DNA of 64,000 nucleotides from the NCBI RefSeq assembly GCF_036227565.1, contig NZ_CP109460.1:6820001-6884000 (forward strand), written 5' to 3'. Shown one piece after another: positions 1 to 64,000 of this stretch. Origin of the DNA: Streptomyces sp. NBC_01454. GTDB lineage: Bacteria; Actinomycetota; Actinomycetes; Streptomycetales; Streptomycetaceae. The notes beneath the pieces are model-generated. The model did not search any database and was not told the origin of the DNA. It saw nothing but the letters and a program-made list of their open reading frames with translations. A program made the position numbers and the translations under genes. Numbering within the stretch: the stretch's first letter is position 1; the number at the start of each line of letters is the position of its first letter.

Positions 1-918
1 GCGGTGGAGGGCTACCGCTGGGACATCGCCCTCGCGGCCGTCCTCGGTGTGCTCGCGCTGGTCTGGTTCGTCCGCCGGCAGCTCACCCTGCCCTCGCCGC
101 TGCTGAACATGAAGCTCTTCGCCCACCGCGGCTTCTCCGGGGCGGTGCTGGCGGATCTGCTGACCATCCTCGGGCTGTCCGGACTGGTCTTCTTCCTCTC
201 CCAGTTCCTCCAGATGGTGCAGCAGCGCTCGCCGCTGAACGCCGGGCTGGTCGAACTCCCGGCCGCGGTCGGCGCGGTGGGCGCGGGCCTGGCGGCCGGC
301 TGGGTCGCCCGGAAGCTGTCCGTACGGATCGTGGTGGCCGGCGGTCTCGCGGTGGTCGGGCTGTCGCTGGTCGGCTGCACCACCCTGCACGCCGACACCG
401 GTACCGCGGCGCTGTGCTTCATCCTCTTCATCGTCGGGGTCGGCGCCGGTTTCTCGTTCACCGTCACCGCCGATGTGATCCTCTCCAATGTGCCCAAGGA
501 GGAGGCGGGCGCCGCCTCCGCGGTCTCCGAGACGGCCTACGAACTCGGCGCGGCCCTCGGCATCGCCCTGCTCGGCTCCATCGTCACCAGCATCTACCGG
601 GGATTCCCGACACCCGGCGGGGTGTCCGAGCCCGCCGCCGATGCCGCCCGGGAGTCGCTCGGCGGCGCCGTCGTGATCGCCGGCCAACTCCCCGGCGGAC
701 AGGGCGGGGCGCTGCTGAAGGCCGCTCAGGACTCCTTCGTGAACGGCGTGGACGTCGCGGCCGGGGTGGGCGCGGCGGTCCTGCTGGCCGCCTCGGGAGC
801 CGCCTGGTTCCTGCTCCGCGGCCAGGAGCTGGGCAGCAGCCAGGCCGGGGCCGACACCGCGGCCTTCGCCACGGCCGGGCAGGAGCCCCAGCGGCCCGGC
901 CCGGCCGAGCGCCCGTAA
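1..918 (+). CDS. MFS drug/multidrug exporter, C-terminal part (truncated by window edge)
   Basis: The reading frame is open from base 1, so the start lies outside the window. The 305 visible codons contain about seven hydrophobic helices with short charged loops, ending in a long Gly/Ala helix and a polar tail. The order of helices and the loop containing PLLNMKLF followed by RGF look like the second half of a 14-helix DHA2-type (QacA/EmrB-like) proton-driven exporter. Substrate cannot be told from this half. No partner gene follows; the next gene begins after an inverted repeat. Family assignment rests on pattern recognition; confidence in 'MFS' is high and in a specific substrate nil. Confidence 0.8.
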   Translation, partial: AVEGYRWDIALAAVLGVLALVWFVRRQLTLPSPLLNMKLFAHRGFSGAVLADLLTILGLSGLVFFLSQFLQMVQQRSPLNAGLVELPAAVGAVGAGLAAGWVARKLSVRIVVAGGLAVVGLSLVGCTTLHADTGTAALCFILFIVGVGAGFSFTVTADVILSNVPKEEAGAASAVSETAYELGAALGIALLGSIVTSIYRGFPTPGGVSEPAADAARESLGGAVVIAGQLPGGQGGALLKAAQDSFVNGVDVAAGVGAAVLLAASGAAWFLLRGQELGSSQAGADTAAFATAGQEPQRPGPAERP

Positions 919-970
919 CACCCGTCTCGCCGAACGGCCGATCCGCCGGACGGCGGGCACACACCGCGCC

Positions 971-1032
971 CCAGGGCGTGTCCCGTGGATCAGGTGCCAC
1001 GCACCCTGCATGATCCACGGGACACGCCCTGG
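971..1032. repeat. Perfect 22-bp inverted repeat with 18-nt spacer
   Basis: Arms at 971-992 and 1011-1032 are exact reverse complements (left arm begins CCAGGGCGTGTCCCGTGG). It lies 52 bases after the MFS stop codon and could end that transcript, but the large loop and lack of a T-tract are unlike a classical terminator. Dispersed GGGCGTGTCCCGTGGATC-type palindromes are something I associate with Streptomyces intergenic repeats or IS/MITE ends; that is recollection, not a search. Confidence 0.75.
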
Positions 1033-1151
1033 GGGCGACTGTCCCCCGCCCGTTCACGCCCGGTACGCGTCGTGGTGACCGGCCGTCCCGAGCGGCTTGC
1101 TTGACTCTCCCGTCGTCCCCTCACGGACGGCCCGCTCAGGAGAGTGACGCA

Positions 1152-3122
1152 GTGCGCGACATCGGACGACGCTCCTTCTTCACCGCCGCGGGGGCTCTGG
1201 CCACCGCGAGCGCCATCGGCAGCAACGCCTACGCCACCGGCCACGCCCGCGACGCGGCCACGGCCGACGAGTACGTAGACGTCCAACTCCTCAACATCAC
1301 CGACCTGCACGGCTATCTGCAGGGCGCCCCGGGCGCCCACTCGATCATCACCGGAGCCGGCGGGAAGACCTACACCGTCGGGGGCGTCGCCTCCATGGCC
1401 GCCCACCTGGAGCGGCTGCGCGACGGCCGCCGCAACTCCCTCTTCTTCGCCCCCGGCGACCTGTTCTCCGGCTGGGAGTTCGACGCCGCCTCCTTCGCCG
1501 ACGAGCCCACCATCGAGGCCCTCAACGCCATGGGCCTGGACTTCGCCTCGGCCGGCAACCACGAGTTCGACAAGTCCGCGACCTACCTCACCTCGCACAT
1601 GGAGGACGGCGACAGCTACCCGGTCACCGGCCGCGACGACGACTTCAAGGACTCCACCGGCCACCGCTTCCGTGGCGCCGAGTTCCCCTACTACAGCGCC
1701 AACATGGTCTGGCACTCCAACGGCGAACTGGTGCTGCCGCCGTACAACATCGTGCAGGTGGACGCCGGCGGCGGCCGCCGGCTGCCGGTCGGCTTCATCC
1801 ATCTGACCGCCATCGGCACCGAGTCCTTCCCCGGCTCCTACCAGCCGGGCCTGCGCACCCTGGACGAGCTGGAGACCGCCAACCGCTGCGCCGCGGAACT
1901 CAAGAAACGCGGCGTCAACGCGATCGTGCTCAGCATGCACGACGGCGCGGTGGCCGGCAGCGACTTCTCCAGCGGCAAGAACCCCTCGGGGCCCGCCTAC
2001 GAACTCGCGCTGCGCGCCTCCCCGGACATCGACGCCATCGTCACCGGCCACTGGCACTGCGCCTTCACCATGATGCTGCCCGACCCCAACGGCGACCCCC
2101 GGCCGTTCGTCGAGGCCGGCTGCTACGGCCAGCTCATCAACGAGATCAATCTGCGGCTGGACCCCGCCACCGGCTCGGTGGTCCGCGAGCTGACCACCTC
2201 CGTCAACCACCCCAACACCCGCGATGTGACGCCGGACCCCGAGCTGCGGTCGATCGCCGGCTACTGGGCGGACTACGGCAGCCGGCGCGCCCGCAGCAGC
2301 CTGGGCACCCAGACGGCCTCCTTCACCCGGCGGCGCGACGCCGCGGGGGAGAGCACCATGGGCAACCTCGTGGCCGACTGGGCCCTGTGGGCGGGCCGCC
2401 AGGAGCACGGCCCGATGGACGACCCCGCGGAGCACCCCAACACCCCCGCCGACCTCGCCGTCATCGCGGTCGCACCGCGCGTCGGCCAGGCCGTGATCGC
2501 CGGCGATCTGATCCGTGACGAGGCGTCGGGCGGCACCGTCACCTTCGCGCAGGCCTGGAACTCCGTCGGCTTCGGCGACCCGATCATGACCGTCACGGTC
2601 ACCGGCCGGCAGATCCACGACGCGCTGGAGGAACAGTGGGCGCCGACCGCCGGCGGCGGCCTCGGCTACTCGCCGCTGGCCGTCTCCGCCAATGTCCGCT
2701 ACACCTTCGATGCCGCGGGGCCGGTCGGCCGGCGGATCGACCCGTCCGATGTCTTCATCGACGGCACCGCCCTCAACCTCACCCGCCGCTACCGCCTCGC
2801 CGCCCCCTCCTACACCCTGATCAACCAGGACGGCTTCAGCGCCTTCACCGGATTCACCGCACCGGTCCGCCACACCCGTGACTTCGAGAGCTTCGTCTCC
2901 TTCGTCCGGGCCAAGAAACAGCTGTCTCCCGCACCGTTGAACCGGGTGTCGGTCAAGAACGCGGGGGTGCCCGGCGCCCGCACCGGCACCGTCGCCCGTC
3001 ACCAGCAGCTGCTCCAGGCCGACGGCAGCCTGGTCCCGCGGCCCGAGGCGGCGCTGCGCACGGCGCGGCCCGGCAGCGGCGAGGGACGGCGCGGCCCCGG
3101 CGGCTTCCGGGTACCCTGCTGA
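1152..3122 (+). CDS. Tat-exported 5'-nucleotidase / metallophosphoesterase
   Basis: Secreted nucleotidase-type enzyme of 656 residues expected to release phosphate from nucleotides outside the membrane. The GTG start is chosen because AGGAGAG lies 7 nt upstream and the twin-arginine signal (GRRSFFTAAGA) then sits at the very N-terminus. The metallophosphoesterase domain shows its metal ligands in order: TDLHG (~res 50), GDLFSG (~101), GNHEFD (~135) and GHWH (~299). The second half (~380-610) fits the 5'-nucleotidase C-terminal substrate domain. The tail is basic and Gly-rich. It stands alone and ends at a strong convergent terminator. A possible PHO-box-like repeat lies at 1052-1073. Confidence 0.87.
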   Translation: MRDIGRRSFFTAAGALATASAIGSNAYATGHARDAATADEYVDVQLLNITDLHGYLQGAPGAHSIITGAGGKTYTVGGVASMAAHLERLRDGRRNSLFFAPGDLFSGWEFDAASFADEPTIEALNAMGLDFASAGNHEFDKSATYLTSHMEDGDSYPVTGRDDDFKDSTGHRFRGAEFPYYSANMVWHSNGELVLPPYNIVQVDAGGGRRLPVGFIHLTAIGTESFPGSYQPGLRTLDELETANRCAAELKKRGVNAIVLSMHDGAVAGSDFSSGKNPSGPAYELALRASPDIDAIVTGHWHCAFTMMLPDPNGDPRPFVEAGCYGQLINEINLRLDPATGSVVRELTTSVNHPNTRDVTPDPELRSIAGYWADYGSRRARSSLGTQTASFTRRRDAAGESTMGNLVADWALWAGRQEHGPMDDPAEHPNTPADLAVIAVAPRVGQAVIAGDLIRDEASGGTVTFAQAWNSVGFGDPIMTVTVTGRQIHDALEEQWAPTAGGGLGYSPLAVSANVRYTFDAAGPVGRRIDPSDVFIDGTALNLTRRYRLAAPSYTLINQDGFSAFTGFTAPVRHTRDFESFVSFVRAKKQLSPAPLNRVSVKNAGVPGARTGTVARHQQLLQADGSLVPRPEAALRTARPGSGEGRRGPGGFRVPC

Positions 3123-3151
3123 CCTGCGCACGACCGGGCACCTGTACGAAC

Positions 3152-3180
3152 GGGCCCCCTCCGCGGAACGGAGGGGGCCC
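3152..3180. terminator. Bidirectional terminator between convergent genes
   Basis: A 12-bp perfect stem (GGGCCCCCTCCG and its complement) with a 5-nt loop sits between the nucleotidase stop and the end of the convergent acyltransferase gene. Confidence 0.8.
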
Positions 3181-3199
3181 GCTGTACGGCGGCGAGCGG

Positions 3200-3868
3200 T
3201 CAGGCGGCCCGGGCCTTGGTGGCGTAGATGTCGACGTACTCCTGGCCGGACAGCTCCATGACCTCGCTCATCACCTCGTCGGTGACGGCCCGCAGCACAT
3301 AGCGGTCGCGGTCCATGCCGTCGTAGCGGGAGAAGTCCAGCGGCGCGCCGAAGCGCACCGTCACCGGCGCGATGTGCGGGCGGCCCTTGCCGCCGGGCTG
3401 CACCTTGTCCGTGCCGATCATCGCGAACGGGAGGACGGGCGCGCCGGTCATCAGGGTCAGCCGGGCGATGCCCGTACGGCCGCGGTAGAGCCGGCCGTCG
3501 GGGGAGCGGGTGCCCTCCGGGTAGATGCCGAAGACGCTGCCCTCCTCCAGGATCCGGCGGCCGGTCATCAGCGCGGCGACCCCGCCGTGCCCGCCGTCCC
3601 GGTCCACCGGGATCATGCCGGAGCTGGTGAAGAACCAGGCCATCGCCCGGCCCTTGAGGCCCTTGCCGGTGACGTACTCGTCCTTGCCGATGAAGTACAC
3701 CGGGCGCTTGACCACCAGGCTCAGGAAGAGCGAGTCGATGAACGTGACGTGGTTCCCGGCCAGGATCACCGGCCCGGTCGCCGGAATGCGCTCCATGCCC
3801 TCCACCTTCGGGCGGTACAGGACACGCATGACGAATCCGAGAATCGCCTTCAGCACAATGCGGGACAA
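3200..3868 (-). CDS. 1-acyl-sn-glycerol-3-phosphate acyltransferase (PlsC family)
   Basis: Phospholipid-synthesis enzyme of the LPLAT/PlsC family (222 aa) that would acylate lysophosphatidic acid at the membrane. The catalytic NHVTFIDS block (NHx4D, ~res 39-46) and the acyl-acceptor block YPEGTRSPDG (~120) are intact. A hydrophobic N-terminus probably anchors it. The start is TTG with GGAGGA just upstream; an internal ATG 13 codons later is the alternative. It is transcribed divergently from the phosphodiesterase gene at 4166, about 300 bases away, so two glycerophospholipid-related genes share this region. Confidence 0.85.
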   Translation of the reverse strand: MSRIVLKAILGFVMRVLYRPKVEGMERIPATGPVILAGNHVTFIDSLFLSLVVKRPVYFIGKDEYVTGKGLKGRAMAWFFTSSGMIPVDRDGGHGGVAALMTGRRILEEGSVFGIYPEGTRSPDGRLYRGRTGIARLTLMTGAPVLPFAMIGTDKVQPGGKGRPHIAPVTVRFGAPLDFSRYDGMDRDRYVLRAVTDEVMSEVMELSGQEYVDIYATKARAA

Positions 3869-4165
3869 CGGGTCCTCCGGGTCGTGGTGGTCAACGTCGA
3901 GCAGGCGCAGAACTCTGCAGCCCAGGACGATACTCGCGGGTCACTCCCGCGCGCACATCGGGTTTACGAGGTCGATACACACAGTTGACGTGTGTTACCA
4001 CCAATGTTCCCCCTGAACTTCGCGTGCGTCTCCCCGGCATCACCCGTCCGTGCTTACGATCGGCCTGGTTCCGTGGGCCGGGGTGCAACACGCCTCACCG
4101 CACGCCGGAAAACACCCGGAAGCACCTGCAGGACGACAGAACATCTCAATCGAAGGAGCGTGCGT

Positions 4166-5305
4166 ATGCACAAGCGGGAGCAGCCGGGACGGCGGACACT
4201 GCTGGGGGCGGCGGCCCTCGGGGCGGGAGCGGCGGTGTTCGGCGGGGCCGGCCAGGCCAGTGCCCGCGAACGCGGTGGCGAGACAGCCCGGGACCTGCCG
4301 GTGCCGCTGATCATCGGTCACCGCGGCGCCAGCGGCTACCGCCCCGAGCACACCTTCGGCTCCTACCAACTCGCCCTCGACATGGGCGCGGACGTCATCG
4401 AACAGGACCTCGTCCCCACCAAGGACGGCCACCTCGTGTGCCGTCACGAGAACGACATCACCGCCACCACCGATGTCTCCGCGCACCCCGAGTTCGCCGG
4501 CCGCAAGACCACCAAGACCGTCGACGGGGTGAAGCTGACCGGCTGGTTCACCGAGGACTTCACGCTCGCTGAGCTCAAGACGCTGCGCGCCAAGGAGCGC
4601 ATACCGGGAACCCGGCAGCACAACACCCTCTACGACGGCCGGTGGGAGGTGCCGACGTTCGAGGAGGTCCTGGAGTGGGCCGAGCGCGAGGGCCGCAAGC
4701 GGGGCCGCCGGGTCTGGCTGCACATCGAGACCAAGCACCCCACCTACTTCCGGAAGCTCGGCCTGCCGCTGGAGGAGCGGGTGGCCAAGGCGCTGCGCGC
4801 CCACGGGCGGCACCGTAAGGACTCCCCGAACTTCCTGCAGTCCTTCGAGCCCAGCAGCCTCCAGCGCCTGGGCAGGCTCGTCGGCTGCCCGAAGATCGTC
4901 CTGCTGGGCACGCCCGACACCCGGTCCTGGGACTTCGTCGAGGCGGGTGACCCGCGCACGGTCGCCGATCTCATCAAGCCCGAGGGCCTGAAGTGGATCG
5001 CCGGCTTCGCCCAGGGCATCGGCCCGGACCTCACGGTGATCATCCCGCGGGACAAGGACGGCAAGCTGGGCACGCCCACCTCCGTCGTCAAGGACGCCCA
5101 CGCCGCGGGGCTGGTGCTGCACCCGTACACGGTCCGCAACGAGAACACCTTCCTGCCCACCGACCTGCGCCGCGGCTCCGACCCGAACGCCTACGGCGAC
5201 TCCTTCGCCTACTTCAAGGCGCTGCTGGGCACCGGCATCGACGGCCTGTTCTCCGATAACTGCGACACCGCGCTGCTGGCCGCCGCGGAGTTCCGCAAGC
5301 ACTGA
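4166..5305 (+). CDS. glpQ: Tat-exported glycerophosphodiester phosphodiesterase
   Basis: Hydrolyses glycerophosphodiesters to glycerol-3-phosphate and an alcohol, here outside the membrane. The 379-residue protein begins MHKREQPGRRTLLGAAALGA, a twin-arginine signal ending near AQASA-like cleavage residues. The GDPD barrel starts with the catalytic block GHRGASGYRPEHT (~res 51) and later has the metal-binding IETKHP (~187). Length and layout fit the periplasmic/secreted GlpQ type rather than the short cytosolic UgpQ type. The start is fixed by AAGGAG 7 nt upstream and the signal peptide. An open frame extends further upstream but lacks a ribosome site. Confidence 0.88.
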   Translation: MHKREQPGRRTLLGAAALGAGAAVFGGAGQASARERGGETARDLPVPLIIGHRGASGYRPEHTFGSYQLALDMGADVIEQDLVPTKDGHLVCRHENDITATTDVSAHPEFAGRKTTKTVDGVKLTGWFTEDFTLAELKTLRAKERIPGTRQHNTLYDGRWEVPTFEEVLEWAEREGRKRGRRVWLHIETKHPTYFRKLGLPLEERVAKALRAHGRHRKDSPNFLQSFEPSSLQRLGRLVGCPKIVLLGTPDTRSWDFVEAGDPRTVADLIKPEGLKWIAGFAQGIGPDLTVIIPRDKDGKLGTPTSVVKDAHAAGLVLHPYTVRNENTFLPTDLRRGSDPNAYGDSFAYFKALLGTGIDGLFSDNCDTALLAAAEFRKH

Positions 5306-5625
5306 GCCGAGCGCCGGGGCCCGGCCGCCGCCGCGGCGGGCCCGCCCGGACCGGCACCACCTCACCGCACTCTCATCTGAGTTGGGAATGTCACAGGAGA
5401 GCTCGGTGCCGGTCCGTTCCGCTCGTCCGGTGCGCCTGCGCAGAATGCTCGCGGCGGAGATTGCCGCTGCCACATTCCGGGGAGTCCGGAAGGAGCAGTG
5501 TCAGCCCCGCCACGGCGGCGCCGGGTACCCCGCGGAGCCGCCTGTCAGGGCACATCGTTCCGGGCGCACCCCTTACACCCTCAGCGCGCCCGGGCCAGCG
5601 AACCGAATAGGGGAGGCATAGGCGC
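5306..5625. other. 320-bp gap with a doubtful small ORF
   Basis: No clear gene. GC-rich hairpin-prone sequence just after the phosphodiesterase stop may terminate it. A GTG at 5406, preceded by AGGAGA, opens 71 basic codons ending at 5621, inside the ribosome site of the next gene. Nothing in the product is recognisable, so it could be coding, leader or chance. Confidence 0.35.
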
Positions 5626-6168
5626 ATGGGCACGAGTGTGACCATCTCTGCGGCGACCGACCAGGACGCCGAGCAGATCCTCAAACTCCAGTACCTCTGC
5701 TACCAGCAGGAAGCCGCGCTCCACGACGACTACGGCATCGAGCCGCTCACCCAGACGCTCCAGGCGCTGCGCGCCGAGCTGGGCGAGGGCTGCGTCGTGG
5801 TCGCCAGACTCGGCGAGGAGGTGGTCGGGTCCGTGCGCGGCACGGTCGGCGAGGACGGCACCGCACGGATCGCCAAGCTCATCGTGCACCCGCGGATGCA
5901 GCGGCACGGCCTGGGCGGACGGCTGCTCGACGCGGTCGAGCGGCGGCTCGCGGACGAGCACGCGGCCCTGCGCTACCGCCTGTTCACCGGGCACCGCGGC
6001 GACGGCAACCTGCGGCTCTACCGCAGCCACGGCTATACGCCCGTGGCCACCGAGCAGTCCGGCTCCCGCAGGGGCGTGGTGACGCTGGAGAAGGAACCGG
6101 GCCAGGAGGTCGCCCCGGTGGCGGCGCCCGCCGGACCGGGCGTGGGCGCGCTCGCCGCGCAGGCGTAG
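5626..6168 (+). CDS. GNAT-family N-acetyltransferase
   Basis: A 180-residue acetyl-CoA-dependent acetyltransferase. The acetyl-CoA binding segment is visible as VHPRMQRHGLGGRLLDAVE (~res 87-105, the R/Q-x-x-G-x-G/A pattern), preceded by the beta strand ARIAKLIV and followed by LRLYRSHGY. The C-terminal ~25 residues are Ala/Val/Pro-rich and outside the fold. GGGAGG lies 9 nt before the ATG. It is a single gene with no informative partner, so the acceptor molecule cannot be named. Confidence 0.85.
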   Translation: MGTSVTISAATDQDAEQILKLQYLCYQQEAALHDDYGIEPLTQTLQALRAELGEGCVVVARLGEEVVGSVRGTVGEDGTARIAKLIVHPRMQRHGLGGRLLDAVERRLADEHAALRYRLFTGHRGDGNLRLYRSHGYTPVATEQSGSRRGVVTLEKEPGQEVAPVAAPAGPGVGALAAQA

Positions 6169-6222
6169 CGGAACACGGGAACCGGCGGAACACAGGGGGC
6201 GGGCCCGGCTGCGGGCCCGCCC

Positions 6223-6684
6223 TCAGTCCTGTACCGGGGCGGCCGGCTGCTCCGTACGGGCCCGGCGCAGCCACAGCAGCCCGGTGACGGGCAGGATGAC
6301 CGGGATGAACAGATAGCCCATGCCGTAGTCCGACCAGACCGTGGCGTCGGGGAACGCGGAGGGGTCGAGCAGGGTCCAGGTGCCGACGCCGAGCACCCCG
6401 GCCAGCTCCAGCGCACAGCAGGCCAGCGCGGCCCGGCGGGCGCCCTCACCGCCGCGCACCAGCGAGAAGAGGATGAACGCGTAGACGACCGCGGAGAGGG
6501 CCGAGAGGCTGTACGCCAGCGGGGCCCGGTCGAACTGGGCGAGGAGCTGGTAGAGCGAGCGGGACGCGGCCGCGACGGTGAAGACGCCGTAGAGCGCGAC
6601 CAGCAGCCGCCCGGGGCCGGTGCCCAGGGAACGCTTCGCCGGCACGGTGCCCGCCGTGCCGCGGGCCGTGGTGGTCTCAGGCAC
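6223..6684 (-). CDS. Hypothetical four-helix membrane protein
   Basis: Encodes 153 residues with four hydrophobic segments (about 28-50, 58-80, 86-106 and 120-140) and no recognisable enzymatic motif. The start is GTG, preceded by GGGGAGG. Its first 8 bases overlap the end of the upstream gene (6677-7045), so the two are a translationally coupled pair of small membrane proteins. I do not recognise the family; a membrane complex with its partner is an inference from the coupling only. Confidence 0.75.
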   Translation of the reverse strand: MPETTTARGTAGTVPAKRSLGTGPGRLLVALYGVFTVAAASRSLYQLLAQFDRAPLAYSLSALSAVVYAFILFSLVRGGEGARRAALACCALELAGVLGVGTWTLLDPSAFPDATVWSDYGMGYLFIPVILPVTGLLWLRRARTEQPAAPVQD

Positions 6685-7045
6685 TGCCGCCTCCCCAGAT
6701 GTCGAACAGTCGCACTTCCAGTACAGCCAGCACCACGGCGCCCGCGGCGGCGGTGGCCGAACCCCAGCGGGTGCGCTCCGAGAGCGACATGAACCCGGTC
6801 GCCGGCACACAGGCGGCGGCGCCGAGCAGATACGCCACGAAGAGCGCGGTGCCCTTGTCCGGCGAGTGTCCGCCCGCCAACTGCACGACGGCGATGACCA
6901 GTTGGACGATGCCGAGCAGCGACACCAGGGCCATACCGATGAAGTGCCAGTCCTTGGTGGGCTGGTCACGGAAGGCGGCGAAGCCGCACCAGCAGGCGAG
7001 GGCGAGAGCGGTCACCGCGACCGCGACCGTCAGCGCGTCGATCAC
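6677..7045 (-). CDS. Hypothetical four-helix small membrane protein
   Basis: Encodes 122 residues, almost entirely hydrophobic, with four predicted helices. A short polar loop containing FRDQPTKDWHF follows the first helix. GTG start with GGAGG 5 nt upstream. It is the first gene of a two-gene unit with the 153-residue protein and overlaps it by 8 bases. Transcribed away from the HAD phosphatase gene, with about 115 bases of divergent promoter space. Function unknown. Confidence 0.72.
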   Translation of the reverse strand: MIDALTVAVAVTALALACWCGFAAFRDQPTKDWHFIGMALVSLLGIVQLVIAVVQLAGGHSPDKGTALFVAYLLGAAACVPATGFMSLSERTRWGSATAAAGAVVLAVLEVRLFDIWGGGSA

Positions 7046-7162
7046 CGGGGCCTCCGGGCGGCATGCCGGTGCGCCGTGGGGTTGTGGAGCATGGAGTGAT
7101 GCTAATCGCCCGGGGGCGGGCGGCCGTCTCCGGCCCCACCGTGGCACGTACGCTCGTGAAGT

Positions 7163-7807
7163 ATGAAGATCACCGCTGATGCGCTCCTTTTCGACAATGA
7201 CGGCACCCTCATCTCCTCCCTGGAGTCCGTCTACCGCTGCTGGTCCCGGTGGGCGAGGGAGTACGGCGTCACCGAGGAGCACTTCGCGCGGGTCCCGCTG
7301 CACGGCCGCCCGGCGGCGGAGATAGTCGCCGATCTGCTTCCCGCGGACGTCGTGCCGGCCGCGGTGGCCCGGATCGAGCAGCTGGAGGTCGAGGACGCCG
7401 GGGGAGTGGTGGCGCTGCCCGGCACGCTCGCCCTGCTGGAGAGCCTGCCGGCCGAGCGGTGGGCCGTGGTCACCTCGGCCACCCGCCGGCTGGCGGAGGC
7501 CCGGCTCGGCCAGGCCGGGATCCGGCCGAAGAATGTGATCGCCGCCGACGACATCAGCCGGGGCAAGCCGGACCCGGAGCCGTTCCTGCTGGCCGCCCGG
7601 CGGCTGGGGGCGGACCCGGCCCGCTGTGTGGTCTTCGAGGACGCCCCCGTCGGGCTCGAGGCGGGCCGCGCGGCCGGAATGGCGACCGTGGCGTTGGCCA
7701 CAACGCACCGGGCCGAGGAGCTGTCGGCGGACGTCGTGGTCCCCGACCTCTCGGCGGTATCGGCCCAGGCCACGGGCGGGTCGGTGGAGATCACCGTCGC
7801 GCGCTAG
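7163..7807 (+). CDS. HAD-superfamily phosphatase (Cof/PGM-type, subfamily IA)
   Basis: A 214-residue phosphatase or phosphomutase-like enzyme. Motif I is FDNDGTL (~res 9-15, nucleophile Asp plus acid/base Asp), motif II is VVTSATRR (~108), the motif III Lys is in GKPDPEPF (~135), and motif IV is VFEDAPVGLEAG (~155), so all four catalytic motifs are present. The cap domain between motifs I and II fits sugar-phosphate phosphatases. No good ribosome site precedes the ATG; a TACGCT hexamer at 7149-7154 suggests a nearly leaderless mRNA. Substrate unknown. Confidence 0.88.
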   Translation: MKITADALLFDNDGTLISSLESVYRCWSRWAREYGVTEEHFARVPLHGRPAAEIVADLLPADVVPAAVARIEQLEVEDAGGVVALPGTLALLESLPAERWAVVTSATRRLAEARLGQAGIRPKNVIAADDISRGKPDPEPFLLAARRLGADPARCVVFEDAPVGLEAGRAAGMATVALATTHRAEELSADVVVPDLSAVSAQATGGSVEITVAR

Positions 7808-7853
7808 CGCGCTGTCCACGGGTCGGTCAGGCATGTCCGCCATACGGACTGGC

Positions 7854-7884
7854 TTGATCGGCCCGCACGGCTGTCTGGTTTACT
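7854..7884 (+). promoter_or_regulatory. Candidate promoter for leader peptide and metNIQ
   Basis: TTGATC at 7854-7859 and TTTACT at 7879-7884 are spaced 19 bp. A start 7-8 nt downstream would fall on or next to the ATG at 7892, giving a leaderless leader-peptide mRNA. Pattern match only. Confidence 0.45.
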
Positions 7885-7891
7885 TGCCGCC

Positions 7892-7978
7892 ATGACCACG
7901 ACGAGCTACCGCACCCCTGCGACCGAGGCGTACCTGACGCCCGGTGCTCGTTGCATGTGTCGAATGTGTGACCGCTGA
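7892..7978 (+). CDS. Cys/Met-rich leader peptide upstream of metNIQ
   Basis: A 28-codon ORF beginning ATGACCACGACG and ending in GARCMCRMCDR followed by TGA. Three Cys and two Met codons are packed in the last nine codons, just before the stop. It has no ribosome site but a plausible promoter places the transcript start at its ATG. It lies 195 bases before the methionine importer. This is the architecture of translation-dependent attenuation: ribosome stalling at scarce Cys/Met codons would change folding of the following GC-rich leader (small hairpin at 7995-8012). Cysteine-rich leader peptides in actinobacterial sulfur operons are known; its role here is inferred. Confidence 0.6.
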   Translation: MTTTSYRTPATEAYLTPGARCMCRMCDR

Positions 7979-8173
7979 GGGCCCCCGCCTGAGCCTCGCG
8001 CCCCGAAGCGAGACCCACTGCCATGTGCCGTTCGCCGGACAGCCGACGGCCACGGCCGCCCCGCGTCACCGGAACCCGGAGCCGGGCCCCGCGCCCGCCG
8101 CCGCGCCCGTTCCCCCCTGCCGCACTCGCAAGAATGCCCCGTGCTCCGGCGGGCGACCGCCGAGCACTCGACA

Positions 8174-9280
8174 GTGACGGAATTCCCTGTGATCACCACT
8201 TCGGGCCTGACCAAGGTCTACCGTTCCGGAGACCGCGAAGTCACCGCCCTGGACGGCGTCGATCTGCACGTCCGCGAGGGCGAGGTGTACGGCGTCATCG
8301 GCCAGAGCGGCGCCGGCAAATCCACCCTCATCCGCTGCCTCAACCTCCTGGAGCGCCCCACCTCCGGCACGGTCACCGTCGCCGGTCAGGAGCTGACCTC
8401 CCTCGCCGGGCGCGGCCAGCGCGCGAGCGCCCCGCTGCGCGCCGCCCGCAGCCACATCGGCATGGTCTTCCAGCACTTCAACCTGCTGTCCTCGCGCACC
8501 GTCCAGGACAACGTCGAACTGCCGCTGGAGATCCTCAAGGTCGACCGCCGCGAGCGCTCCCGCAAGGCACTGGAACTCCTGGACCTGGTCGGCCTCGCCG
8601 ACAAGGCCAAGGCCTACCCCGCCCAGCTCTCCGGCGGCCAGAAGCAGCGCGTCGGCATCGCCCGCGCGCTGGCCGGCGACCCCAAGGTGTTGCTCTCCGA
8701 CGAGGCCACCAGCGCCCTGGACCCGGAGACCACCCGCTCCATCCTCCAGCTGCTGCGTGACCTCAACCGCAAGCTGGGCCTGACCATCGTGCTCATCACG
8801 CATGAGATGGACGTGGTCAAGTCGATCTGCGACTCGGCCGCGCTGATGAAGAACGGCCGGGTCGTCGAGCAGGGCACCGTCGCCGAGCTGCTCGCCACGC
8901 CCGGCTCTGAGCTGGCCCGCGAGCTGTTCCCGGTCGGCGGCGAGCCCTCGGCCGACGACCGCACCGTCGTCGACATCACCTTCCACGGGGCGGCCGCCAC
9001 CCGCCCGGTGATCTCCGAGCTGTCGCGCACCTACAACGTCGACATCTCGATTCTCGGCGCCGCCATGGACACCGTCGGCGGCAATCAGGTCGGCCGGATG
9101 CGCATCGAGCTGCCCGGCCGCTTCGAGGAGAACGTCGTGCCCATCGGCTTCCTGCGGGAGCAGGGACTGCAGGTGGATGTGGCGGACGTGGCGGGGGCCA
9201 CCGGTGTGACCGCCGAAGCCGCCGACGACACAGCGCCCCCGGTGCCCGCCGGCGCGCTGCAGAAGGAAGGTGCCAAGTGA
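8174..9280 (+). CDS. metN: Methionine ABC importer ATP-binding protein MetN
   Basis: Cytosolic ATPase of the D/L-methionine importer. 368 residues: Walker A GQSGAGKST (~43), Q-loop within FQHFNLLSSRTV, signature LSGGQKQRVGIARAL (~152), Walker B VLLSDEATSALD (~172) and H-loop ITHEMDV. The C-terminal ~100 residues form the NIL domain that binds methionine and inhibits transport in MetN proteins. GTG 8174 is used; GTG 8189 (giving a product starting MITTSGLTKVY) is equally possible because neither has a strong ribosome site. It overlaps metI by 4 bases and follows a long leader with a Cys/Met peptide. Confidence 0.93.
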   Translation: MTEFPVITTSGLTKVYRSGDREVTALDGVDLHVREGEVYGVIGQSGAGKSTLIRCLNLLERPTSGTVTVAGQELTSLAGRGQRASAPLRAARSHIGMVFQHFNLLSSRTVQDNVELPLEILKVDRRERSRKALELLDLVGLADKAKAYPAQLSGGQKQRVGIARALAGDPKVLLSDEATSALDPETTRSILQLLRDLNRKLGLTIVLITHEMDVVKSICDSAALMKNGRVVEQGTVAELLATPGSELARELFPVGGEPSADDRTVVDITFHGAAATRPVISELSRTYNVDISILGAAMDTVGGNQVGRMRIELPGRFEENVVPIGFLREQGLQVDVADVAGATGVTAEAADDTAPPVPAGALQKEGAK

Positions 9281-10011
9281 CCTGGAACGAGATGCAGCCG
9301 CTGCTGTACGACAACACGCTCGACACCCTCTTCATGGTGTGGTGGTCGACGTTCTACGCGGTGCTCCTCGGCATCCCGCTCGGGGTGCTGCTGCATCTGA
9401 CCCAGCGCGGCGCCGTCCTGCAGAACATCGTCGTGAACAAGGTGCTCGGCGCGATCGTGAACATCGGGCGGTCCTTCCCGTTCCTGATCCTGATCGTGGT
9501 GCTGATCCCCTTCACCCGACTCCTGGTCGGCGTGTCCATCGGTCCGACCGGCGCCGTGGTCCCGCTCGCCCTCGCCGCCATCCCGTTCTTCGCCCGGCTG
9601 GTGGAGGCCGCCCTGCGCGAGGTCGACCACGGCCTGGTCGAGGCCGCCCACGCCATGGGCGGCGGCACCTGGACCATCGTCTTCAAGGTGCTGCTCCCGC
9701 AGGCGCTGCCCGCACTGATCGCGGGCGTCACCACCCTGGTCATCCAGCTGATCGGCTACTCCGCCATCGCCGGCGCGGTCGGCGGCGGCGGTCTGGGCAA
9801 CCTCGCCTACACCTACGGCTACCAGCAGTACGAGACCTCGCTGATGATCGCCACCGTGGTGGAGCTGATCCTCCTGGTCACCCTCGTCCAGGTGCTCGGC
9901 GACCTCGTCGTCCGCCGGCTCGCCCAGCGTGGCACCCGCGTCTCGTCCCTGCGCGTCGGCCTGCGCCGCACGCGCACCGAGGAGCCGGTGGCCGTCACCG
10001 AAGCCGCCTGA
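9277..10011 (+). CDS. metI: Methionine ABC importer permease MetI
   Basis: Membrane permease of MetNIQ, 244 residues with about five to six helices and a conserved binding-protein-dependent transport signature in the cytoplasmic loop (EAAHAMGGGTWTIVFKVLLPQALP, about res 125-150) that docks onto MetN. The GTG start overlaps the metN stop (GTGA), meaning coupled translation. The last 25 residues are basic and polar, likely cytosolic. Gene order N-I-Q and the NIL domain on MetN support methionine rather than another amino acid. Confidence 0.93.
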   Translation: MTWNEMQPLLYDNTLDTLFMVWWSTFYAVLLGIPLGVLLHLTQRGAVLQNIVVNKVLGAIVNIGRSFPFLILIVVLIPFTRLLVGVSIGPTGAVVPLALAAIPFFARLVEAALREVDHGLVEAAHAMGGGTWTIVFKVLLPQALPALIAGVTTLVIQLIGYSAIAGAVGGGGLGNLAYTYGYQQYETSLMIATVVELILLVTLVQVLGDLVVRRLAQRGTRVSSLRVGLRRTRTEEPVAVTEAA

Positions 10012-10108
10012 TCCCGGAGCCACCCGCTCCGACCCGAGAGCCCGGACCCTTTGCCGGGCGGACACCGCACATGAACCCCCGTGTGTGAACAAGAAAGAGG
10101 CACTCTTC

Positions 10109-10966
10109 GTGCGCAACACCGTCAAGATCACCGTGGCCGTCGCCGCCGCTTCCGCCGTCGCCCTCGGCGCGAGCGCCTGCTCGGCCCCCTCCGACACCAC
10201 CGCCAGCAGCGACAAGGGTGACAAGAACGCGCCCCTGGTCGTCGCCGCCAGCCCCACCCCCCACGGCGCCATCCTCGACTTCGTCAAGAACAAGCTCGCG
10301 GCCAAGGCGGGTCTCAAGCTGGTCGTCAAGCCGTTCAACGACTACAAGATCCCCAACAAGGTCACCGACGACGGCCAGGTCGACGCCAACTTCTTCCAGC
10401 ACAAGCCGTTCCTGGACACCTTCAACAAGGAGAACGGCACGCACATCGTGCCCGTCCAGAACGTCCTGATCGAGCCGCTGGGCCTCTACTCCAAGAAGAT
10501 CCACAAGCTCTCGGAGCTCAAGTCCGGCAGCACCGTCTCGGTCCCCAACGACCCCTCCAACGAGGGCCGTGCGCTCAAGCTGCTCGCCGACCACGGCGTG
10601 ATCACCCTCAAGCCCGGCGTCGGCTCCGACGCCAAGCTGACCGACGTCAAGGACGACAAGGGCATCAAGATCACCGAGCTGGAGGCCGCGCAGACCGCGC
10701 CGCGCATCGACGACGTCGACGCCGCCGTCATCAACGGCAACTTCGCCATCGGCGCGCAGCTCAAGCCGTCCAAGGACGCGCTGGCCCTGGAGAAGGCGAA
10801 GGGCAACCCCTACGCCAACTTCCTCGCGGTCAAGAAGGGCAACGAGAACGACCCGCGGATCAAGAAGCTGGCCAAGCTGCTGAACTCCCCCGAGGTCAAG
10901 AAGTTCATCGAGGACAAGTACAAGGACGGTTCGGTCATTCCGGCCTTCGGCCCGGCCGGTAGCTGA
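10109..10966 (+). CDS. metQ: Methionine-binding lipoprotein MetQ
   Basis: Extracellular lipid-anchored substrate-binding protein of MetNIQ (285 aa). The signal peptide VKITVAVAAASAVALGASAC ends in a lipobox-like ASAC; the Cys would be lipidated. The mature protein has the NlpA/MetQ pattern: VVAASPTPHGAILDFVK at the start, then DANFFQHKPFL and SVPNDPSNEGRAL. AAAGAGG lies 8 nt before the GTG; an earlier in-frame GTG at 10085 is less well supported. It is the last gene of the operon and ends before a GC-rich hairpin. Confidence 0.92.
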   Translation: MRNTVKITVAVAAASAVALGASACSAPSDTTASSDKGDKNAPLVVAASPTPHGAILDFVKNKLAAKAGLKLVVKPFNDYKIPNKVTDDGQVDANFFQHKPFLDTFNKENGTHIVPVQNVLIEPLGLYSKKIHKLSELKSGSTVSVPNDPSNEGRALKLLADHGVITLKPGVGSDAKLTDVKDDKGIKITELEAAQTAPRIDDVDAAVINGNFAIGAQLKPSKDALALEKAKGNPYANFLAVKKGNENDPRIKKLAKLLNSPEVKKFIEDKYKDGSVIPAFGPAGS

Positions 10967-10990
10967 GCCGCTCCGTCCGCTGTTCCGCAT

Positions 10991-11018
10991 CCGCCCGCCC
11001 TTCTCCGGGCGCGGGCGG
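10991..11018 (+). terminator. Terminator after metNIQ
   Basis: CCGCCCGC at 10991-10998 pairs with GCGGGCGG at 11011-11018, with an inner GCCC/GGGC stem around a TTCTCC loop. It is 24 bases after the metQ stop. Confidence 0.6.
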
Positions 11019-11253
11019 GTGCGCAGGCACGGATTCCACCGCTTCCGCGCAGGTCACCGCAGGGTGGCCGACCGCACGGACGCCCCCTGGGCCCCGGACC
11101 GCCGAGTGTGCGGCCGGGGCCCACGCGCGTGGCACACCCCACGGCCGATGCTGCATGCTGTGCATTCAAGACGGTCAAGACGGCCCGTGACCTCGCGGTC
11201 TCACAGCCCGCGACGTTCCGGAACACCACAGTCAACGGCGTGGGAGCAGCGGC

Positions 11254-11889
11254 ATGACATCCACCTTTCCGGACATCTCCATCAGCACGGACCGGTTGGT
11301 GCTGCGTCCCCTTGAAGAGGCCGATGTGCCGGCGCTGGCCGACATGATGAACGACGAGCTGGTCGCGGCCTGGACCGCGGTACCCCAGCCCTACACCCGC
11401 GCCGCCGCCCGCTCCTGGGTCGCCGGGTACGCGCCCGCCGAACGCACCGCCGGCCGCGGAATCGACTTCGCCGTCACCGAGTTCCTCACCCAGCGCCTGG
11501 TCGGCGTGGTCCAGCTGAGCAACACCGACTGGCGGCTGCGCTCCACCGAGCTCTCCTACATCGTCGCCTCCTGGGCCCGCGGCGAGGGCTATGCCTCCGA
11601 GGCGGCGCTCGCCACCGCTCAGTGGGTCTTCCACGACCAGAAGTTCGAGCGTCTGGAGCTGCGTACGGCGGCGGGCAACACCGCCTCCCAGCAGGTCGCC
11701 CAGAAGGTCGGCTGCATCAGCGAGGGCGTGCTGCGCAACGCCTTCATAGCCCGCAGCCGCACCGAGGACGGCGGCTGGACCGACATCCGCATTGACTTGA
11801 TCGTGTGGAGCCTGCTGCCCGAGGACCTCGACGGGGTCCCCGGCCGGCTCGCGGACGCCAACGGATTCACCTACCCCGAGTGGAACTGA
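11254..11889 (+). CDS. GNAT acetyltransferase (RimJ/RimL-like)
   Basis: A 211-residue acetyltransferase with the N-terminal TDRLVLRPLEEADVPAL typical of the RimJ/RimL group that acetylates N-termini or amino groups. The acetyl-CoA loop is WARGEGYASEAALA (~110) and the conserved AAGNTASQQVAQKVG helix follows (~150). The C-terminus WSLLPEDL also fits the group. GGGAG lies 8 nt before the ATG. It stands alone between metQ and cobL; the substrate is not predictable. Confidence 0.87.
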   Translation: MTSTFPDISISTDRLVLRPLEEADVPALADMMNDELVAAWTAVPQPYTRAAARSWVAGYAPAERTAGRGIDFAVTEFLTQRLVGVVQLSNTDWRLRSTELSYIVASWARGEGYASEAALATAQWVFHDQKFERLELRTAAGNTASQQVAQKVGCISEGVLRNAFIARSRTEDGGWTDIRIDLIVWSLLPEDLDGVPGRLADANGFTYPEWN

Positions 11890-12078
11890 CCCGCCGCCCG
11901 GCGGGCGACCGGCACACGCCCGCACGCAGGTCCGTACCTCTCGGGGTACCCTCGGCCTGCCGCGCACCCGCGCGACCAGCGCGGACCGGCGGACCACGGC
12001 GGCAGCGCCACCGGCCTGCGGCCCACCCGCGGCCGCGGCTGCCCGCGTAACCACAGCAGACCCAGGAGACTGACGAGC

Positions 12079-13299
12079 ATGGCCGACCGGGTCACGGTGA
12101 TCGGATGGGACGGCTCTCCGCTGACCGCCGCCGCCCGCTCCGCCCTCGGCGCCGCGACCCTCGTGGCCGGTGCCGCCCACCACCTCGCACTTCCCGAAGT
12201 CCCGCCGCGCGCCGAGCGGATCCGGCTCGGCAGCGTGACCCTGGCCGCCCGCCGGATCGCCCAGCACCGCGGCACCGCCGTCGTGCTCGCCGACGGCGAC
12301 CCCGGCTTCTTCGGCGTCGTACGCACCCTGCGGGCGCCCGAGCACGGCCTGGAGGTGGAGGTGGTGCCGGCCGTCTCCTCCGTCGCGGCCGCCTTCGCCC
12401 GGGCCGGCATGCCCTGGGAGGACGCCCGGATCGTGGTCGCCCACAGCCGCGAACTGCGCCGTGCGGTGAACGTCTGCCGCGCCCACACCAAGGTCGCGGT
12501 GCTCACCTCGCCCGGCGCCGGGCCGGCCGAACTCGCCCTGCTGCTCGACGGCGTCCACCGCACCTTCGTCATCTGCGAGGACCTGGGCACCGACCGGGAG
12601 CGGGTGACGGTCCTCACATCGGACAAGGTCGCCGACCATGTCTGGCGTGACCCCAATGTCGTGATTGTGGTGGGCGGTTCACCCGGTGGTGCGGCGGAGC
12701 AGGGCACCGGCTGGATCGCCGGCCGCGAGGTGGGCGGCCCGAAGGGCCCGCGCGGCTGGGGTCTTCCGGCCGGCGCTTACGGCGGTGTCCTCGGTGAGGG
12801 GGAGTCCGTCCCGTTGCGCACCGCGCAACTCGCCCGCCTCGGGCCGCAGGTGGGCGACCTGGTCTGGGACATCGGTACCGGCGTCGGGGCCGCCGCGGTG
12901 GAGGCCGCGCGCTTCGGTGCCGCGGTCATCGCGGTGGACACCGACGCGGACGCCTGTGGGCGCACCGCCGCCCTCGCCCGCCGGCACGGCGTCCAACTCC
13001 AGGTTGTCCACGGCCGGGCGCCGCAGATCCTGGAGGACCTGCCGGAACCCGATGTCATCCGGGTCGGCGGCGGGGGAGCGGAGGTCGTCACCGCCTGCGC
13101 GGCCCGCCGCCCCGAACGCATCGTCACCCACGCGGCCACCCGCGACGAGGCCGAATCGCTCGGCCGGGCGCTGGCGGACGGCGGCTACGACGTCGAGTGC
13201 GCACTGCTGCAGTCCGTCGACCTGGACACCTCCGCGTGGGTCGAACGCGAGCGGTCCGTGGTGTTTTTGCTGAGCGGCTATCGCGTTTCTCACCCATGA
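12079..13299 (+). CDS. cobL: Precorrin-6Y C5,15-methyltransferase (decarboxylating), CbiE-CbiT fusion
   Basis: Corrin-ring enzyme of the aerobic cobalamin route that methylates C5 and C15 of precorrin-6B and decarboxylates the acetate side chain. The N-terminal half (~1-200) is a CbiE-type tetrapyrrole methylase (VTVIGWDGSPL, ADGDPGFFG). The C-terminal half (~250-406) is a CbiT SAM-dependent methyltransferase with motif I VWDIGTGVGAAAVEAA and RVGGGGAEV. The linker carries GLPAGAYGGVLGEGESVPLRTAQ. 406 residues is normal for CobL. CAGGAG before ATG fixes the start. It precedes two further cobalamin genes on the same strand. Confidence 0.92.
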   Translation: MADRVTVIGWDGSPLTAAARSALGAATLVAGAAHHLALPEVPPRAERIRLGSVTLAARRIAQHRGTAVVLADGDPGFFGVVRTLRAPEHGLEVEVVPAVSSVAAAFARAGMPWEDARIVVAHSRELRRAVNVCRAHTKVAVLTSPGAGPAELALLLDGVHRTFVICEDLGTDRERVTVLTSDKVADHVWRDPNVVIVVGGSPGGAAEQGTGWIAGREVGGPKGPRGWGLPAGAYGGVLGEGESVPLRTAQLARLGPQVGDLVWDIGTGVGAAAVEAARFGAAVIAVDTDADACGRTAALARRHGVQLQVVHGRAPQILEDLPEPDVIRVGGGGAEVVTACAARRPERIVTHAATRDEAESLGRALADGGYDVECALLQSVDLDTSAWVERERSVVFLLSGYRVSHP

Positions 13300-13518
13300 C
13301 CAGCACGGCAACCCGCGCGAGGTAGGCTGGCGGATCGTTGCGCCGCCGTTCCGCGTTCGGCTTCGTACGCCAATATCCGGAAAGTGCCGTGGTTTTGGCT
13401 GAATGTGAAGCTCTGGAGAGCGGACGTGCCGCGAGGCGCGCTCGCTCGTTCTAGCTATCGGGGCGTCGGCGCGCCCCGGTCGAGCGCGTCGCACGAGCGG
13501 TTGGAAGGAGCACTACCA

Positions 13519-13539
13519 ATGGGCGAGGGGTACGCATGA
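13519..13539 (+). CDS. Possible 6-codon upstream ORF (MGEGYA)
   Basis: ATG at 13519 has GGAAGGAG 9 nt upstream. It reads six codons and stops in an ATGA overlap with the start of the BluB-CobT gene at 13536. It has a better ribosome site than the main ORF, so it may feed ribosomes into it by termination-reinitiation. The alternative is that this GGAAGGAG simply serves 13536 at long spacing. Confidence 0.35.
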   Translation: MGEGYA

Positions 13540-16500
13540 CCGACACCGGCCAGGTCCCGGGCGAGGGTCAGCCGGAGAACGCAGGCGGACATCCCGGGCA
13601 GCCGCAGCCGTCGGCCGCTCCCTCCCCTGCCGATGCCGGTCCGGCTCCGTTGCCGGGCATGGCGCCTCCTCCGGGCGAGTACCCCTATCCCGACCAGACC
13701 GACGGCGCCGCCGAGGACGACGATCTGCTGCTGATGCCGGGTGCCCAGGGCGCCTGGAGCGAGCAGCCGGCGCCTCAGTCGCTCCCGCAGCCCCAGGAGA
13801 CCCACCAGGGCCCGGACCAGCAGCTTCCGCAGGCCGCCCCGTACGACGCGGCCGCCCAGGGGGCCACCGGCTTCGAGCCGGTGTCCGCCCCGATCGGTGA
13901 CCATGAGAGCGGCGGCCGCGATTCCGGTTCCGTCGACCTCGGCGCCGTCCGCATTCCGCAGCCCGCGGCACCCCGTCAGCAGGACCGGGCCCGCGCGGCC
14001 GCACCCGCCACGCCCCCGCGCCGTCCGCTGCACATGGGCCCGCCGGTGCCCGACGCGACCGGCGGCGTGGTCCGTTCGCTGGCCGACCGCGGTCCGGCGG
14101 AAGCGCCCGCGCAGGCCGTCGCGCCGCAGGTGGAACCGCCCACCGGCGGCCCGGAGTACTTCGACGCCCCGGCCGGGGCCCCCGAGGCCATGGCGGGTCC
14201 GCCGGCCGGCGCACCGCACCCCGGGCAGCAGTTCGGGGACGCGGCGGCGCAGGGCTTCGCGGCCCCGTCGTACGGCGGGCAGCCCTACGAGGGCCAGTGG
14301 TCCGCCGAGCAGACCTACGGCGCCGCGGGCCAGGGCCCGTTGCCCGGCCCGCAGCTCGGCGAGATCCCGTCGCAGGTCACGCCGTGGGGCGAGCCCCCGG
14401 CCCAGCCCGTGCCGGAGGCGGCTGCAGAAACGGTCTCCCCCGAGGCGCCGCTCGCGCCCGAGGCCGTGCAGGCCGTACCGCAGGACGCACCCCTGCCCAC
14501 CGGACAGCCGCAGCCGCTGCCGGCCGAGACCGCCGCGCAGCCCGCCGCCGCGCCCGCCGTCGCGGACGCCCCCGCTGCCGCGCCGGGCGAGCGGGCCGAA
14601 GCCCCCGCGCAGCCGCAGGACGTGGCCGACGTGACGCCGGAGGCGCTCCCGGATGCGGCCGCGCCGGGGCAGGACGATACGGCCGGGGCGGCGGATGCCG
14701 TGGCGGACGCGACGGGACCCGACGCCGCCGTGGCGCAGGCCCCCGCCGCGGAGGCCGTTACGGCAGAGGCCGTGACGCCGGACGTCGTTGTGCCGGACGC
14801 CGCCGCTCAGGACGCGCCCGCCGCCCAGGACGCCGCTGCGGTGGTCCAGCAGCCCGAGGCCGTGGCCCCCGCTCCCGCCGTGCCGGTGACGGACGAGGCC
14901 GCGGTGCCGGTGGAGCCCGTGCAGCCCGTGCAGCCCGTCGGGCCCGACGCGGAGCGGCCGGCCGCCGAGGCGCCGGCCGCCCCTGCCGACGAGGCCCCGG
15001 CGCCGCTGCCCGCACAGCCCGCCGCGGACGTCCCGGCCGGTGACGTGCCCGAGGCCGCCCCCGCGCCCGAGGCCATCGACCAGCCGCAGCCCGCTGAACC
15101 GGCCATCGCCGAACCGGCCCCCGCCGTCGACGCGCCCCAGCCGGAGCCCGGCGCCGTGCCCCAGGCGGAGTCCGCCCCGGCTGAGTCCGCTCCGGCCGAG
15201 TCCGCTCCGGCCGATCCCCCCGTGGCCGAGCCCGTCTCCGCCCCGGAACCGGCCGCCGAGCCCCGGGCTGCCGCTGCCCTTCCCGTAGCCGATCCCGCAC
15301 CCGAGGAGGGCGCCTCCGAGGAGGTCGCTTCCCCGGAAGGGGCCGTCATAGAGCCGCCCGAGGCGCAGCAGCCGGCCGCCGACGAGCCGCGGCCCGGTGT
15401 CCCCGCCGACGCCGCAGGGCAGCAGACCGCCGAGGCCGCCGCGCTGCGGGCCCCGGATGCCGGCACCGACCAGCAGCCCGTGACGGACGCCGCCGGGAGC
15501 CCCGCCGAGCCCGCCACCTCCCCGGCCGGTGCCGCCCCGGGCACCGACCCCACCGCCCCGGCCACGGACCCCGCGACCGCCGGCCCTGCCGAGACGGAAG
15601 AGGCCACCGTGACGGACGAGATCCCGGGGGCTGACGAGCCCACCGCAACCGACGAGGCGCCGGAGACCCGCGGCCCCGCCGAGCCCGCCGCCCCGCCCGC
15701 CGAAGACCCGCCCGTCGTCGTCCACATCCCGGCCCAGGCGTCCGGTGAACAGCCCGCGACCGCCGTGCCCGCGCCCGACGACGTCCCCGGCGCACCCCTC
15801 GACGAGACGCCCCGGCAGCAGGACGCCGCCGCGCTCGTCCAGCTCGGCGAGGACCAAGAGGACGACCGGCCGCAGCCGTCCGGTGACCGGGCGCCCGCGG
15901 CGGCGCCCGACGGCGACGGTGCCGACACCCCCGCCGCGTCCCCGGCCGCCGGGTACGACGACTCCGAGCGCGCCGCCGTCCACCGCGTGATGCGCGAACG
16001 CCGTGACATCCGCAACGGCTTCCGCAGCGACCCGATCCCCAACGACGTGCTGCTGCGCGTCCTGGAGGCGGCCCACACCGCCCCCAGCGTCGGCCACTCC
16101 CAGCCCTGGGACTTCGTCGTCATCCGCTCGGCCGAGACCCGCGAGAAGATGCACCAGCTCGCCATGCAGCAGCGCGAGGCGTACGCCAAGTCGCTGCCCA
16201 AGGCGCGCGCCAAGCAGTTCCGCGAGCTCAAGATCGAGGCGATCCTGGAGACGCCGGTCAACATCGTCGTCACCGCCGACTCCACCCGCGGCGGCCGGCA
16301 CACCCTCGGCCGGCACACCCAGCCGCAGATGGCCCCGTACTCCTCCGCGCTCGCCGTCGAGAACCTCTGGCTCGCGGCCCGCGCCGAGGGCCTGGGCGTC
16401 GGCTGGGTCAGCTTCTTCGACGAGCGGGAGATGGTCCGCGAACTGGACCTGCCCGACCACCTGGAGGTCGTCGCCTATCTGTGCGTCGGCTATGTCGACG

Positions 16501-17672
16501 AGTTCCCGGAAGAGCCGGAGCTGCTGCAGGCCGGCTGGTCCAAGCGCCGTCCGCTGTCGTGGGTGGTCCACGAGGAGACGTACGGGCGCCGCGCGCTGCC
16601 CGGCGAGAGCCCGCACGACCTCCTCCAGGAGACCCTGCAGGGCATCCGCCCGCTGGACGCCAAGGCGCTCGGCGAGGCCTGGGAGCGGCAGAAGCGGATG
16701 ACCAAGCCCGCCGGGGCGCTGGGCATGCTGGAGATCATCTCCGCGCAGCTGTGCGGACTGTCCCGCAAGTGCCCGCCGCCGATCCCGGAGCCGGCCGCCG
16801 TCGCGATCTTCGCCGGTGACCACGGTGTGCACGCCCAGGGCGTGACCCCCTGGCCCCAGGAGGTCACCGGCCAGATGGTCGCCAACTTCCTGGGCGGCGG
16901 CGCGGTCTGCAACGCCTTCGCCCACCAGGTCGGCGCCGAGGTCTGTGTCGTGGACGTCGGCGTGGCGAGCGAACTCCCCGCCACCCCCGGTCTGCTGCCG
17001 CGCAAGGTCCGCGCCGGCACCGCCGACTTCACGGCGGGCCCGGCGATGACCCAGGAGGACGTGCTCAAGGCGATCGAGGTCGGTATCGACACCGCCCGCG
17101 ATCTCGTCGCGGCCGGCAACAAGGCACTGCTGACCGGCGAGATGGGCATCGCCAACACCACCACCTCCGCCGCGCTGATCGCCGTCTACACCGGCGTCGA
17201 CCCGGTCGAGGTCACCGGCCGCGGCACCGGCATCAACGACGAGACCCACGCCCGCAAGGTCGAGGTGGTCCGCCGCGCCCTGGAGCTGCACCGGCCCGAC
17301 CCGGCCGACCCCATCGGTGTCCTCGCCGCGATCGGCGGCCTGGAGCATGCCGCCCTCGTCGGGCTGATCCTCGGCGGCGCCTCGCTGCGCACCCCGGTGA
17401 TCCTCGACGGGGTGAGCGCCGGCGCCGCGGCACTGGTGGCCCGCGCCATCGCCCCCGAGGCGCTGGCCGCCTGCATCGCCGGCCACCGCAGCGCCGAGCC
17501 GGGCCATGTCGCGGCCCTGAACAAGCTGGGCCTGCGCCCGCTGGTCGACCTCGATCTGCGCCTCGGCGAGGGCACCGGCGCCCTGCTGGCGCTCCCCGTG
17601 GTGCAGAGCGCCGCCCGCGCCATGCACGAGGTCGCGACCTTCGACTCCGCCGGAGTCACCGAGAAGATCTGA
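13536..17672 (+). CDS. cobT: BluB-CobT fusion: DMB synthase / nicotinate-nucleotide-DMB phosphoribosyltransferase with long disordered head
   Basis: Makes and activates the lower ligand of B12. Residues ~1-805 are low-complexity, rich in Pro, Ala, Glu, Asp and Gln, with short repeats (ESAPAESAPA, VQPVQPV) and no fold visible. Residues ~806-1025 are a BluB-type flavin destructase that forms 5,6-dimethylbenzimidazole (MRERRDIRNGFRSDPI, APSVGHSQPWDFV, EGLGVGWVSFF). Residues ~1030-1378 are CobT (FAGDHGVHAQGVTPWPQEVT, GTGINDETHARK, and the catalytic Glu in LRLGEGTGALLA). Fusing the two enzymes couples synthesis and use of DMB. A 15-bp hairpin terminator follows. The start could be ATG 13536 or via the mini-ORF. 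Confidence 0.9.
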   Translation: MTDTGQVPGEGQPENAGGHPGQPQPSAAPSPADAGPAPLPGMAPPPGEYPYPDQTDGAAEDDDLLLMPGAQGAWSEQPAPQSLPQPQETHQGPDQQLPQAAPYDAAAQGATGFEPVSAPIGDHESGGRDSGSVDLGAVRIPQPAAPRQQDRARAAAPATPPRRPLHMGPPVPDATGGVVRSLADRGPAEAPAQAVAPQVEPPTGGPEYFDAPAGAPEAMAGPPAGAPHPGQQFGDAAAQGFAAPSYGGQPYEGQWSAEQTYGAAGQGPLPGPQLGEIPSQVTPWGEPPAQPVPEAAAETVSPEAPLAPEAVQAVPQDAPLPTGQPQPLPAETAAQPAAAPAVADAPAAAPGERAEAPAQPQDVADVTPEALPDAAAPGQDDTAGAADAVADATGPDAAVAQAPAAEAVTAEAVTPDVVVPDAAAQDAPAAQDAAAVVQQPEAVAPAPAVPVTDEAAVPVEPVQPVQPVGPDAERPAAEAPAAPADEAPAPLPAQPAADVPAGDVPEAAPAPEAIDQPQPAEPAIAEPAPAVDAPQPEPGAVPQAESAPAESAPAESAPADPPVAEPVSAPEPAAEPRAAAALPVADPAPEEGASEEVASPEGAVIEPPEAQQPAADEPRPGVPADAAGQQTAEAAALRAPDAGTDQQPVTDAAGSPAEPATSPAGAAPGTDPTAPATDPATAGPAETEEATVTDEIPGADEPTATDEAPETRGPAEPAAPPAEDPPVVVHIPAQASGEQPATAVPAPDDVPGAPLDETPRQQDAAALVQLGEDQEDDRPQPSGDRAPAAAPDGDGADTPAASPAAGYDDSERAAVHRVMRERRDIRNGFRSDPIPNDVLLRVLEAAHTAPSVGHSQPWDFVVIRSAETREKMHQLAMQQREAYAKSLPKARAKQFRELKIEAILETPVNIVVTADSTRGGRHTLGRHTQPQMAPYSSALAVENLWLAARAEGLGVGWVSFFDEREMVRELDLPDHLEVVAYLCVGYVDEFPEEPELLQAGWSKRRPLSWVVHEETYGRRALPGESPHDLLQETLQGIRPLDAKALGEAWERQKRMTKPAGALGMLEIISAQLCGLSRKCPPPIPEPAAVAIFAGDHGVHAQGVTPWPQEVTGQMVANFLGGGAVCNAFAHQVGAEVCVVDVGVASELPATPGLLPRKVRAGTADFTAGPAMTQEDVLKAIEVGIDTARDLVAAGNKALLTGEMGIANTTTSAALIAVYTGVDPVEVTGRGTGINDETHARKVEVVRRALELHRPDPADPIGVLAAIGGLEHAALVGLILGGASLRTPVILDGVSAGAAALVARAIAPEALAACIAGHRSAEPGHVAALNKLGLRPLVDLDLRLGEGTGALLALPVVQSAARAMHEVATFDSAGVTEKI

Positions 17673-17700
17673 GCGGAGCAGCCACCCGCCCCCGCATGAC

Positions 17701-17735
17701 CCCCGGCCCGCAGCCCCATAGGCTGTGGGCCGGGG
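17701..17735 (+). terminator. Strong terminator after bluB-cobT
   Basis: A 15-bp stem with one G-U pair (CCCCGGCCCGCAGCC and partner) and a 5-nt loop CCATA begins 28 bases after the stop codon. Confidence 0.75.
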
Positions 17736-17840
17736 CCTTACCCGCCGCCCCGCCGTACCACCTCTCACCAGCCGTTCCAGCGCCGCAGCGGCTGCGCAGG
17801 CCGTCGATCCCGCCTCATCCGCACAAGGAGCCGTACCGCC

Positions 17841-19079
17841 ATGGCTGAGCATGCCGCCGAACACGCCGCCTACCCCGTCGGACTGCGGCTGTCCGGCCGC
17901 CGGGTGGTCGTCCTCGGGGCCGGGCAGGTCGCCCAGCGCCGGCTGCCTTCGCTTCTCGCCGCGGGCGCCGATGTCCTGCTGATCTCCCCGTCCGCCACCC
18001 CGTCCGTCGAGGCGATGGCGGACGCCGGCGAGCTCCGCTGGGAGCGCCGCCGCTACCAGGACGGCGACCTCGCCGACGCCTGGTACGCGCTGATCTCCAC
18101 CGACGACCCCCGGGCCAACGCCGCCGCGTCCCAGGAGGCCGAGGACCGCCGGGTGTGGTGCGTACGCTCCGACGACGCCGAGGCGGCCACCGCCTGGACC
18201 CCGGCCACCGGCCGCAGCGAGGGCGTCACGGTCGCCGTGCTCACCGGCCGCGACCCGCGCCGCTCCGCCGCCGTACGCGACGCCATCGTCGAGGGCCTGC
18301 GGGAGGGCAGCATCGCCGCCCCGCACCACCGCCGCCCGCACACCCCGGGCGTGGCCCTGGTCGGCGGCGGCCCCGGCGACCCCGATCTGATCACCGTCCG
18401 CGGCCGCCGGCTGCTCGCCGAGGCGGACGTGGTGATCGCCGACCGGCTCGGCCCCCGCGATCTGCTCGCCGAACTCCCCCCGCATGTCGAGGTCATCGAC
18501 GCCGCCAAGATCCCTTACGGCCGTTTCATGGCACAGGAGGCGATCAACCAGGCGCTGATCGAGCACGCCAAGGCGGGCAAGGCCGTGGTCCGGCTCAAGG
18601 GCGGCGACCCGTTCGTCTTCGGCCGCGGCATGGAAGAGGCCCAGGCACTCGCCGACGCCGGTATCCCCTGCACGGTCGTCCCCGGGATCTCCAGCACCAT
18701 CTCGGTGCCCGGGGCCGCCGGCATCCCCGTCACCCACCGGGGCGTCGCCCACGAGTTCACCGTCGTCAGCGGCCATGTCGCCCCCGACGACGAGCGTTCC
18801 CTCGTGGACTGGCCCTCGCTCGCCAGTCTGCGCGGCACCCTCGTCGTCCTGATGGGCGTCGAGAACAGCGGCGCCATCGCCGCCAAGCTCATCGAGCACG
18901 GCCGCGCCGGCGACACCCCGGCCGCCGTCATCCAGGAGGGGACCACCGCGGCCCAGCGCCGCGTCGACGCCACCCTCGCCACGCTCGGCGAGACCGTACG
19001 GGCCGAGGGCGTGCGCCCCCCGGCGGTCATCGTGATCGGTGAGGTCGTCACCGTCGCCCCCGCTCCTGCCCCCAGGTGA
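17841..19079 (+). CDS. cobA: Uroporphyrinogen-III C-methyltransferase with precorrin-2 dehydrogenase domain (CysG-like)
   Basis: Entry enzyme to corrin and siroheme synthesis (412 aa). The N-terminal ~155 residues are a NAD-binding SirC/CysG-A type dehydrogenase (LSGRRVVVLGAGQVAQRRLP, then RDPRRSAAVRDAIVEGL). The C-terminal ~240 residues are the SAM-dependent uroporphyrinogen-III methylase: VGGGPGDPDLITVRGRRLL, VRLKGGDPFVFGRG and VVPGISSTISVPGAAGIPVTHRG. All methylase signatures are intact. AAGGAG before the ATG supports the start. It lies between the CobT fusion and the TrmH gene, completing a local trio of cobalamin genes. Confidence 0.92.
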   Translation: MAEHAAEHAAYPVGLRLSGRRVVVLGAGQVAQRRLPSLLAAGADVLLISPSATPSVEAMADAGELRWERRRYQDGDLADAWYALISTDDPRANAAASQEAEDRRVWCVRSDDAEAATAWTPATGRSEGVTVAVLTGRDPRRSAAVRDAIVEGLREGSIAAPHHRRPHTPGVALVGGGPGDPDLITVRGRRLLAEADVVIADRLGPRDLLAELPPHVEVIDAAKIPYGRFMAQEAINQALIEHAKAGKAVVRLKGGDPFVFGRGMEEAQALADAGIPCTVVPGISSTISVPGAAGIPVTHRGVAHEFTVVSGHVAPDDERSLVDWPSLASLRGTLVVLMGVENSGAIAAKLIEHGRAGDTPAAVIQEGTTAAQRRVDATLATLGETVRAEGVRPPAVIVIGEVVTVAPAPAPR

Positions 19080-19134
19080 CCACCCGCCCCTGCGCGGCAT
19101 GGAAACCCCGACACCGACAAGGCACTCTCTTTCC

Positions 19135-20025
19135 GTGGCAGAAATCATCACCGTCGACGATCCGGACGACCCCCGGCTGGCCGACTACACCGGCCTGACC
19201 GACGTCGAACTGCGGCGCCGCCGCGAGCCGGCCGAAGGGCTCTTCATCGCCGAGGGCGAGAAGGTCATCCGGCGAGCCCGGCACGCCGGCTACCGGATGC
19301 GCTCCATGCTGCTGTCGGCGAAGTGGGTCGATGTCATGCGCGATGTCATCGACGAGGTCCCGGCACCGGTCTACGCCGTCAGCCCGGACCTGGCCGAGCG
19401 GGTGACGGGCTATCACGTCCACCGCGGCGCGCTGGCCTCCATGCAGCGCAAGCCGCTGCCGGACGCCACCGAACTCCTCGCCGGGGCCCGGCGCATCGTC
19501 GTCAAGGAAGCGGTCGACGACCACACCGACATCGGCGCGATGTTGCCTTTGGGTCTACAAAAGAGTGCAGGTCAGCGCGTCGCCATCTTCGAGGACATCG
19601 TTGATCATGCGAATCTGGGGGCTGCCTTCCGCAACGCGGCCGCTCTGGGCTTGGACGCAGTCTTCCTCACGCCACGCTGCGCTGACCCTCTCTACCGGCG
19701 GTCCGTGAAGGTGTCGATGGGCGCTGTCTTCCACGTCCCCTGGACCCGGCTGACTTCTTGGCCGAAGGACATCGAGCTCTTCCGGCAGCACGGCTTCGTC
19801 ACGGCTGCCTTGTGCCTCGGAGAGAAGTCGATCACGATGGACGAACTGGCCGCCCGCCGGTACGAGAAGCTGGCCCTGATGCTCGGCACCGAAGGCGACG
19901 GGCTGTCGGTCGACGCCCTGCGCGCGGCAGATGAATGGGTCCGGATCCCGATGGCCGCAGGAGTGGACTCCCTCAACGTCGCCGCAGCCTCCGCCGTGGC
20001 CTTCTACGCGACGAGGCTCCGATAA
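19135..20025 (+). CDS. Chimeric TrmH/SpoU-family RNA 2'-O-methyltransferase
   Basis: A 296-residue SAM-dependent RNA ribose methyltransferase. Residues 1-~135 contain the substrate-binding domain and reach the start of the SPOUT domain (RIVVKEAVDDHTDIGAM). Then comes an odd linker LPLGLQKSAGQ, and the SPOUT domain starts again: RVAIFEDIVDHANLGAAFR, then PRCADPLYRRSVKVSMGAVF, LGTEGDGLS and IPMAAGVDSLNVAAASAVAFY. The catalytic Arg of the second copy and the knot residues are present, so it may be active. From about 19541 base composition becomes visibly less GC-rich. The remaining native C-terminus of this gene is found at 23236-23585. Start: GTG in the usual position of the family. Confidence 0.85.
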   Translation: MAEIITVDDPDDPRLADYTGLTDVELRRRREPAEGLFIAEGEKVIRRARHAGYRMRSMLLSAKWVDVMRDVIDEVPAPVYAVSPDLAERVTGYHVHRGALASMQRKPLPDATELLAGARRIVVKEAVDDHTDIGAMLPLGLQKSAGQRVAIFEDIVDHANLGAAFRNAAALGLDAVFLTPRCADPLYRRSVKVSMGAVFHVPWTRLTSWPKDIELFRQHGFVTAALCLGEKSITMDELAARRYEKLALMLGTEGDGLSVDALRAADEWVRIPMAAGVDSLNVAAASAVAFYATRLR

Positions 20026-20077
20026 GAACTCGCGCGACCAGGTGCAGGCGTGCCCGTGGCAGCAAGGCAGGCACAGG

Positions 20078-20277
20078 TCAGCCTGTCCGGGCGAGGGCGC
20101 GCAGGGCGTCGAGGGTCTCCCGTTCGTCTTGCTGGTCCCCGTAATCGCTGAGATTCACCATGACGGTCTTGCTCACGGCATCGACAGAGATGTAGTGCCC
20201 GTACACGCCGAGGGCGGCGCAATCCTTGCCGTGGCCGCCGGGGGTGCCACCACTGTGCGGAGTAGCCCCAGCCGTCG
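20078..20277 (-). pseudogene. C-terminal remnant of a beta-lactamase-fold serine hydrolase, frameshifted
   Basis: Read on the minus strand, DGWGYSAQWWHP is followed, after a shift at a run of five Cs, by GGHGKDCAALGVYGHYIS, VDAVSKTVMVNLSDYG and ETLDALRALARTG. This is the C-terminal pattern of class-C beta-lactamase-like or 6-aminohexanoate-dimer-hydrolase enzymes (GxxGQ-x-VDP then VNLS). Nothing upstream encodes the SxxK or YxN active-site parts, so it is a 5'-truncated, frameshifted fragment. Confidence 0.6.
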
Positions 20278-20309
20278 ACTTTGGGGGGCTGAGGTGGCGA
20301 TGCGCTTGA

Positions 20310-20576
20310 TCCAAGGCCGAACGCGCCCCCGTCCGCACCGAACTCCTCGACGTCCCGGCCAAGTTGACCGAGCATGCCCGCCGCCGTGAGCTCAAGTTCG
20401 ACCCGGCCTGGCCCACGACCCACCGGGCCGTCGCCGCGTGGGGGCGTATCAGCCCCTGCCAGATCCCGGCTGATCGCCGGCCCGCCGCCCCCACTCACCG
20501 GAGGGAGGAGTCCCGCAGCACCCTCGGCCAGTGGAAGCCGACGCCGCACGCGACGACACGCGGCCCACCGACCTGA
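20310..20576 (+). mobile_element. Remnant of an IS1380-type transposase 3' end
   Basis: The frame reads VRTELLDVPAKLTEHARRR followed by ELKFDPAWP, resembling the C-terminal LLxVPAxxxxHARRxxLxLPxxWPW signature of IS1380-like transposases. Only the tail is left, with no catalytic core or inverted repeats. It marks past insertion activity at this junction. Confidence 0.5.
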
Positions 20577-20764
20577 CCAGCAGCGATCACGCCACAGAGC
20601 GAACTGTAGGCAATCGGATACCCCAGCCGAACCCCTCACCTCGGCGCGCGCACGTGAATGACCGAGGCTAGATTGACGAAAGAGGGGAAAACCGGCGGCG
20701 GCGAGTCGGTTTCATGGCTCATCCCGCGGAACCTTTGATAGGCGCCCGAGAGGGGATCTTTGCC

Positions 20765-21460
20765 ATGGCCAAGGTGCTTTTCATCGTGAGCGGAGCCACC
20801 TACTGGGTGTTGAAGGACGGCACGAGGTACGCGACGGGCTACTGGGCCGAGGAGTTCGCGAACCCGTACAAGATCTTGACGGAGGCCGGCCACGAGGTCG
20901 TCGTCGCGACGCCGAACGGCGTGACCCCGAACGTCGACATGATGAGCCTGCGCCCCGAGATGGTCGGCGGAAATGACAGCGCCCTCGAGTTGGAGGCCAT
21001 CATCCGTTCCGCGGAGGTGATGCGTCGGCCGCTGCAACTGTCGGACGTGCGCCTCGAGGACTACGACGCGGTGTACTTGCCGGGCGGTCACGGTCCGATG
21101 GCGGACCTGGCGTGGGACGCCGATGCCGGACGGCTGCTGACGCAGCAGCTGGCCTCGGGCAACCCGCTGTTCATCGTCTGTCACGCCCCTGCCTCGATGC
21201 TGGCCACCAGGATTCACGGCGAGTCGCCGTTCAAAGGCTTCCACGTCACCTGCTTCACCAACGACGAGGAGGAAGGCGTCGGGCTGGCCTCCAGGGCCCC
21301 GTGGCTGCTGGAGACCGATGTGCGGGAGAAGGTCGGGGTCAACTTCAGCCGCGGCCCGATCTGGGAGCCGTACATGGTCGAGGATCGCAACCTGATCACC
21401 GGGCAGAACCCGGCCTCGGCCGCGGTCCTGGGTAACCGGATGCTGGAAATCCTCAAGTGA
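20765..21460 (+). CDS. DJ-1/PfpI (Hsp31-like) class I amidotransferase-fold protein
   Basis: A 231-residue protein of the DJ-1/PfpI superfamily, whose members include glyoxalase-III/deglycase and chaperone-like Hsp31 proteins. The nucleophile elbow is FIVCHAPAS (Cys-His, ~140) after the LPGGHGPM block (~106). The N-terminus has the KVLFIVSGATYWVLKDG strand and the glutamate-bearing TGYWAEEFANPY of the Hsp31 group. AGGGG 9 nt before ATG 20765 is preferred over an ATG 17 codons upstream. First of three co-directional detox-type genes in the island. Confidence 0.82.
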   Translation: MAKVLFIVSGATYWVLKDGTRYATGYWAEEFANPYKILTEAGHEVVVATPNGVTPNVDMMSLRPEMVGGNDSALELEAIIRSAEVMRRPLQLSDVRLEDYDAVYLPGGHGPMADLAWDADAGRLLTQQLASGNPLFIVCHAPASMLATRIHGESPFKGFHVTCFTNDEEEGVGLASRAPWLLETDVREKVGVNFSRGPIWEPYMVEDRNLITGQNPASAAVLGNRMLEILK

Positions 21461-21702
21461 CGCCGTCCCGCGGCGATCCGGCCCAGGCGCGTGCCCGCAC
21501 ACGCGGGCCGTGTCCGTGGGGCCGGCACCCGCTCCGAATCCGCTGATCCCGCACCCACCGCGGCTCCAGGTGCAATCCGCCCGGCAGGTCCGGGAAACGT
21601 TCACCTGTCGGCCGGGCCATGGCCGTGGCCGCTGAGTCCCGGCGGGTGTGCCGGGATGGGTCACCGGCCTGCGGCATGCCGATCAGGCGAAGGAGGCGAG
21701 GG

Positions 21703-22440
21703 GTGAGCGTGAACGACACGACGGGTGCGGACACCCCCCAGAAGGTCGCGATCATCACCGGTGCCAACGGGGGCATCGGCACCGCCATCGTCACCGCCTA
21801 CCGCAGCCTCGGGTACGCCGTCGCGGCCACCAGCCGTTCCATGCGGGAATCCGAGGATCCGCAGGTGCTCGCCCTCAGCGGCGATCTGGTGGAGTCCGGT
21901 GCGGGCGAGCGGATCGTAGGGGCGGCGATGGATCGGTTCGGTCGGATCGACACCGTGGTCAACAGTGCCGGTGTCTACATCGGCAAGCCGTTCACCGACT
22001 ACACGGACAAGGACTTCGACCTGATCGTCGGCGTGAACCTGCGCGGATTCTTCAACGTCTCGCGCAGCGCCATCGGCGCGATGCTCTCCCGCGGTGAAGG
22101 CGGCGGCCACCTGGTGAACATCTCCACTTCCCTGGTCGACCAGCCGGATTCACGGGTACCTTGCGCGCTCGCGTCGCTGACCAAGGGCGGGCTGAACGCG
22201 GTCACCAAGGAGTTGGCGATCGAATTCGCGGGGCACGGCATCCGCGTGAACACCGTCTCGCTCGGAGTCGTCCGTACGCCGATGAACCCGGAGACGACGC
22301 CCGAGCTCGTGGGTCGCCATCCACTCGGGCGGATGCAAGAGGTCGACGACGTCGTCCAGGCCATCGTGTACCTCGAGCAGGCGTCCTTCGTCACCGGCGA
22401 GGTCCTGCATGTGGACGGCGGCCAGAGTGCCGGCCACTGA
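21703..22440 (+). CDS. SDR-family protein lacking the catalytic Tyr
   Basis: A 245-residue Rossmann-fold short-chain dehydrogenase/reductase. The NAD(P) motif TGANGGIG (~18), the NSAG motif VVNSAGVYIG and the Ser strand NISTSLV are present. At the active site the usual YxxxK is replaced: the sequence is CALASLTKGGLNAV, with Lys161 kept but Ala157 where Tyr is expected. It may be an atypical oxidoreductase, or a binding or regulatory protein. AAGGAGG 6 nt before GTG fixes the start. The next gene begins 3 bases after its stop. Confidence 0.85.
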   Translation: MSVNDTTGADTPQKVAIITGANGGIGTAIVTAYRSLGYAVAATSRSMRESEDPQVLALSGDLVESGAGERIVGAAMDRFGRIDTVVNSAGVYIGKPFTDYTDKDFDLIVGVNLRGFFNVSRSAIGAMLSRGEGGGHLVNISTSLVDQPDSRVPCALASLTKGGLNAVTKELAIEFAGHGIRVNTVSLGVVRTPMNPETTPELVGRHPLGRMQEVDDVVQAIVYLEQASFVTGEVLHVDGGQSAGH

Positions 22441-22443
22441 AAG

Positions 22444-22932
22444 ATGGCCATGAATGACACCGCAGACACCGAGTCGGTTCTGCGCGAAGCGCTGAACAGG
22501 TGGAAGGCCGCCTGCAGAAGGGACAAGGCGATGGATCCTGATATCAGGAAGGCCGCACTCGAGGAACACTGGCGGGCATCGGAACGTGGGGACATCGACG
22601 CCGAGCACGCCATCTACGCTGCGGACGCGATCCTCGACTACCCCCAGTCAGGTGAACGATTCCGGGGCCGCGCGACGATTTCAGCGCAACGTGGCGGGCA
22701 TCCTGCCAGTCGGCAATTCACCGTCCACCGGATCGTTGGCAGCGGGGATCTGTGGATGAGCGAGTGTGTCATCACGTACGACGGGGTGCCCACCTACTCC
22801 GTGAGCATGATGGAATTTGCCCACGGGCATGTGGTGCACGAGACGCAGTACTTCGCGGACGCCTTTGGTGCGCCTGAAGGGCGGAAGGCACTCGCGGAGC
22901 CGATGCCGGGAAGGAATATCGCCAGGGCCTGA
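22444..22932 (+). CDS. SnoaL-like (NTF2-fold) small protein
   Basis: A 162-residue single-domain protein. The helical start (ALEEHWRASERGDIDAEHAIYA), the strand YAADAILDYPQSGERFRGRATI and the C-terminal VVHETQYFADAFGAPEGRKALAE pattern are typical of SnoaL-like cone proteins, which act as cyclases, isomerases or small-molecule binders. It starts 3 bases after the SDR stop and so is coupled to it; a shared small-molecule pathway is likely but not identifiable. A second ATG two codons downstream is an alternative start. Confidence 0.78.
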   Translation: MAMNDTADTESVLREALNRWKAACRRDKAMDPDIRKAALEEHWRASERGDIDAEHAIYAADAILDYPQSGERFRGRATISAQRGGHPASRQFTVHRIVGSGDLWMSECVITYDGVPTYSVSMMEFAHGHVVHETQYFADAFGAPEGRKALAEPMPGRNIARA

Positions 22933-23235
22933 CTCAGGGCCGCAGGGCGATTGCACAGTCTGATCGTGTCGGATTGGCCGCCCGAACGGCTCGCTCAGCC
23001 CGTTCACCTGCTCGACGAGCGTCCGACGACTGCACTCCGCCGCCCGTCATGGACACGGCGGGACGCGGCACCGCCCCCGGGCAGACCGCCTCACCGTTCA
23101 CCGTCCGTGCCAGAACAACCACTTGCTCGTCGCCTACCGCGACCTCCTCCACCGCGACCGGCGCGAGGTGGGAGAAGGCCATCCAAAACACGCTGCCACC
23201 ACACGAAGCAACAACACTCCAGGGTGTCGTGACAC
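22933..23235. other. Gene-free stretch at the right end of the island
   Basis: 303 bases without a supportable gene. The sequence drifts back to high GC. A small inverted repeat (GGTGTC/GACACC, 23223-23236) lies at the point where homology to the native methyltransferase resumes, so the right junction is probably close to it. Confidence 0.5.
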
Positions 23236-23585
23236 CACGTCACTCCATGGGCGCGGTGTTCTCCGTGCCCTACGCCCGCCTGGAGAACTGGCCCCGGGAC
23301 CTCGCCGTCGTACGGGAAGCGGGCTTCCGGCTGCTCGCGCTGACCCCGGCCGACAAGGCCACCGCCCTCGACAAGGCCACCGCCCTCGACGAGGCCGCCC
23401 CGCACACGCTGGAGCGCGCCGCCCTGATGCTGGGCGCGGAGGGCGGCGGGCTGAGCACCGGTGCACTGCGCGCCGCCGACGAGTGGGTCCGCATCCCGAT
23501 GGCGCACGGCGTGGACTCGCTCAACGTCGGAGCGGCCGCCGCGGTGGCGTTCCACGCGGTGGCGACGGGCCGCCCGGCGACCTGA
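23236..23585 (+). pseudogene. Severed 3' end of the native trmH/spoU gene
   Basis: The frame reads PRHSMGAVFSVPYARLENW, then REAGFRLLALTP, LMLGAEGGGLS and ADEWVRIPMAHGVDSLNVGAAAAVAFH. This is the C-terminal half of a TrmH/SpoU methyltransferase SPOUT domain, including the trefoil-knot motifs. It lacks the N-terminal domain, the EDVxDHTNxGAxFR block and any ribosome site. It aligns in content with the second half of the gene at 19135 but is of a different subfamily (VPYARL versus VPWTRL). It is best read as what remained when the island entered. It contains a short internal duplication (DKATALDKATALD). Confidence 0.8.
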
Positions 23586-23601
23586 CCCGCCGGCCCGACG
23601 G

Positions 23602-24942
23602 TCAGGCCGAGCCGGCCTGCCGGACGTCCGCGCTCCCGGCCGGGACGACCGGCGCGGGCCGCTCCATCCCCCGCCCGCCGGTCGGCCCCTGGCACCCCTG
23701 CGCGGCCGCGATCCCCAGCGCCACCAGCAGCGTCACCACCACGAACACGATGATGCGCTGACGCAGCAGCCGGCGGTCGGGACCGGGCCGGCGCCCGCCC
23801 GAGGCCGTACGCACCGGAGTACGTGAACCGTTTCGCCCCGGGGGACGGGCACCCGGCACACCCCGTGCGGCACGCCCGCCGGTCCGCGGCTTCTTCCCCA
23901 CGGCCGGGGCCGGAGCGGCCGGCCGGGCGACCGCGTCACGGGGCGCCGGAGGACGGGGCGGTTGCGGACGCGGAGTGCTCCCGCCGGTCCGCCGCTCGGT
24001 GCGCTGCCGTGCGTACTCCTCGGCCCGCCGGCCGGTCGGCCGCTCCGCGGGGCGGCGCTCGCCGCGCTCCCAGCCGGCCCCGGCACCCGCCCCGCTCTCC
24101 AGCGGCCCGCCCGACAGCCCGTGCGCCTCACGGGCCGCGATCTCCTTGAGCCGCAGCGACAGCGACAGGGTGCTGGGGCGGTCCGCCGGATCCTTGGCCA
24201 GACACGAGGCCAGCAGCGGCGCCAGGGCGTCCGGCACCCCGGCCAGCTGCGCCTCCTCGTGGACCACGCGGTAGAGCATGACCTCCGAACTTCCCTGTCC
24301 GAAGGGGGAGTCCGCGGTGCAGGCGTAGGCCAGGGTCGCGCCCAGCGCGAAAATGTCCGTCGCCGGGGTCACGGCGGCCCCGCGCACCTGCTCCGGCGCC
24401 AGAAAGCCCGGTGAGCCGACGGCCGTGCCGACGTGCGTCAGCGTGCTGGCGCCGGTCGCCCAGGCGATGCCGAAGTCGATGATCCGCGGGCCCTTGGGCG
24501 ACAGCAGAATGTTCGACGGCTTCAGATCGCGGTGCACCACGCCCGCGTCATGGACCGCCAGCAGCCCCTCGGACAGCGCGGCGCCGACGGAGGCGACCTG
24601 CGCGGGGGACAGCGGCCCCTCCTCGTTGACCTTGTCGTGCAGCGAGGGGCCCGGGACGTACTGCGTGGCGAACCACGGCCGGTCCGCGTCGAGATCGGCG
24701 GCCACCAGCCGCGCCGTACAGCCGCCGCGGATCCGCCGGGCGGCGGAGACCTCGCGCGCGAACCGCGAACGGAACTCCTGATCCTCCGCCAGATCCGGCC
24801 GGATCACCTTGAGCGCCACCCGCTGCCCGCGCTTGTCCGAGCCGAGATAGACCACGCCCATCCCGCCCGCGCCCAGCCGACGGTGCAGCCGGAACGTCCC
24901 GACGACACGCGGGTCCTCGCGTCGGAGCCGCATCATCGCCAT
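23602..24942 (-). CDS. Membrane-anchored Ser/Thr protein kinase (PknB-like)
   Basis: A 446-residue Hanks-type kinase. The Gly-rich loop is GAGGMGVVYLG (~21), the Lys is in VALKVIRP, the catalytic loop is VHRDLKPSNILL (~136), and DFGIAW (~153) and SPGFLAPEQVRG are intact, so it should be active. A Pro/Arg/Gly-rich linker (~280-390) leads to one hydrophobic helix (IIVFVVVTLLVALGI, ~400-418) and a short outside tail of ~30 residues with no PASTA domains. Its start MAMMRLRREDPRVVGTFRL is typical for Streptomyces kinases. It converges on the truncated trmH end. Confidence 0.9.
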   Translation of the reverse strand: MAMMRLRREDPRVVGTFRLHRRLGAGGMGVVYLGSDKRGQRVALKVIRPDLAEDQEFRSRFAREVSAARRIRGGCTARLVAADLDADRPWFATQYVPGPSLHDKVNEEGPLSPAQVASVGAALSEGLLAVHDAGVVHRDLKPSNILLSPKGPRIIDFGIAWATGASTLTHVGTAVGSPGFLAPEQVRGAAVTPATDIFALGATLAYACTADSPFGQGSSEVMLYRVVHEEAQLAGVPDALAPLLASCLAKDPADRPSTLSLSLRLKEIAAREAHGLSGGPLESGAGAGAGWERGERRPAERPTGRRAEEYARQRTERRTGGSTPRPQPPRPPAPRDAVARPAAPAPAVGKKPRTGGRAARGVPGARPPGRNGSRTPVRTASGGRRPGPDRRLLRQRIIVFVVVTLLVALGIAAAQGCQGPTGGRGMERPAPVVPAGSADVRQAGSA

Positions 24943-25550
24943 GTCCGTCCCCTACCTGCGGCGGGGAGCCCCCTCCGCTGCCAACCGTCTGACGTGGCAC
25001 AGCTTACGGATTGACGGCTCGCTGTGCGCAGAGGCCGCGCATGCGTCGGCGGCCGGATTGTCCGTGGCCGGAGCGGAATCCGCAGCACAGGGCCGGAATC
25101 GGACCCCGTCCCGCCCGGCTTCCCGCCGGACATCCCAATGATCCCTCGGACAAGGGGGATTGACACGATGAAAGGTGATCGGGCCCGGTTGGCGAGGGAT
25201 GCCGGGGATACGCTCCCGGCGCGGAAAAGGCGGCGGGCGGCGGCGGGGGACGGGGCAGGGCGGCCGTGCGCGGGGGAGCGGCCGGCGTGAGCGAGGTCAC
25301 CCTCAGGGGTGCCCGCACCGCCGCGCTCCGCCGGTACCCCTGGGGGATGCCCCCAGGTGGTGGACGTCTCTCTCCACCCTGGGGAGTACGCGCCGCGCGG
25401 CCGCGTCATCCTCCTGGATGCCGACGAATCGATACGACGGCATGACGCCTGCCGCCGGCCGGCTGCCTAATGTGGTGTTCAAGCGGCGGGCGCAGCACTC
25501 GTCCCCCGAGGTCAGACGCCCGCCGCCCCAGACACGACGGGAGCGGGACG
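24943..25550. other. 608-bp intergenic region
   Basis: Holds the kinase promoter region. A TTGACA hexamer at 25160-25165 lacks a convincing -10. A 40-codon ORF from ATG 25168 has AGGGGG upstream but an unrecognisable basic product. A short hairpin CCTGGGGG/CCCCCAGG occurs near 25337-25356. No gene that I can support strongly. Confidence 0.4.
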
Positions 25551-25760
25551 ATGGCAGAGACCTCAGGACGAACGGCCCTTCGGGCGCAGGGGCGCAGGGC
25601 CGCCGCGGTGCTCGGCGGCCAGCAGTCCTCCGGCACTCGCCATCCCCTCGTCGCGGTGGCCATGGTGCTGCCGCTGGCGATCCTGCTCTCCGTCGTCTTC
25701 GGCGGCTGGGAAGCCGTCGTGACACAGGCGTCGTCCGTGGCCGGAATGCTGGGGCACTGA
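25551..25760 (+). CDS. Small single-helix membrane protein (hypothetical)
   Basis: A 69-residue product. The first 30 residues are polar and basic (MAETSGRTALRAQGRRAAAV). They are followed by one strong hydrophobic segment (HPLVAVAMVLPLAILLSVVFGG, ~31-52) and a short outer tail. GGGAGCGGG precedes the ATG. Monocistronic, with a strong terminator about 90 bases downstream. Function unknown. Confidence 0.6.
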   Translation: MAETSGRTALRAQGRRAAAVLGGQQSSGTRHPLVAVAMVLPLAILLSVVFGGWEAVVTQASSVAGMLGH

Positions 25761-25851
25761 AAGCGCCCCGCGTCCTGGGAGAGCGGCCCGGGACGGGGAC
25801 CTCCGGTTGATTCACCCCGTGGGGACGGGGGGTAACTACGGACGGCACGAC

Positions 25852-25890
25852 GGCCGGGCATCTGGGGAGATGCCCGGCCTTCGGGTTTTT
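25852..25890 (+). terminator. Intrinsic terminator with T-tract
   Basis: Perfect 12-bp stem (25852-25863 with 25868-25879), GGGG loop, followed by TTCGGGTTTTT. One of the few in this window with a U-run. It probably ends the transcript of the 69-residue protein gene. Confidence 0.8.
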
Positions 25891-26087
25891 CCGGCCGCCG
25901 CCCGGCCCGGTCCGCCCGTGGACGCGTCCGATCCCAGGCCGGGCCCCACGGGGCAGCACCACCACCCACGGCGATCCGGCCCGTACGGGACTCGGGGGAA
26001 CCATGACCACACCACCGCTCGGCCGCCCTCACCGCGGCGCCCACTCCGGCCGGCACCGCGGCCGGGACCCCGGACGCCGCCCCCGAG

Positions 26088-27005
26088 GTGCTCGCCGACC
26101 GCCCCGACGGCACCGTCGTCCGCGGCGGCCACACGGTCGCCAAGGCCCACGCCCCCGACGGTGACCCGCACGACCTGGCCGCCCGGCTGAGGATCGCCGC
26201 CCACCCCCTGCTGCGCGGCATCCTGCTGCCCCCGCTTCCGGTCACCGCTCCCGACGGCTTCCTCACCCTCACCCTCACCGACGACGGCCGGGCCCTCACC
26301 CGCCGGCCCTACGGCAGCCCGGTGTCGCCCGACGACCCCGACGCCGCGCCCTGGGAGGACGCCGCCCGCCTGCTGGCCCGTCTGCACACCACCGACCCCT
26401 GCCAACTGCCGGACCCCGTGCCGCCGATGCGCGGCCCCGCCAAGGCCGCCCGCGCCCTGGCCCGGCTACGCGGCGCCCTGGCCCCCGCGGCACCCGGCAC
26501 CGCACCGCTGCCCGCGGCCGCCGCGGCCGTCGAGCGCGCCTGGTCCCTGCTGCCGCCCTGGGCCCGGGGCGCGGCCCCGCCCCCGCGGACCCACACCCTG
26601 TGCCACGGCGATCTGCACCTGGGCCAGCTGGTCCGCCACCCGGCCCCCGACGGCCCCTGGCTCCTCATCGACATCGACGACCTCGGTCTGGGTGACGGTG
26701 CCTGGGACCTGGCCCGTCCCGCCGCCTGGTTCGCCACCGGTCTGCTTGCCCCCGGCATCTGGACGCGCTTCCTGGCCGCCTACCGCGCCGCCGGCGGCAC
26801 CGCCGTCCGCCCGGTTGGCGACCCCTGGCCCGACCTGGAGATTCCCGCCCGCGCCCTGACCGTGCAGACCGCGGCCCTCGCCGTCGCCAAGGCCGCCCGC
26901 GCCGCCCGCCGCCTCGACGAGGCGGCGGACGCGATGGTCGATGCCTGTGCCCGGATGGTGTCCCTGCCGCAGCAGTTGGCGCCCGCCGGGCCCGTCGTAG
27001 GGTGA
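26088..27005 (+). CDS. Aminoglycoside-phosphotransferase-family kinase (possible 5' frameshift)
   Basis: A 305-residue APH/ChoK-fold small-molecule kinase. The catalytic loop is LCHGDLHLGQLV (~173) and the metal-binding loop is LIDIDDLGLGDGAWDLARPAAW (~197). The substrate is not predictable. GTG 26088 has no ribosome site. ATG 26003 has GGGGGAA but runs in another frame; deleting one G near 26021 would join it in frame and give MTTPPLAALTAAPTPAG leading smoothly into this product. So either a single-base frameshift or a sequencing error is likely at the 5' end, and the true protein would be about 28 residues longer. Confidence 0.78.
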   Translation: MLADRPDGTVVRGGHTVAKAHAPDGDPHDLAARLRIAAHPLLRGILLPPLPVTAPDGFLTLTLTDDGRALTRRPYGSPVSPDDPDAAPWEDAARLLARLHTTDPCQLPDPVPPMRGPAKAARALARLRGALAPAAPGTAPLPAAAAAVERAWSLLPPWARGAAPPPRTHTLCHGDLHLGQLVRHPAPDGPWLLIDIDDLGLGDGAWDLARPAAWFATGLLAPGIWTRFLAAYRAAGGTAVRPVGDPWPDLEIPARALTVQTAALAVAKAARAARRLDEAADAMVDACARMVSLPQQLAPAGPVVG

Positions 27006-27079
27006 ACCCCTCGCCGCCGGCAGGCCGTTCCGCGGGCGCCGCGGCGAGCAGTGACGGATGAGCGGGAGTGAAGCCCACG

Positions 27080-27385
27080 ATGCAGTGCCCCAAGTGCCAT
27101 GCACCGATGCACACATACCACCGCAATGGCGTCCAGATCGAGCAGTGCGCCGGCTGCCGGGGGATCTTCCTGGACTACGGCGAACTGGAGGCCCTGAGCC
27201 GTCTCGAATCCCAGTGGATCCAGCAGCCCCCGCCGCCGCCCGCCCCACAGGCCTACCCGGCCGCCCCCGCCTGGGGAGCCCCGCACCAGGGCCACCACGG
27301 TCACCAGAGTCACTACGGTCACCAGAGTCACCACGGCCACCAGAGTCACCACCGCAGCTTCGGCCACATGCTCTTCTCGTCCTGA
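27080..27385 (+). CDS. zf-TFIIB-type zinc-ribbon protein with His-rich tail
   Basis: A 101-residue protein starting MQCPKCHAPM. The Zn ribbon is formed by CPKC (3-6) and CAGC in QCAGCRGIFLDYGELEAL, a zf-TFIIB-like domain found in small bacterial proteins of unknown function. After a Pro run the tail has three 15-nt tandem repeats encoding GHQSH(Y/H) and ends FGHMLFSS. GTG 27068 would add four residues; ATG 27080 is preferred because GGGAG then lies upstream rather than overlapping. The His-rich repeats may bind metal, which is an inference. Confidence 0.78.
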   Translation: MQCPKCHAPMHTYHRNGVQIEQCAGCRGIFLDYGELEALSRLESQWIQQPPPPPAPQAYPAAPAWGAPHQGHHGHQSHYGHQSHHGHQSHHRSFGHMLFSS

Positions 27386-27481
27386 CCGGTCTCCTTCCGA
27401 CCGGCCCCTTCTGACCGGCCCCTTCTGACAGGCATGGACCCGACCGGCTTTGTCCCGACCGGTCCGGCCCCGGAAAACGAC

Positions 27482-27512
27482 CGAGGGCCGGAGCGAAATG
27501 CTCCGGCCCTCG
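27482..27512. terminator. Bidirectional terminator (zinc-ribbon gene / tRNA cluster)
   Basis: Perfect 13-bp stem (CGAGGGCCGGAGC and complement) with a GAAAT loop, between the zinc-ribbon gene and the 3' end of the minus-strand tRNA cluster, so it can serve both. Confidence 0.75.
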
Positions 27513-27520
27513 ATCAGGTG

Positions 27521-27592
27521 TGGACGATACTGGGATTGAACCAGTGACCTCTTCCGTGTCAGGGAAGCGCTCTCCCGCTGAGCTAATCGTCC
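27521..27592 (-). tRNA. tRNA-Val (GAC), copy 3 of the cluster
   Basis: A 72-nt cloverleaf. Acceptor GGACGAT/ATCGTCC with discriminator A; anticodon loop CTGACAC gives GAC; T-loop GGTTCAATCC. CCA is not encoded. Last gene of the Gly-Cys-Val-Val-Val transcript on the minus strand. Confidence 0.95.
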
Positions 27593-27626
27593 TCGGGACC
27601 GCGGATCACGAAGATCCGCAGCTGCG

Positions 27627-27698
27627 TGCGCGATACTGGGATTGAACCAGTGACCTCTTCCGTGTCAGGGAAGCGCTCTCCCGCTGAGCTAATCGCGC
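27627..27698 (-). tRNA. tRNA-Val (GAC), copy 2, variant acceptor stem
   Basis: Same core as its neighbours, but the acceptor stem is GCGCGAT/ATCGCGC. Both strands of the stem changed together, so pairing is preserved. Anticodon GAC. A small hairpin (27601-27619) separates it from copy 3. Confidence 0.95.
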
Positions 27699-27736
27699 GG
27701 GACGGATTCCCCGGTCAAGCACAGTCGGGGATCCAG

Positions 27737-27808
27737 TGGACGATACTGGGATTGAACCAGTGACCTCTTCCGTGTCAGGGAAGCGCTCTCCCGCTGAGCT
27801 AATCGTCC
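27737..27808 (-). tRNA. tRNA-Val (GAC), copy 1
   Basis: Identical in its 72 nt to the copy at 27521-27592. Acceptor GGACGAT/ATCGTCC, anticodon GAC. It directly follows tRNA-Cys on the same transcript. Confidence 0.95.
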
Positions 27809-27809
27809 T

Positions 27810-27883
27810 TGGAGGTGGAGACGGGATTTGAACCCGTGTAGACGGCTTTGCAGGCCGTTGCCTCGCCTCTCGGCCACTCCACC
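27810..27883 (-). tRNA. tRNA-Cys (GCA), CCA encoded
   Basis: Acceptor GGTGGAG/CTCCACC, discriminator U, anticodon loop CTGCAAA giving GCA, T-loop GGTTCAAATCC. The bases after the discriminator read CCA, unlike the Val copies. Confidence 0.95.
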
Positions 27884-27918
27884 AGGAGTGAGGGGGTTCG
27901 GGAAGATCCCCCACATCG

Positions 27919-27991
<73 letters not shown>

Positions 27992-28064
27992 AGGTGTCTC
28001 TCCCAGACTACGTCCGGGAGCTACTCGGCCCCCGGGGCGCTCTCGCGTCCCGGCGACGTGTTGA

Positions 28065-28092
28065 ACTCTAGCGGATTCCGGGGCCAGTACAA
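28065..28092 (-). promoter_or_regulatory. Promoter of the tRNA cluster
   Basis: On the minus strand TTGTAC (28087-28092) and TAGAGT (28065-28070) are separated by 16 bp, close to the vegetative consensus. The predicted start is about 60-65 nt before tRNA-Gly. Confidence 0.65.
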
Positions 28093-28169
28093 AAACGCGT
28101 TTGTGCAGCGTGCTGCGCCGACCCGCCCGGCACAGGCGGGGTCCGGGCCGCCGCCATAGACTCGCTGAC

Positions 28170-29237
28170 GTGCACGACTTCGCTCCCATGGCCCGCTTCG
28201 GCGGCCTGATAGCCACCGACCTGCGCGATGTGACCAGTGATCCCGCAGCTCTGGACTCCTCGGGCTGGTGGGCGGTGGCCGCCGACTTCGAGGGCGCCGT
28301 GGTCTGCGCCCGCTTCGGCGACGTACGGCCGGCCACCGCCGCCGACGAGCCCGCCCCCGGCGGCTGGCGCGGCCCCGCCCCCGGCGCCTGGACCAGCTCC
28401 CTGGACCGCGACGCCTATACCGGCGGCGTGCGGCGCATCCGTGAACACATCGCGGCCGGCGACGTCTACCAGGTGAACCTTTGCCGGGTCCTGACCGCAC
28501 CGCTGCCCGATCCCGGCAGCGCCGATGTCGACGCGCTGTCCGCCGTGCTGGCCCGCGGGAACCCGGCGCCGTACGCGGGCACGATCCGGCTGCCCGGCCA
28601 CGGGGTCGAGATCGCCGGCGCCTCCCCGGAGCTCTATCTGCGGCGCGACGGGCGCACGATCGACTCCGGGCCGATCAAGGGCACCGGCCGGACCGCGGCG
28701 GACCTCTCGGCGAAGGACCGGGCGGAGAACGTGATGATCGTGGACCTGGTCCGCAACGATCTCGGCCGGGTCTGCGCCACCGGCACCGTCACCGTCCCGG
28801 CACTGTGCGCCATCGAGGAGCACCCCGGCCTCGTCCACCTCGTCTCCACGGTGCGCGGTGAACTGGCCGAGGAGAATGAGAAGACCGCCTGGGCGGATCT
28901 GCTGGACGCCACCTTCCCGCCCGGGTCGGTCACCGGCGCCCCCAAGTCCAGCGCCCTGCGGATCATCGACGAGCTGGAGACCGCGCCCCGCGGCCCGTAC
29001 TGCGGAGGCATCGGCTGGGTCGACGCGGACCGCCGCACCGGTGAGCTGTCGGTCGGCATCCGCACGTTCTGGATCGACCGCACCCCGCCCGGCGGACCGG
29101 TGCTGCGCTTCGGGGCCGGCGCCGGGATCATCTGGGATTCCGACCCGGAGCGGGAGTGGGCGGAGACGGAGTTGAAGGCGCGCAGGCTGCTCGCGGTAGC
29201 GTCGGGCGCGCACGAGGCGAGTGGAGGTACGCGATGA
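28170..29237 (+). CDS. pabB: Aminodeoxychorismate/anthranilate synthase component I
   Basis: Chorismate-utilising enzyme, 355 residues. The conserved blocks are GDVYQVNLCR (~97), the catalytic GPIKGTGRT, RAENVMIVDLVRNDLGRVC, and FPPGSVTGAPKSSALRIIDELE and GAGAGIIWDSDPEREWAETELKA at the C-terminus. It is shorter than full TrpE, fitting PabB-type enzymes. Overlap with an aminodeoxychorismate-lyase gene points to p-aminobenzoate/folate synthesis. A TAGACT hexamer at 28157-28162 ends 7 nt before the GTG, so the mRNA may be leaderless. No glutaminase (PabA) gene is nearby. Confidence 0.87.
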   Translation: MHDFAPMARFGGLIATDLRDVTSDPAALDSSGWWAVAADFEGAVVCARFGDVRPATAADEPAPGGWRGPAPGAWTSSLDRDAYTGGVRRIREHIAAGDVYQVNLCRVLTAPLPDPGSADVDALSAVLARGNPAPYAGTIRLPGHGVEIAGASPELYLRRDGRTIDSGPIKGTGRTAADLSAKDRAENVMIVDLVRNDLGRVCATGTVTVPALCAIEEHPGLVHLVSTVRGELAEENEKTAWADLLDATFPPGSVTGAPKSSALRIIDELETAPRGPYCGGIGWVDADRRTGELSVGIRTFWIDRTPPGGPVLRFGAGAGIIWDSDPEREWAETELKARRLLAVASGAHEASGGTR

Positions 29238-30058
29238 AGATCTGGCTCGACGGAGGACTGCGGGACGCCGAAGGCGCCCGGGTCTCGGTCTTCGACCACG
29301 GGCTGACGGTCGGCGACGGGGTCTTCGAGACCATCAAGGCCGACCACGGCCGGGCCTTCGCCCTCACCCGCCATCTGGAGCGGCTGACCACCTCCGCCCG
29401 CGGACTCGGCCTGCCCGATCCCGACCTCGACGAGGTACGGCGCGGCTGCGAGGCCGTCATGGCGGCCAACCCGATGGCCCTGGGCCGGCTGCGGCTCACC
29501 TACACCGGCGGTGTCTCCCCGCTCGGCTCGGACCGCGGCGACGCCGGCCCCACGCTGGTCATCGCGCTGTCCGAGACCGCCCGCCGCCCCGACACCACGG
29601 CCGCCGTCACCGTCCCGTGGACCCGCAACGAGCGCGGCGCGCTCACCGGCCTGAAGACGACCTCCTACGGCGAGAACGTCGTCGCCCTGGCCCGCGCGCG
29701 GGAACAGGGCGCCTCCGAGGCGCTGTTCGCCAACACCGTCGGGGCGCTCTGCGAGGGCACCGGCTCCAACGTCTTCGTCGTCCTGGACGGCGAACTGCAC
29801 ACCCCGCCGCTGCACTCCGGCTGTCTGGCGGGCATCACCCGCGCCCTGACGATCAGCTGGGCCGGCGCCAAGGAGACCGATCTCCCGCTGGACGCCCTGG
29901 AGCGCGCCGAGGAGATCTTCCTGACCTCCACCCTGCGCGACGTCCAGGCCGTGACCCGGATCGACGGCCGCCAACTCCCCGACGGGCCCGGCCCGGTGAC
30001 CGCGGAAGCCATGCGGATCTTCGACGAGCAGTCGGCCGCCGACTTCGATCCGCGGTGA
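29234..30058 (+). CDS. pabC: Aminodeoxychorismate lyase (PLP fold-type IV)
   Basis: A PLP enzyme (274 aa) that removes pyruvate from 4-amino-4-deoxychorismate to give p-aminobenzoate. Fold-type IV hallmarks: GDGVFETIKADHG and LTRHLERL near the start, the PLP-binding Lys in LKTTSYGENVVALA (~140), EALFANTVGALCEGTGSNVFVV, and EIFLTSTLRDVQAV at the end. ATGA overlap with pabB and GGAGG upstream fix the start. D-amino-acid or branched-chain transaminase activity is the alternative in this family, but the operon favours PabC. Confidence 0.87.
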   Translation: MKIWLDGGLRDAEGARVSVFDHGLTVGDGVFETIKADHGRAFALTRHLERLTTSARGLGLPDPDLDEVRRGCEAVMAANPMALGRLRLTYTGGVSPLGSDRGDAGPTLVIALSETARRPDTTAAVTVPWTRNERGALTGLKTTSYGENVVALARAREQGASEALFANTVGALCEGTGSNVFVVLDGELHTPPLHSGCLAGITRALTISWAGAKETDLPLDALERAEEIFLTSTLRDVQAVTRIDGRQLPDGPGPVTAEAMRIFDEQSAADFDPR

Positions 30059-30093
30059 TGACGCCGGCGCGCGCCGGCGGGTAGAAAGTCCTC

Positions 30094-30924
30094 GTGACCA
30101 CAACGCTGCGGCCCGCGGGACCGGAAGAGCGGCACGACGACGGGGGCCGGGCGCGCCCGTACGACATCTGCGTCAACAGCCGCCGGGTCGGCGGGATCCG
30201 GCTGACCACCGACGCCCGGTTCGGCCCCACGGCCGGCCGGATCACGGACCTGGGCATCGACGCGGCGGACCGGCACCGCGGCCGCGCCACGGTCGCCGCG
30301 CTCGCCGCGGAGGAGGTGCTGCGCGGCTGGGGGTGCCGGCAGATCGAGCTGACGGTACCGGCCGGCGCCACGGCCGCCCGGCGGCTCGCGGCGACGCTGG
30401 GCTACACCGAGCGCAGCCGCACGATGAGCAAGCCCCTCACCGGACCGCCCCGGCTGCCCGACGGCAGCAGCGACCGGGCACTGGGCGAGGAGGAGTACCC
30501 GGCCTGGCGGGAGGCCGCGCTCGCCGAGCACCTCCGTACGCAGCTGGCCCAGGGGATGTCCCGGGCCCGCGCCGAGGAGGCCTCCGCCGCCGGCCATCGC
30601 GCCCTGCTTCCCGAGGGCGCCGCCACGCCCTACCAGGCGCTGCGCATCCTGGCCCACGGCGGCGCGGACGTCGGCAGCATCTGGGTCGCCCTGCGGATGC
30701 CGGACCAGCCCGGCGGCTATGTGGTCGACGTGCAGGTCGCGCCCGGACACCGCGGCCACGGGCACGGCCGCACCCTGATGCTGGTCGCCGAGCGCGAGAG
30801 CCTGGCCGCCGGCCGCGCCACCCTCGGACTGAACGTCTACGCGGACAACGCGCCCGCGCTCGGCCTCTACACCTCGCTGCGCTACCGGCCCACCGGCTAT
30901 CTGCTCTGGAAGCCGATCCTGTGA
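30094..30924 (+). CDS. Tandem-GNAT acetyltransferase
   Basis: A 276-residue protein with two GNAT-like halves. The N-terminal half has DAADRHRGRATVAALAAEE (~68) and ARRLAATLGYTERSRTMSK. The C-terminal half has VDVQVAPGHRGHGHGRTLM (~212), then LNVYADNAPALGLYTSLRYR and a typical GNAT end. The second acetyl-CoA loop is the better conserved, so one half may be catalytic and the other structural. The GTG start lacks a strong ribosome site. It follows pabC by 35 bases; a link to folate synthesis is not implied. Confidence 0.83.
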   Translation: MTTTLRPAGPEERHDDGGRARPYDICVNSRRVGGIRLTTDARFGPTAGRITDLGIDAADRHRGRATVAALAAEEVLRGWGCRQIELTVPAGATAARRLAATLGYTERSRTMSKPLTGPPRLPDGSSDRALGEEEYPAWREAALAEHLRTQLAQGMSRARAEEASAAGHRALLPEGAATPYQALRILAHGGADVGSIWVALRMPDQPGGYVVDVQVAPGHRGHGHGRTLMLVAERESLAAGRATLGLNVYADNAPALGLYTSLRYRPTGYLLWKPIL

Positions 30925-30928
30925 CGGC

Positions 30929-30955
30929 GCCCGGCGGGCTCCGCCGAGGCCGGGC
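30929..30955. terminator. Candidate bidirectional hairpin
   Basis: GCCCGGC (30929-30935) pairs with GCCGGGC (30949-30955) between two convergent genes. Seven base pairs, so moderate. Confidence 0.45.
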
Positions 30956-31483
30956 TCAGCCCTGTTCCGCCAGCAGCCGGTCGGCGATCTCCTCGATACG
31001 GGCCCGCAGCCCCTCCTGGCTCGTCCCGCCGTCCAGCCGCTCGCCGCCGATCACATACGTCGGGGTCCCGGTCACCCCGATCGCCTTGCCCTCGGCCTGG
31101 TCCGCGTCGACGATCAGCAGGTGCCGCCCGTCGATCAGCGCGGTGTCCAGCTCCTCGGCGTCCAGCCCCAGCTCCGCGGCGACCTCCATCAGCAGCTTTT
31201 CGCCGCGCTTGCCGAGCTCCTCGCTGCGCGCCAGCACCGCCTCGATGTAGGGCCACCCCTGCCCCTGCTCCACGGCCTCCTCGGCGGCCTGGGCGGCGGC
31301 GTAGGCGTGCTGGTGCTTGGGGAGGGGGAAGTGGCGCAGCCGGATGTCCAGCCGGTCGCCGTAGCGCGCCCGCAGCGCCCGCAGGTCCTCCAGGGCGGCG
31401 TGACAGTCGGGGCACTGAAGCTCGCACCACACGTCCAGCACGGGGCGGACGGGACGGGCGGCGGCGGAGGGGGTGTCGTTCAT
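30956..31483 (-). CDS. DsbA-family thiol oxidoreductase-like protein
   Basis: A 175-residue thioredoxin-fold protein. It has an active-site CPDC after VLDVWCELQ (~24), an inserted helical domain, and the cis-Pro loop VTGTPTYVIGGERLDG (~145). No signal peptide, so cytosolic, as in many actinobacterial DsbA/FrnE-like proteins (DSBA_oxidoreductase-type). The ATG reading MNDTPSAA is chosen; an open extension upstream is Gly/Arg-rich and unlikely. Possible roles are disulfide or glutathione-like conjugate chemistry; partner unknown. Confidence 0.83.
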   Translation of the reverse strand: MNDTPSAAARPVRPVLDVWCELQCPDCHAALEDLRALRARYGDRLDIRLRHFPLPKHQHAYAAAQAAEEAVEQGQGWPYIEAVLARSEELGKRGEKLLMEVAAELGLDAEELDTALIDGRHLLIVDADQAEGKAIGVTGTPTYVIGGERLDGGTSQEGLRARIEEIADRLLAEQG

Positions 31484-31678
31484 GGAGGCCAGTCTTCCAG
31501 CCCTCCCGCGGCCCACGCCGGGAGGTACCCCGGCGGGTGCCCGAACCGGGACCTGCGAAGGAGCGCAACCCGGAGATGTCCCTGAGGACGTGCCGGAACG
31601 TGGCCCGCGCGGGTGCGGACAAGGCAGGATGGAAGGGAGCAGAGTGCCTGCTCACCCATCCATCGGCAGGAGGACCGG

Positions 31679-32140
31679 ATGCTGACCTCGACCGTCTGTG
31701 CCGCGGTGTCGGCAGCGGGCCTGGGCATCGCCGCGATCACGGCATACCGCAAGCGGTTCCTGGCCGCGACCCGCATCGCCGCCTTTTCCCTGATCCCCAT
31801 CGGCCTGGTGATGACGGGCGTCATCGACTGGGTCACCGGCATCGTCTTCAAGCCCACGGTCTGGGCCGGCTTCGGCGTGCTCGCGCTCTCGTTCGTGCTG
31901 TTCGCCGTCGGCCGGGCGGCGGAGCGCCGCAGGGGCGGGATCGGCAGCCGCAAGGAGCGCAAGGCCGCGTCGGCGGCCCGGCCCGACGCGGTGGCCCCGG
32001 CCGCCTCCGTCCCCTCCCTCGGCGCGGGCCGCCCCGCCGCGCAGCCGGCCGCCAAGGGGAAGGCCGCTCCGGACAAGGGCGGTGCACCCAAGGATGACTT
32101 CTCGGACATCGAAGCGATCCTGAAAAAGCACGGGATCTGA
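31679..32140 (+). CDS. Hypothetical three-helix membrane protein with conserved C-terminal helix
   Basis: A 153-residue protein. Three hydrophobic segments (about 2-20, 33-52, 60-80) are followed by a basic, Ala/Pro-rich cytosolic tail and a final acidic/amphipathic DDFSDIEAILKKHGI. The last motif looks like a docking helix. AGGAGG 5 nt before ATG is an excellent ribosome site. I recall similar Streptomyces proteins carrying an unfounded 'cellulose synthase' label; nothing here resembles a glycosyltransferase. Function unknown. Confidence 0.75.
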   Translation: MLTSTVCAAVSAAGLGIAAITAYRKRFLAATRIAAFSLIPIGLVMTGVIDWVTGIVFKPTVWAGFGVLALSFVLFAVGRAAERRRGGIGSRKERKAASAARPDAVAPAASVPSLGAGRPAAQPAAKGKAAPDKGGAPKDDFSDIEAILKKHGI

Positions 32141-32208
32141 TGAACTACCGCTGCTGAGGCGCCGATCGGGCGTACCCGGGCGATCATCTGCGCCATGATG
32201 CGCGCGAG

Positions 32209-32364
32209 ATGAACGATGAGTGCGCCCTCGCCCAAGACGACGCCCCGTCCCCCGAACCGCGCGGTTGCCTGTTCGCGCTGTCCCAGCCGCCGCTGATGCT
32301 CTTCCTCGCCGTGATCGGCTTTCTGCTCCTCCTCGGCGCCGTGCATGACCTCTACATCCTGTGA
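32209..32364 (+). CDS. 51-residue single-pass membrane protein
   Basis: Starts MNDECALAQDDAPSPEPRGC. Then a single hydrophobic helix (PLMLFLAVIGFLLLLGAVH, ~29-47) and a short end DLYIL. Two Cys precede the helix. No good ribosome site, but codon third positions are strongly G/C and the hydrophobic profile is clean. It lies between the 153-residue membrane protein and a convergent regulator. Unknown function. Confidence 0.5.
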   Translation: MNDECALAQDDAPSPEPRGCLFALSQPPLMLFLAVIGFLLLLGAVHDLYIL

Positions 32365-32419
32365 GGCCGCCGGTGCGCCGCGGAGCGGGGCCGATCCGGG
32401 CGGGCCCCGCGGCAGCGGC

Positions 32420-32983
32420 TCAGCCCGCGGCCTCCCGCCGCCGTGCCCGGTAGGCCGCGACGTGCAGCCGGTTTCCGCAGGTGCGGCTGTCGCAGTAGCG
32501 CCGCGAGCGATTGCGGGAGAGGTCGACGAAGGCATGCCGGCAGTCCGGAGCCTCACAGTGCCGCAGCCGCTCGCGCTCCCCGCCCACGACGAGGAACGCC
32601 AGCGCCATCCCGCCGTCCGCGGCCAGGTGCTCGGCGACCGAGGCGCCCGGCGCGAAGTAGTGGACGTGCCAGTCGAACCCGTCGTGATCGGTCAGCCGTG
32701 GGGTGGTGCCCGCCGAGGCGACCAGCGAATTCAGCTGTTCGGCCGCGGTGCGGTCGTCGCCCGCCGCGAAGATCTGCGCGAACCGCGCCCGCAGGGACCG
32801 CACGGCCGTCAGATCCCCCGCACCGAGCGTGCCCACATCACTGATGCCGTTGCGGCGCACGAAGTCCCCGAGGGCCGCAAGATCGGTCAGACTGTCGGGC
32901 GCTCCGGGCGATTCGCCCTCCGGAGCGGTGTTCAGCAGATCGACGACCGCGTCCAGTGCGCACCGGGTGTCATGGGTGATCAT
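32420..32983 (-). CDS. CGNR zinc-finger (ABATE-domain) regulator
   Basis: A 187-residue protein. The N-terminal ABATE-type domain (ALDAVVDLLNT to LVVGGERERL) is followed by the CGNR zinc finger: CEAPDCRHAFVDLSRNRSRR and CDSRTCGNRLHVAAYRARR, with Cys-x4-Cys twice and the eponymous CGNR. These are stress-linked actinobacterial transcription factors. GGGAGCGGA precedes the ATG in MITHDTRCALD. Targets unknown. Confidence 0.88.
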   Translation of the reverse strand: MITHDTRCALDAVVDLLNTAPEGESPGAPDSLTDLAALGDFVRRNGISDVGTLGAGDLTAVRSLRARFAQIFAAGDDRTAAEQLNSLVASAGTTPRLTDHDGFDWHVHYFAPGASVAEHLAADGGMALAFLVVGGERERLRHCEAPDCRHAFVDLSRNRSRRYCDSRTCGNRLHVAAYRARRREAAG

Positions 32984-33213
32984 CACGGTTCCGCTCCCTG
33001 GCAGGGTGGGGCCGGACGGGTGCCGCCCCTGGTGTGGTTGCCGAATGGTCGCCGACTCTAGCGCTTCGAACAAGCTTCAGCGCCGACTCCGCGGTGGGTC
33101 CGCGGCGACGACGCCGAAGTGTGCCGTATGAACTTGTCGGTCCTGCGCCGTCTCCCCGAGTCGGACGGACGCAAGTGTGAGCGGGTGAGTGCTTTCGGTA
33201 ACCGGTCTGCGTC

Positions 33214-33627
33214 TCAGCTCTCCGCAAGGATGTGGGAGAGCTCGGTGTCGAGATCGAAATGCCGGTGCTCCGTACCGGGCGGTACGGCGGCATCGGTCCT
33301 TTTGAGGAACGACTCGAGAGCCCGCGCGGGCGCCTCGAGCAGGGCTTCGCCCTCCGGGGAACTCAGGGCGATGCACACCACGCCCTGTCCGTGGCTCCGG
33401 GACGGCCATACGCGGACGTCTCCGGTGCCCGTGGGCCGGTGCAGGCCCTCGGCGAGGAGGTCGCGGGCGAATACCCATTCGACGGTTTCCTCGGCTCCGG
33501 TGTGGAAGGTGGCATGCACGGCATAGGGATCGGCCGTGTCATACCGCAGGCCCGCGGGTACAGGCAGTGAGGACTCGCTCGACACAACGAGGCGCAGGTG
33601 CAGCTCGCAGCTGACCGTGGTGTTCAT
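33214..33627 (-). CDS. ssgB: Sporulation-specific cell-division activator SsgB
   Basis: A 137-residue SsgA-like protein whose sequence (MNTTVSCELHLRLV, AVHATFHTGAEETVEWVFARD, GQGVVCIALSSPEGEALLEA, HFDLDTELSHILAES) is, as I remember it, almost identical to S. coelicolor SsgB (SCO1541). SsgB is recruited by SsgA to future septum sites and in turn recruits FtsZ to start sporulation division. The start follows the known protein; the nearest purine-rich site (GAAAGG) is ~13 nt upstream, longer than usual. Strong evidence that the organism sporulates. Confidence 0.95.
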   Translation of the reverse strand: MNTTVSCELHLRLVVSSESSLPVPAGLRYDTADPYAVHATFHTGAEETVEWVFARDLLAEGLHRPTGTGDVRVWPSRSHGQGVVCIALSSPEGEALLEAPARALESFLKRTDAAVPPGTEHRHFDLDTELSHILAES

Positions 33628-33688
33628 AAGCGCCAGGGCCTTTCGCTCAGTGTGCGCTCGGGGATTCGCACGTCGGCGAAATCGACAT

Positions 33689-33712
33689 GCCACCTACGGT
33701 GCCGTTGTAAAC
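33689..33712 (-). promoter_or_regulatory. Candidate sigma-H-like promoter of ssgB
   Basis: On the minus strand GTTT (33709-33712), a 14-nt spacer and GGTGGC (33689-33694). S. coelicolor ssgB is reported to be controlled by the stress sigma factor SigH (consensus roughly GTTT-N14-16-GGGTAY). The -10 here is a poor match, so tentative. Confidence 0.35.
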
Positions 33713-33817
33713 CCCTCTGACGGTTTTGGGTGGCTTCAGGTACCTCTTCCGGCGGATTGCGAGATCGTCCTCGTCGGTAATTCCGGCGAACCCGCACCTT
33801 CCGGTAAGTTTGGGTGC

Positions 33818-34246
33818 ATGAATACGCAGAGTAACGGGGGGTCGGGAACCCTGGAGGAGGACGCTCCGGCCGGGCAGCCGCTCGGCTCCAGAGCGCCGCA
33901 CTTCATCAAGCGCTCCCGGCCGCTGCACCTGAGCTGGCAGGTCGGAGTCTTCGTCGTCGGACTCGCGGTCGTCGTGGCCGGCGTGATCATGCTGCCGCTG
34001 CCGGGACCGGGCTGGCTGGTGATCTTCGGCGGTATGGCGATCTGGGCGACGGAGTTCGTCTGGGCCCAGCTGGTGCTGCGCTGGACCAAGCACAAGGTCA
34101 CCGAAGCGGCCCACAAGGCGCTCGACCCCAAGGTGCGCCGGCGCAACATCATTCTGACCGTCATCGGCCTGGTGATCATCGCGGCGGCGCTCGCGGTCTA
34201 TGTGTGGAAGTTCGGCCTCGCGATGCCGTGGAACGTTTCCGAGTGA
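33818..34246 (+). CDS. PGPGW-motif membrane protein (TIGR02611-like)
   Basis: A 142-residue protein with a polar N-terminus (~45 residues), a first helix (VGVFVVGLAVVVAGVIM), the signature LPLPGPGWLVIFGG leading into a second helix, and a third helix at the C-terminus (ILTVIGLVIIAAALAVYVW). The PGPGW motif is characteristic of a widespread actinobacterial membrane family of unknown role. It is divergent from ssgB, sharing ~190 bases of upstream DNA. The ATG start lacks a strong ribosome site. Confidence 0.85.
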   Translation: MNTQSNGGSGTLEEDAPAGQPLGSRAPHFIKRSRPLHLSWQVGVFVVGLAVVVAGVIMLPLPGPGWLVIFGGMAIWATEFVWAQLVLRWTKHKVTEAAHKALDPKVRRRNIILTVIGLVIIAAALAVYVWKFGLAMPWNVSE

Positions 34247-34300
34247 CCGGGAAATGGTCAGAAGTGCCTGTCGGCGTGGGGTAATGTTGGCCGTGCGCCC

Positions 34301-34372
34301 GGGCGATTAGCTCAGTGGGAGAGCGCTTCGTTCACACCGAAGAGGTCACTGGTTCGAACCCAGTATCGCCCA
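34301..34372 (+). tRNA. tRNA-Val (CAC), copy 1
   Basis: A 72-nt cloverleaf. Acceptor GGGCGAT/ATCGCCC, discriminator A, anticodon loop TTCACAC giving CAC (reads GUG), T-loop GGTTCGAACC. TAATGT at 34282-34287 is a possible -10. CCA not encoded. Confidence 0.95.
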
Positions 34373-34380
34373 CCCCGGAC

Positions 34381-34413
34381 GACGGCCCGGAGACTTCAAG
34401 TCTCCGGGCCGTC
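34381..34413 (+). terminator. Terminator after tRNA-Val
   Basis: A 14-bp stem (GACGGCCCGGAGAC and complement) around TTCAA, starting 8 nt after the tRNA. Confidence 0.8.
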
Positions 34414-34459
34414 GCGCTTGTTGGACGGGTGCGCCGTCCCGGGGGCGCACACTGGGATC

Positions 34460-34921
34460 ATGTCTGACTGGTCACGCCGTCTGCATCGCTACCGCTTCCG
34501 CACCGTCTGGTTGCTCCCCGCGTCGCCGACCGTCGTCTATGCGGTCCTCGAACGCGCCGAGGCCTACCCGTGCTGGTGGCCACAGGTCCGCGAGGTGACC
34601 CCGCTCGACGACCGCAGCGGGATCGTCCGGTTCCGGTCCCTGCTGCCCTACGACCTGACGGTGGTGGCGAGCGAGCGGGTACGGGACCCCGGCAGCGGGA
34701 CGCTGGAGATCGCGATGCGCGGGGATCTGGCCGGCTGGGCGCGCTGGACGGTGGTGCCCGGGGCGGGCGGCACCCGTGTCGTCTTCGAGCAGGACGTCGA
34801 GCTCTGCAGGCCGCTGCTGCGGCGGTTCGCGCTGCTGGGGCGGCCGGCCTTCCTCGCCAACCACGCGCTGATGATGCGGGCCGGGCGGCGCGGCCTGGCC
34901 GCCTGGCTGGCCCGTGGATGA
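34460..34921 (+). CDS. SRPBCC/START-fold (polyketide cyclase-like) protein
   Basis: A 153-residue small-molecule-binding fold protein. The helix-grip pattern is visible: an N-terminal strand FRTVWLLPASPTVVYAVLERAEAYPCWWPQV (domain opening typical of SRPBCC), strands in the middle, and the long C-terminal helix PAFLANHALMMRAGRRGLAAWLARG. Start ATG in MSDWSRRLHRYR. Ligand unknown. It lies between two identical tRNA-Val genes and is probably an independent unit. Confidence 0.82.
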   Translation: MSDWSRRLHRYRFRTVWLLPASPTVVYAVLERAEAYPCWWPQVREVTPLDDRSGIVRFRSLLPYDLTVVASERVRDPGSGTLEIAMRGDLAGWARWTVVPGAGGTRVVFEQDVELCRPLLRRFALLGRPAFLANHALMMRAGRRGLAAWLARG

Positions 34922-34972
34922 GCCGCGCCGGGCGCCCCGGAGGACGGCCCGGGGGCGCCCGGGAAGAGGAAT

Positions 34973-35002
34973 TTGATGCCGGGCCCGAGAGGACTGTATT
35001 GT
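34973..35002 (+). promoter_or_regulatory. Candidate promoter of second tRNA-Val (CAC)
   Basis: TTGATG (34973-34978) and TATTGT (34997-35002) with an 18-bp spacer. The predicted start is about 28 nt before the tRNA. Confidence 0.5.
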
Positions 35003-35037
35003 TCTGCTCGTTCGCGGGGGGAGCCCCGCCGACACCC

Positions 35038-35109
35038 GGGCGATTAGCTCAGTGGGAGAGCGCTTCGTTCACACCGAAGAGGTCACTGGTTCGAACCCAG
35101 TATCGCCCA
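35038..35109 (+). tRNA. tRNA-Val (CAC), copy 2
   Basis: Identical over its 72 nt to the tRNA at 34301. Acceptor GGGCGAT/ATCGCCC, anticodon CAC. Separate promoter and terminator, so the two copies are independent units flanking the SRPBCC gene. Confidence 0.95.
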
Positions 35110-35119
35110 CCGGGATCAG

Positions 35120-35154
35120 GAACCGGGCCGCCAAAAGGCGGTCCGGTTCTTTTT
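35120..35154 (+). terminator. Classical terminator after tRNA-Val copy 2
   Basis: A 13-bp stem with one G-U pair (GAACCGGGCCGCC and partner), AAAA loop and a TTTTT tail at 35150-35154. Confidence 0.88.
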
Positions 35155-35223
35155 GTTGGAGAACGCCGTCCGGGAATTCCCGCCAGGCTTTGCCGGCCGG
35201 GCCCGGAAATCGCTGAGGGGCAA

Positions 35224-35952
35224 TCAGGCCGCGGCAGGGAGATCCGGTCGCACCGGCCAATGGGGATCGACGGTCTCGGGGCTGCCGCTGCGGGCGAACC
35301 ACGCCTGAAGTCCACGGGCCTGTGCCGCGTGCCAGACGGCCTGGCGGGTGTGCAGCTCGGCCGGGTGCAGCCCCTCCAGGCGGTCGGCGAAGCGGTGGCC
35401 CAGGGCCCTGACGACCAGGAGTGCGGCGAGCGCGTCGGCGGCGGCCTCATGGGCGTCGGTCAGCTCGATCTCGTAATGCGCACACAGATCGGTGAGCGTC
35501 CGGCGGCCCTTGCGGTAGCGGTCCAGGTGTTTGTCGAGGACCCGGGGGTCCAGGACGCGCAGCGGATGGCCGCCCAGGTAGGCGTCGAGCGAGCTGGCGC
35601 GGTGCCGCCTCAACTCGCGTTGCAGAAGGGTGAGGTCGAACGGGGCGTTCATCACGACCAGCGGGCGGCCGGCCACCGACTGGGCGGCCAGGGCGCGCGC
35701 GATCTCCTCCAGCACCGGCGCCGGCCAGCGGCCGTGCAGGGCGAGATGGTCGGCCGTCAGGCCGTGCACGGCCGTCGCGGCCTCGGGTATCGCGACGCCC
35801 GGGTTGATCAGCCAGCGGGTGACCCGGGGCGCGGAGCGCGGGGTCTCCTGGACCACCAGGGCGGCGGAGACGATGCGGTCCCGCTCGACGTCGATGCCCG
35901 TGGTCTCGGTGTCGAAGGCGGCAAGCGGACCGTCATACCAGCACGGCATCAT
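35224..35952 (-). CDS. DnaQ-like 3'-5' exonuclease
   Basis: A 242-residue DEDDh exonuclease. Motif ExoI AAFDTETTGID (~12), ExoII VVMNAPFDLTLLQREL (~107), ExoIII LTDAHEAAADALA (~170, His and Asp). A ~50-residue C-terminal extension after the nuclease core is specific to the actinobacterial group. GAGGAG lies 5 nt before the ATGATG start. It is not part of a polymerase III operon; roles could be RNA or DNA end trimming. It is divergent from the DUF4365 gene. Confidence 0.88.
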   Translation of the reverse strand: MMPCWYDGPLAAFDTETTGIDVERDRIVSAALVVQETPRSAPRVTRWLINPGVAIPEAATAVHGLTADHLALHGRWPAPVLEEIARALAAQSVAGRPLVVMNAPFDLTLLQRELRRHRASSLDAYLGGHPLRVLDPRVLDKHLDRYRKGRRTLTDLCAHYEIELTDAHEAAADALAALLVVRALGHRFADRLEGLHPAELHTRQAVWHAAQARGLQAWFARSGSPETVDPHWPVRPDLPAAA

Positions 35953-36149
35953 CCCAACTCCTCGCGCTCGTACAGCGGATGACGTGCGCGCCATCCCGAC
36001 CTGGTGATACCCGAGCGGCCCGGTGGTCGAACCGTCCTTGTTTGCGGACCACTTGACGGGGAGACAACCAGAGGGACGGGCCGGCGCGGAGGAGCCCCCT
36101 GCCCGTCGGCCCCACTCATCGATCGGTACAGCCCGGAAGGCCTTGAGCG

Positions 36150-36737
36150 ATGACGCTCGCGCAGCCCGAACCGGGCGGGCTGTCCCCCGCAAGCGGGAGG
36201 TACCCCCAGCCCGCCATCACCCCGCAGCGCGGCGGACTCGCGACCACCGCCTGTATGGAGACCCTTCAGGTGGGATATCTGCACGCGGTCGCCGCCGCCT
36301 CCGGATGCTCGCTGGCGCAGCCCTTCCCGGACAACGGAATCGACTGGCACGTCAGCCATGGCGCGCCCGGCCACACCGTCGACGACGAGGTCACCATCAA
36401 GGTGCAGCTCAAGTGCACCTACCAGACCGCACCCCGCCCGCCGGGGCCGACCTTCGCCTTCACCCTCGACAACGACCATCTGGTGAAGCTGGCCCGTACC
36501 CCCGTCACGGTGCACAAGATCCTGGTCGTGATGCTGGTCCCGCGGACCCAGGAGGACTGGCTGAGGGCCTCGCACGACCGTCTCGAACTGCGGCATTGCT
36601 GCTACTGGATCAATCTGGCCGGCCACCCGGTGACCGGCCGGCGCAGGACCACCGTGCGGATTCCGACCACGCGGATCTTCGACGACCGCGCGCTCTGCGA
36701 GATCATGACGCGGGTCGGGGCGGGAGGGAGACCCTGA
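36150..36737 (+). CDS. DUF4365-like protein
   Basis: A 195-residue protein. The central segment DNGIDWHVSH to VTIKVQLKCTYQ resembles the DUF4365 pattern (Asp followed by Q-x-K), a fold related to restriction-endonuclease-like nucleases; catalytic activity is not shown. The N-terminal ~35 residues include a stretch encoded by a repeat-like sequence (CGGGAGGTACCCC, 36194-36206), so this end is probably not functional core. Its stop overlaps the start of the next gene (TGATG), so the two form an operon of unknown role. Confidence 0.72.
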   Translation: MTLAQPEPGGLSPASGRYPQPAITPQRGGLATTACMETLQVGYLHAVAAASGCSLAQPFPDNGIDWHVSHGAPGHTVDDEVTIKVQLKCTYQTAPRPPGPTFAFTLDNDHLVKLARTPVTVHKILVVMLVPRTQEDWLRASHDRLELRHCCYWINLAGHPVTGRRRTTVRIPTTRIFDDRALCEIMTRVGAGGRP

Positions 36738-37915
36738 TGTACCGGCCGACCGATGATCACGATGCGCGGCTGCTGGATCCCGCGCAGCTCGACCCGGCGG
36801 TGCTCGGCGCGCTGCTGGCGCGGCACGGCTGGCGTCGCCGGGGCGGGGCCGCCGGCCACTACGCCCGGTGGACGCCGCCCGGCGGCGCGGCCGGCACCAG
36901 CCTGCTGGTGCCGCACGACCGCCGCTTCCCCGACAGCGGGGAGCTGCTCGCGGAGGCGCTGGCGGCGCTGGCGCAGAGCGCCGCGCCCTCCGCCCGCGAG
37001 GTGCTGATGGGGCTCGCGGTGCCCAGTGACGAGGTGCGCTGGGAGCGCGCGGTCCCCGACGGCGGCTCGGGGGCCGCGCACTGGGCGGCGCAGGAGCAAC
37101 TGCGCGGGGCGGCCCGCTCGATGCTGGTCGCCGGGGCGCTGGGGACGTACGGCCGGGCCGGCTACTACGGCGCCCGGCACCGGCGGCAGGCCGAGGCGTT
37201 CCTGGGCGAGGTGCTGGTCGGTCCGGCGGTGGCCGAGCGCCGGCTGACCGCGTTCGTCCCGGTACGCGGGGGGCGCGGTGCGGTCGCCGGGTTGCAGCGG
37301 GCGCTGCACGCGGCCCGGGACGCCACCGACTACCAGCGGGCCACCGGCGGGATGGAGGCGTTCGACGCGGCGGTCGCGCTGGGCGTCTGCCATGAGCTGG
37401 TCCAGGCGCTGATCGCGCTGGTGCGGGACGCGGAAGGGGCGCGGGTCTCGGTCGAGTGGTCACCGGGCGCCGGCGCCCCGGCCGGCTGTCCGGCCCGGCC
37501 CGAAGCGGTGGAGTTCTCGCCCGGCGATCTGCCCGCGCTGCAGCAGGCCGCCCAGCGGTACGTGCGGGCGGAGCCGTCGCTGCCGGTGCGGGTGACCGGC
37601 GCGGTGGTACGGCTGCGCAGGGAGCGCCCGGGCGGGCCCGGCACGGTGCGGCTGCGGGTGATCACCGGTGCGGACGTGGTGCAGGTGCGGGTCGCGCTGG
37701 GGGAGGAGGACTACCGCATCGCCGGGCATGCGCATCTGGTGGGGCTGCCGGTGCGGGTGACCGGGCGGCTGGAGAGCCGGGGCGGGTTCCGCCGGATCAC
37801 CGGCGGCCGCGATGTCACGCCCGTACAGGTCGACGAGGCCGAGCGGGACCGGCTGCTGAAGTCCCTCCAGGAGAATCTCGACTTCTTCGAGGAGGCCTGC
37901 GGCGCGGAGGACTGA
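36737..37915 (+). CDS. Hypothetical 392-residue protein coupled to DUF4365 gene
   Basis: Starts MYRPTDDHDARLLDPAQLDPAVL and is predominantly helical and acidic/Ala-rich in the first 250 residues. The C-terminal ~110 residues are strand-rich with an OB- or beta-barrel-like pattern (VRVTGAVVRLRRE, VRLRVITGADVVQVRVAL, PVRVTGRLESRGGFRRI) ending FFEEACGAED. No signal peptide or membrane segment. The start overlaps the DUF4365 stop by one base and has GGGAGGGA upstream. I do not recognise the family; coupling suggests it works with the DUF4365 protein. Confidence 0.7.
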   Translation: MYRPTDDHDARLLDPAQLDPAVLGALLARHGWRRRGGAAGHYARWTPPGGAAGTSLLVPHDRRFPDSGELLAEALAALAQSAAPSAREVLMGLAVPSDEVRWERAVPDGGSGAAHWAAQEQLRGAARSMLVAGALGTYGRAGYYGARHRRQAEAFLGEVLVGPAVAERRLTAFVPVRGGRGAVAGLQRALHAARDATDYQRATGGMEAFDAAVALGVCHELVQALIALVRDAEGARVSVEWSPGAGAPAGCPARPEAVEFSPGDLPALQQAAQRYVRAEPSLPVRVTGAVVRLRRERPGGPGTVRLRVITGADVVQVRVALGEEDYRIAGHAHLVGLPVRVTGRLESRGGFRRITGGRDVTPVQVDEAERDRLLKSLQENLDFFEEACGAED

Positions 37916-38027
37916 GCGCCTGCGCGCGGGGGTGGTGAAACCGTTTCGCGGTCCGGTCCGCAGGCTCGGTACGATTCTGCTGCGCAGCAATCGCTGACGC
38001 GCAAGAGACATGAGTCAGGAGAGACCG

Positions 38028-40010
38028 GTGTCAGACGTCCGTGTGACCGTTCCACGCGATTCCGAGCGGGAAGAACGCGTGGTGACCACGGGCACTACGG
38101 CCGCCGACCTCTTCCAGGGTGAGCGCAGTGTCGTCGCCGCGCGAGTGGCCGGGCAGCTGAAGGACCTCGCGTACGAGATCGCCGACGGCGACGAGGTCGA
38201 GCCCGTCGACATCACCTCCGAGGACGGTCTGAACATCCTGCGGCACTCCACCGCGCATGTGATGGCGCAGGCCGTGCAGGAGCTGTTCCCGGAGGCGAAG
38301 CTCGGCATCGGCCCGCCGATCAAGGACGGCTTCTACTACGACTTCGACGTCGAGACCCCCTTCCACCCGGACGATCTCAAGCGCATCGAGAAGAAGATGC
38401 AGGAGATCCAGAAGCGCGGGCAGAAGTTCGCGCGCCGGGCGGTCAGCGATGGCGCCGCGCGCGAGGAGCTGGCGGACGAGCCGTACAAGCTCGAACTGAT
38501 CGGGCTCAAGGGCTCCGCCGCGGACGCCGCCGAGGGCGCCTCCGCCGAGGTCGGCGCCGGCGAGCTGACCATCTACGACAACCTCGATGGCAAGACCGGC
38601 GAGCTGTGCTGGAAGGACCTCTGCCGCGGCCCGCACCTGCCCAACACCCGCGCCATCCCGGCGTTCAAGCTGATGCGCTCGGCCGCCGCGTACTGGCGCG
38701 GCAGCGAGAAGAACAAGCAGCTCCAGCGGATCTACGGCACCGCCTGGCCGACCAAGGACGAGCTCAAGGCGCATCTGGAGTTCCTCGCCGAGGCCGAGAA
38801 GCGCGATCACCGCAAGCTGGGGTCGGAGCTGGATCTGTTCTCCTTCCCGGAGGAGCTCGGCCCGGGCCTCGCCGTCTTCCACCCCAAGGGCGGCGTCGTC
38901 CGCAAGGTGATGGAGGACTACTCCCGCCGGCGGCACGAGGTCTCCGGCTACGAGTTCGTGAACACCCCGCACCTCTCGAAGGAGCGCCTCTTCGAGATCT
39001 CCGGGCATCTGCCGCACTACGGCGAGTCGATGTTCCCGGCCATCGAGTTCGACGAGCAGAACTACCGCCTCAAGGCGATGAACTGCCCGATGCACAACCT
39101 GATCTTCAAGTCCCGCGGCCGCTCCTACCGTGAACTGCCGCTGCGTCTCTTCGAGTTCGGGACGGTCTACCGCTACGAGAAGTCGGGCGTCGTGCATGGC
39201 CTGACCCGCTCGCGCGGCTTCACCCAGGACGATTCGCACATCTACTGCACCAAGGAGCAGATGCCGGAGGAGCTCGACACGCTCCTCACCTTCGTGCTCG
39301 ACCTGTTGCGCGACTACGGCCTGAACGAGTTCGAGCTGGAGCTGTCCACCCGCGACCCGGAGTCGGACAAGTTCATCGGCTCGGACGAGGACTGGGAGGA
39401 GGCCACCGAGGCGCTGCGCCAGGCTGCCGAGAAGCAGGGCCTGCCGCTGGTCCCGGACCCGGGCGGCGCCGCGTACTACGGCCCGAAGATCTCGGTGCAG
39501 GCGAAGGACGCGATCGGGCGGTCCTGGCAGATGTCGACTCTGCAGGTCGACTTCAACCAGCCCAAGCGGTTCGGCCTGGAGTACACCGCGGCGGACGGCT
39601 CCAAGCAGCAGCCGGTCATGCTGCACCGCGCGCTCTTCGGCTCGATCGAGCGTTTCTTCGGCGTGCTGCTGGAGCACTACGCGGGCGCGTTCCCGGCCTG
39701 GCTGGCGCCGGTGCAGGCGACCTGCATCCCGATCGGTGACGCCCACGTCCCCTACCTCCAGGAGTTCGCCGCCCAGGCGAAGGCCAAGGGGCTGCGCATC
39801 GAGGTGGACGCCTCCTCGGACCGGATGCAGAAGAAGATCCGCAACGCGCAGAAGTCCAAGGTCCCGTTCATGGTCATCGCCGGTGACGAGGACATGGAGG
39901 CCGGCGCGGTCTCCTTCCGTTACCGCGACGGTTCGCAGAAGAACGGCATTCCGCGGGACGAGGCGATCGCCGAGATCCTGGACGTCGTGGAGCGCCGCCT
40001 CCAGGTGTGA
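38028..40010 (+). CDS. thrS: Threonyl-tRNA synthetase
   Basis: Charges tRNA-Thr. 660 residues with the full bacterial layout: TGS domain (~1-65), editing domain with [11 protein letters not shown] (~72), class II catalytic core with the zinc Cys in MNCPMHN (~351), motif 2 [11 protein letters not shown] and motif 3 [15 protein letters not shown], then the anticodon-binding domain ([13 protein letters not shown] to the end). GTG 38028 is favoured by AGGAGAG and by the SDVRV start of homologues, rather than an ATG six codons earlier. TACGAT at 37970-37975 may be the -10. No T-box is seen in the 112-bp leader. Confidence 0.96.
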
Positions 40011-40029
40011 CGCCCGGCAGATGAGCGGT

Positions 40030-40063
40030 GGGGCCCCGGCGAGCGATCCGCTCCCGGGGCCCC
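40030..40063. terminator. Bidirectional terminator thrS / channel gene
   Basis: GGGGCCCCGG (40030-40039) pairs with CCGGGGCCCC (40054-40063) and an inner GAGCG/CGCTC extends it to 15 bp with one bulged base. Confidence 0.82.
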
Positions 40064-40064
40064 G

Positions 40065-40706
40065 TCATGTCTCGCCGTCCTGCCGGAAGCGACGCAGCAG
40101 CCAGGAGGAGAAGGAGCCCACTACCGCGCCGACCAGCGCCACCCCGAGGAACATCAGCCCCACCGCGACCACCCGGCCGCGCGGGGTGACGGGGGTGGCG
40201 TCCCCGTACCCCGTCGTCGTCAGGGTCGAGCAGGCCCACCACACCGCGTCGCCGAAGCTGTGGATGTTCGCGCCCGGGGCGGAGCGCTCGTCGTGGTAGA
40301 CGGCCAGGCTGGCCGCGAAGCCCAGGAGCAGCGAGGTGAGCCCCGTGTACAGCATCACCCGTGCTTCGAGGATGAGCTGCGGATGGTCCCGGCGCCGCTG
40401 CATCCGCTCGTGCATGTCCACGATCCGCAGCGGCCGCAGCAGGGGCAGCACGGTCACGATCAGATCCAGCCAGCGGGTGCGCAGGAAGTGCCGACGGTCG
40501 TTGCTGTAGGCCAGTCGCGCCAGATATTCGGCGACGAAAAAGCCCCAGCTGACGGCGGTGACCAGCTCCCACCAGGTCTCCCAGCCGGGAGAGAGGTCGG
40601 GGACCAGCACCCGGACCGCGTAGGAGGTGAGGAAGAGCAGCGAGGCGACAAGGAGATACGGCTGGGCGGCTTGCTCCCAGTCCCACAGTCGCTGCTCGCT
40701 GTCCAC
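40065..40706 (-). CDS. Voltage-gated-type potassium channel protein
   Basis: A 213-residue ion channel of the Kch/KvAP class. The pore helix and selectivity filter are STLTTTGYGDATPVT (~160). The preceding helices include YAVRVLVPDLSP and an Arg-containing S4-like stretch LLRPLRIVDMHERMQRR, and a last helix follows the filter. No RCK domain; the tail is a short basic WLLRRFRQDGET. GTG 40706 (product MDSEQRLWDWEQ) is preferred over a TTG 18 codons upstream. Convergent with thrS. Confidence 0.85.
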   Translation of the reverse strand: MDSEQRLWDWEQAAQPYLLVASLLFLTSYAVRVLVPDLSPGWETWWELVTAVSWGFFVAEYLARLAYSNDRRHFLRTRWLDLIVTVLPLLRPLRIVDMHERMQRRRDHPQLILEARVMLYTGLTSLLLGFAASLAVYHDERSAPGANIHSFGDAVWWACSTLTTTGYGDATPVTPRGRVVAVGLMFLGVALVGAVVGSFSSWLLRRFRQDGET

Positions 40707-40785
40707 CGCCACAGCATCGCGGAGCGGGTGCTGCCCGGTGCCCCAACGACACGGCGCCAATGGGCGAAGCCATATGCTGGCCCGT

Positions 40786-41331
40786 ATGACAAGCGAGCCG
40801 GAGCAGCAGATCGGAGTAGGGACGCAGGACGCCTTCCAGCGCCTGTGGACGCCCCACCGGATGGCCTACATCCAGGGGGAGAACAAGCCGACCGGCCCGG
40901 GGGCCGGCGACGGCTGTCCGTTCTGCACGATCCCCGAGAAATCGGACGAGGACGGCCTCGTGATCGCGCGCGGTGAGCATGTCTACGCGGTGCTGAACCT
41001 GTACCCGTACAACGGCGGGCACCTCATGATCGTCCCGTTCCGGCATGTCGCCGACTACCCCGATCTGGACGGTCCGGAGACCGCTGAACTCGCCGAATTC
41101 ACCAAGCGGGCGATGACCGCGCTGCGTACCGCGTCCGGGGCGCACGGCTTCAACATCGGGATGAACCAGGGCACGGTCGCCGGCGCCGGCATCGCGGCCC
41201 ACCTCCACCAGCACGTCGTCCCGCGCTGGGGCGGGGACACCAACTTCATGCCGGTGGTCGGCCACACCAAGGTGCTGCCCCAACTTCTCGCCGACACACG
41301 GGCGATGCTCGCCGACGCCTGGCCCGCGTAG
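40786..41331 (+). CDS. HIT-family nucleotide hydrolase/transferase
   Basis: A 181-residue histidine-triad protein. An N-terminal Zn site CPFC (~46) with His residues, then VLNLYPYNGGHLMIVPFRH and the triad HLHQHVVPRWGGD (~139). This matches the actinobacterial Ap4A-phosphorylase-like/HIT group acting on dinucleoside polyphosphates or nucleotide conjugates. TATGCT at 40773-40778 ends 7 nt before the ATG and there is no ribosome site, so the mRNA is probably leaderless. Divergent from the channel gene. Confidence 0.88.
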   Translation: MTSEPEQQIGVGTQDAFQRLWTPHRMAYIQGENKPTGPGAGDGCPFCTIPEKSDEDGLVIARGEHVYAVLNLYPYNGGHLMIVPFRHVADYPDLDGPETAELAEFTKRAMTALRTASGAHGFNIGMNQGTVAGAGIAAHLHQHVVPRWGGDTNFMPVVGHTKVLPQLLADTRAMLADAWPA

Positions 41332-41431
41332 GGCGTCGTCGCCCGGTCCCCGGGACCGCCGTCCGAGGCGACACGCACCAGGGCGAATCGGATAGATCGC
41401 CCTCATTCCGATTAATTGCCCCTCTAATGGG

Positions 41432-42229
41432 GTGGTGACTTCCCTAGATCGCCGTTCCGTGCTGCGCGCGGCCGCCTCGGCCGCGGCCGTCGGCGCGCTC
41501 GCGGGCTGTGACCCGCACCGGGACGAGGACCCCGGCGCCGGGCCGGTCCGCCGGGCGAGCCCTTCCGGGGCGGGCCATCCCGTGCCCGCCCCGGCACACG
41601 CCGCCCGGCCGCCGACCCGGGTGCCCGGTCTGCCCGTGGAGATCGCCCACGGGCCGCGCGACGGCCACGCGGTCGCGCTGACCTTCCATGGCAGGGGCGA
41701 CCCCGAACTGGCGAGGGCGCTGCTGGGCGAGGCCGAGCGGGCCGGTGCCCGGGTCACCGTGCTGGCCATCGGCGACTGGCTCGACGAGCAGCCCGCGATG
41801 GCCCGCCGGGTGCTCGACGGCGGCCATGAGCTGGGCAACCACACCATGCACCACCGCAACATCTGCGCCCTGCCGGCCGCTGAGGCGTACGCCGAGATCA
41901 GCCAGTGCGCGGACCGGCTGCGCGCACTCACCGGGACCATCGGCAGCTGGTTCCGCCCCTCCCAGGCGCAACGGGCCCCGGAGCTGGTGACCAGGCTCGC
42001 CCGCAAGGCCGGCTATCCGCACGTCCTGTCCTACGACGTGGACTCCCTCGACGCGAACGACCCCGGTGCCCCGGCCGTCCGGCGCACGGTCCTGGACTCG
42101 GTCGCACCGGGCTCGGTCGTGAGCCTCCACCTCGGGCACGCCGGCACGGTGGCCGCGCTGCCCCCGATCCTCGACGGCCTCCGCCGGCGCGGTCTGCGCG
42201 CGGTGACGACAACGGAGCTAGTGACGTGA
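41432..42229 (+). CDS. Polysaccharide-deacetylase-like lipoprotein with altered active site
   Basis: A 265-residue exported NodB-fold protein. The N-terminus DRRSVLRAAASAAAVGALAGC combines a twin-arginine pattern with a lipobox (LAGC). In the fold, the metal His pair HELGNHTMHH (~137) and the RPSQ loop are present, but motif 1, normally TFDDGP, reads TFHGRGDP, losing the catalytic Asp pair. It may still bind polymer or use a shifted Asp. The first of two adjacent GTG codons is used. Its stop overlaps the start of the YVTN lipoprotein gene, so they are co-translated. Confidence 0.8.
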   Translation: MVTSLDRRSVLRAAASAAAVGALAGCDPHRDEDPGAGPVRRASPSGAGHPVPAPAHAARPPTRVPGLPVEIAHGPRDGHAVALTFHGRGDPELARALLGEAERAGARVTVLAIGDWLDEQPAMARRVLDGGHELGNHTMHHRNICALPAAEAYAEISQCADRLRALTGTIGSWFRPSQAQRAPELVTRLARKAGYPHVLSYDVDSLDANDPGAPAVRRTVLDSVAPGSVVSLHLGHAGTVAALPPILDGLRRRGLRAVTTTELVT

Positions 42230-43437
42230 TGGCTGACCGGAACCGTACCCACGACCGCCGGATCCCGCGCGCACGCCACCGGGCCGCCGCGCTGCTCGCG
42301 GTGGCCTGCGCGCTGCTGGCGGCGGGCTGCGACGGCGGCGGCAAGGCCGCACCCTCCGCGTCCGAGCGGCGGCCGGTCGAACGCGCACCGCTCAAGGCCG
42401 GCAGGAACGACCTGCCGGGGATGCCGCCGCCGCTCAACGCACACGACCTCTACGCGGCGGACCGGCCCGGCCGGTTGTCCCCGCAGGTCAAGGACTACCC
42501 CTCGCGGATCTACGTCCCCAACACCGGCTCCGACACGGTCAGCGTCATCGACCCGAAGACCTACAAGGTCATCGAAACCATCCCGGTGGGCATCCAGCCG
42601 CAGCACGTGGTGCCCTCCTGGGACCTGAAAACGCTCTGGGTCAACAACAACCGGGGGCACGACCTCACCCCGATCGACCCCGCCACCGGCAAGGCCGGCG
42701 AGCCCGTCAGGGTCCACGATCCGTACAACCTCTACTTCACGCCCAACGGGAAGTACGCGATCGTGATGGCCTCGATGGACCGTCAGCTGGTCTTCCGCGA
42801 CCCGCACTCCATGGAGATCCGCAAGACGCTCCCGGTGCCCTGCGCCGGCGTCAACCATGCCGACTTCTCGCCGGACGGGCGGTACTTCATCGTCTCCTGC
42901 GAGTTCTCCGGCGAACTGCTCAAGGTCGACACCGAGAAGATGAAGGTGATCGGCCAGGAGAAGCTGCCGTTCGAGGGGGCGATGCCCCAGGACGTCAAGA
43001 TCTCCCCGGACGGCAAGACCTGGTACATCGCCGACATGATGGCCGACGGCGTCTGGGTCATGAACGGCGACACGTTCGACCGGCCGAAGCTGATGCCGAC
43101 CGGCAAGGGCGCACACGGCCTCTACGTCAGCCGCGACTCGCGGTACATGTACGTCTCCAACCGGGGCGAGGGCTCCATCTCCCTGCTGGACTTCAAGACC
43201 GGCGAACTCGTCGACAAGTGGCACATCCGCGGCGGCGGCAGCCCCGACATGGGCGGGCTGTCCACCGACGGCAAGGTGCTGTGGCTGTCCGGCCGGTACA
43301 ACTCCGAGGTCTACGCGCTGGACACCCGTACCGGCAAGACCCTCGCCAAGATCCCCGTCGGCCAGGGCCCGCACGGTCTGGCGGTCTACCCGCAGCCGGG
43401 GCGCTACTCGCTGGGGCACACCGGCATCTTCCGCTAG
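42229..43437 (+). CDS. YVTN beta-propeller lipoprotein
   Basis: A 402-residue surface protein with signal peptide and lipobox LLAAGC (~33). The mature part has repeated YVTN/NHL-like blades: IYVPNTGSDTVSVIDPKTYK, TLWVNNNRG, YAIVMASMDRQLVFRD, RYFIVSC, TWYIADMMADGVWVMN, RYMYVSNRGEGSISLLD and GPHGLAVYP. These form a probably seven-bladed propeller used for binding. It is coupled (TGATG overlap) to the deacetylase-like lipoprotein, suggesting a joint cell-surface role. A 16-bp hairpin follows. Confidence 0.86.
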   Translation: MADRNRTHDRRIPRARHRAAALLAVACALLAAGCDGGGKAAPSASERRPVERAPLKAGRNDLPGMPPPLNAHDLYAADRPGRLSPQVKDYPSRIYVPNTGSDTVSVIDPKTYKVIETIPVGIQPQHVVPSWDLKTLWVNNNRGHDLTPIDPATGKAGEPVRVHDPYNLYFTPNGKYAIVMASMDRQLVFRDPHSMEIRKTLPVPCAGVNHADFSPDGRYFIVSCEFSGELLKVDTEKMKVIGQEKLPFEGAMPQDVKISPDGKTWYIADMMADGVWVMNGDTFDRPKLMPTGKGAHGLYVSRDSRYMYVSNRGEGSISLLDFKTGELVDKWHIRGGGSPDMGGLSTDGKVLWLSGRYNSEVYALDTRTGKTLAKIPVGQGPHGLAVYPQPGRYSLGHTGIFR

Positions 43438-43445
43438 CGGCGGCC

Positions 43446-43483
43446 GGCCGGACCCGGACCCGGCCCCGGGTCCGGGTCCGGCC
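43446..43483 (+). terminator. Strong terminator after lipoprotein operon
   Basis: Perfect 16-bp stem (GGCCGGACCCGGACCC and complement) with a 6-nt loop, 8 bases after the stop codon. Confidence 0.82.
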
Positions 43484-43491
43484 GTACCGGG

Positions 43492-43513
43492 CTAGAAGAC
43501 TCATGAAGATCTT
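43492..43513. repeat. Left end of IS: CTAG target copy plus 18-bp terminal inverted repeat
   Basis: CTAG then AAGACTCATGAAGATCTT. It is the exact reverse complement of 45188-45209 over all 22 bases. Confidence 0.88.
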
Positions 43514-45205
43514 GCTGAGGGGTCGTTCGGCCGCAGGCCGGGCGGCCCCTCCGGCTATGTGCTGGCCGGGGCGAGGTGCCAGGTTCCGTTGGTTCGGTTG
43601 AGTCCGAGGTTGATCAGTCGGCGAAGGTTGAGGGCGGCTGCTCGGGTGTGGAGCCAGGTGTCGTTCTTGATGGTGCCGCGGTAGCGGAGTTTGCGGTTGC
43701 CGTGGTGGACGAGCCAGGCGACGGCACGTTCGACCGGTGGTCTCCAGCGCCGGTAGTCGGCCTGCCAGTCGGGATCGGTGGCGGCCTGCTGGCGGGCGGC
43801 GGCGAGCAGATCGTGGTGCGGACGGATGGTCAGGATCCGCCCGGCCTTGGCCTTGGTGCACCGCTCACGAAGGGGGCATCCGGCGCACACGTCCTTGAAC
43901 GAGGCTTTGCGCTGGTGGTGCTGCCCGGCGGGAGCGGATAAAGGGACGGTGTGTCCGGCGGGGCAGGTCACGGTGGCGGCGACGGTGTCGATGACGAAGT
44001 CGTCGAGGGTGAAGCCGCCAGGGACGGCGGGCCGCAGCGGTGCGGGTTTGAGGAACAGCCGGTGACCGGCGGTTTCGAGGCTGTGGCGGGCGTCACCTGT
44101 GGAGTAGGCGGTGTCACCGAAGGCGTCAACGGGCTCGTCCTCGTCGGTGAGCAGGTCGATTCCGACCATCGCCTCGTGGTGCTCGGGACCGGCTCCGGGC
44201 CGCAGGGCGACGGCGGTGTATAACCCGGTCTCGGGCTCAATGGCGAGGTGGGCCTTGAAGCCGTCCTGCTGGTGGGTGCGGGTCTTGTGCACGTGCCGGG
44301 CTTCGGGGTCGACAGTGGAGACCATCCGGTTCTGTGCGGTGCCTTGGGTGATGCGCCAGCGCCCGTCGCGGCCGTCGGAGTCCTCGGCGGGCTCCACGTC
44401 CTGGCCCGCGACCAGGGCCAGGATGCCGACCGCGTTCGCGGCCTTCTCGCCGAGCTGCTGCTCGGGCAGGTGGCCCAGCAGCCGCAGCGCGTCACCGACC
44501 AGGGCGTCGACCAGGTCGGCACGGGCCTGCTCGTCGTTCCAGGCGATCCTCGGCTTGCCCGGGTCGTTGTAGTCGTGCGCGGTGCAGTGCACCGCGACCA
44601 CCTCGCCGGCCCCGGGGACGTCCCGGATCACCGCCCGGATGGCGGCGATGATCTGGGTGACGGTGTCCTGGGTGGCCACCGCGTCATCCAGCACGGTGGA
44701 ATCCAGCGCCCGGCGGTGCTTGCCCTTGAGGACACCGGTGGCCTTCACGACCTCCCGCACAGCCTCGAACACCCGGTTCGGCCGGGCGGAACGGGCCAGC
44801 CGGCGGCGGAAGTAGGCCAGCAACGACGGATCGAACGCCATGTCATGAAGGCCCAGTCCGCAGGCTGCCTTCCACCTCAGGTCGCACCGCAGTTCCTGGA
44901 CCGTCTCGAAGTCCGACAGCCCGTGCAGGGCCTGCAGCGTGATCGCCGAGGCCAGGATCTGCGGCGGCATACTCGGCCGCCCGTTCGCCGACGGGTACAT
45001 GTCCGCGAACATCTCCGCTTCGAACAGCGTGCTGCGATGCTCGGCCAGGAAAGCGAACACACTCCCCGCCGGGATCAAATCCCGGCAGGTCTCCCACACA
45101 TCCGGCCCGACCGTCTCCCCGGCCCATTCCCCCATCACCACAACAAGCAGTCTGGCCCCGCCGCTCACGCGGCGGGGCCAGAACTCCAAGATCTTCATGA
45201 GTCTT
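43496..45205 (-). mobile_element. Intact IS1182-like insertion sequence (about 1710 bp)
   Basis: Perfect 18-bp terminal inverted repeats, flanked on both sides by CTAG (a palindrome, so a 4-bp duplication cannot be told from extended IR by sequence alone). One full-length DDE transposase fills the element on the minus strand. The right-hand CTAG contains the stop codon (TAG) of the adjacent minus-strand gene, which is thus preserved. Complete ends and ORF suggest recent and possibly active insertion. Confidence 0.88.
43555..45198 (-). CDS. IS1182-family transposase
   Basis: A 547-residue DDE transposase. The N-terminal domain has VFAFLAEHRSTLFEAEMFADMY; the catalytic core has ALDSTVLDDAVATQDT (first Asp), DGFKAHLAIEPETGLYTAVAL, DAFGDTAYSTGDARHSLE (second Asp), a Cys-rich CAGCPLRERCTKAKAG insert with CP and GHTV, and the Glu region PPVERAVAWLVHHGNRKLRYRG. 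The first ATG (45198) lies within the terminal repeat. A second, ATG 45135 (product MGEWAGETVG), is the more usual start, just after an internal hairpin. No frameshifts. Confidence 0.9.
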   Translation of the reverse strand: MKILEFWPRRVSGGARLLVVVMGEWAGETVGPDVWETCRDLIPAGSVFAFLAEHRSTLFEAEMFADMYPSANGRPSMPPQILASAITLQALHGLSDFETVQELRCDLRWKAACGLGLHDMAFDPSLLAYFRRRLARSARPNRVFEAVREVVKATGVLKGKHRRALDSTVLDDAVATQDTVTQIIAAIRAVIRDVPGAGEVVAVHCTAHDYNDPGKPRIAWNDEQARADLVDALVGDALRLLGHLPEQQLGEKAANAVGILALVAGQDVEPAEDSDGRDGRWRITQGTAQNRMVSTVDPEARHVHKTRTHQQDGFKAHLAIEPETGLYTAVALRPGAGPEHHEAMVGIDLLTDEDEPVDAFGDTAYSTGDARHSLETAGHRLFLKPAPLRPAVPGGFTLDDFVIDTVAATVTCPAGHTVPLSAPAGQHHQRKASFKDVCAGCPLRERCTKAKAGRILTIRPHHDLLAAARQQAATDPDWQADYRRWRPPVERAVAWLVHHGNRKLRYRGTIKNDTWLHTRAAALNLRRLINLGLNRTNGTWHLAPAST

Positions 45206-45209
45206 CTAG
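45188..45209. repeat. Right end of IS: 18-bp terminal inverted repeat plus CTAG
   Basis: AAGATCTTCATGAGTCTT then CTAG, exact reverse complement of the left end. CTAG includes the reverse complement of the TAG stop of the neighbouring gene. Confidence 0.88.
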
Positions 45210-46861
45210 GCGTTGTACTCGTCCGCCTTCTGCGGTTCCACGCCCTGGATCACGCCGCTGAGCACCAGGGAGCGGTTGGTGAAGCGCTCGGTGTTCACGC
45301 CGTTCTCCTTCAGGACGCTCATCGCGGCCGCATGGACCGTACGCAGCACCGGGGTCGCCGCGCGCAGCGCGTCATCGGCCATGAAGCGGTGGCGCCAGGG
45401 CTTGTCGGCCCAGACGTGGCGCAGGCCGAACGGCTCGGGGAGGGCCAGCTTGCCGCCGAGGAAGTCCAGGACCGGCGGGAACCACGTCAGCGGGGCCCGG
45501 GCGGCGAGCCGGACCACCTCCTGCGGCTCGATGAGCGGGAGGTGCTGGGTCCTGGTCTCCCAGAACTTGATGACCTTGGCGACGTCCTTGGTCTTGGGCT
45601 CCGGTTTCGTGGTGAACAGGCCGTTGACCGGGCCGAGGGCATGGCCGGTCACCTCGATGCGCAGGGTCTCGTGGAGCACGGTGACGGTGATCATCAGGGT
45701 GATCACCAGCTGGCCGTCCCACAGGACGAACTGGACGCCGAGGTAGTGGCGGTTGCCGCTGCCGAACTGCTGCTCGTTGCAGATCCGCTCTATCTCGTGG
45801 CCGCGGATCTGGTACGCCTCCACATGGGTGCCCTCGGGGCGGGTGACGGCGGCGGCCTTCTCGCCGACCGGGGAGACGACCCAGTGGCGCACGGAAGGCG
45901 TGGGGAAGCCTCCGGTGTGCAGCGGACTGCGCTCCAGCAGCCGCAGCTTGTCGTGGATCGCCCGGATGACGTCCCAGCTGCGGAACGGGTGGATCTCGGC
46001 GGTCCCCGGTGCCGGCGTCAGCTCCTCGGCGAGCTGCCAGCTGCCCCAGCGCGTGCCCATGCCGAGTATCCCCTTGGGGCCGGCGTAGAAGACGACATTG
46101 CTGGTCTGCTCGGCGGAGATTTTGGCGAGATTCTGGCGGAGGGTCTCCGCGGCGATCTGGTTCGGGTCCTGCGGCACCGCCTCGGGGATCTTCGCGGCCA
46201 CGCCGCCGCCCTCCAGCAGCCCCTTCCAGGCCTCGCGCATGGCCGCCGCGGTCTTCTCGCAGATCTGCTTGGCCCACCACCAGCCGATCATCGGGGCGAC
46301 GACGGCGGCGCGGGCGTACATCGGCCAGAAGCCGTTGAGCGGCAGCTTGACCATGAAGAACAGGCCGAGGCCGGCCAGCACGGTCAGCAGCACCCCGCCG
46401 ATCAGGGACAGGCCCGCGCCCGCCCCGTCCTTGGAGAGCATCTTGCGCAGCTGGAAGACGCCCAGCCACACCAGCACACCGGGCAGGAACAACACCCCGA
46501 ACAGCACCATCAGCAGCGTCAGTTTGATGTCGCGCTGCTTGCGGATACGGGTGGCGGACAGACAGTGCTCGACGATGGTCTGCGGTTCGGTCCCGAAGGA
46601 CTGGATGAGCGCCGCGCGGCCGCCGCCCAGCATCCGCACCTGGACCGCACGCGAGAACGCCTCGCCGAGGTTGGGCGCGAACAGCGACAGCTTCGGTTTC
46701 TTGATCTCGGACTTGCCGGACTCGGAGTCGGCCTTGGAGATCTCGGTGAGCGGGCTGTCCCGGTAGGCGGCCGAGGCCAGCGCCTGGGTCGCCGCCGTCT
46801 GCCCGGCACTCCCCGAGAGCGGGACCTGTGCCCCCGGACTGAAGTCGAAGCCGTCTGCCAC
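45206..46861 (-). CDS. Large hypothetical membrane protein
   Basis: A 551-residue protein. A polar N-terminus (~125 residues with SGKSEIKKPKLSLFAPN) is followed by about four helices (LTLLMVLFGVLFLPGVLVWLG, SLIGGVLLTVLAGLGLFFM, MYARAAVVAPMIGWWWA, and a hydrophobic strand pair later LVITLMITVTVLH). A long cytosolic C-terminal domain contains VFYAGPKGILGMGTRWGSW and RHWVVSPVGEK. GTG start with GGGGGGCGG upstream. Its TAG stop lies in the CTAG target of the IS, so the protein is intact but its native 3' flank is displaced. Family not recognised. Confidence 0.75.
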   Translation of the reverse strand: MADGFDFSPGAQVPLSGSAGQTAATQALASAAYRDSPLTEISKADSESGKSEIKKPKLSLFAPNLGEAFSRAVQVRMLGGGRAALIQSFGTEPQTIVEHCLSATRIRKQRDIKLTLLMVLFGVLFLPGVLVWLGVFQLRKMLSKDGAGAGLSLIGGVLLTVLAGLGLFFMVKLPLNGFWPMYARAAVVAPMIGWWWAKQICEKTAAAMREAWKGLLEGGGVAAKIPEAVPQDPNQIAAETLRQNLAKISAEQTSNVVFYAGPKGILGMGTRWGSWQLAEELTPAPGTAEIHPFRSWDVIRAIHDKLRLLERSPLHTGGFPTPSVRHWVVSPVGEKAAAVTRPEGTHVEAYQIRGHEIERICNEQQFGSGNRHYLGVQFVLWDGQLVITLMITVTVLHETLRIEVTGHALGPVNGLFTTKPEPKTKDVAKVIKFWETRTQHLPLIEPQEVVRLAARAPLTWFPPVLDFLGGKLALPEPFGLRHVWADKPWRHRFMADDALRAATPVLRTVHAAAMSVLKENGVNTERFTNRSLVLSGVIQGVEPQKADEYNA

Positions 46862-47071
46862 TACCGCCCCCCACACCGCACGCATCCGATGATGCGGCTC
46901 TTCCCGACTTCCGCTGACGGCACACCTGCTGAGAGCCTGTCTTCGGGTCCGTGACCTCTTCCTGCGCCGTCGGACGGTGCGTACAACGGCAGGCACTCAG
47001 CGTACAGCCGCTGTCCGGCCCAAGGGAGTTGAGCCGGACAGCGGCTGCCGTACGGGCGGGGTGGCCGCCTA

Positions 47072-49270
47072 CTATCCGCCGTTCTCCGTCTGTTCCCGCC
47101 ACTTGTCGGCGAGTTGTGGCGGCATCGGCTCATGCCGCAGGTGGGTGCGGGAGAACCGCCCGGTGCCGTGCGAGAGGGAACGCAGATCGATGGCGTACCG
47201 GTCGATCTCGATCTCGGGCACCTCGGCCCGCACCACCGTGCGGCCCGCGCCCGACTGTTCGGTGCCCACGACCCGTCCGCGGCGCCCCGACAGATCGCTC
47301 ATCACCTGGCCGACGAAGTCGTCCGGAACCATCACGCTGACCTCGGACACCGGTTCGAGCAGGTCGATCCGGACCTCGCCGGCGGCCTCGCGCAGCGCCA
47401 GCCCGCCCGCCATCTGGAAGGCGGCGTCCGAGGAGTCGACGGAGTGCGCCTTGCCGTCGAGCAGGGTGACGCGGATGTCGACGAGCGGATGCCCGGCGGC
47501 GACCCCGCGCGCGGCCTGGGCACGTACGCCCTTCTCCACGGACGGGATGAACTGCCGGGGCACCGCACCGCCCACGACCTTGTCCACGAACTCGATGCCG
47601 GAGCCGCCCGGCAGCGGCTCGACCTCGATCTCGCAGATCGCGAACTGGCCGTGCCCGCCGGACTGCTTCACATGGCGCCCGCGGCCCGCGGCGGAGGCGG
47701 CGAAGGTCTCCCGCAGCGACACCTTGTGGGCGACGGTGTCCACCTGCACGCCATAACGGTTCCGCAGCCGCTCCAGCGCCACATCGACATGCGCCTCGCC
47801 CAGACACCACAGGACCACCTGATGGGTGTCCTGCTGGTGTTCCAGACGCATCGTCGGATCCTCCGCGACCAGCCGGGCCAGGCCCTGGGAGAGCTTGTCC
47901 TCGTCGGCCTTGCTGTGGGCCTCGATGGCGACCGGCAGCAGCGGGTCGGGCATCGTCCAGGGCTCCATCAGCAGCGGGCTGTCCTTGTCGGACAGGGTGT
48001 CGCCGGTCTCGGCACGGGACAGCTTCGCCACACAGGCCAGATCGCCGGCGATGGCCTGGGGCAGCGGGCGCTGCTGCTTGCCGAACGGGGCGGACAGCGC
48101 GCCGATCCGCTCGTCGACGTCGTGGTCCTCGTGCCCCCGGTCCTGCAGACCGTGGCCGGAGACATGCACCGTCTCGTCCGGGCGCAGGGTGCCGGAGAAG
48201 ACCCGTACGAGCGAGATCCGGCCGACATACGGGTCGGAGGAGGTCTTGACCACCTCGGCCGCGAGCGGGCCCTCGGGGTCGCAGCGCAGCGCGTCCCGCC
48301 GGGCGCCGTCCGGGCTGGTCACGGCCGGTGCCTCGCGCTCGGCCGGGGTCGGGAAGCCGCCGGTGATCAGCTCCAGCAGCTCCACGGTGCCCAGCCCCTG
48401 CCGGGCGCCCTCGGCGGCCGGGGCCGCGGCCAGCACCGGGTGGAAGGTGCCGCGGGCGACCGCGGTCTCCAGATCCCCGGTGAGGGTCTTGAGGTCGATC
48501 TCCTCGCCGCCGAGATAGCGGTCCATGAGGGACTCGTCCTCGCTCTCGGCGATGATGCCCTCGATCAGCCGCGCGCGGGCCGCCTCGATCTGCGGCAGCT
48601 CGTCCGCGGTCGGCGCGCGCTCGGTGCGCTCGCCGGAGGAGTAGTCGTAGACCCGCTGGGAGAGCAGCCCGATCAGGCCGTGCACGGGGGAGTGGCCGTC
48701 GGCGCCGGGCGTCCCGTACAGCGGGAGGTAGAGGGGGAGCACCGCGTCCGGGTCGTCGCCGCCGAACGCGGCGCGGCAGTGCTCGGTCATCGCGTCGAAG
48801 TCGGCGCGGGACGCCTCCAGGTGCGTGATCACCAGCGCCCGCGGCATGCCGACGGCCGCGCACTCGTCCCAGACCATACGGGTCGCCCCGGCCACCCCGT
48901 CGGCCGCCGAGACCACGAAAAGGGCCGCGTCCGCGGCGCGCAGACCGGCCCTGAGTTCCCCGACGAAATCGGCGTATCCGGGGGTGTCCAAGATGTTGAT
49001 CTTGATTCCGCCCCAGTCCACCGGGACCAGGGAGAGCTGTACGGAGCGCTGCTGGCGGTGCTCGATCTCGTCGTAGTCGGAAAGACAGCCGCCGTCCTCG
49101 ACCCGGCCCGCGCGATTGACCGCGCCGGACGCCAGCGCGAGGGCCTCGACCAGGGTGGTCTTTCCCGCACCGGAGTGGCCGACCAGCACCACATTCCGCA
49201 GATCCGTGGGCTGGCCGGCCGTTGATGCCCTGCGGGCGGCTCCCGGGTGTGTACTCGACTTCTCGCTCAT
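47072..49270 (-). CDS. Elongation factor G-like protein (EF-G2)
   Basis: A 732-residue translational GTPase paralogue. G1 GHSGAGKTTLVEAL (~30), G3 DTPGYADF, then EF-G domains II-V with GEAHVDVALERLRNRYG, GRGRHVKQSGGHGQFAICEIE and domain IV/V (VSVMVPDDFVGQVMSDLSGRRGRV). The G4 position reads ITHLEASRADF where canonical factors have NKxD, so guanine recognition may be weakened. Mycobacterial FusA2-type proteins are the nearest known group; their role is unsettled. ATG reading MSEKSST has GGAGG upstream. Confidence 0.88.
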   Translation of the reverse strand: MSEKSSTHPGAARRASTAGQPTDLRNVVLVGHSGAGKTTLVEALALASGAVNRAGRVEDGGCLSDYDEIEHRQQRSVQLSLVPVDWGGIKINILDTPGYADFVGELRAGLRAADAALFVVSAADGVAGATRMVWDECAAVGMPRALVITHLEASRADFDAMTEHCRAAFGGDDPDAVLPLYLPLYGTPGADGHSPVHGLIGLLSQRVYDYSSGERTERAPTADELPQIEAARARLIEGIIAESEDESLMDRYLGGEEIDLKTLTGDLETAVARGTFHPVLAAAPAAEGARQGLGTVELLELITGGFPTPAEREAPAVTSPDGARRDALRCDPEGPLAAEVVKTSSDPYVGRISLVRVFSGTLRPDETVHVSGHGLQDRGHEDHDVDERIGALSAPFGKQQRPLPQAIAGDLACVAKLSRAETGDTLSDKDSPLLMEPWTMPDPLLPVAIEAHSKADEDKLSQGLARLVAEDPTMRLEHQQDTHQVVLWCLGEAHVDVALERLRNRYGVQVDTVAHKVSLRETFAASAAGRGRHVKQSGGHGQFAICEIEVEPLPGGSGIEFVDKVVGGAVPRQFIPSVEKGVRAQAARGVAAGHPLVDIRVTLLDGKAHSVDSSDAAFQMAGGLALREAAGEVRIDLLEPVSEVSVMVPDDFVGQVMSDLSGRRGRVVGTEQSGAGRTVVRAEVPEIEIDRYAIDLRSLSHGTGRFSRTHLRHEPMPPQLADKWREQTENGG

Positions 49271-49547
49271 GTGTCTCGCCTCCAGGTCGACACTTTGCGG
49301 TGATTCGAGCTTTCCACCGAGGTCATCCTGCGTCCATACATGGCGCACGGGACCAGCCCTCCCAAGGGGGCGTCGGCGCCGCCCGGCGGGGGCCCGGGGG
49401 CGTGCCCGGCGGCGCGCGCCGCCGCCCCCGAGCCGTGGGATGCACCTCGCGCCGCGATGCGTTCGCAGTGCCCCGTGGCCGCCTGGCTACGATGGGCCAG
49501 CCGGTGGCCCCTTGACCTCACGGCCCGAATCGACCTCCGGGAAGGCC

Positions 49548-50207
49548 ATGCTGAACAAGTACGCGCGTGCATTCTTCACGCGTGTTCTCACGCCGTTCGC
49601 CGCCCTGCTCATCCGTATCGGCGTCAGCCCGGACGCGGTCACCCTCATCGGGACCGGAGGCGTGGTGGCCGGCGCCCTGGTCTTCTACCCGCAGGGCGCA
49701 TTCTTCTGGGGCACGGTCGTCATCACCCTGTTCGTCTTCTCCGACCTGGTCGACGGCAACATGGCACGGCAGCTGGGCCGCTCCAGCCGCTGGGGGGCCT
49801 TTCTCGACTCCACCCTCGACCGGGTCGCCGACTCGGCGATCTTCGGCGGCCTCGCCCTCTGGTACGCGGGCCGCGGCGACAGCCTGACGCTCTGCGCGAT
49901 GGCGATCTTCTGCCTCGCCAGCGGCCAGGTGGTCTCTTACACCAAGGCACGCGGCGAGGCCATCGGACTGCCGGTGGCCGTCAACGGCCTGGTGGAACGC
50001 GCCGAGCGACTGGTGATCACGCTGGTCGCCTGCGGCCTGTCGGGCCTGCACGCCTTCGGGGTGCCCGGCGTCGAGATCCTGCTGCCGATCGCTCTGTGGA
50101 TCGTCGCCATCGGCAGCGCCGTCACCCTGGGCCAGCGCGTGGTGACGGTACGCCGGGAGTCGGCCGAGGCCGACGCCGCACTCGCACAAGGGGGGAACGG
50201 CGCATGA
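49548..50207 (+). CDS. pgsA: CDP-alcohol phosphatidyltransferase: phosphatidylinositol phosphate synthase
   Basis: Membrane enzyme (219 aa) that, in actinobacteria, joins CDP-diacylglycerol and inositol-3-phosphate. The diagnostic motif DGNMARQLGRSSRWGAFLDS followed by TLDRVAD gives the expected spacing DGx2ARx8Gx3Dx3D (~66-88). Six helices are visible. Placement directly before a PIM acyltransferase and a PimA-like mannosyltransferase supports inositol rather than glycerol as acceptor. GGGAAGG precedes the ATG. Its TGA overlaps the start of a 35-codon ORF. Confidence 0.88.
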   Translation: MLNKYARAFFTRVLTPFAALLIRIGVSPDAVTLIGTGGVVAGALVFYPQGAFFWGTVVITLFVFSDLVDGNMARQLGRSSRWGAFLDSTLDRVADSAIFGGLALWYAGRGDSLTLCAMAIFCLASGQVVSYTKARGEAIGLPVAVNGLVERAERLVITLVACGLSGLHAFGVPGVEILLPIALWIVAIGSAVTLGQRVVTVRRESAEADAALAQGGNGA

Positions 50208-50311
50208 GCGCACGCAGCGTGGGAGTCTTCCCGGCCGGGGGCCGGGGAAGAATCACCGAGAGGGGCGCGCCGGGCGGGCGCGCGGCCGGGCAAAGCGAGG
50301 TGCCGGCATGA
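50204..50311 (+). CDS. 35-codon linking ORF between pgsA and PIM acyltransferase gene
   Basis: ATG overlaps the pgsA stop (ATGA at 50204-50207), and its own stop TGA overlaps the next ATG (ATGA at 50308-50311). The product MSARSVGVFPAGGRGRITER and so on is basic and Gly-rich with no known fold. GGGGGGAAC is upstream. It fits a translational-coupling device carrying ribosomes between two genes otherwise 100 bases apart. It could also be chance. Confidence 0.45.
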   Translation: MSARSVGVFPAGGRGRITERGAPGGRAAGQSEVPA

Positions 50312-51282
50312 GCCCACGCAGGACCGGTCTGCCGGGACTCGACCCCGGCAAGCTCACCGACGCGCTCTACGGCCTGGGCTGGAGCACGGTCAAAAAGCTC
50401 CCGGAAGGGGTGGCCGTACGCCTCGGCCGGCGGATCGCCGACACGGTCTGGAAGCGCCGGGGCAAGGGCGTCCTGCGCCTGGAGTCGAACCTCGCCCGGG
50501 TGGTCCCGGACGCCTCCCCGCAGCGCCTCGCCGAGCTCTCCCGGGCCGGGATGCGCTCGTACATGCGCTACTGGATGGAGTCCTTCCGGCTGCCGGCCTG
50601 GAGCAAGGAGCGGATAAGAGGCGGCTTCGAGGCCGTGGACATCCACCTCCTGGAGGACGGGCTCAAGAGCGGCCGCGGCGTCATTCTCGCCCTGCCGCAC
50701 ATGGGCAACTACGACCTCGCGGGCGTCTGGGTCACCACGAAACTCAATACCCCCTTCACCACCGTCGCCGAACGCCTCAAGCCCGAGAGCCTCTATGACC
50801 GCTTCGTCGCCTACCGCGAGGGCCTGGGCATGGAGGTGCTCCCGCACACCGGCGGCGCCGCCTTCGGCACGCTCGCCCGCCGGCTGCGGGACGGCGGGCT
50901 GGTCTGCCTGGTCGCCGACCGCGATCTGTCCAGCTCCGGGATGGAGGTCAAGTTCTTCGGCGAGGCGACGAAGATGCCGGTCGGCCCCGCGATGCTCGCC
51001 GTACAGACCGGCGCCATGCTGCTGCCGGTCACCCTCTGGTACGACGACACCCCCGTCATGCGCGGCCGGGTCCACCCGGAGATCGAGGTCCCCGAGACCG
51101 GCACCCGTACCGAGAAGGCCGCCCAGATGACCCAGACGCTCGCCGACGCCTTCGCCTCCGGCATCGCCGACCACCCCGAGGACTGGCACATGCTGCAGCG
51201 GCTGTGGCTCGCCGATCTGGAGCCGCGTGAGCGGCCCGGCACACCGGACGGGGCCACCGCCCCCGGAACGGAGCAGGCGTGA
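50308..51282 (+). CDS. Phosphatidylinositol mannoside acyltransferase (PatA-like, HtrB fold)
   Basis: A 324-residue LPLAT enzyme that acylates a mannose of phosphatidylinositol mannosides at the inner membrane face. The catalytic HMGNYD block (H-x4-D) is at ~130 with the following GVW, and the glutamate/arginine acceptor blocks are TGGAAFGTLARRLRDGGLV and VADRDLSSSGMEVKFFG. The N-terminal DALYGLGWSTVKKLPEG fits lauroyl-acyltransferase-like members. It sits between PIP synthase and PimA-like genes with overlaps on both sides, typical of the actinobacterial PIM operon. Confidence 0.9.
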   Translation: MSPRRTGLPGLDPGKLTDALYGLGWSTVKKLPEGVAVRLGRRIADTVWKRRGKGVLRLESNLARVVPDASPQRLAELSRAGMRSYMRYWMESFRLPAWSKERIRGGFEAVDIHLLEDGLKSGRGVILALPHMGNYDLAGVWVTTKLNTPFTTVAERLKPESLYDRFVAYREGLGMEVLPHTGGAAFGTLARRLRDGGLVCLVADRDLSSSGMEVKFFGEATKMPVGPAMLAVQTGAMLLPVTLWYDDTPVMRGRVHPEIEVPETGTRTEKAAQMTQTLADAFASGIADHPEDWHMLQRLWLADLEPRERPGTPDGATAPGTEQA

Positions 51283-52439
51283 AGATCGGCATCGTCTGCC
51301 CCTACGCCTGGGACGTCCCCGGCGGCGTGCAGTTCCACATCCGGGACCTGGCCGACCACCTCATCCGGCTCGGCCACGAGGTCTCCGTCCTCGCCCCGGC
51401 GGACGACGACACCCCGCTGCCGCCGTACGTCGTCTCGGCCGGCCGCGCCGTGCCGGTCCCGTACAACGGCTCGGTCGCCCGCCTCAACTTCGGGCTGCTC
51501 TCCGCGGCCCGGGTACGCCGCTGGCTCCAGCACGGCGCCTTCGACGTCATCCACATCCATGAGCCGGCCTCGCCCTCGCTGGGCCTGCTCACCTGCTGGG
51601 CGGCCCAGGGCCCGATCGTGGCCACCTTCCACACCTCCAACCCGCGCTCGCGGGCGATGATCGCGGCCTATCCGATCCTGCAGCCCGCGCTGGAGAAGAT
51701 CAGGGCGCGCATCGCGGTGAGCGAATACGCCCGCCGCACCCTCGTCGAACACCTCGGCGGCGATGCGGTGGTCATCCCCAACGGCGTGGACGTCGGCTTC
51801 TTCGCCTCGGCCGAGGCGAAGGCGGAGTGGCAGGGCCGCACGATCGGCTTCATCGGCCGGATCGACGAACCGCGCAAGGGCCTGCCGGTCCTGATGAAGG
51901 CGCTGCCCGCGATCCTCGCCGAGGTGCCCGACGCCCGGCTGCTGGTCGCGGGCCGCGGCGACGAGGAGGAGGCCGTCGCGGCGCTGCCCGCCCAGATGCG
52001 GTCCCGCGTCGAATTCCTCGGCATGGTCAGCGACGAGGACAAGGCCCGGCTGCTGCGCAGCGTCGATCTCTACGTCGCGCCCAACACGGGCGGTGAATCC
52101 TTCGGCATCATCCTCGTCGAGGCGATGTCGGCCGGGGCACCCGTCCTGGCCAGCGACCTCGACGCGTTCGCCCAGGTCCTGGACCAGGGCGAGGCCGGTG
52201 AACTCTTCACCAACGAGGACGCGAACGCGCTGGCCACCGCCGCGGTGCGCCTCCTCGGCGACCCGGCCCGCCTCGCGGAGCTGCGCGAACGCGGCAGCCG
52301 CCATGTCCGCCGCTTCGACTGGTCGACCGTCGGCGCCGACATCCTCGCCGTCTACGAGACGGTCACGACGGGGGCCACCTCGGTGGCCACGGACGAACGA
52401 GTCGGGCTCCGCGCCCGGCGCCGACTGGCGAAGGATTGA
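51279..52439 (+). CDS. pimA: Phosphatidylinositol alpha-mannosyltransferase (PimA-like GT4)
   Basis: A GT-B glycosyltransferase of family GT4 (386 aa) that adds the first mannose to phosphatidylinositol from GDP-mannose. The N-terminal domain has KIGIVCPYAWDVPGGVQFHI, VIHIHEPASPSLGLLTCW and VATFHTSNPRSRAM. The C-terminal nucleotide-sugar domain has IGFIGRIDEPRKGLPVLMKA, LFVAPN-type LYVAPNTGGESFGIILVEAM (with the EX7E-like GESFGIILVE). The start overlaps the acyltransferase stop (GTGA). It is the last gene of the operon, followed by the large inverted-repeat element. Confidence 0.9.
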   Translation: MKIGIVCPYAWDVPGGVQFHIRDLADHLIRLGHEVSVLAPADDDTPLPPYVVSAGRAVPVPYNGSVARLNFGLLSAARVRRWLQHGAFDVIHIHEPASPSLGLLTCWAAQGPIVATFHTSNPRSRAMIAAYPILQPALEKIRARIAVSEYARRTLVEHLGGDAVVIPNGVDVGFFASAEAKAEWQGRTIGFIGRIDEPRKGLPVLMKALPAILAEVPDARLLVAGRGDEEEAVAALPAQMRSRVEFLGMVSDEDKARLLRSVDLYVAPNTGGESFGIILVEAMSAGAPVLASDLDAFAQVLDQGEAGELFTNEDANALATAAVRLLGDPARLAELRERGSRHVRRFDWSTVGADILAVYETVTTGATSVATDERVGLRARRRLAKD

Positions 52440-52441
52440 CG

Positions 52442-52925
52442 CTTCCCACGTTTTTGGCTTTCTTCCCACGTTGTTGGCTGTCCCGCCGTGGTGGTTTCTC
52501 GCCGTTGCGCCTGCGGCGGGCGGGTGGGTGTGGGGTGCGGTGACGGGCCTCCGGGGGTGGGTGTTCGGACTGCTTCGCTTTACGTCCGAACACCCACCCC
52601 CTCCGGCCCGTCCCCTCCCGTGAGGGAGTACGTGAAGGTGAGTGGGGGCGGGCCATGGATGTTCGTTTCCTTACGAGGCATCAGGCGCACCGCACCACTT
52701 GCCGCCACCCCCACTGGCCTTTTCCCCTCCCACAACGGGAGGGGGCGGGCCGGAGGGGCCGGTGTGTGGGACGTAAAGCGAAGCAGTCCCACACACCGGC
52801 CCCGGAGGCCCGTCACCGCACCCGACAGCCCCGCGCAGCGGACCCGCCCGCCGCAGGCGCAACGGCGAAAAACCCCCACGGCGGGAAAGCCAACAACGTG
52901 GGGAAAAAAGCCAAGCGCAGCGGAC
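52442..52925. repeat. Nested inverted-repeat element with two covarying hairpins
   Basis: Outer arms (from ~52456 and ending ~52913) are near-perfect complements containing CACGTTGTTGGCT, CCCGCCGTGG and CGCCGTTGCGCCTGCGGCGG. Each arm carries a long hairpin: 52553-52569 with 52585-52601 and 52755-52771 with 52787-52803, each a perfect 17-bp stem. Loops are the same 15-mer in opposite orientation (CTGCTTCGCTTTACG), but the stems differ completely while staying paired. A partial duplicate of the left end (CTTCCCACG) begins at 52442. No ORF worth calling; fills the gap after the PIM operon. Confidence 0.85.
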
Positions 52926-52942
52926 GGGTAACGTGACCCGTC

Positions 52943-53527
52943 GTGACCACGTTCATCTGGATCGTCGCCGCGATCATCCTCATCGGCATCTACCTGAGCT
53001 GGACGGCCGGGCGGCTCGACCGTCTGCACGCCCGTATCGACGCGGCCCGGGCGGCCCTGGACGCCCAGTTGCTGCGGCGCGCGTCCGTCACGCAGGAGCT
53101 GGGTACCGCGGGGGTTCTCGACCCCGCCGCCTCGATCGTCCTCTACCAGGCCGCGCACGAGGCCCGGCAGGCCGAGGAGGACCACCGCGAGGTCGCCGAG
53201 AGCGAGCTGAGCCAGGCGCTGCGGGCGATCTTCGCCGAGGCGGCGCAGCTGGAGGCCGTACGGGAGGCTCCCGGCGGCGAGCAGACGGTCGCCGAACTCA
53301 CCGCCGCGGTGCGCCGCGTGCCGATGGCCCGGCGCTTCCACAACGACGCCGTCCGGGCCGCGCGCGCCGTCCGCCGCCACCGGCTGGTGCGCTACCTCCG
53401 CCTCGCCGGCCACGCGCCCTTCCCGCTGGCCTTCGAAATGGACGACGAGCCGCCGGCCGTCCTGGACGACCGCTCGGCCGGGAACCGGTCCGGGGACGGA
53501 GTCGCGGGCCGCGACGCCGAGCGGTGA
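52943..53527 (+). CDS. LemA-like membrane-anchored protein
   Basis: A 194-residue protein. One N-terminal helix (FIWIVAAIILIGIYLSW) anchors a helical domain: RLDRLHARIDAARAALDAQLLRR, and later MARRFHNDAVRAARAVRRHR with the FHNDAV motif resembling the YN(D)AV segment of LemA proteins, then PFPLAFEM. The tail is polar. The GTG start lacks a strong ribosome site. LemA function is unknown. It precedes pdxS by ~95 bases and may be cotranscribed. Confidence 0.72.
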   Translation: MTTFIWIVAAIILIGIYLSWTAGRLDRLHARIDAARAALDAQLLRRASVTQELGTAGVLDPAASIVLYQAAHEARQAEEDHREVAESELSQALRAIFAEAAQLEAVREAPGGEQTVAELTAAVRRVPMARRFHNDAVRAARAVRRHRLVRYLRLAGHAPFPLAFEMDDEPPAVLDDRSAGNRSGDGVAGRDAER

Positions 53528-53623
53528 CGAGCCACTGACCTCTAATTGGCCCTTTCGCCGGGCCGCTCACCAACGGTTGTGTGGGCGCATCAGTACAGGC
53601 ACCCGCACTGAGTGAGGTCACAC

Positions 53624-54535
53624 GTGTCCAGCACGCCCACCACGCCCCAGAACCCCGAGACCGGAACTGCGCGCGTCAAGCGCGGTATGGCCGAGCAGCT
53701 CAAGGGCGGCGTGATCATGGACGTCGTCACGCCGGAAGAGGCGAAGATCGCCGAGGACGCGGGCGCCGTCGCCGTCATGGCCCTGGAGCGGGTCCCCGCC
53801 GACATCCGCAAGGACGGCGGCGTGGCCCGGATGTCGGACCCCGACATGATCGACGGCATCATCAACGCCGTCTCCATCCCGGTCATGGCCAAGTCCCGGA
53901 TCGGCCACGTCGTCGAGGCCCAGGTCCTGCAGTCGCTCGGTGTCGACTACATCGACGAGTCCGAGGTCCTCACCCCGGCCGACGAGGTCAACCACTCCGA
54001 CAAGTGGGCCTTCACCACCCCCTTCGTGTGCGGTGCCACCAACCTGGGCGAGGCGCTGCGCCGGATCGCCGAGGGTGCCGCCATGATCCGTTCCAAGGGT
54101 GAGGCCGGCACCGGCAACGTCGTCGAGGCGGTCCGCCACCTGCGCCAGATCAAGGGCGAGATCGCCAAGCTGCGCGGCTGTGACCACAACGAGCTGTTCG
54201 CCGCCGCCAAGGAGCTGCGCGCCCCGTACGAGCTGGTCAAGGAGGTCGCCGAGCTCGGCAAGCTGCCGGTCGTGCTGTTCTCCGCCGGCGGTGTGGCCAC
54301 CCCGGCCGACGCCGCGCTGATGCGCCAGCTCGGCGCCGAGGGCGTGTTCGTCGGCTCCGGCATCTTCAAGTCCGGCGACCCCGCCAAGCGCGCCGCCGCG
54401 ATCGTGAAGGCCACTACCTTCTACGACGACCCCGCCGTCATCGCGGACGCCTCCCGCAACCTGGGCGAGGCCATGGTCGGCATCAACTGCGACACCCTCC
54501 CCGAGGCCGAGCGCTACGCCAACCGCGGCTGGTAG
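53624..54535 (+). CDS. pdxS: Pyridoxal 5'-phosphate synthase subunit PdxS
   Basis: Builds PLP from ribose-5-phosphate, glyceraldehyde-3-phosphate and PdxT-derived ammonia. 303 residues of a TIM barrel with [40 protein letters not shown] (catalytic Lys), [31 protein letters not shown] and [28 protein letters not shown], all diagnostic. GAGG is 8 nt before the GTG chosen; a GTG four codons earlier overlaps that site. pdxT follows after 8 bases, forming the PdxST unit. Confidence 0.97.
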
Positions 54536-54543
54536 GACGGCAG

Positions 54544-55134
54544 ATGAGTACCCCCACCATCGGTGTGCTGGCCCTCCAGGGCGACGTCCGCGAGCATCTC
54601 AAGGCGCTCGCGGACGCCGGTGCCCAGGGCCGGCCGGTGCGCCGTGCCGAGGAACTGGACGGGGTCGACGGCCTGGTCATACCGGGCGGCGAGTCCACCA
54701 CCATGTCCAAACTGGCCGTCGTCTTCGGCATGCTGGAGCCGCTGCGGGCGTTCGTGCGCGCGGGCAAGCCGGTCTACGGCACCTGCGCCGGCATGATCAT
54801 GGTCGCGGACAAGCTGCTGGACGCCCGCGAGGACCAGGAGACGTGCGGCGGGATCGACATGATCGTGCGCCGTAACGCCTTCGGGCGGCAGAACGAGTCG
54901 TTCGAGGCGGCCATCGATGTCGCCGGGATCCCCGGCGGTCCGGTCGAGGGTGTCTTCATCCGGGCGCCGTGGGTCGAGTCGGTCGGCGCCGAGGCGGAGG
55001 TGCTGGCGACGTACGACGGGCACACCGTGGCCGTGCGGCAGGGTAACGTCCTTGCCACGAGCTTCCATCCGGAGCTCACCGGCGATCACCGGGTGCACGC
55101 CCTGTTCGTCGACATGGTGCGTCACGCCGTGTGA
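54544..55134 (+). CDS. pdxT: Pyridoxal 5'-phosphate synthase glutaminase subunit PdxT
   Basis: Class I glutamine amidotransferase (196 aa) giving ammonia to PdxS. Oxyanion strand [15 protein letters not shown] (~40), nucleophile Cys in [11 protein letters not shown] (~80), and the His/Glu pair in [16 protein letters not shown] (~175). The first residues [17 protein letters not shown] are the family hallmark. Eight bases downstream of pdxS. Complete and typical in length. Confidence 0.97.
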
Positions 55135-55145
55135 TCTGGCCCCGG

Positions 55146-55151
55146 TAGGAT
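55146..55151 (+). promoter_or_regulatory. TAGGAT -10 element before yebC
   Basis: Perfect match to the vegetative actinobacterial -10 consensus, ~47 bases before the yebC ATG. No good -35 is seen at normal spacing. Confidence 0.4.
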
Positions 55152-55197
55152 CTCACGCGTTCGTTTCAGACATGGGTTACGCGAAGGAGACAGGCGG

Positions 55198-55950
55198 ATG
55201 TCCGGCCACTCTAAATGGGCTACGACGAAGCACAAGAAGGCCGTGATCGATGCCAAGCGCGGCAAGCTCTTCGCGAAGCTGATCAAGAACATCGAGGTCG
55301 CGGCCCGTACCGGCGGCGCCGATGTGGACGGCAACCCGACCCTCTTCGACGCCATCCAGAAGGCCAAGAAGAGCTCGGTGCCCAACAAGAACATCGACTC
55401 CGCGGTCAAGCGCGGTGCGGGCCTCGAAGCCGGCGGCGCCGACTACGAGACGATCATGTACGAGGGTTACGGCCCCAACGGTGTCGCGGTGCTCATCGAG
55501 TGCCTCACCGACAACCGCAACCGTGCCGCCTCGGACGTCCGCGTCGCCATGACCCGCAACGGCGGTTCGATGGCCGACCCGGGCTCGGTGTCCTACCTGT
55601 TCCACCGCAAGGGCGTGGTGATCGTCCCCAAGGGTGAGCTGAGCGAGGACGACGTCCTGGGCGCGGTCCTGGACGCGGGCGCCGAGGAGGTCAACGACCT
55701 CGGTGAGTCCTTCGAGGTGCTCAGCGAGGCCACCGACCTGGTCGCGGTCCGCACCGCCCTCCAGGAGTCCGGCATCGACTACGACTCGGCGGACGCCAAC
55801 TTCGTCCCGACCATGCAGGTCGAGCTGGAGGAAGAGGGCGCGCGCAAGATCTTCAAGCTGATCGACGCGCTGGAGGACAGCGACGACGTGCAGAACGTCT
55901 TCGCCAACTTCGACGTCTCGGACGACGTGATGGCCAAGGTGGACGCCTGA
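55198..55950 (+). CDS. yebC: YebC/PmpR (TACO1) family protein
   Basis: A 250-residue protein with the invariant start [23 protein letters not shown], then [39 protein letters not shown] and [16 protein letters not shown]. YebC-family members were long called transcription regulators; newer work links them to ribosome rescue at proline stretches. It is immediately upstream of ruvC, the conserved bacterial arrangement. GAAGGAG lies before the ATG. A 15-bp terminator follows, so ruvC has its own promoter. Confidence 0.95.
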
Positions 55951-55973
55951 CGGGCGGACACGCGCGGCCGGCT

Positions 55974-56008
55974 GACGGGCCGACGGGGACACACCCCGTC
56001 GGCCCGTC
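55974..56008 (+). terminator. Terminator after yebC
   Basis: Perfect 15-bp stem (GACGGGCCGACGGGG and complement) with loop ACACA, followed by GGTTTGTC. Confidence 0.85.
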
Positions 56009-56100
56009 GGTTTGTCAGTGGCAGCCACTACTGTGCTGATCAGGGGGCATGCGCTCCCGAAGCGGGAACAGCTGACCGAGCGGACGAGGGGCGGGGAGCG

Positions 56101-56679
56101 ATGAAGGTGCTGGGGGTGGACCCGGGGCTGACGCGCTGCGGGGTCGGGGTGGTCGACGGCGTCGCGGGGCGCGCGCTGACCATGGTCGGCGTCGGCGTCG
56201 TGCGCACCCCGGCGGACGCCGAGATCGCCCTCCGTCTCGTCGACATCGAGCGCGGGATAGACGCCTGGCTCGACGAGCACCGCCCCGACTGCGTCGCCGT
56301 GGAGCGGGTGTTCAGCCAGCACAACGTCCGTACGGTCATGGGCACCGCCCAGGCCAGCGCGGTCGCCATGCTGTGCGCCGCCCGCCGGGGCCTGCCGGTC
56401 GCGCTGCACACCCCCAGCGAGGTCAAGGCCGCCGTCACCGGCTCGGGACGCGCCGACAAGGCGCAGGTCGGCGCCATGGTCACCCGCCTGCTGCGGCTCG
56501 ACGCGCCCCCGAAGCCGGCCGACGCCGCCGACGCCCTGGCCCTCGCCATCTGCCACATCTGGCGCGCCCCCGCGGTCAACCGCCTCCAGCAGGCGCAGGC
56601 CGCCGCCCGCCGCGCCGCTCCCGCATCCGTCCCCACCGCCGGCCTCCGCCGGGCGGCACCCCAGAAGGGCACCCGATGA
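56101..56679 (+). CDS. ruvC: Holliday junction resolvase RuvC
   Basis: Endonuclease that resolves four-way DNA junctions. 192 residues with RNase H-like catalytic acids: Asp in [16 protein letters not shown] (~7), Glu in [21 protein letters not shown] (~68), and the Asp pair in [14 protein letters not shown] (~140). The C-terminus is extended by ~30 Ala/Pro-rich residues. GGGGAGCG before ATG. ATGA overlap with ruvA. Confidence 0.96.
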
Positions 56680-57296
56680 TCGCCTTCGTTTCCGGCCCGG
56701 TCGCGGCCCTCGCACCGGACACCGCCGTCGTCGAGGTCGGCGGCATCGGCATGGCCGTCCAGTGCACCCCGGACACCCTCTCCACGCTCCGCATCGGACA
56801 GCAGGCCAAGCTCGCCACCTCCCTCGTCGTCCGCGAGGACTCGCTCACCCTCTACGGCTTCGCCGACGACGACGAGCGCCAGACCTTCGAGCTGCTGCAG
56901 ACCGCCAGCGGCGTCGGCCCCCGGCTCGCCCAGGCGATGCTCGCGGTGCACTCCCCGGACGCGCTGCGGCGGGCCGTCGCCACCGGTGACGAGAAGGCCC
57001 TGACCGCCGTGCCCGGCATCGGCAAGAAGGGCGCCCAGAAGCTGCTCCTGGAGTTCAAGGACCGGCTCGGCGAGCCGGTCGGCACCGGCCGCGCGGGCGT
57101 CGGCAGCGCCGTCACGGCCGGCTGGCGCGATCAGCTGCACGCCGCCCTGATGGGCCTCGGCTACGCCACCCGTGAGGCGGACGAAGCGGTCACCGCGGTC
57201 GCCCCGCAGGCCGAGGCGGCCGTCGCCGCCGGCGGCGCGCCCCAGGTGCCGCAGCTGCTCAAGGCGGCCCTGCAGTCCCTGAACCGGGCGCGATGA
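56676..57296 (+). CDS. ruvA: Holliday junction branch migration protein RuvA
   Basis: Junction-recognising tetramer that loads RuvB. 206 residues: N-terminal OB fold ([28 protein letters not shown]), two helix-hairpin-helix motifs ([17 protein letters not shown] and [18 protein letters not shown]), and a C-terminal RuvB-binding helical domain ([16 protein letters not shown]) joined by a flexible linker. The ATG overlaps the ruvC stop. ruvB follows after 79 bases. Confidence 0.96.
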
Positions 57297-57375
57297 CCGG
57301 CGCCCGGGCCCCGCGCCCCCGACCGCACGACCACCCCGGCGGCCCGGCCGCCCCGACCCCGCGAGGCAACCCGCA

Positions 57376-58467
57376 GTGAACTGGGACGACACCGCACCAC
57401 CCGCCACCGGCGACGCCGCCCCGGGCGCCCCCGACCGGCTGGTCGGCGCCGACGCGGACGGCGAGGACACCGCCGTCGAGGCCGCGCTGCGGCCCAAGGA
57501 CCTGGAGGAGTTCGTCGGCCAGGAGCGGGTGCGCGAGCAGCTCGACCTGGTGCTGCGTGCCGCCCGGGCCCGTGGCGCCACCGCCGACCACGTCCTGCTG
57601 TCCGGGGCGCCGGGCCTCGGCAAGACCACCCTCTCGATGATCATCGCCGCCGAGATGGGTGCCCCGATCCGGATCACCTCCGGCCCCGCCATCCAGCACG
57701 CCGGTGACCTCGCCGCGATCCTCTCCTCCCTCCAGGAGGGCGAGGTCCTCTTCCTCGACGAGATCCACCGGATGTCGCGGCCCGCCGAGGAAATGCTCTA
57801 TATGGCGATGGAGGACTTCCGGGTCGACGTGATCGTCGGCAAGGGGCCGGGCGCCACCGCCATCCCGCTCGAGCTACCGCCGTTCACCCTGGTCGGCGCC
57901 ACGACCAGGGCCGGTCTGCTGCCGCCCCCGCTGCGCGACCGCTTCGGCTTCACCGCCCATATGGAGTTCTACGCCCCCGCCGAGCTGCAGCGGGTCATCC
58001 ACCGCTCGGCCGGGCTGCTGGACGTCGAGATAGAGGCCGAGGGCGCCGCCGAGATCGCCGGCCGCTCCCGCGGCACGCCCCGTATCGCCAACCGTCTGCT
58101 GCGCCGGGTCCGCGACTACGCCCAGGTGAAGGCCGACGGCCTGATCACCCGCGAGATCGCCGCCCAGGCCCTGCGGGTCTACGAGGTCGACGCCCGCGGC
58201 CTGGACCGCCTCGACCGCGCGGTGCTCACGGCCCTGCTCAAGCTGTTCGGCGGCGGCCCGGTGGGCCTGTCCACCCTGGCGGTGGCGGTGGGGGAGGAGC
58301 GTGAGACGGTCGAGGAGGTCGCCGAGCCGTTCCTCGTACGGGAGGGGCTGCTGGCCAGGACCCCCCGGGGCCGGATTGCGACGCCCGCGGCCTGGACCCA
58401 CCTGGGGCTGGTCCCACCGCAGCAGCAATCGGGCGGAAGCGGACAGCAAGGCTTGTTCGGGTCCTGA
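57376..58467 (+). CDS. ruvB: Holliday junction branch migration ATPase RuvB
   Basis: AAA+ motor of branch migration (363 aa). Walker [14 protein letters not shown] (~77), Walker [17 protein letters not shown], sensor 1 [18 protein letters not shown], arginine finger in [17 protein letters not shown], and the C-terminal winged helix ([26 protein letters not shown]). The first ~40 residues are an acidic Ala-rich extension. GTG start. Last gene of ruvCAB. Confidence 0.96.
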
Positions 58468-58514
58468 CGGCGCGGGGACTCGCACGGTCAGGAACTGCGG
58501 TGCGATGCTGGGCG

Positions 58515-58544
58515 TTGTTCCACTGGTGGGGACTCGCTTAGACT
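58515..58544 (+). promoter_or_regulatory. Promoter of yajC-secDF-apt
   Basis: TTGTTC (58515-58520) and TAGACT (58539-58544) with an 18-bp spacer. The predicted start is ~58551, ~80 nt before yajC. Confidence 0.6.
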
Positions 58545-58550
58545 CCGCCG

Positions 58551-58572
58551 ATGCCGTCCGTACGGTCGGCAT
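58551..58572. repeat. Imperfect 22-bp palindrome at the predicted yajC transcription start
   Basis: ATGCCGtCCG-TA-CGGtCGGCAT: symmetric with one T/T mismatch per half. It lies directly at the predicted start site, so it could be an operator or a 5' stabilising hairpin. Confidence 0.45.
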
Positions 58573-58629
58573 ACCCACCCCCGTATATGAGACCGCGCCA
58601 CAAGCGGTCGTGCGAAGGATTTCCGTCCC

Positions 58630-59175
58630 GTGAGTATCGTGACTCTCCTCCCCTTCATCGTCCTCATCGGGGCCATGTTCCTGATGACGCGGTCCGCCAA
58701 GAAGAAGCAGCAGGCGGCCGCGCAGATGCGCAACGAGATGGCGGCCGGCACCGGCGTCCGGACCATCGGCGGTATGTACGCCACCGTCAAGGAAGTCCAC
58801 GACGAGACCGTCCTCCTCGAGGTCGCCCCCGGCGTGCACGCCATCTACGCCAAGAACGCCATCGGCGCGGTGCTCGCGGACGAGGAGTACAACCGCATCC
58901 TGGACGGTGCCGACCCGCTGCACACCGACGAGCCGGTCGTCCCGGACGACGCCTCCTCGCTGACCGGCGACGCCGCCGCGGAGGCCACCGCAAAGGGTGA
59001 CAAGATCGACCTGGGCAAGGCCGAGACCCCGGCCGGCGACAAGACCGCCGCCGACGAGGCCCCGGCCGGCACGGACGCCAAGGACGCCAAGGACGCCAAG
59101 GCCGACACGGATGTCGCCAAGGCCGACGCGGACGTCGCCAAGGAAGACAAGAAGTCCGGCGACGACCCGAAGTAG
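58630..59175 (+). CDS. yajC: Preprotein translocase subunit YajC
   Basis: Accessory subunit associated with SecDF. 181 residues: a single N-terminal helix (IVTLLPFIVLIGAMFLMTRSAKKKQQ) and the small conserved domain (MAAGTGVRTIGGMYATVKEVHDETVLLEVAPGV). A long Ala/Lys/Asp-rich tail (~105-181) contains the repeats KDAKDAKA and VAKADADVAKE, and is much longer than in enterobacterial YajC (~110 aa). GTG start. First gene of the secretion operon. Confidence 0.93.
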   Translation: MSIVTLLPFIVLIGAMFLMTRSAKKKQQAAAQMRNEMAAGTGVRTIGGMYATVKEVHDETVLLEVAPGVHAIYAKNAIGAVLADEEYNRILDGADPLHTDEPVVPDDASSLTGDAAAEATAKGDKIDLGKAETPAGDKTAADEAPAGTDAKDAKDAKADTDVAKADADVAKEDKKSGDDPK

Positions 59176-59324
59176 TCCCTCTCACGGAACCGCGGAGCAC
59201 ACGTTGTGTCGTGCACCGCGGTTCCGGGACGGTCTAGGCTCCGGCGGGGGCAGGTCCCCACAAGACTTCGTGGCCGCTCGGCCGGCATCCCGGGCCGAGG
59301 GGTTGGACAGGGAGATACGAGAAG

Positions 59325-61109
59325 GTGGCAGCACCCAAGAAGGGCCGCAGGGCGCCCGCGAGCCAGGGGCATCCGGGCCGCGCCCTGATCCTGGTCCTCA
59401 TCGCGATCGTGGGGCTGATCGGAGGCATGTTCTACTCCGGCACCATGACGCCCCGACTGGGCATCGACCTGGCAGGCGGCACCAGCTTCACGCTGGCGGC
59501 CCAGAACCAGCCGGGCAAGCCCAACGCGATCAACGAGACCAACATGAGGACCGCCGCCGGCATCATGGAGCGACGGGTCAACGGTCTCGGTGTGACGGAG
59601 GCCGAGGTCCAGACGCAGGGCAACAACCACATCATCGTGAACATCCCCAAGGGGACGGACGCGAAGCAGGCCCGCAAGCAGGTCGGCACCACTGCCCAGC
59701 TCGGGTTCCGGCCGGTGCTGACCACCACCGCCGGCGCCAAGACCCCCGCACCCAAGCCCAGCCCCTCCCAGAGCGGCGCGAACGGCAAGGGCAAGGGCGA
59801 CAAGGCCGCGGGCGGCAAGGGACAGCCGGGCACCCAGCAGAACGCCTCCTCCTCGCAGTCGCCGAACGCGAAGCCGACCACCCAGGGCCGTGCCGTGACG
59901 GACGCGCTGAAGAAGGCCCCGTCCGGCCGGCCCACCCCCTCCGGTCCGGCCAAGCCGTCCACGCCCGCGACGCCTCCGCCGCCCCCCGGTGGCGCGGCCC
60001 TTCCGCCGGCCCTCCAGAAGCAGCTGAACGCGCTGGACTGCTCCACCAAGAAGAGCCGTGCCGCCGCAGGTGAGAAGGCGGCCGGCGAGTTGCCGTCCGC
60101 CCCGATCGTGGCCTGCAAGGACGACGGCACCCAGAAGTACGCGCTCGGCCCGGTCGGCGTCGAGGGCACGGACGTCAAGGACGCCAAGGCCGTCTTCGAC
60201 AGCCAGCAGGGCCAGGGCTGGATCGTCCAGATGGACTTCACCTCCGACGGCGGCAAGAAGTTCGCGGACGTCACCGGCAAGCTCGCCACCAAGACGCAGC
60301 CGCAGAACCAGTTCGCGATCGTCCTGGACGGCGCGGTGGTCTCCGACCCGCGCGTCAGCGAGCGGCTCAACGGCGGCAACGCCACCATCTCCGGCGGCTT
60401 CACCCAGCAGTCCGCCGAGGACCTCGGCAACATGCTGTCCTACGGTGCCCTGCCGCTCTCCTTCAAGATCGACGACGAGACCACGGTCACCGCGGCGCTC
60501 GGTGGCGAGCAGCTGCACGCCGGTCTGATCGCCGGCGCCATCGGCCTCGCACTGGTCGTTCTCTACCTCGTCGCCTACTACCGGGGACTGGCGCTGGTCG
60601 CGCTGGCGAGCCTGGGCGTCTCGGCGGCCCTGACATACTCGATCATGACCTTGCTCGGCCCGGCCATCGGGTTCGCGCTGAACCTCCCGGCGGTCTGTGG
60701 CGCCATCGTCGCCATCGGTATCACCGCCGACTCGTTCATCGTCTACTTCGAACGCATCCGGGACGAGATCCGCGAGGGACGCACGTTGCGCCCGGCCGTC
60801 GAGCGCGGCTGGCCGCGGGCCCGCCGTACGATCCTGGTCTCCGACTTCGTGTCGTTCCTGGCCGCCGCGGTGCTGTTCATCGTCACCGTCGGCAAGGTCC
60901 AGGGCTTCGCCTTCACGCTTGGCCTGACCACCGTCCTGGACGTCGTCGTGGTCTTCTTCTTCACCAAGCCCCTGATGACGCTGCTGGCCCGGCGGAAGTT
61001 CTTCGCCGACGGCCACCCCTGGTCCGGCCTCGATCCCAAGCGCCTGGGCGCCAAGCCGCCGCTGCGCCGCCGCCGTGGCGCCGCCCCCACCCAGACGAAG
61101 GAGGCGTGA
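59325..61109 (+). CDS. secD: Protein translocase subunit SecD
   Basis: Proton-driven helper that pulls exported proteins out of the SecYEG channel. 594 residues: first helix (ALILVLIAIVGLIGGMFYSG), periplasmic P1 domain interrupted by a ~95-residue Pro/Gly/Lys/Ser-rich insert (about res 138-230), then VVSDPRVSERLNGGNATISGGF, and five C-terminal helices with NLPAVCGAIVAIGITADSFIVYFERIRDE, the SecD signature. The GTG start reads AAPKKGRRAP. One base separates its stop from secF's ATG. Confidence 0.95.
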   Translation: MAAPKKGRRAPASQGHPGRALILVLIAIVGLIGGMFYSGTMTPRLGIDLAGGTSFTLAAQNQPGKPNAINETNMRTAAGIMERRVNGLGVTEAEVQTQGNNHIIVNIPKGTDAKQARKQVGTTAQLGFRPVLTTTAGAKTPAPKPSPSQSGANGKGKGDKAAGGKGQPGTQQNASSSQSPNAKPTTQGRAVTDALKKAPSGRPTPSGPAKPSTPATPPPPPGGAALPPALQKQLNALDCSTKKSRAAAGEKAAGELPSAPIVACKDDGTQKYALGPVGVEGTDVKDAKAVFDSQQGQGWIVQMDFTSDGGKKFADVTGKLATKTQPQNQFAIVLDGAVVSDPRVSERLNGGNATISGGFTQQSAEDLGNMLSYGALPLSFKIDDETTVTAALGGEQLHAGLIAGAIGLALVVLYLVAYYRGLALVALASLGVSAALTYSIMTLLGPAIGFALNLPAVCGAIVAIGITADSFIVYFERIRDEIREGRTLRPAVERGWPRARRTILVSDFVSFLAAAVLFIVTVGKVQGFAFTLGLTTVLDVVVVFFFTKPLMTLLARRKFFADGHPWSGLDPKRLGAKPPLRRRRGAAPTQTKEA

Positions 61110-61110
61110 G

Positions 61111-62229
61111 ATGTCCAAGCTCGGAAACATCGGCGCCCGGCTCTACCGCGGCGAGGTCGGCTACGACTTCATCGGCAAGCGGAAGATCTGGTACGGCGTC
61201 TCGATCCTCATCACCGTGGTGGCCATCGTCGGCCTGGCGGTGCGCGGCCTGAACATGGGCATCGAGTTCTCCGGTGGCGCGGTCTTCACCACCCCGAAGA
61301 CCTCCGTGTCCACCTCCGAAGCACAGCACAAGGCCGAGTCGGCGGCCGGCGGCCACCAGGCCGTGGTGCAGCGGCTCGCCAACAGCGGCGCGCTGCGCAT
61401 CCAGATCAGCGGTCTGGACACCAAGCAGGCGGTGCCGGTCCAGGAAGAGCTCGCCAAGGATCTGAACGTCCAGGTCAAGGACGTCAACACCCAGCTGGTC
61501 GGTCCGAGCTGGGGTGAGCAGATCGCCAACAAGGCCTGGCTGGGCCTGGGGATCTTCATGGTCCTCGTGGTGTTCTACCTGGCCATCGCCTTCGAGTGGC
61601 GGATGGCGGTGGCCGCCCTGGTCGCGCTGATCCACGACCTCACGATCACGGTCGGCGTCTACGCCCTGGTCGGCTTCGAGGTCACTCCCGGCACGGTCAT
61701 CGGTCTGCTGACGATCCTCGGTTACTCCCTCTACGACACGGTCGTCGTCTTCGACAGCCTCAAGGAAGCCTCCAAGGACATCACCAAGCAGACCCGCTTC
61801 ACCTACAGCGAGATCGCCAACCGCTCCATCAACGGCACCCTGGTGCGCTCCATCAACACCACCGTCGTGGCGCTGCTCCCGGTCGCCGGTCTGCTGTTCG
61901 TCGGCGGCGGTGTCCTGGGCGCGGGCATGCTCAACGACATCTCGCTGGCCCTGTTCGTCGGTCTCGCCGCCGGTGCGTACTCCTCGATCTTCATCGCGAC
62001 CCCGCTGGTCGCCGACCTGAAGAGCCGCGAGCCGCAGATGAAGGCGCTGACCAAGCGGGTGAAGGCGAAGCGTGCCGCGGCCGCCGCCAAGGGGGCGGAC
62101 CAGGAGGAACCGCAGGACGGGGCCCTGGCCGAGGACGACGACGCCGATGGCGCGGCGGTCGTCGGACCGCGCCAGCAGCCCGCCTCCCGCAACCGCGGAC
62201 GCGGCCGCCCGTCGGGCAAGCGCCGATGA
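61111..62229 (+). CDS. secF: Protein translocase subunit SecF
   Basis: Partner of SecD, 372 residues with six helices. A conserved start GARLYRGEVGYDFIGKRKIWYG, the periplasmic domain with NMGIEFSGGAVF, then the RND-like core LTITVGVYALVGFEVTPGTVIGLLTILGYSLYDTVVVFD and NTTVVALLPVAGLLF. The C-terminal ~70 residues are basic and cytosolic. It follows secD by 1 base and overlaps apt by 4 bases (ATGA), so translation of secretion and purine-salvage genes is linked. Confidence 0.95.
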   Translation: MSKLGNIGARLYRGEVGYDFIGKRKIWYGVSILITVVAIVGLAVRGLNMGIEFSGGAVFTTPKTSVSTSEAQHKAESAAGGHQAVVQRLANSGALRIQISGLDTKQAVPVQEELAKDLNVQVKDVNTQLVGPSWGEQIANKAWLGLGIFMVLVVFYLAIAFEWRMAVAALVALIHDLTITVGVYALVGFEVTPGTVIGLLTILGYSLYDTVVVFDSLKEASKDITKQTRFTYSEIANRSINGTLVRSINTTVVALLPVAGLLFVGGGVLGAGMLNDISLALFVGLAAGAYSSIFIATPLVADLKSREPQMKALTKRVKAKRAAAAAKGADQEEPQDGALAEDDDADGAAVVGPRQQPASRNRGRGRPSGKRR

Positions 62230-62774
62230 GCGCCCCCACCGCCCTGCGCGAGCTGCTGCTCAGCCGGATAACGGACGTCCCGGACCATCCGCAGCCGGGC
62301 GTGGTGTTCAAGGACATCACCCCGCTGCTGGCCGACCCGGTCGCCTTCGGCGCGCTGACCGACGCCTTTGTCGATCTGTGCGCGCGCCACCGCGTGGACA
62401 AGGTCGTGGGCTTGGAGGCCCGCGGCTTCATCCTCGCCGCCCCGGTCGCGGTCCGGGCCGCCGTCGGCTTCGTCCCCGTCCGCAAGGCGGGCAAGCTGCC
62501 CGGCGCGACGCTCGGGCAGGCCTACGAGCTGGAGTACGGCACGGCCGAGATCGAGCTGCACGCCGATGCGCTGGCCCCGGGCGACCGGGTGCTGGTGATC
62601 GACGACGTGCTCGCCACCGGCGGGACCGCCGATGCGTCGCTGCAGCTCATCCGGCGTGCGGGCGCCGAGGTCGCGGGCGTGGCGGTGCTGCTGGAGCTCG
62701 GCTTCCTGGCCGGGCGGCAGCGGCTGGAGCCGGGGCTGAAGGGCGCTCCGCTGGAGGCCCTGATCACGCTCTGA
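62226..62774 (+). CDS. apt: Adenine phosphoribosyltransferase
   Basis: Purine salvage enzyme (182 aa) making AMP from adenine and PRPP. PGVVFKDITPLLADP (~26), EARGFILAAPVA, RKAGKLPGA flexible loop, and the PRPP motif RVLVIDDVLATGGTADAS (~120) are all present. The ATG overlaps the secF stop. The secDF-apt-relA order is a conserved actinobacterial and firmicute neighbourhood. A 13-bp terminator separates it from relA. Confidence 0.96.
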   Translation: MSAPTALRELLLSRITDVPDHPQPGVVFKDITPLLADPVAFGALTDAFVDLCARHRVDKVVGLEARGFILAAPVAVRAAVGFVPVRKAGKLPGATLGQAYELEYGTAEIELHADALAPGDRVLVIDDVLATGGTADASLQLIRRAGAEVAGVAVLLELGFLAGRQRLEPGLKGAPLEALITL

Positions 62775-62799
62775 CCGGCCACATTCACGCACCTTCGGA

Positions 62800-62833
62800 G
62801 CAGGGGCACCCGGAACAATTCGGGTGCCCCTGC
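62800..62833 (+). terminator. Terminator after apt
   Basis: Perfect 13-bp stem (GCAGGGGCACCCG and complement) with loop GAACAATT, 26 bases after the apt stop. Confidence 0.85.
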
Positions 62834-62946
62834 TGCTGTGTCATGTACGGACCCATGGCCGCGGGGGAGTTGCGGGCCCGGGGTCGATACGATGGCACCC
62901 CGGCCCGTTCGAGGCACGGGGGTCCGGAACCGCCTGAGGAGTGCTC

Positions 62947-64000
62947 TTGCCAGACGAGGCCCAGCCGCTCTCCCCCGGAACGCGTCCGGCGGGATCCGAC
63001 GCCGCGCGCCCGGATGAGCCGAAGCCCACGGACGCGGCTTCCCCCCGCGCGCCCGAGTCCGAGCGGCAGGGCGTCCCCGACGGCACCGCCGAACCCCGGC
63101 CGCCGGCCGACCGGTCCGCCGCGTCCGCCTCCCCGGCCGAGCCGCGCGACAAGGCCCCCGAAACGGGCTCCGCCGCTCCCTCGGCCAAGCCGGCCCCGGC
63201 GCCGTCCCACGCGGCCAAGCCGCCGGCCAAGGCCGACCAGCCCGTCGCGTCCCGGCCGCTGCCGCCCACCCCCGCCGGCCGCTCCGGCTCCCCGAACCGC
63301 GTACGGGCCCGCCTCGCCCGGCTGGGCGTCCAGCGCTCCAGCCCGTACAACCCGGTCCTGGAGCCGCTGCTGCGGGCCGTCCGCGGCAACGACCCCAAGA
63401 TCGAGACGGGCACGCTGCGCCAGATCGAGCGGGCCTACCAGGTCGCCGAGCGCTGGCACCGCGGCCAGAAGCGCAAGAGCGGCGACCCGTACATCACCCA
63501 CCCGCTCGCGGTGACGACGATCCTCGCCGAGCTGGGCATGGACCCGGCGACCCTGATGGCCGGCCTGCTGCACGACACCGTCGAGGACACCGAATACGGC
63601 CTGGACACCCTGCGGGGCGACTTCGGTGACCAGGTCGCGCTGCTGGTCGACGGCGTCACCAAGCTCGACCGCGTCAAGTTCGGCGAGGCCGCGCAGGCCG
63701 AGACGGTCCGCAAGATGGTCGTCGCGATGGCCAAGGACCCGCGCGTCCTGGTCATCAAGCTCGCCGACCGGCTGCACAACATGCGCACCATGCGCTACCT
63801 CAAGCGGGAGAAGCAGGAGAAGAAGGCCCGCGAGACGCTGGAGATCTACGCACCGCTCGCCCACCGCCTGGGCATGAACACCATCAAGTGGGAGCTGGAG
63901 GATCTTTCCTTCGCGATCCTCTACCCCAAGATGTACGACGAGATCGTGCGGCTGGTCGCCGAGCGGGCGCCCAAGCGCGACGAGTATCTGGCGATAGTGA
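62947..64000 (+). CDS. relA: Bifunctional (p)ppGpp synthetase/hydrolase RelA/SpoT, 5' part (truncated by window edge)
   Basis: Stringent-response enzyme. The frame is open to the window end (351 codons shown). Residues ~1-115 are a Pro/Ala/Lys-rich low-complexity head. The hydrolase domain follows: [39 protein letters not shown], the HD motif [12 protein letters not shown] (~207), [16 protein letters not shown], and [15 protein letters not shown], all intact. The beginning of the next region ([15 protein letters not shown]) is visible; the synthetase domain lies beyond the window. TTG start with GAGGAG 6 nt upstream. Independent of apt because of the terminator. Confidence 0.94.

Follow-up and report, generated by a model that had tools for sequence, protein, structure and literature searches.

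A hybrid trmH gene and its stranded native 3′ end

The window, a 64,000-nt stretch of contig NZ_CP109460.1 of Streptomyces sp. NBC_01454, contains a trmH gene with a SpoU_methylase Pfam match (19135..20025, forward strand) that is composed of a native head, a relict, an attP′ linker and a type B SPOUT domain. The conserved flanks of this region are a cysG-like gene on the left (17841..19079, forward strand), matched by tblastn in 20 of 20 loci, and a protein kinase gene on the right (23602..24942, reverse strand), matched in 19 of 20. As an earlier note on this DNA had observed, the 296-aa translation presents the SPOUT opening twice, in the order KEAVDDHTDIGAM, LPLGLQKSAGQ-RVAI, FEDIVDHANLGAAFR, and base composition drops near position 19541, the GC fraction falling from 0.70 at 19250–19549 to 0.63 at 19550–19849. 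The native head (19135..19533, forward strand), delimited by DNA identity to genome G294, includes KEAVDDHTDI, a remnant of the native SPOUT opening, and is 93.2% identical to the type A gene of G294 over its first 118 codons. It is followed on the same strand by the crossover core GGCGCG (19534..19539), common to attB (GGCGCSATCTTCC) and phage attP (GGGCGC), and by an attP′ half-site (19540..19559) in which a 12-nt spacer precedes GGTCTACA, with the same spacing as in the attP of phage Kamino. The linker of the hybrid is a translated phage attachment half-site. The foreign cap, which ends in a stop codon of its own, is a type B SPOUT catalytic domain. According to DNA identities and the tail tree it occupies 19576..20025 on the forward strand, and it stands in frame directly 3′ of the core (19534–20025 together) at the left end of the island. 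PF00588 (SpoU_methylase) is complete in the hybrid (residues 150–291, profile positions 4–142 of 142), and the enzyme is predicted to be active.

The two halves of the gene have different relatives. The type B tail shares 95.0% DNA identity with that of G090, a genome with less similar flanks, and the cap is 92.7% identical to that of S. adelaidensis L085; between the window and four genomes, the cap DNA is 91–93% identical while the flanking genes reach 79–84%. A search of the host genome returned only four matches, namely the two trmH pieces of the window and two distant relatives (27% and 31% identity). Among the loci compared, the nearest by their flanking genes, G294 and G064, contain a single uninterrupted type A trmH. 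Because the head is of the G294/G064 kind and the tail is G090-like, we share the view of the earlier note that a cut within the conserved motif of the native gene was followed by in-frame fusion of a foreign 3′ end.

What remains of the native type A 3′ end is stranded at 23244..23585 on the forward strand, from SMGAV to the stop codon, as revealed by codon alignment with native trmH. A headless SPOUT C-terminus in the same orientation and ending at 23585 had been recognized before; its start, formerly placed at 23236, moves to 23244, where the S of SMGAVFSVPYARL is the first residue to align with native trmH. That the two C-termini differ in subfamily was also correctly seen, but their assignment needed correction: the fragment at 23244, with the type A signature VPYARL, is native, and the domain fused to the head, with the type B signature VPWTRL, is foreign. 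Of 106 codons aligned with the native trmH tail of G294, 98 are identical or synonymous, a match that at the sequence level exceeds chance, and the fragment contains an in-frame repeat, DKATAL.

Between the two trmH pieces lie an IS1380-family transposase gene-like fragment (20329..20672, strand unassigned), 82% identical to a Streptomyces plasmid from whose annotation the name is taken, and three cargo genes identified by Pfam on the forward strand. These code for a DJ-1/PfpI-family protein (20765..21460; matched at 89% DNA identity in genomes from another family), a short-chain dehydrogenase (21703..22440), whose counterparts in G400 and G402 likewise adjoin the DJ-1 gene, and a SnoaL-like protein (22444..22932; 92% to two Streptomyces plasmids). 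This content includes no structural or replication phage genes of the Arquatrovirinae type, no match to an integrase better than E 0.007 was obtained in the island, and the window has neither an integrase gene beside attR nor an attR at which the native tail begins at the core. Since the native tail begins about 30 codons past the core, the intervening codons being deleted, we class the window copy as a decayed remnant that has lost its integrase and attR along with part of the native tail, and whose cargo has been replaced or added.

The attachment site in phages Kamino and Sitrop

In Kamino and Sitrop, as in the window, a SPOUT domain of TrmH without its head is read in frame with the core GGCGC of trmH; in both phages it adjoins a serine integrase gene in divergent orientation, with attP between the two. 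The arrangement of core, 12 nt and octamer is the same in Kamino and the window, and translation across the core reads N-I-G-A-F-S-Q-F-G-L-Q in Kamino and N-I-G-A-M-L-P-L-G-L-Q in the integrated forms. Both phages differ from the window, which is devoid of phage genes and integrase, and since their caps share about 66% identity with that of the window, neither phage is the direct source of the latter. Sitrop belongs to the genus Camvirus of the Arquatrovirinae. In five of the ten phages compared (Kamino, Sitrop, phiScoe45, Saftant and phiScoe25), the attP has 8-bp inverted repeats at 16 and 12 nt around the core, and 2–10 of 1000 shuffles gave equally good ones; the other five lack the repeat. 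In 12 of the 97 type B and C loci, including the window, the octamer is present with at most one mismatch, and all 12 have a recognizable, sometimes drifted core 12 nt before it. At two mismatches the octamer was detected in 17 loci, three of which have the core at that distance.

We searched for the cap and the integrase beyond these two phages. Sixteen phage records matched the cap (Kamino, two Sitrop records, 11 human-gut and 2 Staphylococcus phages), and among 41 phage records with an integrase at least 60% identical, only Kamino and the two Sitrop records also appear in the cap search. None of the 26 plasmid records matched was a Streptomyces plasmid with the cap, the best (63.6%) being from Microbacterium. 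Six short candidates for headless proteins among the best 120 of 7999 protein matches may all be cut by contig ends. No Kamino-like integrase was found at E ≤ 1e-80 in 392 genomes of the genus, in a set comprising four scored candidates per listed genome and devoid of a positive control. The integrase of another trmH locus, L147, has matches in 34 of the 392 genomes at E ≤ 1e-40, with at most 41% identity; in the six genomes in which such an integrase and trmH are both listed on one contig (G007, G041, G052, G055, G098 and G170), they are at least 300 kb apart.

In the open-licence literature, no attB is named for the Kamino/Sitrop integrase group in the Sitrop paper (PMC8407746) or in the accessible parts of PMC11536984, PMC10276819 and PMC10656467; attB and TrmH are not mentioned for Kamino in that part of PMC11536984, and both terms are absent from PMC8407746. 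The accessible part of the 2023 phiScoe paper (PMC10276819) reports that no prophages were found in regrown S. coelicolor cells and that attP was identified for three phiJoe-like phages only, not for the remainder. Among the latter, phiScoe10, 23, 25, 45 and 56 share 64–83% integrase identity. We infer that the integrases of Kamino and Sitrop probably recombine at trmH. This yields a prediction of both att sites, attP and attB, for a large group of Streptomyces serine integrases and could be useful for integrating vectors.

Integrated elements at other trmH loci

A whole integrated element is contained in L164, a 6.7-kb contig comprising head, cap, cargo, serine integrase and intact native tail. 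The integrase, situated between the cap and the native tail, is full length and 55% identical to that of Kamino. The native tail begins at a junction with a changed core, and because the two junctions have no full core in common, the crossover dinucleotide is not fixed. L085, L099 and L037 have also kept both junctions; their cargo differs, and the trmH site accepts varied cargo, in one of them a type I-E CRISPR-Cas system. The right junction of these three loci is at GGCGCSATCTTCCGC, and the sequence immediately preceding it is unlike among them. A transposon with terminal repeats was set aside because the right ends of the three loci do not resemble one another, and a tyrosine recombinase, which the inverted arms CAACAT/ATGTTG of the left junction had first suggested, was dropped once serine integrases were found. 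The inverted P arm is present in two of the four two-junction loci (L164 and L085) and was not found in L099 or L037. Besides L164, an integrase gene was seen in L147, whose attR is deleted.

Native A tails are stranded downstream in the window, L037, L085, L099 and L164, and shorter pieces were detected in L036, L041, L089 and L092. A long linker without the island, which the earlier note had named as evidence against its reading, does occur in one relative (G179, locus L039), where the kinase gene is 101 bp away. We attribute this case to a loss of the island after its insertion, since L164, L085, L099 and L037 exhibit the insertion together with its two junctions and with a native tail that begins at the crossover.

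A Pfam scan of 113 cargo ORFs (three from the window), picked by coding potential and some of them probably shadow ORFs, yielded two rve matches and no shared recombinase among 25 of the 118 matched families listed. PADLOC matched 22 Cas families by one member each among 25 of 78 families listed. The CRISPR array of L037 gave three weak records against phages. Searching viral contigs with the window cap returned two loci, one of which is L164.

Exchange of the catalytic half across Streptomyces

We propose, with a probability of about 0.87, that trmH is the attB of a family of serine-integrase elements that supply a replacement catalytic half, and that the window is a decayed case. These elements, which probably include temperate phages, would cross over at GGCGC, in the N-I-G-A codons that open the SPOUT catalytic domain. 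Reading inward from attP, the element would bring its headless SPOUT domain, placed in frame behind the head of the host gene; integration would thus equip that gene with a different catalytic half and shift the native one to the opposite end of the element, next to the integrase gene. The presumed benefit is that TrmH function is kept in the lysogen, which suggests how a phage can settle in the middle of a conserved gene and yet not destroy it. With time, the linker seems to decay and shorten, which would leave a type B or C domain seamlessly joined to a native head. The sequences show that two phages have the cap beside attP and an integrase, one locus holds a complete integrated element, four loci have both junctions, and caps have been exchanged between hosts with different flanks. 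Beyond what the earlier note had envisaged, the replacement half belongs to a site-specific serine-integrase element, and the event is recurrent.

Half of trmH appears to have been swapped repeatedly across the genus by this route. Type B tails are found in 42 of 392 genomes of the genus at a 72% identity cut that we set ourselves. Trees and counts were based on 113 loci (87 B, 16 A and 10 C, after 24 loci of genomes present in duplicate were dropped), which were selected by likeness to the linker and tail of the window, so that their A/B proportions do not represent prevalence. Along a cysG tree built from 110 loci, the tail switches type 14 times, with at least 11 changes forced for B by the starred branches. 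The linker is 13 aa long in all 16 A genes and at least 40 in 26 of 96 B and C genes (112 rows; one B locus lacks the linker anchor motif, and L164 is left out for want of a full head). A correlation drawn from these rows takes no account of relatedness among the loci. Such repeated exchange of the catalytic domain would be a lasting mark of these elements. A tentative extension, to which we give slightly less than even odds, is that every type B and C trmH, seamless ones included, is a domesticated phage cap whose element was lost and whose attP linker was trimmed. If so, the att site acts as a ratchet that exchanges half of a core gene, and phage-evolved versions have many times taken the place of the catalytic domain in a housekeeping RNA methyltransferase within one genus.

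Three other readings were considered. One ancient insertion could have spread between strains by homologous recombination via the cysG-trmH and kinase flanks, with cargo turnover in place and no recent site-specific integration. This scenario is compatible with the exchange of chromosomal segments known in Streptomyces, with the homology of the well-preserved linkers, and with the fact that only L147 and L164, of the loci compared, match any of the three integrases searched. We nonetheless find it unlikely given that three loci have different sequence directly abutting the same right junction, that a full-length integrase separates the L164 cap from the native tail, that tail identity falls at the head boundary without extending into cysG, and that the cap adjoins attP in two phages. 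Even less probable is that type B trmH is an old, vertically inherited Streptomyces form and the doubled motif an internal duplication. Seamless type B genes are indeed common among the loci examined, and the tail tree, with few columns, does not tell which way the sequence passed between phage cap and host gene, the phage rows joining a long outgroup branch inside type B that the program flagged as possibly false. However, closely related loci on the cysG tree switch back and forth between types A and B, the five genes listed above have native A tails stranded downstream, and the two motif copies of the best preserved long-linker genes belong to different types (A for the first, B or C for the second), so that the doubled motif is not a duplication. 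An old vertical form is contradicted for these genes and possible for some seamless ones. Finally, a single accident in which an island with a chance TrmH fragment entered by illegitimate insertion, which would fit the window by itself, with no integrase and a partly deleted native tail, is hardly credible when the left junction is the same in many species and the right junction is in the same place in four loci.

The serine-integrase elements proposed here have partial counterparts elsewhere. Lambdoid phage 21 and element e14 reside inside icd of E. coli and supply a replacement 3′ end; like the trmH elements, they enter a housekeeping gene, but they use a tyrosine integrase and restore a short, nearly identical 3′ end, whereas the trmH elements use a serine integrase and bring a whole diverged catalytic domain. 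Unlike in icd, a relict of the native motif is left in the hybrid TrmH protein. In staphylococci, SCCmec elements likewise use serine recombinases, target a SPOUT methyltransferase gene, rlmH, and transport varied cargo, but at a site in the extreme 3′ end that leaves the gene intact, whereas the trmH elements exchange half the protein. Mobile elements of Streptococcus suis insert into rumA, which codes for an RNA methyltransferase. A paper on mobile elements of this species contains both terms, serine integrase and RNA methyltransferase (PMC7168690).

The trmH locus and the probable decay of its element

The hybrid trmH of 296 codons (19135-20025), in which the PF00588 match spans residues 150-291, lies in a genome of 9.46 Mb (G000), which its named relatives place in Streptomyces. 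On one side of the locus is a cysG-like gene, on the other a protein kinase gene. Relatives such as G294, G064 and G268 have at this site a single unbroken trmH between the same two neighbours; in the window, the interval is occupied by the hybrid gene, cargo genes and, lastly, the stranded native trmH 3′ end (23244-23585). The cargo is of DJ-1, SDR and SnoaL type. An IS1380-like fragment precedes the DJ-1 and SDR genes, and this pair of neighbours is also found in two genomes of another family at 84-89% identity. We interpret the window locus as a late, decayed stage of the element, because its cargo is not phage-like, no clear integrase relic remains in the window, and about 30 codons past the crossover site are gone from the native tail.

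Elsewhere in the window, a 1378-codon ORF (13536-17672) has a long, Pro/Ala-rich first half and a latter part presumably resembling nitroreductase and CobT-like parts. Two tRNA-Val (CAC) genes in the same orientation (34301-34374 and 35038-35111), whose starts are 737 bp apart, possibly bracket a small tRNA-targeting element.

Tail types and their movement between hosts

Three types of tail, the SPOUT catalytic 3′ half, were distinguished: native type A (VVMEAVNDHTNIGAIFRSAAALG..VPYARL), type B, which is fused in the window (AIFEDIVDHANLGAAFRNAAALG..VPWTRL), and type C (AIFEGFVDHANLGAAFRSAAALG), found in ten loci and in L164, a viral contig. Counting the window's own, 42 of 392 genus genomes carry a B-like tail (at least 72% identity to the window's B tail); four genomes examined slightly under this cut (68-70%) all proved to be type A. 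Tail DNA of the window is 91.3-92.7% identical to that of four loci (L085, L089, L036 and L035), for which identity to the window is 78.7-84.4% in cysG, the trmH head and the kinase gene. For G294 and G064, the closest genomes by flanks, the corresponding values are 93.6-93.9% for cysG and 70.0-70.6% for the tail. Tail type changes 14 times on the cysG tree of 110 loci.

Synonymous to non-synonymous codon differences from the window's B tail are 17:4 (G090), 20:9 (L085) and 24:12 (L035), and those between heads are 18:8 (G090); the tail therefore looks as constrained as the head or more. The linker is 13 residues long in all 16 A genes; among the 96 genes of types B and C, 26 have one of at least 40 residues. 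GC3 is lower in the tail than in the head in 20 of these 26, and the deficit correlates with linker length (Spearman 0.52, n = 96, uncorrected for relatedness), consistent with a young age of long linkers. A seamless gene of type B or C may be either a domesticated cap, the headless domain brought by an element, or a source of the caps.

Junctions and phage attachment sites

The best-kept long-linker genes consist of the native head, an A-motif relict (decayed in the others), a linker related to LPLGLQKSAGQ, and a B or C domain. Both junctions are present in four loci: L085 (S. adelaidensis), L099 (sp. H27-C3), L037 (sp. ATexAB-D23, on the same contig as L104) and L164, an IMG/VR contig of 6,697 bp that keeps its native tail intact and has a cap, cargo and a serine integrase. 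The right junctions of the first three are at GGCGCSATCTTCCGC, preceded by sequence that differs among them; the core of L164 differs, leaving the exact crossover dinucleotide unfixed.

Among 50,697 phage records, the best cap matches were Streptomyces phages Kamino and Sitrop. The headless domain of Kamino, annotated as a putative TrmH-family methyltransferase, begins 19 bp past the integrase gene on the opposite strand; that of Sitrop is unannotated and overlaps the annotated integrase start. Between cap and integrase, both have an attP in which inverted repeats of 8 bp flank GGCGC at distances of 16 and 12 nt. Read from trmH across the core, the Kamino frame gives N-I-G-A-F-S-Q-F-G-L-Q-R-V-A-G-Q-G-R-I-A-V-F-E-D, and the window shares with Kamino an identical core, 12-nt spacer and octamer GGTCTACA. 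From cap, frame and core, we infer that the integrases of both phages use trmH.

A 98.3% identical integrase is found in phage phiScoe45, which shares the P arm (inverted repeat arm) and has no cap. It and the likewise capless phiScoe56 share the attP core type, and the trmH frame stops immediately past the core, so integration at trmH would truncate the gene. Saftant and phiScoe25 have no cap yet retain GCAGGTCAG, which opens the cap region in Sitrop, suggesting that they lost their cap. The 8-bp attP repeat is missing from 5 of the 10 phages compared, and in the same comparison the P arm is absent or unrecognisable in L037 and L099. Phages without the repeat, together with unobserved lysogeny, slightly weaken the explanation of trmH as attB of a serine-integrase element family, probably including temperate phages, to which we assign a probability of about 0.87.

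Cargo and integrase genes of other loci

The element of L037 contains a type I-E CRISPR-Cas system (3900-15400) with seven matched Cas proteins (Cas3e, Cas8e, Cas11e, Cas7e, Cas5e, Cas6e and Cas1e), a 102-aa ORF in the usual place of cas2, and two arrays with a period of 61 bp. The stranded trmH tail directly adjoins what appears to be the final, degenerate repeat of the distal array. In L034, from the capped relative G090, the cargo (5596-12205) looks like polyglutamate capsule synthesis genes; PGA_cap was matched by one of 113 scanned ORFs, by look that at 5596-6816, a tentative assignment.

A regulator-like protein, the same by eye, adjoins the cap in L099 (2540-3784, with an HTH match), L147 (10611-11846) and L164 (878-1855), a likeness which suggests that B-cap and C-cap elements form one family. 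The serine integrase gene of L147 (13162-14598), seemingly without a start codon, is fused to the final codons of the native trmH, and an ORF nearby resembles an IS30 transposase. The L147 integrase is 91% identical to that of L164, and both show 54-55% identity to the Kamino and Sitrop enzymes.
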